In this document: in pieces, positions 1 to 23,771 of the stretch
Layout of the letters: the number at the start of each line of letters is the position of its first letter
Numbering within the stretch: the first letter of the stretch is position 1
From: a virus
Length of the DNA stretch: 23,771 nt
Virus record (IMG/VR): IMGVR_UViG_3300008450_000452
Location: 1 to 23,771 of that record
Strand: one strand, 5' to 3'
The notes under the pieces: model-generated
What the model saw: only the letters and a program-made list of their open reading frames with translations
Databases searched by the model: none
Told to the model about the DNA's origin: nothing
Made by a program: the position numbers and the translations under genes

Positions 1-306
1 CAAGGACAATTATTTTCAGTAGTAGACTCACTTACTGGATCTTTAATGTCAGTAAATGATATTTCAGGTTTACCAATACTTGAAGTATTTTCTGATGATA
101 AAGTAGTAATGGGTACCTATGGTGCTCCTGCTATTGTAGTATCAGGTTCTAATACAACTTTTAGCGGTTCAGTTAATATTTCTGGTTCTTTAACATCTAC
201 AGGTTCAGTTAATATATCAGGTTCAATTACAGCAACAGGAGCTATAATCTCAAACGGAATTAATGTAGTAGACAATGCAATTGCTATGGCAATTGCCTTA
301 GGTTAA
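1..306 (+). CDS. Tail fibre-like virion protein, 3' part only
   Basis: The reading frame is open from base 1, so this is the last 101 residues of a gene that begins upstream; the ATG at 46 is probably internal. The visible part starts with a conserved-looking segment (DSLTGSLMSVNDISGLPILE) followed by a Gly/Ser/Thr beta-repeat (residues about 50-80) of the SGSVNISGS type. Repeats of this sort are common in trimeric phage fibres, where each short turn forms one rung of a fibrous beta-structure. It probably sits on the tail or baseplate and is the first member of the fibre block in the window. The role is inferred from composition and context; no enzymatic motif is visible. Confidence 0.7.
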   Translation, partial: QGQLFSVVDSLTGSLMSVNDISGLPILEVFSDDKVVMGTYGAPAIVVSGSNTTFSGSVNISGSLTSTGSVNISGSITATGAIISNGINVVDNAIAMAIALG

Positions 307-308
307 TA

Positions 309-316
309 TATTTATA
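309..316 (+). promoter_or_regulatory. TATTTATA octamer, candidate late-gene signal
   Basis: Exact TATTTATA ending 4 nt before the ATG at 321. It is one of ten exact intergenic copies in the window. The short spacing would make a transcript from a -10 element here nearly leaderless. Confidence 0.45.
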
Positions 317-320
317 ATCA

Positions 321-650
321 ATGGCAAATACTTTTAAAAATAGTATATCAAGTTCTTTAGGTACAACTGAAACAACAGTTTATACTGCTACTGGTGTTAC
401 CGCAACTGTGATTGGTATTGCCGTATCTAACGTTTTAACATCGTCTATAAACGTAGATGTTAAAATGTATGATAACAGCGCGTCAAAAAATGCTTATTTA
501 ATTAAAAACGCTTTAATACCAGCAAGTAGTAATTTAATATTAGTAGGTGGAGAACAAAAACTAGTTTTAGAACCTAGTGATTATTTAACTGTATCATCTT
601 CTTTAGGTAGTTCAACAGATATTATAGTATCAGTATTAGAAATAAGTTAA
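321..650 (+). CDS. Small beta-rich virion structural protein
   Basis: A 109-residue protein with no signal peptide or membrane helix. Alternating hydrophobic residues across its whole length suggest one beta-sandwich domain. The ends carry recognisable motifs: ANTFKNSIS near the start, TVYTATG at about 19-25, and EQKLVLEPSDYLTVSS followed by IIVSVLEIS at the C-terminus. From memory, proteins of this size and pattern occur in virion gene clusters of T4-like marine phages and are annotated only as structural proteins. It lies between two fibre genes and could be an adaptor or small decoration protein of the fibre attachment site. Structural assignment is moderately sure; precise role is unknown. 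Confidence 0.6.
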   Translation: MANTFKNSISSSLGTTETTVYTATGVTATVIGIAVSNVLTSSINVDVKMYDNSASKNAYLIKNALIPASSNLILVGGEQKLVLEPSDYLTVSSSLGSSTDIIVSVLEIS

Positions 651-656
651 TAAGTT

Positions 657-1262
657 ATGGTATATAAAGGAATAGATCCTAATGGTGTAAATAAAATAGA
701 TAGTGGCTCAGTTGGTATTTTTGTAGAAAATACTCAATCCATTACTTTACGAAATGATGGTTTTGTAACTATAGGAAATGTACCTGCTCCCGATAAATTA
801 TTTCAAGTTGGTGGTAATGTTAGAGCAAATGCTTTTTATGGTGATGGCTCTAATTTAACTGGTGTTGGTGCTTTACCTTTTCCATTTACAGGATCTGCTT
901 TAATATCAGGATCTGTAGTAATTAATGGAGTATTACATGCGACAGAAAAATCATTTAATATTGTTCATCCAACACAACCAGGTAAACGCCTAGTATATGG
1001 AGTTTTAGAAGGACCTGAACATGCTGTTTACTCAAGAGGTAGAATTCATTCAAATGTGATAGAATTACCTGAAGAATGGACTGGATTAGTAGATGAATCA
1101 ACTATAACAATACAATTAACTCCTGTAGGAAGTTATCAAGCTGTATATGTTGATAAAGTAAAAGATAATAAAGTATATATTAAATCAGAAGACTACATTG
1201 ATTGTTTTTATTTAATATATGGTGAAAGAAAAGACATTAACAAGTTACAAATAATACAATAA
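657..1262 (+). CDS. Tail fibre protein with conserved C-terminal domain
   Basis: A 201-residue fibre protein. The N-terminal half carries fibre-type segments (VGIFVENTQSITLRNDGFVTIG; FYGDGSNLTGVG) and then a FPFTGSALISGSVVING module at about residues 75-91, which also occurs in other fibre genes of the window. The C-terminal half (about 96-201) is a distinct domain beginning KSFNIVHP, continuing LVYGVLEGPEHAVYSRGR and ending in FYLIYGERKD. I recognise this domain from the C-termini of many T4-like phage fibres; it could be a receptor-binding or trimerisation tip. The stop codon overlaps the next start as TAATG, suggesting coupled translation with the giant adhesin downstream. Confidence 0.7.
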   Translation: MVYKGIDPNGVNKIDSGSVGIFVENTQSITLRNDGFVTIGNVPAPDKLFQVGGNVRANAFYGDGSNLTGVGALPFPFTGSALISGSVVINGVLHATEKSFNIVHPTQPGKRLVYGVLEGPEHAVYSRGRIHSNVIELPEEWTGLVDESTITIQLTPVGSYQAVYVDKVKDNKVYIKSEDYIDCFYLIYGERKDINKLQIIQ

Positions 1263-4200
1263 TGGCAACTATATTTTCAAAATCAGGTTCATTTTATGGA
1301 ACAGCTTCTTTTTATGATCCTAATATTTGGGATGGTGGAATTGTTCCAACAAATGATGATTCGATTTTTATTAGAGGTATTCAAAAAACAGTTTCTCAAA
1401 ACTATACATACTGGGCTGGTACTCAAAGTTTTTTTCTACTTAATAATACAACTGATTTACCTCCTACAGGTTCTTTATATACTTACACTGATAGAGATCA
1501 ATTAGTAAAATTAGATTACAGAGGTATTTCAGCATCTGCTTTATTAGCAGTTACTGTAGATAAATCTGCAAGTTATCCTTGGGGTGAAGATTTTTATAAC
1601 GGATACGTTAGTAGACCTTTTGGTGGTATTGGAGATGCTTCTTTCCCATCTAAAAAAGGAGGTTCAATATTAAATAATTCTATAATCCAATATAGACCAG
1701 GAACCATTGTGTTATCTGGTTCAGCAACAGCAAGTATTTTAAGAACAAATATTGAATTTGGAGGTGTTTTAGAATTAAGAGATTCAAGTACTTATTATAT
1801 AAATAATTATATTACAGCTAGTGGAGGTACGTTTGCTATGTATGATTCATCTAGTGCTATATGGAATTTACCATGGCCTTCAGCTTCTGATGCCAACACT
1901 CCTGAATCAGCTTTAAATACAAATGGATATCCTTTATTTTCAGCTAGCTTTATAGGTGTAGTTCAATCTCCTTTTTCCCAACTTATATTAGAAGGAAGCG
2001 AAGTTAGAACTAATACTACTTTAAGTTTAAATGTATCTTTTGGAGATGCTTATTTGTCTGTAGTATCTGCTTCTAAATTTGAAGTAGGAGATATGATTTT
2101 TGTAGGAGAAGAAGATATAGATTCCCCTAGAGAAGATAATGGTATAAAAAGCATATATGGTGATAATTTATCTTCATATGATGAAAACTTTATAGTAGCT
2201 GGTAAAGATATAGGAAGTGTTCCTAATAGATTATATATTCAAAGAATGAATGGGCTAGAAGGAAAAGTTTTAGCTACATCCTCAGCAACTGAACTTATAG
2301 TAGATGAAGATAGATATCAAGTAGGAGATACAATAGTTGTAAATAATCAAGTAAGAACTATAACACAAATAGATGATTATGATTTACTTTTAAAAGATTA
2401 TGACTTTACAGATCCTTCAGCTTCTTTAAGCGAGTGGGAAGTTGATCCAACAAGAGGACCTTCATTTCAAAACTGGAATATAGCTCGTGGAAAAGGTTTA
2501 ACATTACAAGCAACAGAGGCTTTAAACTCATTTCGATCAACTTATATTAAAAATCTCTTTTTAGAAAGGGTAAAAATAGAAGCCTGGGTAAGTAACCAAA
2601 CACCAATTTCAGGTGGACTATCTTCTCCTGCTTTTAGAGATCAACAGCCCTATGCTGTTGTTGCTCATGCTGATCCTTTAATAGATAATGATATAACTAC
2701 TATGGTTGTAGGAACCGTTTATGGTCAACCAGCTTATAGATCATATATGGGAATTAATCCTAATGCCACCTCATCTTTTATGGCATCTAAAAACTCAGTT
2801 AGCAATGCTTATTCTGCAAAACCATATATTATAGGTATTAAAGATATAGAAGATGAGCATAAATTAACTTATGAAAATTATAAAGGATTTTCTAAAGGTT
2901 ATATTGATGATATATTAATATTTGAAGAAATAAATAGAGGAGGCAGTTGGGGAAGAGTAGGTATTAATACTACTAACTATAAATTTATATGTACAAGATT
3001 TAAAGTATATAATAAATGCCAAAAAATCACTCTTAATTCAGGAGTAACAGTTTCTATAAATGATAAAGTATTTGAAACAGGAGCAGAATATACCCATAAT
3101 TCAGGGCATAAAGTTATTAAATTAAGTTCAACTATAACTAATACTTTAGATTTAAAAAATAAAGCATTTGCTTTTCAAGGTGCTGAAGAATATGAAAATA
3201 ATGGAGTTTACCCTTATATTTACTCTATTAACCAAACTCAATCAATAAGAGTAGTAGCTGATGTTGCACAAACCCAATATGGTCTTCCATTAGTAGATAA
3301 TTATGTTCCATCTATAAATGGTTATCAACTTCCAACTCTATCACCATCAATGAGTTTTACTTTTGATCTAACTACTACAATGTCTTTTAACTATTTTGGT
3401 TTTACAGACAACTTTATTCAATTTGGTCAAGATTATACTTCATCCGAAAATGGTGGTTTATCATTATCTGGTTCTAATGATTTATTTAACTGGACCCCTA
3501 TAACAGGAGGAGCAGATTTTAGAAGAAGATATACTCAAGGACATTTAAGAGATTGGAATTTACCTGTTACTCACTCCTTTAGATATTTAAGATTCCAATT
3601 ATCTGCTGTTACTAATGGAAATCCTAACCAACAAACTTATAATTTATCTAATGGGTGTTTAAAAAGTTTTGTTATAAGAAGTGGTAGTTTAAATACGTTT
3701 GTTGTAAATAATGCTTCTGATTTAAATATTGGAGACCATATAGGAATATATCCTACTAACCCACCAGGTACCCTAAGTGCAAACCGTTCATTGAAATATT
3801 CATTTTTAGTACAACAAAGTTCATCAATTGACCCACCTGAAGATTATTTTGTAATTACCGGAAAAAGCGGAAATACTTTGACAGTAGATAAAAATATTAA
3901 TTTTACAGTTAATAAAGGATCTTATGTAGTTAAATTAAATAGAAACATAAACATTTATGGAAATTATGCTTCTGGTTCATTAAGAACAGGAAGAATAGGG
4001 GTGTATGGTGTGAATAATACCACATTTCAATCATTTTATAGATGGAAAAATGTAGCTATTAGACATGTAATTGATGGTTTTCCTAACTTTAGCGGAAATA
4101 CAAATACAAATCAATCTACTAACTACGGTAGTATAGGAATACAATATAATAATTCATGGATTCCTTGGAGATTGCAGGGATGTTCTTTTTATGATATAGG

Positions 4201-5554
4201 ATTAAATGGTGGATTTAACTGGGGTATTTCATTTAGTATTGGTAATAACAAAGGAAATATTCATATAAGAGGAAATATATTTCATTTTAATTTTAATCAA
4301 GGAACAGGTGGTCTAAATTCTGTCAACTTACCATATATAATAACATCAAATTTCTTCACATATAGTGGTAATGGAGCTGGGATTTATAATTTTTCTGGAT
4401 TACATATAAACTCATATAATGTATATATAGGAATCAACACTCCTATAGGAACATATTTCCCTCAGAATCGTAATTTTAGTGCAAATGGGTTTGAATATAT
4501 GGGGGGAAGACAAATTGTTATAAGAAATTATAATAATACTGTTTTTAATATAGCCACTATTCAAACAACTAATGATTCCACAACTACTGGAAATACGGGA
4601 TATTACTCAGATATGTACGTAGATAATGTAGTAAAAGGAAATTATCTAATAAATGGATTAAGTACAATAGCTCAACAACCAGTAGTTAACTATTTTACTA
4701 ATATATTTTCTCCTGTAGAAAACATGATGTTACCTGCTAGAGGCGGAATTGATGGTAATTATCATACTACTAAAAATCCATATGGTTTAATAAACTTTGC
4801 TACCAACATACCTCCAGGTAATTTAACTAGTTATTACAAAAATTATAATAAATGGGGATATGATGTTTATACTAATAATAGAGGTTGGATAATAAAAGAA
4901 CCAAATAACGATTGGTATAAATTTTATCATTTTTCTTCTAGTTTAATAACAGGTGTTGGTAACTTAGCTGATACTCGTAACTTGTTTATGTCGGCTAATG
5001 TTCATATATTTGACACATCAACAGCCTCTTTTACAGTAGGATTTGATTATTATAATGATACAAGCCAAATTGTTCAAGATAGAAGTGCTTTAGCATTTAA
5101 TTTAGATAATTCTTTTATATATTATGATTATACTCCTGTAGTTGATGGATTAGCACCTTGGACTTATACTCAAAGTATTAGTTTTGTTCCTTCTAGTGCT
5201 TCATATGTTGGTGGATTAGTATTGCAAATTTATAAAAATGGTAATCTTTTAGAAAATCCTCTATTATTACCTAAAAGAGCAGAACCAACTCATTTTGAAT
5301 ACACATTTAATCTATCAGGATCTGGACTATATCAAATTGGTTTAGCTCAAGATGCTTCTCCCCAAGGATATTTAGCTATGAAGAATATTTGGAGTAGATT
5401 TAATGGACCACAAACAAGTAGTGTTATGGTAAAACAAAATACTTTTACTATGGCTATGTTTGGTGGTGCTGATGCTCAACAATATAGAAATGTTAATAAC
5501 CAATATCCTCAAGTAAATCCTAAATTTAGATTAAAAGGCGCAAAATTATTCTAA
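1262..5554 (+). CDS. Giant G8/CEMIP-like beta-helix adhesin or tail spike (paralogue 1)
   Basis: A 1430-residue virion protein, probably a receptor-binding spike. Apparent domain order: residues 17-210 G8-like (NIWDGGIVPTNDDSIFIRG, then GG-centred beta repeats such as INNYITASGGTFAM); 250-380 two 'VGD' beta modules (KFEVGDMIFVGEED, RYQVGDTIVV); 385-590 a LamG/concanavalin-like sandwich (GYIDDILIF, WGRVGI); 660-805 a discoidin-like domain (GFTDNF...LSGSNDLFNW...FRYLRFQL); 815-900 another GD module ending VVKLNRNINIYG; 905-1200 a parallel beta-helix; 1230-1400 a C-terminal sandwich; final residues FRLKGAKLF. The G8, then 'LNRN', then beta-helix order recalls CEMIP/TMEM2-type proteins, but the RYPIHFH motif typical of that family is not seen, so enzymatic activity is unproven. 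It is paralogous along its full length to the 1347-aa protein at 5824. Confidence 0.6.
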   Translation: MATIFSKSGSFYGTASFYDPNIWDGGIVPTNDDSIFIRGIQKTVSQNYTYWAGTQSFFLLNNTTDLPPTGSLYTYTDRDQLVKLDYRGISASALLAVTVDKSASYPWGEDFYNGYVSRPFGGIGDASFPSKKGGSILNNSIIQYRPGTIVLSGSATASILRTNIEFGGVLELRDSSTYYINNYITASGGTFAMYDSSSAIWNLPWPSASDANTPESALNTNGYPLFSASFIGVVQSPFSQLILEGSEVRTNTTLSLNVSFGDAYLSVVSASKFEVGDMIFVGEEDIDSPREDNGIKSIYGDNLSSYDENFIVAGKDIGSVPNRLYIQRMNGLEGKVLATSSATELIVDEDRYQVGDTIVVNNQVRTITQIDDYDLLLKDYDFTDPSASLSEWEVDPTRGPSFQNWNIARGKGLTLQATEALNSFRSTYIKNLFLERVKIEAWVSNQTPISGGLSSPAFRDQQPYAVVAHADPLIDNDITTMVVGTVYGQPAYRSYMGINPNATSSFMASKNSVSNAYSAKPYIIGIKDIEDEHKLTYENYKGFSKGYIDDILIFEEINRGGSWGRVGINTTNYKFICTRFKVYNKCQKITLNSGVTVSINDKVFETGAEYTHNSGHKVIKLSSTITNTLDLKNKAFAFQGAEEYENNGVYPYIYSINQTQSIRVVADVAQTQYGLPLVDNYVPSINGYQLPTLSPSMSFTFDLTTTMSFNYFGFTDNFIQFGQDYTSSENGGLSLSGSNDLFNWTPITGGADFRRRYTQGHLRDWNLPVTHSFRYLRFQLSAVTNGNPNQQTYNLSNGCLKSFVIRSGSLNTFVVNNASDLNIGDHIGIYPTNPPGTLSANRSLKYSFLVQQSSSIDPPEDYFVITGKSGNTLTVDKNINFTVNKGSYVVKLNRNINIYGNYASGSLRTGRIGVYGVNNTTFQSFYRWKNVAIRHVIDGFPNFSGNTNTNQSTNYGSIGIQYNNSWIPWRLQGCSFYDIGLNGGFNWGISFSIGNNKGNIHIRGNIFHFNFNQGTGGLNSVNLPYIITSNFFTYSGNGAGIYNFSGLHINSYNVYIGINTPIGTYFPQNRNFSANGFEYMGGRQIVIRNYNNTVFNIATIQTTNDSTTTGNTGYYSDMYVDNVVKGNYLINGLSTIAQQPVVNYFTNIFSPVENMMLPARGGIDGNYHTTKNPYGLINFATNIPPGNLTSYYKNYNKWGYDVYTNNRGWIIKEPNNDWYKFYHFSSSLITGVGNLADTRNLFMSANVHIFDTSTASFTVGFDYYNDTSQIVQDRSALAFNLDNSFIYYDYTPVVDGLAPWTYTQSISFVPSSASYVGGLVLQIYKNGNLLENPLLLPKRAEPTHFEYTFNLSGSGLYQIGLAQDASPQGYLAMKNIWSRFNGPQTSSVMVKQNTFTMAMFGGADAQQYRNVNNQYPQVNPKFRLKGAKLF

Positions 5555-5561
5555 CAGTTAA

Positions 5562-5569
5562 TATTTATA
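5562..5569 (+). promoter_or_regulatory. TATTTATA octamer, candidate late-gene signal
   Basis: Exact copy within ATATTTATAA, 6 nt before the ATG at 5576, in the only gap between the two giant adhesin genes. Confidence 0.45.
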
Positions 5570-5575
5570 ATTAGT

Positions 5576-5824
5576 ATGAATGATGTTATAAAAATTCTCG
5601 GTGAAAGATGGACTTATGTTTACTCATCTCTTTATTATGGTCTTTGGGAGTATGATAAAGAAACTCATGAGTTAAAAACAGAAAACACAGTTTCATTTTT
5701 AATAAGTGAAATTGACCAACGAATTGAAGAAATAAAAAAAGAATTAGAAAATCCAGATGCTGATCCTTCTTATCAAGCAGCATTAGATTATTTATATAAA
5801 ATAAAAGAAAAATTAAATAACTAA
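5576..5824 (+). CDS. Small acidic helical protein between the adhesin paralogues
   Basis: An 82-residue soluble protein that I do not recognise. The first half contains aromatic residues (WTYVYSSLYYGLWEYDKE). The second half (about 45-82) is rich in Glu/Lys and predicted helical, with heptad-like spacing in ISEIDQRIEEIKKELEN and a second helix near the C-terminus. There is no signal peptide or membrane segment. It is preceded by an octamer and overlaps the next adhesin start by one base (TAATG), so it is probably made together with that adhesin. Size and position would suit a dedicated fibre-folding chaperone or a small clamp, but this is inference from context alone. Confidence 0.6.
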   Translation: MNDVIKILGERWTYVYSSLYYGLWEYDKETHELKTENTVSFLISEIDQRIEEIKKELENPDADPSYQAALDYLYKIKEKLNN

Positions 5825-8800
5825 TGCCAGTTAGATTCGCTATATCAGGTGCTTTTTACCCCGGAAATTCAGCTTCATGGAATGATACTTCTATTTGGTA
5901 TGGAGGTATAGTTCCAACAGCAAGTGATCAAGTTTATATTAGAGGTTTAAGAACTACAGTTAACTTAGCTGGTGGTTATTTACCATTTTTTGATACTCAA
6001 TCTATTACAGTAGCTTCTACTGTTGGTTTTCCTATATCAGGTTCATTTTATACTTATACTGATAGAGATGAAGAACTTAAATTTAATTACATAACATGTA
6101 GTGCCACTTCATTTATTAGTGCTTCAATTGATTTAAGTTATTATTCATGGAGTTATAGTGTATACCCATTAACTCAATCGTTACCTTCTAAATTAGGAGG
6201 TACTATTCCTAATGGTGCTTATGTACAATTTAGACCAGGAACTATATTCATTACCCCAGCTATGGGAGAAATTGTTTTAACAAGTTCATTAACAGATCCT
6301 GCTTTAACTATTGAAAACGGAGGAGATGTTAGGATGAGAAGCGGCAGTAGTTTAGGATTAGGTGGTTATTTACTTTTAAATGATGGAACTTTTACAATGA
6401 CTGGTTCTGGTTTATTTAGATTTAATAACAATTATCCATCCCAAAGCGCAGAAGGTGGTGTTATAAGAAACATTAATGGGATTGTAGCTAACGATCAAAA
6501 CTTACAGTATTTAATTGTTGAAGGAGATGAAGTTAGAACTAATACAATTTTATCTCAAAGTGCAAATATTGGAGATCATTATATAACAGTTAATAGCACT
6601 ACAGGATTTGCCATAGATGATGATATATTTGTTGGAGAAAAAAATTTATCTCAATCTAGAACTGATAATGGTTTTAGAGGTCAATATGTAGGTGCATTTT
6701 CTTCTTGGGATGAATGTTTTGAAGTAGCAAGTGTTGATGCAGGCTTAAAAAGATTATATATAAAAAGATTTAGAGGATTAGATGCTAATATTAAAGCTAC
6801 TGCCTCTGCTACTGAATTAATTATAGATGGTGAACGTTTTAAAGCAGGAGACAAAGTATTAATAAACAATGAATTAAGAACTATTACTTCTGTAACTAGT
6901 AGTTATGATTATCTTTTAAAAGATTATAATTTTTCAACTGGATCCGATTTATCAGATTGGACTACAGACATTACACGTTCTGTAAACTACAATGACTGGA
7001 CCTTATCTTCAAGTTATGGATTAACACAATTTACTACTACAGCTTACAGACATATATTTGTAAGAGATATTATGTTAGATAATGTTAAAGTAGAAGCTTG
7101 GATTTCAAACTTAAGAGGAATATCAGCGGGTTCAGCTAGTAGAAACGAATATGGAGTATATATTCAGTCTGAACCTTCAGTAGACACAGATTTAGGTATT
7201 CCAACATCAACAAACCAACCATTAAGAACAGCATTTACAATAGTTCCTTCTGTTTCTAGAATGAATTTAAGACAGAAAAATGTCGATAATGACGTTATAC
7301 TTAATGTATACACAGGAAGTTATCCTATAGATGGTTTAAAGAAAATTACTTTAGAATCAACTAGAGGAATGGTAAGAGGATATGTTGATGATACTTTAAT
7401 TTTTGATGAAGTGATAAGAAATACTCCTTATTGGGGTAGAGTAGGTTTATACACAAATGGTAATGATGCTTTTGTTTGTACTCAATATAAAGTTTATGCT
7501 AAGTATACTAAAATAACAGTTGATTCTCCTATTACAGTTGCAATTAATGATGTTATAAAAGAAACAGGGGTAGAATATAGTCATGCTTCTGGAAATCAAG
7601 TAATTAAATTAACATCAACTGTAACTGATCCTTTAGAATTTAAAGATTTAGCATTTGCTTATAGAGGAGCAGAAGAATATCAAATCACTTCTAGCGACCA
7701 AGGTATATTTCCTTTTGTATACGCAACTAACTCTTCAGGAAGTTTTAACTTAGACTGGACTAGATTTACATTAAATGTAGGTGATTATGTTACTGGTTAT
7801 GCTTTAGGTACTGGTTTTACAAGAAGTGTGATTTTAGATTTTGGTAAACCTGTTACTTTTAATAGAGTAGGCTTTTTAGAGAGTGTTTTAACTAATGGTC
7901 AAAGCTTTACAGCATCTAGAGGTATTCAATTTTCAGGAAGCAATAGTGTAACAGGTTCAGCCTTAGCATTTACAGCTTCTAACTGGGTTGCTTTAACATC
8001 TTCAATTACTGATTTTAGAAGAAGAACAAGTAATGAAACTTTTAGAAGTTTCAATATAGGAGGTCCTCATACTTATAGATTTTTAAGAATTGAGACTCAA
8101 GGATTAACTCAAGCAACTACAGCAGATAATACATTTAGATCTTTTAGAGTACGTTTAAATTACTCTAATAGTATTCAATTAAATAATACTTCTGATTTAA
8201 ATATTGGAGATGAAATTGCTTTAATTTCTAGATATAATATTGCTCCTATATCAGCTATAACAAACTATTCTTCATTATTATTTGCAAGTTCAAGTTTAAC
8301 TACAGCGAGCTTTTTAGATAGTTTTACTCAACATTATAAAATCATTAGTAAAAGTGCGGGAAATGTTATTTTCTTAGATCAGCCTTTTGAAGAAGGTAGT
8401 CCTGAAAAAGGAGATACAGTAGTAAAACTAAACAGACAACTAAAATTTTCAGGATCTTTCAACTCAAGTTCAGCGGCTTGGGATGTAGGAAGAATAGCAG
8501 TATTAGGATCAGGAACAGCTCGTTTTGTTAGAAGAATTAAATTTGATAATGCTTCTTTCCAACATTTAGTAGGACAATTTCCATCTGTAGGTGGAACAGC
8601 TGCTCAACTCCCATATTCTGGATTTACTTTAAATGAACAAAACTGGTATAATTATATGGGGTTAGTACAAGGATGTACTTTTTATAATAACTATAACTTT
8701 ACCGCAGCCGGTTTTGGACTACTATTCTTTAACAGATCAGGATACGCTACTCGACATAATTTCATTTCAGGATTTCATACAATACAATTAACAGGAGTAA

Positions 8801-9867
8801 ACTCTAACTTTGCATCACCAATTATTGCTACCGGAAATATTATTTATGGTGTAACATCACAAGCAGGTTTACCAACAAATTTTAGTCAAACTATTTATTC
8901 ATATAATATGAACTACGCTGGAGGTAATATTCCGTTACCTTCAACTACCGGTTATAATGCTAAGTATACTACTCCATATAATTCAATTTATTTTGTAAGA
9001 AGAAACCATGTTGAAGGAGCTACAGGAACTATGACTTATGCTCAAACTATTACTAATTTTGGTACTCAATATACTATAATTATAGATAATAATAGATTAG
9101 GATTTATACACCAAGCAAACGGTGTTTTATTCTTAAACTCATATTTAGATAAAGCTTTTGAAACACCCTTTTTATTACCTAAAAGAGGCGGATTTGATGG
9201 TAGAAGATTATCTACAACTAACCCCGGTGTAAACTTTGCATCTTTCACAACAGCTTCTTATACTTTACCTCAACATAATCTTACTGGTTATATTAAAAAC
9301 CATAATAGATTAGGATACGATATTTGGTCAAATCCTTTAGGTTGGTGGGTAAAACCCCAAGATGATCCTTACTATAGATTTTATAGATTTTTTGTAAGTG
9401 ATTGGAGAGACCCAATGTTAGGATCTTATTTGTGGTTAAATGAAGGTGTAAGTGCTAGTTTTGATGTTAATTTTGATTATTATGTAACCCCATCTATAGC
9501 ATGGCAGGCTGAACAACAATATAGTGGTGCTTTGTATATGATTGTTTTGAAAAATGGAGGTGAGTTGCAAGAACAATTTACTTTACCTAAAGTAACATCC
9601 CCAACAAACTTTAGTAGAACATTTAGTTTAACAGGATCTGGCCACTTCCAAATAGCATTAGCTGGTTTAGCTACACAAAACGGATATGCTGCCTTTGCTA
9701 ACATTTCAAGTAGATTAGTTGCTCCTAATACTCACGATGTACAAGTATTTTCTAATAATTTTAATTTAAGATATTTTAATAATGAAGAATTATTAGATGC
9801 TAAAACAATGTACAATCAAACCCCAACCGATCCGTTATTTAGATTAAAAGGAGCTAGAATATTCTAA
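5824..9867 (+). CDS. Giant G8/CEMIP-like beta-helix adhesin or tail spike (paralogue 2)
   Basis: A 1347-residue paralogue of the protein at 1262, collinear from end to end. Matching landmarks include ASWNDTSIWYGGIVPTASDQ (G8-like start), GDEVRTNTILSQSANIGDHY, ATASATELIIDGERFKAGDK, GYVDDTLIFDE with WGRVGL (LamG-like), FNRVGFLES...GIQFSGSNS...YRFLRIET (discoidin-like), DTVVKLNRQLKFSG leading into GRIAVLGSG, a beta-helix with VQGCTFYNN, FLLPKRGGFDGR, and the same C-terminal ending FRLKGARIF. The G8-like and GD modules and the C-terminal end are best conserved, while the beta-helix region (about 860-1100) has diverged most. That pattern fits a shared virion-attachment and folding frame carrying different receptor-binding faces. 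No catalytic residues can be named. Start is at a TAATG overlap; the stop overlaps the next start the same way. Confidence 0.6.
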   Translation: MPVRFAISGAFYPGNSASWNDTSIWYGGIVPTASDQVYIRGLRTTVNLAGGYLPFFDTQSITVASTVGFPISGSFYTYTDRDEELKFNYITCSATSFISASIDLSYYSWSYSVYPLTQSLPSKLGGTIPNGAYVQFRPGTIFITPAMGEIVLTSSLTDPALTIENGGDVRMRSGSSLGLGGYLLLNDGTFTMTGSGLFRFNNNYPSQSAEGGVIRNINGIVANDQNLQYLIVEGDEVRTNTILSQSANIGDHYITVNSTTGFAIDDDIFVGEKNLSQSRTDNGFRGQYVGAFSSWDECFEVASVDAGLKRLYIKRFRGLDANIKATASATELIIDGERFKAGDKVLINNELRTITSVTSSYDYLLKDYNFSTGSDLSDWTTDITRSVNYNDWTLSSSYGLTQFTTTAYRHIFVRDIMLDNVKVEAWISNLRGISAGSASRNEYGVYIQSEPSVDTDLGIPTSTNQPLRTAFTIVPSVSRMNLRQKNVDNDVILNVYTGSYPIDGLKKITLESTRGMVRGYVDDTLIFDEVIRNTPYWGRVGLYTNGNDAFVCTQYKVYAKYTKITVDSPITVAINDVIKETGVEYSHASGNQVIKLTSTVTDPLEFKDLAFAYRGAEEYQITSSDQGIFPFVYATNSSGSFNLDWTRFTLNVGDYVTGYALGTGFTRSVILDFGKPVTFNRVGFLESVLTNGQSFTASRGIQFSGSNSVTGSALAFTASNWVALTSSITDFRRRTSNETFRSFNIGGPHTYRFLRIETQGLTQATTADNTFRSFRVRLNYSNSIQLNNTSDLNIGDEIALISRYNIAPISAITNYSSLLFASSSLTTASFLDSFTQHYKIISKSAGNVIFLDQPFEEGSPEKGDTVVKLNRQLKFSGSFNSSSAAWDVGRIAVLGSGTARFVRRIKFDNASFQHLVGQFPSVGGTAAQLPYSGFTLNEQNWYNYMGLVQGCTFYNNYNFTAAGFGLLFFNRSGYATRHNFISGFHTIQLTGVNSNFASPIIATGNIIYGVTSQAGLPTNFSQTIYSYNMNYAGGNIPLPSTTGYNAKYTTPYNSIYFVRRNHVEGATGTMTYAQTITNFGTQYTIIIDNNRLGFIHQANGVLFLNSYLDKAFETPFLLPKRGGFDGRRLSTTNPGVNFASFTTASYTLPQHNLTGYIKNHNRLGYDIWSNPLGWWVKPQDDPYYRFYRFFVSDWRDPMLGSYLWLNEGVSASFDVNFDYYVTPSIAWQAEQQYSGALYMIVLKNGGELQEQFTLPKVTSPTNFSRTFSLTGSGHFQIALAGLATQNGYAAFANISSRLVAPNTHDVQVFSNNFNLRYFNNEELLDAKTMYNQTPTDPLFRLKGARIF

Positions 9868-11249
9868 TGGGAAAAGATATAAGAATATATCCATCACAAA
9901 GCCAAGTACTATTCTCAGGAAGTAGCAATGAAATACTGGCTTCAATTAGTACAGATAATATGGGTAACCTTATATTATCAGCATCTAATGATGTGTTATT
10001 TGGTCCTGGTAAAAATGATATTTACATAGGTGATGGTACCCAATCAGCTAATATTATTTTTGATATTGATGGCGCTATTAAATCAGCACCAGGCAGTGGA
10101 GCTACAATTACTTTAGGTTCTACAGATACTCCTATTGTAATTACTGGTAGTACAGTTGATATTGCTGGGGGAAATTTAGAATTAGGAACTTTTACTGCTT
10201 CTTACGCTAAAATATCTAATGCTTCTTTAACTGGTAGTTTATCTGCTAGTTATGTATTTACTCCTATATTAAGTGCAAGTAATGCTAATATAGTTAATAT
10301 TACTACAAGTAATATAACGGCATCCACATTAACTCTTCTACAAAACCAAGGATTATATTTTAATTATAGTTCATCAGTTACTGGTGGAGCTATATTTTTA
10401 GATAATTTAGGAAACCTTGTATTAAATAGCAATTCAGGTAGTGTTTATTTATCAAAAGGAGTCCAAGATGTTTACATAGGTGATGGTACTAGCTCAGCAA
10501 ATATAGTATTTGATTTTGATGGTGCTATTAAAGGTGAAGATGGACAAAATGTATTTTTAACAGTAGGTTCTTCATCAACCAGATTATTAATAACAGGCAG
10601 TACTTTAAATATAGGACCTTTTACTGCTTCTTATGCTAGAATTAATGATGGTGCTATAACTGCTAGTTTTGTAAGTTCAAGTGGACCTATTACCGCAGCT
10701 AATTTAACTGTATCAAATTCTATATCAAGTAAAACAATAAATTCTAACACAGGTAGTTTTGGGTATTTTACATCAAGTGTAATTAACTTAAATCCTAATG
10801 GGGGTATTTATATTACAAGCAGTGATGGGACTAAAGGCGGTAGTATTTACTTAGACCCTGTAGGAAATTTACAATTCACATCAGTATCAGGAAGTGTATT
10901 TTTAGGAAAAGGCACTGGAGACATTTACATCGGAGATGGTACCTCATCAGCAAATATTATTTTTGATCAAGGTGGAGCTGTTAAAGCAGGAAATGGTGTT
11001 ATATTAAATATAGGTTCAAATTTATCTTTTATAGAAGCAACAGGTTCAATAATTACTCTTCAGAAAAATGGAGGTAATGTTGTAATCAGTGGTTCTTTAA
11101 TAGCATCTAGTTCAAAAGTATCCCCAACTTCATCAGGCATTCCTGCATTTACGGGAACAGACGGACAATTTATGTTTGGAAGTTCAGGAGGTAATCATTA
11201 TATTTACGTGTGGATGAGTGGTGCTTGGAGATCAAGTTCTTTATTGTAA
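9867..11249 (+). CDS. Modular tail fibre with three 150-residue repeats
   Basis: A 460-residue fibre-like protein made of three homologous modules. Each contains a GNLxLxS...G strand pair, the motif D[IV]YIGDGT.SANI.FD, an A[IV]K turn, and an ITGS-type strand. The motif begins at residues 51, 201 and 352, so the period is 150-151 residues. The first two modules are followed by FTASYA[KR]I linkers. The C-terminal knob (about 415-460) reads PAFTGTDGQFMFGSSGG...YVWMSGAWRSSSLL and is a plausible trimeric tip. The gene is joined to the preceding adhesin by TAATG and is the last gene before the neck cassette. No enzymatic motif is visible. It is probably a tail or collar fibre; the position just upstream of gene 13 is that of fibritin (wac) in T4, but I see no sequence similarity to fibritin. 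Confidence 0.65.
   Translation: MGKDIRIYPSQSQVLFSGSSNEILASISTDNMGNLILSASNDVLFGPGKNDIYIGDGTQSANIIFDIDGAIKSAPGSGATITLGSTDTPIVITGSTVDIAGGNLELGTFTASYAKISNASLTGSLSASYVFTPILSASNANIVNITTSNITASTLTLLQNQGLYFNYSSSVTGGAIFLDNLGNLVLNSNSGSVYLSKGVQDVYIGDGTSSANIVFDFDGAIKGEDGQNVFLTVGSSSTRLLITGSTLNIGPFTASYARINDGAITASFVSSSGPITAANLTVSNSISSKTINSNTGSFGYFTSSVINLNPNGGIYITSSDGTKGGSIYLDPVGNLQFTSVSGSVFLGKGTGDIYIGDGTSSANIIFDQGGAVKAGNGVILNIGSNLSFIEATGSIITLQKNGGNVVISGSLIASSSKVSPTSSGIPAFTGTDGQFMFGSSGGNHYIYVWMSGAWRSSSLL
10017..10967 (+). repeat. Three copies of the YIGDGT module motif
   Basis: Copies of a 16-residue motif begin at 10017, 10467 and 10920, that is 450 and 453 bases apart. The copies have diverged at the DNA level, so the duplication is old. 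They mark three internal modules of the fibre gene. Confidence 0.8.
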
Positions 11250-11269
11250 AATATTTTAGACCGTTTTAA

Positions 11270-11277
11270 TATTTATA
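11270..11277 (+). promoter_or_regulatory. TATTTATA octamer before the neck cassette
   Basis: Exact copy in AATATTTATAA, 13 nt before the ATG at 11291, in the 41-nt gap that separates the first fibre block from gp13-gp14-gp15. Confidence 0.45.
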
Positions 11278-11290
11278 ACAAAATATTACT

Positions 11291-12442
11291 ATGGCTAACA
11301 TCCCAATATATCCTGGTTCATCATCATTCTTCCCAGGAATGACTCCTTTTGGATTCTATGATAATGACTACCAGTTCCAAACAGACGCAGATAAAGTAAC
11401 TAGATTTTGTGCTTTACGTTTAGGTTATCCTATTGAAAATGTTGAACTACAAGATTTAAATTTTTATACTGCTTTTGAAGAAGCAATAACTGTGTACGGT
11501 AATGAGTTATATGCTTTTCAAGCCAGAGATAATTATTTGTCTTTAGAAGGTGTAAATACAGGTTCTAATTTAAATAATGCTTTAATAACTCCTAGTTTAG
11601 GTCCTATTATAAAATTATCTCAACAATATGCTGAAGAAGCAGGCACTGGAGGTAATGTAACTTGGTATAGTGGTTCAATTGCTTTAACTTCTAGTTTACA
11701 AGATTATGATTTAACTAATTGGGCAATTTCTCAAAGCATTACCGGAGGGATTGAAATTAAAAGAATATTCTATGAAGGTACTCCAGCAATTAATCAATTG
11801 TATAGCCCTTGGGCTGGCTTAGGCCCCGGTACTACAGCAGCTGTTGGTTTAATGGGTTTAGCTGGTTATGGACCTTCAACTAACTTTGTTTTAATGCCTT
11901 TAAGTTATGATATGGCTAATATTAATGCTATTGAAATGAGTAATGATGTTAGATATTCTAATTACACTTTTCAATTAGTAAACAATAAATTAAGAATATT
12001 CCCTATTCCTGGCACTGATGATGAAGGATCTCAATTATGGTTTAATTACATTAAAACAGATGATAGATATAATTCAGCAATAACACAAGCTCCAGGTAAA
12101 ATAAATAACATTAGTAAAGTACCATATAATAATCCTACTTATGCTAATATTACTTCAATTGGTAGAAGTTGGATTTTTGAATATACTTTAGCTTTATGTA
12201 AAGAAATGTTAGGATATGTTAGAGGCAAATACTCAACAATTCCTATTCCCGGTGCTGAAGTAACTTTAAATCAAGGAGATTTAATAACTGCTGCTACTTC
12301 AGAAAAAGAAGCTTTAATTACACGATTAAGAGACTTTTTTGACCAAACCTCAAAACAATCTTTACTTGAAAGAAGAGCAGCAGAATCAACAGCTCGCCAA
12401 CAAGAAATTAATCAAGTACCAATGACAATTTATATAGGATAA
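11291..12442 (+). CDS. 13: Neck protein gp13 homologue (T4-like)
   Basis: A 383-residue homologue of T4 gp13, one of the two neck proteins that seal the filled head and make the site where the tail joins. The family pattern is clear: near the N-terminus KVTRFCALRLGYPIENVEL...FYTAFEEAITVYGNELY corresponds to the T4 stretch containing LRRLGAPIINVEL and ALELYGE. Near the C-terminus WIFEYTLALCKEMLG...IPIPGAEVTLNQGDLI...EKEAL corresponds to the T4 stretch WVKDYATALAKELNG...EKEAL. It is about 70 residues longer than T4 gp13 (309 aa), with an N-terminal extension (residues 1-30) and Gly-rich central loops (about 155-195). It is followed by gp14- and gp15-like genes in the T4 order, one base separating it from the next start. 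Confidence 0.88.
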   Translation: MANIPIYPGSSSFFPGMTPFGFYDNDYQFQTDADKVTRFCALRLGYPIENVELQDLNFYTAFEEAITVYGNELYAFQARDNYLSLEGVNTGSNLNNALITPSLGPIIKLSQQYAEEAGTGGNVTWYSGSIALTSSLQDYDLTNWAISQSITGGIEIKRIFYEGTPAINQLYSPWAGLGPGTTAAVGLMGLAGYGPSTNFVLMPLSYDMANINAIEMSNDVRYSNYTFQLVNNKLRIFPIPGTDDEGSQLWFNYIKTDDRYNSAITQAPGKINNISKVPYNNPTYANITSIGRSWIFEYTLALCKEMLGYVRGKYSTIPIPGAEVTLNQGDLITAATSEKEALITRLRDFFDQTSKQSLLERRAAESTARQQEINQVPMTIYIG

Positions 12443-12443
12443 T

Positions 12444-12965
12444 ATGGCTTTATACGGAGAAGCACGTGATATAAGTTTATTTAGACATATTAACCGTGAG
12501 TTAATGGGAAATATTATTTCACAAGAAGTAGTATTTTATAAATGTAATATTACAGAAACTAAAGTAAATATGTATGGTGAAGCATCTAGTGGAAGAGCAT
12601 TTGAACCACCAGTTTTATTAAATGCTTTAGTAGAAAGAAATGACCAAACTTCTCCTATTCAAGATGATGAAGTAGGATTTGCATGGCCTATTACTTATAG
12701 ATTTTTAAGAGATGATTTAATTGATGCTAATGTTGTTCCTGAAGTTGGTGATTTTGTAATGTATAGAGAAGGATATTGGGAAATAGATAATACAAATGCT
12801 AACCAATATTTTGTAGGTAAAGACCCACAATACCCATATTATGATGATAATAGAAACAACCCACTAAATCCAGGATTAGAAGATTATGGTTATAATGTTT
12901 CTATTATATGTAATGCTCACTATGTACCTGCGGATAGATTAAACATAATTAAACAAAGATTATAA
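12444..12965 (+). CDS. 14: Neck protein gp14 homologue (T4-like)
   Basis: A 173-residue protein in the gene-14 position. In T4, gp14 works with gp13 as head-completion/neck protein. The N-terminus (LFRHINRELMGNIISQEVVFYKC) would match the segment of T4 gp14 that ends in CYYVPRE. The clearest motif is VGDFVMYREGYWEIDNTNANQYFVGKDP at about residues 104-131, equivalent to the T4 stretch GDLIYFPMDNSLFEINWVE. The rest of T4 gp14 (256 aa) is absent, so this is a short form. Identification rests on the motif and on being between gp13 and gp15; similarity alone would be weak. It overlaps the next gene as TAATG. Confidence 0.75.
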   Translation: MALYGEARDISLFRHINRELMGNIISQEVVFYKCNITETKVNMYGEASSGRAFEPPVLLNALVERNDQTSPIQDDEVGFAWPITYRFLRDDLIDANVVPEVGDFVMYREGYWEIDNTNANQYFVGKDPQYPYYDDNRNNPLNPGLEDYGYNVSIICNAHYVPADRLNIIKQRL

Positions 12966-13816
12966 TGGCTAAACAAAGAAAACCTATACCAAAAACACAA
13001 AAAGAGATAGCTAATTCTTTAGTAACTCCTTATGATCAAGAACAAGGTAATCCTAATAATGCTGTTCCTAATCCAAAAAATAGAGCATTACAACAATCTT
13101 GGAGAGATGATACTGTAAAACCATACACTGTTGGTATTCAAGACATTGATGAGGCTGTTTTTTATTATTTAGAAAATGTTATTAAACCAACTGTAATACA
13201 AAATGGTGAATCAATTCCTGTTCCTGTGTTATATGCTTCTCCTGAAAAATGGAAATCATACCAAAAAGATGGATATTTAAGAGATTTAAAAGGTAGCTTA
13301 ATGGCTCCTTTAATTATTTTTAAACGTAATAATATTGAAAAAAATAAATCATTAGCAAATAAATTAGATGCTAATAATCCTAACAATTATGGAATATTTC
13401 AAAAATCATATGACCCAAGAAATGCGTATGATAGTTTTTCTGTACTAAACAATAGAAAACCAGAAAAACAATATTATGCTGTTGTTGCTCCAGATTATGT
13501 AACTATAACTTATTCATTTATTATTTTTACATATTATGTAGAACAATTAAATAAAATAGTTGAAGCAATGAATTATGCTTCAGAAGCATACTGGGGTAAT
13601 CCTGAACGTTTTAAATTTCAAGCTAAAATTAATTCATTTGGTTTTCAAACTGAATTAAATGAATCCGCAGAACGAGTAGTTAGAAGTACATTTGATGTTA
13701 ATTTGCATGGTTATATTATACCTGATACTATACAAAAAGACACAACAGCTATTAATAAATTTAATAATAAAACTAAAACTACAATCTTTTTTGAAACTAC
13801 TGATAGTATAGATTAA
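12965..13816 (+). CDS. 15: Tail sheath stabiliser gp15 homologue (tail terminator)
   Basis: A 283-residue homologue of T4 gp15 (272 aa), which forms the hexameric ring on the head-proximal end of the tail, stabilises the sheath and connects tail to neck. Family landmarks appear in order: IPVPVLYASPEKWKSY at about 79-94 (T4 IRVPITYASKEHFM), DYVTITYSFIIFTYYVEQLNKIVEAM at about 177-202 (T4 MIYELSIFTRYEDDMFQIVEQI), and VVRSTFDVNLHGYIIPD near the C-terminus (T4 RIEWSLTFEVNGWMYPP). The first 50 residues are basic and polar and probably flexible. Translation is likely coupled to gp14 upstream and to the large fibre gene downstream through TAATG overlaps on both sides. Confidence 0.9.
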   Translation: MAKQRKPIPKTQKEIANSLVTPYDQEQGNPNNAVPNPKNRALQQSWRDDTVKPYTVGIQDIDEAVFYYLENVIKPTVIQNGESIPVPVLYASPEKWKSYQKDGYLRDLKGSLMAPLIIFKRNNIEKNKSLANKLDANNPNNYGIFQKSYDPRNAYDSFSVLNNRKPEKQYYAVVAPDYVTITYSFIIFTYYVEQLNKIVEAMNYASEAYWGNPERFKFQAKINSFGFQTELNESAERVVRSTFDVNLHGYIIPDTIQKDTTAINKFNNKTKTTIFFETTDSID

Positions 13817-16266
13817 TGGCCCTACTAACAAAACCTGGTTTAATACAATTAAAAATTGAAGACAGCGGGCAACTAATAACTACCCAAGTCAATAAAATCA
13901 ATTTTTCAGGGTCAGTTTCTGCTTCTGTAGGAAATTTTAATGATGTTGTAATAACAGTAGGAGTTCCAGATACTGCTTCTTGGGCTATAAGTGCCTCTCA
14001 AGCAATAAGTTCTTCTTATGCTTTAAGTGCTTCTTATGCTTTAAGTGCTTCTAGTGTTGTAAGTGCTTCTTATGCTTTAAGTTCATCATTTTCATTAACT
14101 GCTTCTTATGCTGCTAATGCTGCTTCTTTTCCGTATACTGGATCTGCTCAAATTACTGGGTCAGTAGGAATTACTGGATCTTTTGATCAATCGGGTTCTT
14201 CTAATATATTTTTAAAAGGTTTAATAAATCAAACAACAGCACAATCGCATGTTGTTACTTTTAACAATACAACTGGTCAACTGTTTATTACCGCGTCATC
14301 CGCATTTGGTGGTGGAGGTGGTGCTGGTACACCTGGAGGCGCTAATACAACAATACAATTCAATGATGCTGGTGTATTAAGCGGTAGTGGAAATTTTACT
14401 TTATTAGGAAGTAACGCTGTTAGTTTAACTGGTTCATTATTAGTGACAGGATCTACTAGATTAATAGGTAATATTACTGGATCTTCTTTCACAGGTTCAT
14501 TTACTGGATCTTTATTTGGAACTAGTTCTTGGGCAGTATCAAGTTCACGAGCAATAAGTGCATCTTATGCAGCTACATCCTCTTATGCTCAAAATATAAT
14601 AATTTCAGGATCAATAAATAATGTAGATTATATTGATTTTAATACAGGGTCTGCTGTACCGGCTTGGAAATCAGGTAGGGTATTCTGGGATAATACAGAT
14701 GGGGCATTATCTGTTTATAACTTTGAACAAGATATTACTCTACAGGTAGGTCAAGAAAACTGGACTAGAGTATCAAACCGTACAGGAACTACTATAACTA
14801 ACGGTACTGTAGTTAGACTTAAAGGGGCACACGGGGATGTACCAGAAGTAGAATTAGCTCAATCATTATTAGTATCAGGTAGTGTTAATCTTCAAAATCA
14901 AATTTTGGGTGTTGCAACTCACGATATTGAAGATAACTCAAAAGGTTTTATTACCACTCAAGGACTAGTAAGAGGGTTAAACACAAATGCTTTTAATGAC
15001 GGAGATACTTTATTTGTTGGTACTGGATCTGCTGGGATTTTACAAAATACACCACCCGTTGCTCCTTATGAAATTATTCCTGTTGGTGTTTGTGTAAAAG
15101 CATCACCTGGAACAAGCGGAATCATATATGTTGCTGTACAAGAACCAATAGATTTTAGTGATTTAAGTTCTGTATTAGTGACTGGTTCTTATCATTATGG
15201 AGATATTTGGACTTATATTCCAAGCGGATCTACAGGTGTTTGGGCCCATACAAACCAACTTTCAGGGTCATACGGATTAACAGGTAGTTTAGAAGCTACT
15301 TCATTTACCGGTTCATTTACCGGTTCATTAACAGGAACAAGTTCTTTTGCTATAAGCAGTTCTTGGGCTGTAAGTGCTTCTAGAGCAATAACATCATCCT
15401 TTGCTTTAACCTCTTCTTGGGCTATAAGTTCATCTGTTGCCTTAAGTTCTTCTTGGGCGGAAAGTGCTTCACAAGCAATAAGTTCTTCTTATGCTTTAAG
15501 TGCTTCTTATGTTTTAAGTTCATCTTTTGCTTTAACAGCGTCAAATGCTAATTCATCAAGTTTAGTTTATATTGCTTCAAATCCATCAACTGATGTAAAT
15601 TATACTTTAGTATTTAAAAACAACTCATCTGCTTTAGACAATTATCATCCTTTAGCAGCTGATGGTACTAATGGTCCTTACTATAATCCTTCAACTAATA
15701 TATTAGGAGGAGTAGGAGGAATAACAATGTCTGGAAGTATTGGTAGATTTAATACTATTACAGGCAGTACATCTATTACAGGTTCATTAACCGGTTCATT
15801 ATTAGGTACAGCTTCATTTGCAACTACTGCTTCTTTTGCCTTATCAGCCAGAGCATTCCCATATTCAGGCTCAGCTGAAATTACAGGATCTTTAGGAGTT
15901 ACAGGAAGTATTTATCAAATCTCACCATCAACACAAACATCAGCAAGCCAAGAATACATTGATATGACTATAGGTCTAGGTACAGTAGCTATATTTAATA
16001 AACCTTTTGCTATTCCTATGTCTGTATTTTTAGAATATTTTATTATCGACACTATATCAGGAGCAGATCAAAGAGCAGGAACTATAATGGCCAGTTTTAA
16101 TAATACTGGCACTCCAACTGAAGTGTTTACTGAAACCACCACTAATGATATAGGCAATACTACAGCTATGACTTTTGCTGCTGTTTCAACTCCTAATTTT
16201 GAAATCCAAGCAACTAACACTGGAGCTAATGTTTATCAACTTAGAGGTACTCTTCGATATTATTAA
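13816..16266 (+). CDS. Large repeat-rich tail fibre with an embedded conserved domain
   Basis: An 816-residue fibre. The N-terminus (1-50; MALLTKPGLIQLKIEDSGQL) may anchor it to the virion. It then carries hexapeptide arrays of the form [ST][AS]S-x-A-[ILV] at residues 53-106, 236-259 and 508-579, and a FPY[TS]GSA-x-ITGS module at 105-122 and 681-698. Between arrays lies a non-repetitive domain (about 268-455) starting near VDYIDFNTGSAVPAWKSGRVFWD and containing VGQENWTRVSNRTGTTITNGTVVRLKGAHGD, a LGVATHDI strand and IPVGVCVKA; I recognise this domain type from other phage fibres but know no activity for it. The C-terminal domain (about 700-816) is a probable beta-sandwich tip (GTIMASFNNTG...YQLRGTLRYY). 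It begins directly on the gp15 stop codon, so it is expressed with the neck genes. Confidence 0.7.
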   Translation: MALLTKPGLIQLKIEDSGQLITTQVNKINFSGSVSASVGNFNDVVITVGVPDTASWAISASQAISSSYALSASYALSASSVVSASYALSSSFSLTASYAANAASFPYTGSAQITGSVGITGSFDQSGSSNIFLKGLINQTTAQSHVVTFNNTTGQLFITASSAFGGGGGAGTPGGANTTIQFNDAGVLSGSGNFTLLGSNAVSLTGSLLVTGSTRLIGNITGSSFTGSFTGSLFGTSSWAVSSSRAISASYAATSSYAQNIIISGSINNVDYIDFNTGSAVPAWKSGRVFWDNTDGALSVYNFEQDITLQVGQENWTRVSNRTGTTITNGTVVRLKGAHGDVPEVELAQSLLVSGSVNLQNQILGVATHDIEDNSKGFITTQGLVRGLNTNAFNDGDTLFVGTGSAGILQNTPPVAPYEIIPVGVCVKASPGTSGIIYVAVQEPIDFSDLSSVLVTGSYHYGDIWTYIPSGSTGVWAHTNQLSGSYGLTGSLEATSFTGSFTGSLTGTSSFAISSSWAVSASRAITSSFALTSSWAISSSVALSSSWAESASQAISSSYALSASYVLSSSFALTASNANSSSLVYIASNPSTDVNYTLVFKNNSSALDNYHPLAADGTNGPYYNPSTNILGGVGGITMSGSIGRFNTITGSTSITGSLTGSLLGTASFATTASFALSARAFPYSGSAEITGSLGVTGSIYQISPSTQTSASQEYIDMTIGLGTVAIFNKPFAIPMSVFLEYFIIDTISGADQRAGTIMASFNNTGTPTEVFTETTTNDIGNTTAMTFAAVSTPNFEIQATNTGANVYQLRGTLRYY
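13972..14133 (+). repeat. Hexapeptide repeat array A (18-bp unit)
   Basis: Nine consecutive six-residue units such as TASWAI, SASQAI, SSSYAL, SASYAL. Some neighbouring units are nearly identical in DNA (GCTTCTTATGCTTTAAGT recurs), which points to recent expansion or gene conversion. Confidence 0.8.
14521..14592 (+). repeat. Hexapeptide repeat array, short
   Basis: Four units (TSSWAV, SSSRAI, SASYAA, TSSYAQ) following a SFTGSFTGSLFG segment. The same order is found at 18469 in another fibre gene. Confidence 0.75.
15337..15552 (+). repeat. Hexapeptide repeat array B (18-bp unit)
   Basis: Twelve units of the pattern [ST][AS]S-x-A-[ILV], for example SSSWAV, TSSFAL, SSSYAL. It follows a SFTGSFTGSLTG segment. 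Unit length is constant at 18 bases with no frame breaks. Confidence 0.8.
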
Positions 16267-16274
16267 TATTTATC
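16267..16274 (+). promoter_or_regulatory. TATTTATC, one-base variant of the octamer
   Basis: Lies directly after the stop of the large fibre gene, 30 nt before the ATG at 16305. A weak hairpin (CCCT 16280-16283 with AGGG 16293-16296) follows it. Confidence 0.3.
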
Positions 16275-16304
16275 ATAAACCCTGGACAATGAAGGGGCAA
16301 TATT

Positions 16305-16628
16305 ATGGCTGGTGAATTTAAAGTAAAAAATGGACTTATTGTTTCTGGTTCCACACGTGTTTCGGGATCAGTAATAGCAACCTCATTTACAGGATCCTTT
16401 ACAGGTTCATTTGCTGGTATAGGTGCCTCAAATATAATTTCTACTGGTTCTATAACAGCTTCGGTAAACCAAACCCCTAATTTCTTTTTAATCCAATCAG
16501 GTTCAAGAGAATTATTTAAAATAAATACAGAAGGTACTATACAATTAGAAGCAAGATTAGCAACCCCAACCGCTATTACTGGAGGTATATTTTATTCTAG
16601 TTCAGGTGAATTTTTCTTTGGAATATAA
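16305..16628 (+). CDS. Small fibre-like virion protein
   Basis: A 107-residue protein beginning MAGEFKVKNGLIVSGS and continuing with TGSF-type fibre repeats (SFTGSFTGSFAG at about 27-38). The second half (about 55-107) is a compact beta domain with FFLIQSGSRELFKINTEGTIQL and the C-terminal segment GGIFYSSSGEFFFGI. It looks like a minimal fibre: short shaft plus tip. An overlapping eight-codon reading frame from the upstream ATG at 16289 cannot encode it, and the start at 16305 gives the fibre-type N-terminus. It is probably a tail accessory protein; function beyond this is unknown. Confidence 0.6.
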   Translation: MAGEFKVKNGLIVSGSTRVSGSVIATSFTGSFTGSFAGIGASNIISTGSITASVNQTPNFFLIQSGSRELFKINTEGTIQLEARLATPTAITGGIFYSSSGEFFFGI

Positions 16629-16629
16629 A

Positions 16630-16637
16630 TATTTATA
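16630..16637 (+). promoter_or_regulatory. TATTTATA octamer within a palindrome
   Basis: The 14-bp palindrome TATAAATATTTATA (16624-16637) contains TATTTATA and, overlapping it, the canonical T4 late promoter octamer TATAAATA. The ATG at 16649 lies 11 nt downstream. Confidence 0.5.
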
Positions 16638-16648
16638 ATAAATAAATC

Positions 16649-17806
16649 ATGGCAAGCTGGAAAAAAGTCATAGTCTCAGGTAGTGACGCAATATTAAATC
16701 AATTAAATGTAGGTACTAATCAAGTAATTACCACAACAACTCCCTTAACTTCAACCAAAATAACAGGTTCATTTACAGGTTCGTTCTTTGGTGATGGTAC
16801 TGGTATTACAGGTATAACAGCTACAGGCCTAAACATTCCTGGTACAGTAACTGTTATTACAAATGAACCCTTTGTAGTTTCAGGTTCAGCAGCATTACAA
16901 AAAATTACTTTATCAGATGTATTAACACAAATTACAGGTAGTACAGACGGTGGTTTAACAAAAAGCGGAAGTAACGCTTTACGTATAGATACAGGTTCAT
17001 CTCATTTTGTAACTGGTTCTAGAAAAGCTATTTTTGAAACAGGTCAATTTGTAGATAGTGCAAATATTGATTTTACAGTAACTTCTGGTGTATCTGTAAC
17101 TGGTGTTCTTATAAGTGGTAGTGTTCAAGTAGGTCATTTAAATGTTAGTTCTTCTACAATAGGTGCTACTACAGTAACTTTAGGACAAACAGCTGCTTCT
17201 TTAATAGGATTAACAAACGTTTACTCAACAAACTTATCTGGTTCTAATATTACAGCTTCTGGTTTATTACATGGTACTAATATATCAGCAGCTACTAGCA
17301 TATTAATTCCATCAGGTTATATTACAGCAGGTTCACCCGCTGGTGCTCCTAATACTCCTGGTTCTATACAAGGTGCTTTAGGATTCTTTACTTCTGCTAC
17401 TTTAGGTAGTGCCAACATTACAAATGATATGACTGTTGGAGGTAACTTAACAGTTAATGGTACTACAACATTTATTAATACTACTAATACTTACTTAAAG
17501 GACCAATTCTTAACTTTAGCATCAGGTTCAACAACTTTAGTAGATAGTGGTTTATTAATAGCCTCATCCTCAGCTAACGTAGGTAACGCTATTTATTTAG
17601 AATCAACATCAACAGGTAATTATGGTAGATGGGCAGTTGCTTATAATGTATCAGGTTCAGCAACATCCGTAACTCCTGATTCTTATGTAGTAACAGTATC
17701 ATCATCTACAGCCGCTCCTTCAGGTACTCCAACTTGGGGTAATACTAATGGATTTGGTAATATGCATATCAATTCATCTGACGAATCAATTTGGATTTAT
17801 TCTTAA
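16649..17806 (+). CDS. Tail fibre protein with SWKK N-terminal anchor
   Basis: A 385-residue fibre protein. The N-terminus, MASWKKVIVSGSDAIL, is shared with the fibre at 18367 and is probably the virion attachment segment. A Gly/Ser/Thr beta-repeat shaft follows, including SFTGSFFGDGTGITGI at about 42-57. A conserved block at about 265-330 reads VGGNLTVNGTTTFINTTNTYLKD, LTLASGS, VDSGLLIASSS and GRWAVAYN; this resembles a segment I recall from many T4-like phage fibre and whisker proteins. The C-terminus (THFGN-like segment GFGNMHINSSDESIWIYS) may be the tip. No enzymatic residues are visible. It is probably a structural tail fibre, with the precise virion location unknown. Confidence 0.65.
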   Translation: MASWKKVIVSGSDAILNQLNVGTNQVITTTTPLTSTKITGSFTGSFFGDGTGITGITATGLNIPGTVTVITNEPFVVSGSAALQKITLSDVLTQITGSTDGGLTKSGSNALRIDTGSSHFVTGSRKAIFETGQFVDSANIDFTVTSGVSVTGVLISGSVQVGHLNVSSSTIGATTVTLGQTAASLIGLTNVYSTNLSGSNITASGLLHGTNISAATSILIPSGYITAGSPAGAPNTPGSIQGALGFFTSATLGSANITNDMTVGGNLTVNGTTTFINTTNTYLKDQFLTLASGSTTLVDSGLLIASSSANVGNAIYLESTSTGNYGRWAVAYNVSGSATSVTPDSYVVTVSSSTAAPSGTPTWGNTNGFGNMHINSSDESIWIYS

Positions 17807-17817
17807 TATTATAATAT

Positions 17818-18027
17818 ATGGGTTTTTTTAGTAAAAATGTTGTGATTGAAAATGGGGAAAATAATTTACCACCAAATCCCACTTCCGAAGCTATTGCTTC
17901 AAATCAATTATCAAAACAAGAAATTGAACTTTTGTTAAGTTTAATTAAACAAACTACTTTTAAAGGAGAACATATTGAAACTCTCTACAATTTAGTTTTG
18001 AAACTACAAAATCAGTACATATATTAA
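17818..18027 (+). CDS. Small protein of unknown function in the fibre block
   Basis: A 69-residue protein, unrecognised. The N-terminus is MGFFSKNVVIENGENNLPPN, a Pro/Asn-rich linker follows, and the C-terminal half (about 32-66) is a predicted amphipathic helix pair (LSKQEIELLLSLIKQTTFKG; IETLYNLVLKLQNQYIY). No signal peptide. The upstream sequence has TATTATAATAT, a degenerate relative of the octamer. It ends four bases before the next small gene, and the pair may act together as assembly or anchoring factors of the neighbouring fibre; this is inference from position only. Confidence 0.55.
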   Translation: MGFFSKNVVIENGENNLPPNPTSEAIASNQLSKQEIELLLSLIKQTTFKGEHIETLYNLVLKLQNQYIY

Positions 18028-18031
18028 CAAT

Positions 18032-18292
18032 ATGAACTATCCAATTGAGTTATCTTTAGATGAGATTTCTTTAACAAGAGGTGCTTTAGACGCCATACAA
18101 ATACAAGGAATTAATGCTAAATTAGTTGCTGGTATACAAACTAAATTAGAAGATGCTTTGTTTCAAATTCAAATGAATATTCAAATGCAAGAACAAGAAC
18201 GCATCCAAGCTGAAGAAGAAAAACAAAAACAGTTACAAACTTTATTAGCTAAAGAAGCTAAAAAAACATCACGCTCATCCGTTTCTTCTTAA
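18032..18292 (+). CDS. Small coiled-coil protein in the fibre block
   Basis: An 86-residue protein with a folded-looking N-terminal segment (MNYPIELSLDEISLTRGALD) and a long helix from about residue 30 to 75, rich in Gln, Glu and Lys (QMNIQMQEQERIQAEEEKQK), ending in a basic Ser-rich tail (KKTSRSSVSS). Heptad-like hydrophobic spacing in the middle suggests an oligomeric coiled coil. It has no known catalytic motif. It lies between two fibre genes and starts four bases after the stop of the preceding small gene. A chaperone or connector role for a fibre is possible but not shown. Confidence 0.55.
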   Translation: MNYPIELSLDEISLTRGALDAIQIQGINAKLVAGIQTKLEDALFQIQMNIQMQEQERIQAEEEKQKQLQTLLAKEAKKTSRSSVSS

Positions 18293-18300
18293 TATTTATT
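18293..18300 (+). promoter_or_regulatory. TATTTATT, one-base variant of the octamer
   Basis: Begins just after the TAA stop of the preceding gene. It is 66 nt from the next ATG (18367), the longest spacing in the window, and is followed by a structured leader. Confidence 0.3.
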
Positions 18301-18310
18301 ATTATATTAT

Positions 18311-18344
18311 AGGCCCTAAAGGGAAGTGGGCTAGGCAAACCTAG
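18311..18344 (+). other. Hairpin-rich leader before the fibre gene at 18367
   Basis: Two small hairpins are visible in otherwise A/T-rich DNA. One can form between GCCC near 18313 and GGGC near 18328, or locally as CCC-TAAA-GGG (18314-18323). The other is a perfect 5-bp stem CTAGG-CAAA-CCTAG (18331-18344). No run of T follows, so it is not a standard terminator. Confidence 0.4.
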
Positions 18345-18366
18345 TAACCAACCATAATTAAACATA

Positions 18367-18963
18367 ATGCCAAGCTGGAAAAAAATAATCACATCAGGAT
18401 CGGCGGCTATCCTAACTAATGTAACCGCATCATCTTATACAGGATCATTTACTGGATCTTTATTTGGAACATCGTCATGGTCTGTATCTTCTTCTAGAGC
18501 AATTACTTCATCTTATTCTTTAGTATCATTATCTAGTTCATATGCATTATCAGCGTCATATGCTCCTGGAGGTGCTGCTTTTCCTTATACAGGTTCGGCT
18601 ACAATAACCGGATCTTTAGTAGTTACGGGACGCATTACATCAACTGAAAACGTTGAAGCCCAAGTTAACTTAAAATCAATGTACCAATCCGGAGATGAAG
18701 GTGGAGAAATATTCCTTAATACTCCTGCAACAAGTACAACTATTAATAACGGTGTTAATATTGATGTTTATCAAGATAAGCTTCGTTTTTGGGAAGATGG
18801 TGGAGTAAATAGAGGATTTTACTTAGATATACCGTCAGGAGCTCCAGGAGTAGGAACAAATTTAAAACCAACCGGTTTTACAGGTACAGTCACAATTATA
18901 GGAAATCCTCCGGGTCAACAAAATTTAAACTATACAGATGGTATTTTAATTAGTGTGACTTAA
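18367..18963 (+). CDS. Tail fibre protein with SWKK anchor and hexapeptide array
   Basis: A 198-residue fibre. The N-terminus MPSWKKIITSGSAAIL matches that of the fibre at 16649. It is followed by SYTGSFTGSLFGTSS, a hexapeptide array (residues 35-67) and the FPYTGSATITGSLVVTG module (72-88), the same order of cassettes as in the 816-aa fibre. The C-terminal half (about 95-198) is unique: LKSMYQSGDEGGEIFLNTPA, a KLRFWEDGGVNRGFYLDIPSG strand pair, and TDGILISVT at the end. This tip probably gives the protein its specific contact. It looks like a chimera of shared shaft segments with its own tip. The leader upstream is structured. Confidence 0.65.
   Translation: MPSWKKIITSGSAAILTNVTASSYTGSFTGSLFGTSSWSVSSSRAITSSYSLVSLSSSYALSASYAPGGAAFPYTGSATITGSLVVTGRITSTENVEAQVNLKSMYQSGDEGGEIFLNTPATSTTINNGVNIDVYQDKLRFWEDGGVNRGFYLDIPSGAPGVGTNLKPTGFTGTVTIIGNPPGQQNLNYTDGILISVT
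18469..18567 (+). repeat. Hexapeptide repeat array C
   Basis: Units TSSWSV, SSSRAI, TSSYSL and SASYAP with one irregular spacer. The first two units closely match those at 14521 in the 816-aa fibre gene. Confidence 0.7.
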
Positions 18964-18976
18964 CAATAAATCAATA

Positions 18977-18984
18977 TATTTATA
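18977..18984 (+). promoter_or_regulatory. TATTTATA octamer, candidate late-gene signal
   Basis: Exact copy in ATATATTTATAA, ending 4 nt before the ATG at 18989. Confidence 0.45.
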
Positions 18985-18988
18985 ACAT

Positions 18989-19315
18989 ATGGCTATACAA
19001 ACAACATCAAATTTTACATACAATTATGGACTATATTCTAATCCATATTTTCGTGTTGTAACCCATTTACCTATTTCAGGACAAGAAACACCGGTAGATT
19101 GTTTTATGTATAATTCTCAAGAAGCATATAATGCCGGTTCAAGTTATATAGCTTGTTTTCCTTTTTATGTAAATAATATTTCAGCATCATTAGATAATAA
19201 TGCAAATAATGTAGTAAATAAATATTTATTATATGTTACAGAACAAATTACAGGATCATTAGAAACAATATCTCCTGGATCTACATTTGAAATCATAGAA
19301 ATACCAACAAACTAA
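18989..19315 (+). CDS. Small virion-associated protein of unknown function
   Basis: A 108-residue soluble protein that I do not recognise. It is rich in aromatic residues and Asn (FTYNYGLYSNPYFRVVTHLP near the N-terminus) with two Cys (residues 38 and 55). It has alternating hydrophobic strands (SSYIACFPFYVNNISASL; NKYLLYVTEQITGSLETI) that suggest a single beta domain. The absence of Gly/Ser fibre repeats sets it apart from its neighbours. It is preceded by an exact octamer and followed closely by a coiled-coil gene. A baseplate or fibre adaptor role is possible. Confidence 0.55.
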   Translation: MAIQTTSNFTYNYGLYSNPYFRVVTHLPISGQETPVDCFMYNSQEAYNAGSSYIACFPFYVNNISASLDNNANNVVNKYLLYVTEQITGSLETISPGSTFEIIEIPTN

Positions 19316-19329
19316 AATAAAAATATAAT

Positions 19330-19590
19330 ATGCAACCAGTTTCATTAACAATCGAAGAATTAGAAAAATTCAAAAGTTACCAAACAAAAAACCAAGAAAT
19401 GATTAACATTTTAGGTCAAATTGAAATTCAAAAATTAAACCTTGAAATTTCTAAAGATCAAATTAAACAACAAATGATTGACATGAGCGAAGAACAAAAT
19501 TCTTTTGCTCAAGAAATCCAATCTAAGTATGGTGAAGGTCAAGTAGATATCGAGAAAGGATTATTTATACCTTTTCCTAAATTAAATTAA
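19330..19590 (+). CDS. Small coiled-coil protein
   Basis: An 86-residue protein. Residues about 8-62 form one or two long helices: LTIEELEKFKSYQTKNQEMI, then IEIQKLNLEISKDQIKQQ, then MSEEQNSFAQEIQSKYGEGQ. The C-terminus is a short beta-like tail (VDIEKGLFIPFPKLN). The helix pair followed by KYGxGxVDIExGxF recalls small prefoldin-like proteins seen in virion clusters of T4-like phages; I cannot name a characterised homologue. No signal peptide. It may help fold or align the adjacent fibres, which is inference. The start is preceded by an A-rich leader with no Shine-Dalgarno sequence and no octamer. Confidence 0.6.
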   Translation: MQPVSLTIEELEKFKSYQTKNQEMINILGQIEIQKLNLEISKDQIKQQMIDMSEEQNSFAQEIQSKYGEGQVDIEKGLFIPFPKLN

Positions 19591-19599
19591 TTTTTAGGA

Positions 19600-19607
19600 T
19601 ATTTATT
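19600..19607 (+). promoter_or_regulatory. TATTTATT, one-base variant of the octamer
   Basis: Lies in GGATATTTATTATAA, 4 nt before the ATG at 19612, the same spacing as the exact copies at 309 and 18977. Confidence 0.3.
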
Positions 19608-19611
19608 ATAA

Positions 19612-20124
19612 ATGGCTGTATTATCTAAAACTGGTATAACAACAGGCGCTACTATTCAAGTAGGTCATGTTACTCAATCTGTAGATGCTTTTACTGGAGC
19701 AGTTCAATATGATATTACTTTGTCCGGTTCACTTAAAGTAACAGGAAGTGTATCAGTAACAGGAAGTATAACAGGAAGTTTAAACGGTAACGCTAATACA
19801 GCCACTTATATAGTTTCTAATAACCAAAACTATTTACCTAATCCTGGAGGCACATGGATTGGACCAGGAAATTTAGGTATATTAGCTGGTTCTACTACTT
19901 TAGCATCTGGCATTTCTCCAATATTAAATCCTGCTGCTTTAACAGGAAAAATATTCCAAACCCAATATTGGGTTACAGCAACTAAAGCTTCTGGTTCTAC
20001 ATCTCCTTCTAACAATGCTTTAATGGTTGAAGCTATTTCTCCATCATTTGATACATTTAGAATTAGAGATATTGGTGCTTCTACCAATGACCAAGTAAAT
20101 TTTATTGTAGCTTATATAGCTTAA
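19612..20124 (+). CDS. Fibre-like virion protein
   Basis: A 170-residue protein. The N-terminal part (1-45) is a distinct domain, MAVLSKTGITTGATIQVGHV then QSVDAFTGAVQYDITLSGSL, probably the virion-binding end. A short shaft of SGSLKVTGSVSVTGSITGSL (about 41-60) follows. The C-terminal two thirds form a compact domain (NPGGTWIGPGNLGILAGSTT; FQTQYWVTATKASGS; FDTFRIRDIGASTNDQVNFI). It is the last gene of the second fibre block, 99 bases before the sheath gene. A tail fibre or collar decoration is the best guess from composition; no enzyme motif is visible. Confidence 0.6.
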   Translation: MAVLSKTGITTGATIQVGHVTQSVDAFTGAVQYDITLSGSLKVTGSVSVTGSITGSLNGNANTATYIVSNNQNYLPNPGGTWIGPGNLGILAGSTTLASGISPILNPAALTGKIFQTQYWVTATKASGSTSPSNNALMVEAISPSFDTFRIRDIGASTNDQVNFIVAYIA

Positions 20125-20127
20125 TAA

Positions 20128-20135
20128 TATTTATA
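20128..20135 (+). promoter_or_regulatory. TATTTATA octamer, distal copy before the sheath gene
   Basis: Exact copy directly after the fibre stop codon, 88 nt before the sheath ATG. A second copy lies at 20194. Confidence 0.4.
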
Positions 20136-20193
20136 CTTAAAGGTTTTTATTTAAATAGTTATAAATTGATCTGATTTTTAAGATTTTTTAATA

Positions 20194-20201
20194 TATTTAT
20201 A
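20194..20201 (+). promoter_or_regulatory. TATTTATA octamer, proximal copy before the sheath gene
   Basis: Exact copy 22 nt before the ATG at 20224. The leader that follows is A-rich (AAAACTAAAAGAAA) with no Shine-Dalgarno sequence. The sheath, a very abundant protein, is the only gene with two copies in its leader. Confidence 0.5.
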
Positions 20202-20223
20202 ACAGAATAAAAACTAAAAGAAA

Positions 20224-21921
20224 ATGGCATCAACTTTAATATCACCTGGCGTACTTGCTTTAGAAAATGACCAGTCATTTATCACCCAACAACCTGTAAC
20301 TGTTGGAGCCGCTATTATCGGTCCTACAGTAAAAGGTCCTGTTGAGGTTCCAACAATCGTTACTTCATATAGTCAGTATCAAAATATTTTTGGTGCTACT
20401 TTTACAAGCGCAAGTAATGTTTACACTTATTTCACATCAATAGCTGCTTACAACTATTTTAACAATGGTGGCGAAACCTTATTAGTATCAAGGGTCACTT
20501 CAGGATCTTTTACTTCAGCTACTACTTCAATTAGTGGAAGTAACACATCTGGATCGTTCATATTAGAAACTCTTTCTGAGGGTATTATAATGAATAGCTC
20601 AAGCTCATTAGACATTTCAGGTTCATTAGCTTCAGGTTCATCAGATAATATTAGATGGGAAATACAAAATGCAGATACCTCTTCAGGTACTTTCTCATTA
20701 TTAATTAGACAAGGTAATGACAATACAAATGATCCTATTATCCTTGAAACTTGGACTAACTTATCATTAGATCCTTTTGCTCCTAATTACATTTCTAAAG
20801 TAATTGGTGATTATGATTTAAATTACAACAGTACTACTAATCAAATTACTGTATCTGGATCTTATCCAAATGCTTCTAAGTATATTAGAGTTAAATCAGT
20901 ACTTTATCCTACCCCTAATTATTTTGATAATAATGGTACTGCTAAAACTGCCTTTACTCCTTATATTCCTTCAAACAATAGTGGTTCATTTGGTTTTGCT
21001 GTAGGATCTATTTCTGCAAACGGCCAATACTATGATCAAATCACAGATGGTAACAGAGCTCAAGGTATTCCTAGTGCTAGTTATAACAATATGATTAGTT
21101 TATTATCTAACCAAGATGATTACAGATTTAATGTATTGTTAACTCCTGGATTATTTAATTCATTACAAACTTCACAAGTAACTTCTATCATTTCAAACAC
21201 CCAAAATAGAGGAGATAATATTTTTGTATTAGATTTAGCACCTTATGGTTCTACTGTATCTACTGTAGTTACTCAAGCTGCTTCTCGTAACACTTCTTAT
21301 GCTGCTTCATACTGGCCTTGGTTACAAACAATTGATCCTGATACTGGAGCAAACGTTTGGGTACCTGCTTCAACTATGATTGGTAGTGTGTATGCCTATA
21401 ATGATTCTGTATCTGAACCTTGGTTTGCACCAGCAGGTATTAACAGAGGAGGATTAGGTAATGTAATTAGAGCAGAACAAAAATTATCTCAAACTAATAG
21501 AGATACTTTATACACAGCTAAAGTTAACCCAATCGCTACTTTCCCAGGAACAGGTGTTGTAGTTTATGGACAAAAAACATTACAAACTAAAGCTAGTGCT
21601 TTGGATCGTGTAAATGTAAGAAGATTATTAATTTCTTTAAAATCTTATATTTCTCAAGTAGCTAATAACTTGGTATTTGAACAAAATACTATTGCTACTC
21701 GTAATAGTTTCTTATCTCAAGTAAACCCATACTTGGAATCAGTACAACAACGTCAAGGTTTATATGCTTTTAAAGTAGTAATGGATGATACAAACAATAC
21801 AGCTGATGTAATTGATAGAAATCAATTAATTGGTGCTATTTACATTCAACCTACTAAGACTGCTGAATTCATTTATTTGAACTTTAACATCTTACCTACA
21901 GGAGTTACTTTCCCAGCATAA
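20224..21921 (+). CDS. 18: Tail sheath protein (T4 gp18-like)
   Basis: A 565-residue contractile tail sheath subunit; many copies surround the tail tube and contract to drive it through the host envelope. The N-terminus LISPGVLALENDQSFITQQP has the 'SPGV.x.E.D' signature of sheath proteins, and the C-terminal conserved domain (about 395-565) is typical: WFAPAGINRGGL at about 400, FPGTGVVVYGQKTL at about 440, DRVNVRRLLISLKSYI at about 461, and FLSQVNPYLESVQQRQGL near 500. The middle (about 85-260) is the variable, surface-exposed insertion region, rich in Ser, Thr and Gly. It is shorter than T4 gp18 (659 aa), mainly because the outer domains are smaller. Two octamers precede it, and the tail tube gene follows as in T4. 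Confidence 0.95.
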   Translation: MASTLISPGVLALENDQSFITQQPVTVGAAIIGPTVKGPVEVPTIVTSYSQYQNIFGATFTSASNVYTYFTSIAAYNYFNNGGETLLVSRVTSGSFTSATTSISGSNTSGSFILETLSEGIIMNSSSSLDISGSLASGSSDNIRWEIQNADTSSGTFSLLIRQGNDNTNDPIILETWTNLSLDPFAPNYISKVIGDYDLNYNSTTNQITVSGSYPNASKYIRVKSVLYPTPNYFDNNGTAKTAFTPYIPSNNSGSFGFAVGSISANGQYYDQITDGNRAQGIPSASYNNMISLLSNQDDYRFNVLLTPGLFNSLQTSQVTSIISNTQNRGDNIFVLDLAPYGSTVSTVVTQAASRNTSYAASYWPWLQTIDPDTGANVWVPASTMIGSVYAYNDSVSEPWFAPAGINRGGLGNVIRAEQKLSQTNRDTLYTAKVNPIATFPGTGVVVYGQKTLQTKASALDRVNVRRLLISLKSYISQVANNLVFEQNTIATRNSFLSQVNPYLESVQQRQGLYAFKVVMDDTNNTADVIDRNQLIGAIYIQPTKTAEFIYLNFNILPTGVTFPA

Positions 21922-21936
21922 TTTTTAAAAATTGAA

Positions 21937-21944
21937 TATTTATA
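21937..21944 (+). promoter_or_regulatory. TATTTATA octamer before the tube gene
   Basis: Exact copy in GAATATTTATAAC, 19 nt before the ATG at 21964, followed by a purely A-rich leader. Confidence 0.5.
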
Positions 21945-21963
21945 ACAAAACAAAATAAATAAA

Positions 21964-22452
21964 ATGGCAGTATTAAATCCAAACGAAATATTTTTCACCG
22001 CCTTTGAACCAAAACAGGCTAACCGCTTCATCATGTACATTGATGGCATTCCTGCTTATGAAATTAAAGGTGTAGGTGCTATAACAGTAAGCCAAGGTAC
22101 TGTTCCTTTGAACCATATCAATATCCAAAGATTTGTTAAAGGAAAAACCACTTGGGGTACCATCCAGTTCACATTGTTTGACCCTATTACTCCATCAGGT
22201 GCTCAAGCAGTAATGGAATGGGTACGTTTACACCATGAGTCAGTAACTGGACGTGATGGTTACAGTGATTTCTATAAGAAAGATTTAACTTTCGATGTAT
22301 TAGGTCCTGTAGGTGATATTGTATCTGAGTGGGTTATTAAAGGTGCTTTGATTACTGAAGCTAACTTTGGTGATTATAACTGGGATACTGAAAATACTGC
22401 TGTAAACCTTACTATGACTGTTCAGCCTGATTACTGTGTGTTGAACTTCTAA
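21964..22452 (+). CDS. 19: Tail tube protein (T4 gp19-like)
   Basis: A 162-residue tail tube subunit (T4 gp19 is 163 aa). Hexamers of it stack to form the inner tube enclosed by the sheath, through which DNA passes. Features typical of the family are FEPKQANRFIMYIDGIPAYEIKG at about 14-36, a beta-hairpin loop PLNHINIQRFVKGKTTWGTI, the helix SGAQAVMEWVRLHHESVTGR at about 79-98, DLTFDVLGPVGDIVSEWVIKGAL, and the C-terminal strand NLTMTVQPDYCVLNF. It directly follows the sheath gene, the usual order, and is followed by a strong terminator. Codons are richer in C at the third position than in neighbouring fibre genes, consistent with high expression. Confidence 0.95.
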   Translation: MAVLNPNEIFFTAFEPKQANRFIMYIDGIPAYEIKGVGAITVSQGTVPLNHINIQRFVKGKTTWGTIQFTLFDPITPSGAQAVMEWVRLHHESVTGRDGYSDFYKKDLTFDVLGPVGDIVSEWVIKGALITEANFGDYNWDTENTAVNLTMTVQPDYCVLNF

Positions 22453-22471
22453 TTAATAAAAAAATCATAAA

Positions 22472-22504
22472 AGAGCTCGCATTTTTTGCGAGCTTCTTTT
22501 TTTC
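22472..22504 (+). terminator. Rho-independent terminator after the tail tube gene
   Basis: Perfect 8-bp stem AGCTCGCA / TGCGAGCT (22474-22481 with 22487-22494), loop of five T, then C-interrupted T run (TTCTTTTTTTC). It starts about 20 nt after the tube stop codon and is the strongest hairpin in the window. Confidence 0.85.
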
Positions 22505-22509
22505 TTATA

Positions 22510-22517
22510 TATTTATA
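22510..22517 (+). promoter_or_regulatory. TATTTATA octamer just after the terminator
   Basis: Exact copy 28 nt before the ATG at 22546 and 6 nt after the terminator's T run. A new transcript would be needed here, which supports a promoter role. A TATTTATG variant also overlaps the ATG itself (22541-22548). Confidence 0.5.
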
Positions 22518-22545
22518 TAGGACAACAAAGTTATAAAAAATATTT

Positions 22546-23310
22546 ATGGAAGAAAATAAGTTTAAATTCCCTACAGAAATAGTGGAATTGCCTTCAAAAG
22601 GCTTACTGTATCCCGAAGGTCATCCTTTAGCATCTGGAAAAGTTGAAATGAAATACATGACTGCTAGAGAAGAAGACATTTTAACTAATCAAAACTACAT
22701 TAAACAAGGTATTGTAATTGATAAACTATTACAATCAATGCTTATCACTAAATTTGATTATAGTGATCTTTTAATTGGTGATAAAGATGCTATTATGTTA
22801 GCTGCTCGTATTTTAGGTTATGGTAAAGATTATTCATTTAGTTATTATCCAGAATATAATGACAATGAAGAAATTATTACTGTTGATTTAACTTTATTAA
22901 ATGAAAAATTAATTGATGAAAAATCATTAGCTGAAAAAGGTAAAAATGAATTTTCTTATAAACTTCCTAATACAGGTAATGTAATTACTTTTAAATTGTT
23001 AACTCATGGTGATGAGCAAGCAATTGAAAAAGAAAACCAAGGTTTAAAGAAAATTGATCCTAAAAGTAACTCTGAAGTAACAACAAGATTACGTCATACT
23101 ATTTTGTCTGTGAATGGTGATTATAATCCTAAAACTATTAGAGAATTTATTGAATATGGTTTTCTAGCTAAAGATTCAAGAGCATTTAGAGAACACTTTA
23201 ACTCAATCAGCCCAGGCATTAATTTAAAGTATACTTATACTTTTGATAATGGTGTTGAGGAGGACATCACTGTACCTGTAGGTGTTAACTTTTTTTGGCC
23301 TGACGCCTGA
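22546..23310 (+). CDS. gp26-like baseplate/tail assembly protein, candidate tail assembly chaperone
   Basis: A 254-residue protein of the T4 gp26 baseplate type, judged by KFPTEIVELPSKGLLYPEGHPLASG and MKYMTAREEDILTNQNYIKQ in the first 60 residues and a helical segment IVIDKLLQSMLITKFDYSDL after them. A central beta region follows (about 105-160), then a helical part including IREFIEYGFLAKDSRAFREH, and it ends VPVGVNFFWPDA. Its place, between tail tube and the probable tape measure, is where many phages encode the tail assembly chaperones. Another frame opens only 29 bases before its stop codon and continues for about 90 codons, as in chaperone pairs made by programmed frameshifting. Family assignment is fairly sure; the chaperone role is inferred from position. 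Confidence 0.75.
   Translation: MEENKFKFPTEIVELPSKGLLYPEGHPLASGKVEMKYMTAREEDILTNQNYIKQGIVIDKLLQSMLITKFDYSDLLIGDKDAIMLAARILGYGKDYSFSYYPEYNDNEEIITVDLTLLNEKLIDEKSLAEKGKNEFSYKLPNTGNVITFKLLTHGDEQAIEKENQGLKKIDPKSNSEVTTRLRHTILSVNGDYNPKTIREFIEYGFLAKDSRAFREHFNSISPGINLKYTYTFDNGVEEDITVPVGVNFFWPDA
23257..23310 (+). other. Candidate programmed frameshift site (+1 or -2)
   Basis: The downstream frame is blocked by TAG at 23279-23281, so any shift must occur between 23282 and 23310. In this window the upstream frame reads AAC-TTT-TTT-TGG, with seven T (23290-23296), and then GCC-TGA-T at the stop. A +1 slip of tRNA-Phe on the T run, or a +1 slip at the TGA as in prfB, would enter the new frame. Both routes give a product of about 341 residues. 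AGGAGG, a perfect Shine-Dalgarno-like sequence, lies at 23258-23263, which is remarkable where other genes lack one. Confidence 0.5.
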
Positions 23311-23572
23311 TTATAGGGGTAGTTTATTTACCCAAATCCACGAAATATTGTTTTACGGGCAAGGCGGTTATGATTATAACACAATATATAACATGCCAGT
23401 CTGGTTACGACAATTTACATATAAAAAAATTCTTGAACATTATGAAAAGAAAAATAATGCTTCTCAAACAAATACTGTTGAAGAATCTATTAAATCAATG
23501 AAATCAGCAGGTGCTGTTAATTCACCAAAAGTAAACGTACCTTCATATGTTACAAAGGCATCTAAAAAGTGA
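23282..23572 (+). CDS. Overlapping downstream frame, probable frameshift extension of the gp26-like protein
   Basis: An open frame of about 90 codons in +1 relative to the gp26-like gene. It has no ATG near its beginning; the first possible start is GTG at 23282, immediately after an in-frame TAG, 18 nt from AGGAGG. The encoded sequence is clearly protein-like: DYRGSLFTQIHEILFYGQGG, YNTIYNMPVWLRQFTYKKIL, then a Lys/Ser-rich tail (KSMKSAGAVNSPKVNVPS). From memory, the LFxQIHxILFxGxGG...YNMPxWLRxF pattern recurs in tail genes of T4-like phages next to gp26-type genes. It is probably translated as a C-terminal extension by frameshifting, and less likely as a separate GTG-started protein. It would be the analogue of the long (GT-type) tail assembly chaperone. 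Confidence 0.65.
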   Translation: MLTFFGLTPDYRGSLFTQIHEILFYGQGGYDYNTIYNMPVWLRQFTYKKILEHYEKKNNASQTNTVEESIKSMKSAGAVNSPKVNVPSYVTKASKK

Positions 23573-23580
23573 TGCCTTTT
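23554..23580 (+). terminator. Hairpin overlapping the stop codon, probable weak terminator
   Basis: A 9-bp stem AAAGGCATC / GATGCCTTT (23554-23562 with 23571-23579), loop of eight bases, then a short T run that ends in C. The TGA stop at 23570-23572 lies within the hairpin, so translating ribosomes would disturb it. Confidence 0.55.
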
Positions 23581-23582
23581 CA

Positions 23583-23590
23583 TATTTATA
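23583..23590 (+). promoter_or_regulatory. TATTTATA octamer before the probable tape-measure gene
   Basis: Exact copy 18 nt before the ATG at 23609, three bases after the preceding hairpin; again a terminator-then-octamer order. Confidence 0.5.
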
Positions 23591-23608
23591 ATAAACTAAT
23601 TTTTTAGA

Positions 23609-23771
23609 ATGGCTGAAAACATCCAAGATTTAAAAAAACAAATCCAAGAACTTCGTAGAGAAATAACATCTTTAGGGGGAGAATCTTTTAAAAACCTAAA
23701 CGCAGCAATTGAAGCTGCGGGTGGAGGTATGGAAGGAGCTAGAAAGGTGCTCACCCGTATGAAAAAAGAAG
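23609..23771 (+). CDS. Probable tape-measure protein, 5' end only
   Basis: The first 54 residues are visible before the window ends. They begin MAENIQDLKKQIQELRREIT with clear heptad spacing, followed by SLGGESFKNLNAAIEAAGGG and a basic segment. A helical, coiled-coil N-terminus directly after the tail assembly (gp26-like) genes is what is expected of a tape-measure protein, which sets tail length and is enclosed in the tube. The assignment depends on position; the visible part alone could belong to any coiled-coil structural protein. The leader lacks a Shine-Dalgarno sequence. Confidence 0.5.
   Translation, partial: MAENIQDLKKQIQELRREITSLGGESFKNLNAAIEAAGGGMEGARKVLTRMKKE

Follow-up and report, generated by a model that had tools for sequence, protein, structure and literature searches.

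Tandem giant proteins in the tail locus of a T4-like phage, with a predicted TMEM2-like beta-helix plan and inserted lectin-like domains

The ectodomain of TMEM2 (PDB 8C6I) is a beta-helix from its N-terminus, with the G8 region forming the first turns and a carbohydrate-binding-type domain (a POMGNT1-type lectin) inserted into the helix after these turns; no hyaluronidase activity was detected for pure TMEM2 (PMC10206443). Among phage tailspikes, LKA1gp49 carries an insertion and a discoidin-like domain (PMC5701251), as is predicted for the phage proteins considered here. We found no description of G8 or TMEM2 in phages in the literature. The present analysis concerns two giant proteins, A and B, encoded in IMG/VR record IMGVR_UViG_3300008450_000452, positions 1–23,771; this whole stretch of 23,771 nt is referred to as the window. 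A sequence-only reading had described them as tandem paralogues in a phage tail locus that recall CEMIP/TMEM2-type proteins.

The tail locus is confirmed, A and B lying in a contractile-tail cluster of T4-like type, where the PHROG search identifies genes for the sheath, the tube, and the head-tail adaptor. Scans of IMG/VR revealed relatives of A and B in seven other contigs, five of which (L001, L006, L007, L009, and L011) carry the tandem in unchanged order, while two (L010 and L012) have single relatives. The main genes of the window are as follows.

657–1262, + strand: 201-aa tail-fibre-tip-like protein, overlapping the start of A (PHROG 28536, E = 2e-35)
1262–5554, + strand: giant protein A, 1430 aa, predicted G8/TMEM2-like beta-helix protein with inserted lectin-like domains (ORF; paralogue of B; orthologues in L001, L006, L007, L009, L011)
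5576–5824, + strand: 82-aa ORF between A and B, conserved in L001, L009, L011
5824–9867, + strand: giant protein B, 1347 aa, predicted architecture as in A; the protein that was modelled (ORF; models; TMEM2 match)
11291–12442, + strand: head-tail adaptor, downstream of A and B (context; PHROG 211, E = 2.5e-10)
20224–21921, + strand: tail sheath (context; PHROG 23, E = 2e-73)

The nearest cultured relative of the tail sheath is that of the Flavobacterium phage immuto, a T4-like myovirus (56% identity), and thus, judging by sheath similarity, the host likely belongs to Bacteroidota. The 201-aa protein has relatives in immuto and in cyanophages (tblastn); the large structural proteins encoded close to this tail-tip gene in cyanophages were considered as G8 candidates and rejected, as they are PA14 proteins. 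In immuto (L008, 18600–20955) the A/B block is absent between the PhoH gene and the head-tail adaptor, and L006 has A and B at this very spot. The 82-aa ORF is missing from L006, and in L007 (14394–14532) the first 46 codons of this ORF precede B as an in-frame fusion.

Both giant genes are intact and lie on one strand, with start and stop codons overlapping those of the adjoining genes. A and B align end to end with 33% identity (608 bits), and hence are full-length paralogues, as had been proposed. The motifs noticed earlier are also present, namely, WDGGIVP (A, residue 23), WYGGIVP (B, residue 25), and VVKLNR starting at residue 889 of A and residue 866 of B. Phylogenetically, the A proteins and the B proteins fall into two distinct groups, each moderately supported (77/87 and 78/76) and with a strongly supported core of five sequences; the duplication therefore predates the split of the six contigs. 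A near-invariant KFRLKGARLF-type tail (5528–5554 and 9841–9867 in the window) ends all 12 A/B proteins and is not seen on the two single-copy relatives; it is possibly a virion-attachment or assembly signal. The L010 relative (10001–13966) is not part of a recognisable tail module; its neighbour is a LamG-repeat-like protein, and the phage has apparent queuosine-pathway genes and a GroEL-like gene (judged by eye). The predicted domains are listed below; those of A are placed by alignment to B.

5863–5973, + strand: B residues 14–50, G8-type opening strand/cap with WYGGIVP (hhalign vs. bacterial G8 proteins, P = 7e-5 to 3e-4; the motif also occurs on unrelated phage solenoids)
5974–6273, + strand: B residues 51–150, beta module that interrupts the G8 region (lying between the two segments matched by hhalign and without a G8 equivalent there; strands in the model)
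6274–6528, + strand: B residues 151–235, second half of the G8 region (hhalign P = 1.7e-5 with alignment A6; marginal Pfam G8 hits at the equivalent position of the L007 and L011 orthologues)
6529–6918, + strand: B residues 236–365, first VGD beta modules (aligned by hhalign with the bacterial G8 turn SWTKL...GDEIILAS)
6919–7521, + strand: B residues 366–566, concanavalin A/LamG-like lectin domain (Foldseek CBM66, E = 1e-6; VIA Z 16 to CBM66 and to the galactocerebrosidase lectin domain)
7699–8163, + strand: B residues 626–780, F5/8 type C (discoidin)-like domain (relatives have sub-cut-off Pfam matches at the corresponding position)
8164–8439, + strand: B residues 781–872, last VGD module, LDQP strand and VVKLNR strand (hhalign vs. 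bacterial G8/CEMIP proteins, P = 2.1e-8 with alignment A5 and 2.6e-7 with alignment A3)
8440–9303, + strand: B residues 873–1160, parallel beta-helix, the most variable region (VIA Z 9.8 to TMEM2, 260 residues aligned, and at most 10.9 to phage depolymerases; almost every orthologue pair is least identical here)
9310–9723, + strand: B residues 1163–1300, C-terminal CBM4-like beta-sandwich (VIA Z 8.1 to CBM4-2, 125 residues aligned; Foldseek)
1295–1999, + strand: A residues 12–246, G8-like region split by an insertion
2393–3034, + strand: A residues 378–591, LamG/ConA-like domain
3200–3688, + strand: A residues 647–809, F5/8C-like domain
3689–4846, + strand: A residues 810–1195, last VGD module with VVKLNR (889–894) and beta-helix
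4853–5407, + strand: A residues 1198–1382, CBM4-like C-terminal domain

The position of the genes bears on whether their products belong to the virion at all. G8 proteins are in many cases secreted by cells or displayed on their surface, and the L010 gene stands apart from the tail genes, as might be expected if A and B were non-virion secreted accessory enzymes (morons) residing inside the tail cluster; however, A and B overlap the adjoining genes of a structural operon, their tandem order is fixed in six contigs, and both proteins start with the G8 cap itself, no leader segment preceding it, making this explanation very improbable.

Relatives of A and B were found neither in about 50,700 cultured-phage records (tblastn with A and the L010 and L012 proteins as queries) nor in bacteria (genome collection scan with alignment A2), and tblastn against cultured phages with a G8 consensus query also gave no match. 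Direct hmmscan of A and B vs. Pfam and PHROGs, and phmmer of A vs. PDB, yielded nothing significant, profile searches of PDB with alignments A2 and A6 (hmmsearch) produced chance hits only, and the whole family has no match in PHROGs and NCBIfam; in Pfam, it shows only sub-threshold F5/8C and marginal G8 hits. Thus, the family is undescribed in the resources searched (Pfam, PHROGs, NCBIfam, cultured-phage records, and literature). The best Foldseek match of the B model is a viral protein of 896 aa, BFVD A0A516M121 (E = 1.8e-11), which, as far as the model goes, may be a cultured-virus relative of the fold.

The structure of B was predicted with AlphaFold2 in two parts. The model of residues 1–1200 has a mean pLDDT of 64, with many blocks at 75–90 (within residues 1–370, in the LamG-like domain, and in the VGD modules), and is poor beyond residue 1000, positions 1004–1150 being mostly below 50; the model of residues 780–1347 has pLDDT 59. 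VIA-align was used as a second look at the candidates provided by Foldseek. In this comparison the TMEM2 ectodomain (8c6i) is the top match of the first model (Z 18.5, rmsd 4.0 Å over 382 residues, B 14–1161 superposed on TMEM2 chain 118–830), followed by ConA-like lectins on B 360–564 (Z up to 16.6), whereas in plain Foldseek CBM66 comes first and TMEM2 is absent from the top 50. Hence, as a moderate-confidence prediction, B has the G8-capped beta-helix fold of the CEMIP/TMEM2 ectodomain, and the fold comparison agrees with the order of elements suggested by the sequence-only reading.

The second model matches TMEM2 415–885 (VIA Z 9.8, rmsd 4.0 Å over 260 residues) and, with Z 8–11 (best 10.9, at an rmsd near 8 Å), phage depolymerase spikes, so that the predicted parallel beta-helix also resembles that of the spikes. 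The beta-helix suggested earlier is therefore predicted, its second half with low confidence. These matches raise the possibility that A and B are enzymatic tailspikes, with a helix that would cleave a capsule or an exopolysaccharide held by the lectin domains. The beta-helix half resembles Klebsiella phage KP32gp38 and other depolymerases at these Z-scores, Foldseek ranks the enzymatic domain of CBA120 TSP4 first for this half (E = 2e-4), and judging by the models the proteins are possibly depolymerases. However, beta-helix similarity alone does not demonstrate activity, the CEMIP RYPxHxH motif is absent, and none of the helix carboxylates is invariant over the 12 A/B proteins, the closest being D1109 and D1125, conserved in at least 10 of the 12. 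All this considered, we regard an enzymatic function as possible but rather unlikely.

Kinship to G8 proteins was assessed at the profile level. Bacterial G8 proteins were fetched using a G8 consensus as the query, and Pfam then confirmed that these were real G8 proteins; the set comprises a plasmid-borne G8 protein from Croceibacterium (Pfam G8, E = 3e-30; CEMIP_beta-hel, E = 7e-86) and its relatives, 99 proteins in all, with two other members also strong for both domains. The hhalign comparison of the 14-member phage family with this set yields three co-linear segments: alignment columns 15–47 of the phage family on 57–90 of the G8 set, 155–264 on 98–207, and 748–910 on 160–306 (P = 3.1e-4, 1.6e-4, and 2.6e-7, respectively; 2.1e-8 for the last one with the C-terminal alignment alone), vs. 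the best P of 0.05 for a reversed profile and 0.078 for the best of 60 column shuffles. The SWTKLA...GDEIILAS turn (bacterial 160–207) is matched on either side of the phage insertion, which suggests, as far as the alignment goes, that the inserted domains are flanked by two copies of this turn that arose by duplication.

The G8 assignment of the sequence-only reading stands at this profile–profile level, where the matches are significant and co-linear, and fails at the level of Pfam: G8 (PF10162) gives no hit on A or B of the window, and the best scores in the family, 13.3 bits for A of L007 and 12.7 bits for A of L011, lie below the cut-off of 22.9. Likewise, the CEMIP/TMEM2-type order is upheld by the TMEM2 superposition, but CEMIP_beta-hel (PF24606) does not match the A/B family members scanned, in contrast to E = 7e-86 for the bacterial protein, and the RYPxHxH helix motif occurs in none of the 14 phage proteins compared to 82 of the 99 bacterial ones. 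Formally, A and B thus fall outside the G8 and CEMIP families, and the claim can be kept in the form of a TMEM2-like plan, with a kinship that is distant and seen at the profile level.

The W-x-GG-x-VP opening is present in 13 of the 14 family proteins (WYEGIVP in the remaining one) and, with the glycine-rich second half, follows the G8 order, being co-linear with bacterial G8 proteins in hhalign. The opening alone was rejected as evidence for G8, since it is carried by unrelated phage solenoids, which match G8 at the cap only (P = 3e-4); going by its occurrence in sequences, it is a generic solenoid cap in phages. Shorter beta-solenoid proteins with this motif are encoded at 4640–5998 and 6001–8151 (in tandem) of L105 and at 5977–7248 of L103. 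One could therefore suppose that A and B are ordinary phage beta-helix fibres whose likeness to G8/TMEM2 is convergent, built of a generic cap and VGD modules, the more so as the C-terminal half scores generic phage beta-helices as high as TMEM2. We consider this unlikely: as the control solenoids match the G8 profile at the cap only, the opening is weak proof by itself and the VGD–LDRP–KLNR stretch is the informative part, and the A/B family also matches this stretch up to the helix (LDRP-(K)LNR-helix), in co-linear order and with a 382-residue TMEM2 superposition covering both sides of the insertion.

The data support interruption of the A/B helix by ConA/LamG-like (CBM66-like) and discoidin-like domains. 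The LamG-like insertion claimed earlier is well supported by the predicted structure, B 360–564 having a ConA-like jelly-roll fold (CBM66, E = 1e-6 in Foldseek; VIA Z about 16). The discoidin-like insertion is backed by matches of PF00754 (F5/8C) at the homologous place in relatives, all below the cut-off of 28.2 bits (24.8 bits, E = 2.5e-5 for A of L007; 13.9 bits, E = 0.061 for B of L006), and by its sister family PF22633, also at the homologous place and below cut-off, in the L010 protein (E = 3.5e-4). Lectin insertion had been considered an unusual architecture, which is not so for this fold, as TMEM2 has one as well; the insertion site relative to TMEM2 was judged from the alignment ranges. 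The CBM4-like sandwich at the C-terminus of B (Foldseek probability 1.00 to CBM4 and to the EclA sugar-binding domain, E = 1e-3 to 1e-2) had been overlooked. In outline, however, the architectural insight of the earlier reading was right.

The two giant genes diversify strongly against their surroundings. In the L001 cluster, the neck genes are 100% identical to those of the window, and the proteins of the three genes at 11291–13816 are identical, while identity is 43% for A and 79% for B. The beta-helix is the least conserved A/B region, or tied close, in eight out of nine compared pairs. This variability, combined with three carbohydrate-binding-type folds, fits glycan-binding host-recognition proteins. 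In the same cluster, where many structural genes are 92–100% identical, two genes for serine-rich repeat proteins with SSSYALSASYAL-type runs (13816–16266 and 18367–18963; 49% and 38% identity to L001, respectively) are as variable as A, and are candidates for further host-range genes.

In T4, genes for short fibres and whiskers occupy the slot that immediately precedes the head-tail adaptor. Since A and B sit in this place and contain several lectin-type folds, they might instead form a whisker-like head/neck decoration that binds environmental glycans or extracellular matrix and raises encounter rates, not acting as infection receptors; this is quite unlikely, as a role in host range would better explain why A and B diversify so strongly next to neck genes that do not vary.

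We consider it probable that A and B are glycan-binding virion adhesins, each a beta-helix of the G8/TMEM2 plan with plugged-in carbohydrate-binding domains. They would serve as spikes or fibres in the tail/neck region of a T4-like myovirus with tail genes nearest to those of a Flavobacterium phage. A G8-type cap and the first turns would start the long helix, ConA/LamG-like and discoidin-like domains would then be plugged between copies of the VGD turn, and the VVKLNR strand, the main beta-helix, and the CBM4-like sugar-binding domain would follow. Most likely, the lectin domains and the fast-evolving helix bind a host surface polysaccharide, and the two diverged copies may provide two binding specificities. 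What the analysis demonstrates is the paralogy, the conserved order of the tandem, the predicted fold assignments, and the pattern of hypervariability; virion incorporation, glycan binding, and the receptor role we infer, and hyaluronan as a target is unsupported. Points against this reading are the modest confidence of the models, the absence of TMEM2 from the top 50 of plain Foldseek, the scores below the Pfam G8 and CEMIP_beta-hel cut-offs, the L010 relative, which stands apart from tail genes and has no KFRLKGA tail, and the fact that no separate N-terminal anchor domain is seen.

More tentatively, with the balance slightly against it, these proteins could represent a phage branch of the G8/TMEM2/CEMIP superfamily serving as virion adhesins, with lectin-type inserts at approximately the TMEM2 site. 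If so, phage spikes and animal hyaluronan-handling proteins share one scaffold with interchangeable lectin inserts; the G8/TMEM2-type scaffold becomes a further one among those listed for phage receptor-binding proteins; and fast-evolving microbial relatives with exchanged lectin inserts become available for the CEMIP/TMEM2 fold, the active site of which is unsettled. As the family is absent from the databases searched, it would also help to annotate adhesins in uncultured T4-like phages.

Compared with known systems, the predicted A/B architecture is closest in plan to TMEM2/CEMIP2, with which it shares the G8 first turns and a lectin-type domain inserted into the helix; the insert is of the POMGNT1 type there and ConA/LamG-like plus discoidin-like in the phage proteins, the C-terminal domain is unlike (CBM4-like in A/B), and A and B are phage-encoded and have no RYPxHxH motif. 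With bacterial G8 proteins (PF10162 and PF24606), they share the co-linear cap, second G8 half, VGD turn, LDRP strand, and LNR/LTRN strand, but in the bacterial proteins G8 leads straight into the helix with no lectin insertion, and A and B fall below both Pfam cut-offs. The tailspikes KP32gp38, CBA120 TSP4, and LKA1gp49 similarly have a parallel beta-helix followed by a carbohydrate-binding-type sandwich; they differ from A and B, which have no separate N-terminal anchor domain or demonstrated active site, and carry a G8-type cap and lectins inserted near the N-terminal end. Finally, B 360–564 is alike in fold to CBM66 and other ConA-like lectins, at an identity of about 13%.

Follow-up and report, generated by a model that had tools for sequence, protein, structure and literature searches.

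Gene organization around the ORF1/ORF2 junction

The window, that is, the whole 23,771-nt stretch of viral DNA analysed here, carries near its end a series of plus-strand tail genes in the order sheath, tube, ORF1, ORF2 and a long gene (Table 1). A short ORF and a second ORF overlapping it are therefore placed between the tail tube and tape measure genes, as in classic tail assembly chaperone pairs; this order, pointed out in an earlier note on the same DNA, holds with the long gene taken as tape measure from the annotation of Flavobacterium phage immuto, in which the gene in the same place after ORF2 is so named. The start of the long gene, at 23609, is 57% identical over 54 aa to a protein of at least 899 aa encoded in the same place in another locus (L019). 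PHROG support for a tape measure protein is weak in the window's own lineage.

Table 1. Positions in the window of the features around the proposed frameshift site
Feature	Position	Strand	Remarks
Tail sheath gene	20224..21921	+	Context; Pfam Phage_sheath_1 E 6.9e-14; phrog_23 E 2e-73
Tail tube gene, gp19-like	21964..22452	+	Context; phrog_4542 E 2.7e-23
ORF1, gp26-like, proposed short chaperone ('G'), 254 aa	22546..23310	+	phrog_150 baseplate hub E 6.8e-10
AGGAGG, Shine-Dalgarno-like element, 26 nt upstream of slip site	23258..23263	+	Spacing of mostly 23-27 nt is conserved
TAG stop of the +1 frame ahead of ORF2	23279..23281	+	Read from the sequence
ORF2 (+1 frame), proposed 'T' extension	23282..23572	+	Conserved FFGLTPxYR...IHEI...GGYD...MPIWLR; profile match to gp51 C-terminal domain
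Slippery site TTT TTT TGG (T7 run)	23290..23298	+	Same site in 117/150 representatives, close variants in the others
Next gene, 5' end, probable tape measure protein	23609..23771	+	Runs off the window end

ORF1 ends with GCC TGA at 23305–23310, the TGA stop occupying 23308–23310, and shares 29 bases (23282–23310) with ORF2. The overlap contains AAC TTT TTT TGG CCT GAC GCC TGA in the ORF1 frame, with the T7 run at 23290–23296. The conserved part of ORF2 is not preceded by an ATG, and the first codon after the TAG is GTG. All positions given in the earlier note, among them those of the TAG and the AGGAGG, as well as its account of the overlap and the T7 run, were reproduced on re-reading the sequence.

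We propose that most ribosomes would stop at the ORF1 TGA and release the 254-aa gp26-like protein (G), and that a minority would slip +1 at TTT TTT TGG to produce a 341-aa G-T fusion. In detail, tRNA-Phe paired with UUU at 23293–23295 would re-pair with the overlapping UUU at 23294–23296, and the ORF2 part of the fusion would start with GGC at 23297 and end at 23569, so that the +1 product would have 250 + 91 = 341 aa. By analogy with gpG/gpGT of phage lambda, G would coat the tape measure protein and T would recruit tail tube subunits. We consider it very probable that ORF1 and ORF2 are such a tail assembly chaperone pair, made up of G and a minority +1 G-T fusion. The shift itself, its +1 direction, its efficiency and the chaperone function are inferred, not shown.

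Elsewhere in the window, large genes for probable virion proteins (9867–11249, 13816–16266 and 16305–17806) contain many short repeats of the SGS/TGSF type.

Predicted structures and function of the pair

ORF1 and ORF2 were folded apart, not as a fusion. The AlphaFold2 model of ORF1 had a pLDDT of 93.9 and matched T4-like hub assembly proteins in BFVD with E values of 1e-11 to 1e-13. Against the PDB, Foldseek gave no significant match to the model, and a sequence search with the ORF1 profile gave no match. Alignment of the model by VIA-align reached Z 2 for 5 of 812 chains, and the best two were YqbN (3klu, Z 5.8), which we take to be an XkdN-like tail chaperone, and the HK97 tail assembly chaperone (2ob9, Z 4.8), both aligned on ORF1 residues 1–97. 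Such similarity of a predicted fold to tail chaperones is suggestive and is not proof; it stays below a convincing level. ORF2 was predicted with moderate confidence as three helices.

It is conceivable that the frameshift is real but that it yields a baseplate hub protein together with a longer form of it, with a role other than tail assembly chaperone. In T4, the part that gp26 and gp51 play in hub assembly is said to be contradictory or unknown; by annotation gp26 belongs to the hub, where some genetic work has also put it (PMC3004832). On the other hand, the same source lists both proteins as hub assembly chaperones, with gp51 needed and yet not in the particle. Moreover, the gene order and the G/GT architecture fit tail chaperones, and the nearest solved folds, weak as the matches are, are those of chaperones. 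We regard a hub role as unlikely and keep the chaperone reading. A tail assembly chaperone role for proteins of the gp26 type, raised in the earlier note, gains from the weak structural similarity to HK97 and YqbN proteins and, as described below, from the -1 arrangement in most other T4-superfamily phages examined and from the paralogy of T4 gp26 and gp51; the function is nonetheless an inference.

Conservation of frame, slip site and codons

A tblastn search of phage records found few relatives: Flavobacterium phage immuto, Microcystis phage Mel-JY01, two uncultured phages, Rhodothermus phage RM378 and Streptococcus phage GXN1. IMG/VR contained several hundred. A profile search brought up 340 loci in which the junction could be read, and from these 150 representatives less than 85% identical to each other were taken; their identity to the window had a median of 57% and a minimum of 27%. 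The loci are related, so the counts given here overstate independence. Two single loci may be recorded. The gp26-like gene of Streptococcus phage vB_SagM-GXN1 (L005, ~4700–4740) ends with TTC TTT CGT CCC with the +1 frame open, and the host attribution of this phage looks odd for the gp26-like family. In LR756508 (W05), a 484-kb phage genome, a weak second match to the gp26 profile (E 0.003) lies at 284129–284401 inside a 617-codon frame.

The best match to the ORF2 profile was in the +1 frame in 147 of the 149 scorable representatives, and ORF2 of RM378 was also in the +1 frame with a weak match. Read in the zero frame, the site was TTT TTT TGG CCT in 117 of 150 representatives and TTT CTT TGG CCT in 14, including immuto; the remainder had rarer variants (TTT TTT TTC, TTT TTT TAC, TTC TTT TGG, TTT CTA TGG and others). 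Essentially every relative had a T-rich site where ORF1 meets ORF2. Elsewhere in the homologous ORF1s, T7 occurred only six times in 106 kb and never in frame as TTT TTT TNN; because it is so rare there, the T run at the junction cannot be ascribed to chance. The +1 frame was conserved from FFGLTPxYR on, exactly at the T run, and not upstream.

Codon choice just after the site was also constrained. The Pro following the Trp of the site was encoded by CCT in 147 of 147 cases, compared with 39% CCT elsewhere in ORF1, and this excess was about twice the largest among 192 other ORF1 columns. The Asp after the site was GAC in 112 of 113 cases, compared with 22% elsewhere. The constrained third positions of these Pro and Asp codons are the second positions of Leu and Thr codons in the +1 frame, by which they would be fixed, and this argues for translation of the +1 frame beginning at the T run. 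We take such translation as shown by sequence comparison, with a start codon neither needed nor generally available.

A programmed frameshift joining the two frames, as the earlier note had proposed, is strongly supported by the conservation of frame, site and dual-frame codons in about 150 lineages; there is no evidence at the protein level. Of the features singled out for comparison among homologues, the overlap, the T run and the AGGAGG all proved to be conserved, the T run with interrupted variants in some lineages. No natural in-frame ORF1-ORF2 fusion, such as the earlier note had suggested looking for, was seen among the loci examined. Downstream RNA structure as a stimulator was unsupported, as no strong structure was found and the mean z values (-0.57 and -0.27) were near those of the controls (-0.22 and -0.32).

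Direction of the proposed shift and other routes to ORF2

It had been proposed that the shift needed is +1 or -2 and not the usual -1. The placement of ORF2 in the +1 frame agrees with this, and the two possible directions can now be graded. By slipping -2 on the T run, as happens in phage Mu, ribosomes would make the same fusion with one extra Phe (342 aa). A slip of this kind has precedent in tail chaperones (PMC5009743), the T7 run permits perfect -2 re-pairing, and some -2 site exists in 310 of 328 loci. However, +1 re-pairing is possible in 328 of 328 loci, including the 18 that offer no -2 re-pairing, namely those with TTC TTT TGG (14 loci) and TTT CTA TGG (4 loci). We judge -2 rather improbable, and +1 is the most likely direction. 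In immuto and 13 other representatives the T run is broken as TTT CTT TGG, and CUU U resembles the +1 site of prfB. For the phage of the window, the predicted junction peptide is YTYTFDNGVEEDITVPVGVNFFGLTPDYR or ...VNFFGLTPDYR for +1, and ...NFFFGLTPDYR or ...VNFFFGLTPDYR for -2; immuto would have its own version.

That ORF2 is a separate gene with a non-ATG start, served by AGGAGG as its ribosome-binding site, is very improbable. A GTG does stand first in ORF2, and two distant lineages carry ORF2 with an ATG of its own. In the window, however, the in-frame TAG intervenes between AGGAGG and ORF2, and on this ground AGGAGG was rejected as the ribosome-binding site of ORF2. Furthermore, in 61 of the 150 representatives the stretch that begins at the upstream stop and runs to nine codons beyond the site is free of ATG, GTG and TTG, and in 14 the +1 frame is closed by a stop one codon ahead of the site. 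That conservation of the +1 frame begins exactly at the T run also speaks against a separate gene. Slippage of RNA polymerase, instead of the ribosome, on the T7 is hardly credible, since the 7-T homopolymer, although present in most relatives, gives way to an interrupted run (TTT CTT TGG, TTT CTA TGG, TTC TTT TGG) in many lineages whose frames are arranged alike.

The Shine-Dalgarno-like element

A possible stimulator of the shift, according to the earlier note, is the AGGAGG upstream of the site. It had been called exceptional in its region. The hexamer as such is not, as the window contains 10 plus-strand copies; few start codons there have a Shine-Dalgarno sequence, though, and the position of the element is conserved. 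AGGAGG occurred within 40 nt of the site in 66 of 148 representatives, compared with 0.3% of control windows. GGAGG or AGGAGG in the clade of the window lay mostly 23, 25, 26 or 27 nt from the site, and this spacing was kept whatever residues were encoded (EED, EEG, GEG, KEV, QEG, VED). Calculated anti-Shine-Dalgarno pairing at the element in the +1 clade had a mean of -7.1 kcal/mol against a background of 0.16 kcal/mol, and 78% of the loci were at or below -6 kcal/mol against 2% of the background.

Shine-Dalgarno stimulators are spaced 3 nt from the slip site in prfB and ~10 nt in dnaX. Because a spacing of 23–27 nt fits no known stimulator, the stimulatory role of AGGAGG is undecided. One untested thought is that an element at this distance could keep a following ribosome right behind another that occupies the slip site. 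Part of the motif persists in the two representatives that lack the slip site (L357 and L363, see below), and this cautions against tying the element wholly to the shift. Its effect may also depend on the type of ribosome, again untested, because Bacteroidia ribosomes normally hide the anti-Shine-Dalgarno sequence (PMC9976891).

gp26 and gp51 across the T4 superfamily

T4 gp26 and gp51 both matched PF12322 (E 9e-64 and 4e-52) and phrog_150, and gp51 alone extended into phrog_634, the 'baseplate hub assembly catalyst'. Judged from these profile matches, the two proteins are paralogues, with gp51 as the long form consisting of the gp26 domain and a T-like extension. Genes 26 and 51 of T4 are separate and divergently arranged. 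ORF1 matched PF12322 with E 2.1e-4 and 21.5 bits, under the cut-off of 24.5. ORF2 matched the profile of the gp51 C-terminus with an hhalign probability of 87% (E 3.9e-6, 48 columns), which is moderate evidence.

Cyanophage syn9 does not encode the phrog_634 domain as a gene by itself; the domain lies in the -1 frame and overlaps the gp26 end. The second ORF was in the -1 frame in all such gp26 loci examined, which comprised cyanophage-like contigs and the named phages syn9, P-SSM2, S-CRM01, KVP40, AS-zj, phiM12, RL38J1, IC12, Yut3 and D504, and the -1-frame proteins aligned end to end with the C-terminus of T4 gp51. Pairs with a U_UUU_UUC-type heptamer were found in cyanophages, KVP40 and Aeromonas, rhizobial and Stenotrophomonas relatives of T4. 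In nearly all -1 loci, the gp26 stop had NNT TTT TTC just ahead of it; the related heptamers T_TTT_TTT and T_TTT_TTG stood in phiM12 and RL38J1, respectively, and D504 had no such heptamer. Across 83 distinct heptamer loci, anti-Shine-Dalgarno pairing peaked 7–9 nt upstream with a mean of -6.7 kcal/mol, and 81% were at or below -4 kcal/mol compared with 9% of the background. A heptamer with a Shine-Dalgarno-like sequence 7–9 nt upstream is, as far as sequence can tell, what a stimulated -1 shift would call for. The heptamer pattern X_XXY_YYZ of a -1 shift, met in these T4-like phages, is not met in the window, where ORF2 is in the +1 frame.

It has been reported that cyanophage and vibriophage gp51 lacks ~200 N-terminal residues (Sullivan et al., PMC3037559). 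These residues would be missing because gp26 supplies them, joined by the frameshift. Annotations of gp51 that start at an internal ATG would then be truncated, as in syn9 (L098, 1189–1391), whose public annotation starts the second gene at an internal codon, and in immuto (L002, 4851–4961), whose second gene is annotated as a 36-codon fragment with an internal start.

The simplest reading is that gp26/gp51 are the gpG/gpGT chaperones of the T4 superfamily, made via a -1 shift, a +1 shift or gene duplication. T4 appears to have replaced the frameshift by gene duplication, leaving two separate genes. A fuller version can be offered only tentatively: gp26/gp51 would be the G/GT pair of the whole superfamily, -1 and +1 shifts, duplication (in T4) and separate genes would all be in use, and the +1 branch would have a stimulator ~26 nt upstream working by an undescribed mechanism.

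Relation to known systems

Like gpG/gpGT of lambda, ORF1 and ORF2 would give a short protein and a minority frameshift extension, encoded between the tube and tape measure genes. Lambda uses -1, whereas the window needs +1 (or -2) and its protein family is T4 gp26-like (PF12322/phrog_150). ORF1 is homologous to both T4 gp26 and gp51, and ORF2 matches the C-terminal extension of gp51 by profile; unlike the window, T4 has two paralogous genes without a frameshift, the long form being a single ORF. The pairs of cyanophages, KVP40, AS-zj, phiM12 and other T4-like phages share with the window the two proteins, the overlap, the T-rich site and the place before a long gene, but they use -1 with the element at 7–9 nt instead of +1 with the element at 23–27 nt. 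The prfB site has in common with window-type sites a CUU or UUU in the P site followed by U, with +1 re-pairing to UUU. It differs in having UGA in the A site and a Shine-Dalgarno sequence at 3 nt, whereas window-type sites have sense codons (UGG, UUC or UAC) and an element at 23–27 nt, so that the prfB-type combination of a Shine-Dalgarno sequence 3 nt upstream and a stop in the A site is not met.

Haloarchaeal myovirus HSTV-2 (+1) and phage Mu (-2) have tail-gene frameshifts that reach the +1 frame as in the window (PMC5009743); no sequence-level comparison was made. G/GT frameshifts in the -1, -2 and +1 directions are established for tailed phages, and a 2016 review of recoding described G/GT frameshifting as conserved in long-tailed phages 'except T4' (PMC5009743). 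We found no published gp26/gp51 frameshift in the open-access literature; subscription papers were not covered. As far as the open-access literature shows, it is new that the T4 superfamily has a G/GT pair with two shift directions, which in T4 itself seems to be split into two genes. Relatives of T4 do carry the signature of such a frameshift. This gives gp26 and gp51 a testable role and makes the pair well suited, as a natural system, to the study of how frameshift sites switch direction over evolutionary time.

Lineages without the slip site

A second ORF with its own ATG had been named beforehand as a case that would refute the frameshift. It does occur, in only 2 of the 150 representatives, and the slippery site is lost in both. 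In these loci (L357 and L363, ~2690–2760), ORF2 occupies a different frame and has an ATG of its own right after the ORF1 stop, and the site reads TTC TTG TAT CCT and TTC CTT TGG CCA GAT, respectively. L363 shows a relaxed codon constraint, which is what one would predict were the constraint tied to frameshifting. A second gp26 copy was considered as an explanation of L357 and rejected, as no second gp26 gene is present in its 187.8-kb contig. Since L357 has a separate ORF2 and no second gp26, the fusion is not indispensable everywhere, and both phages appear to manage with separate proteins. Going by their sequences, L357 and L363 are putative natural losses of frameshifting.

In Vibrio phage D504 (L185, ~3050–3090), gp26 ends with TCA CTT TTC AAG TAA without a T6 heptamer, and the second ORF in the -1 frame has an ATG overlapping the gp26 stop; this is possibly another loss of frameshifting.
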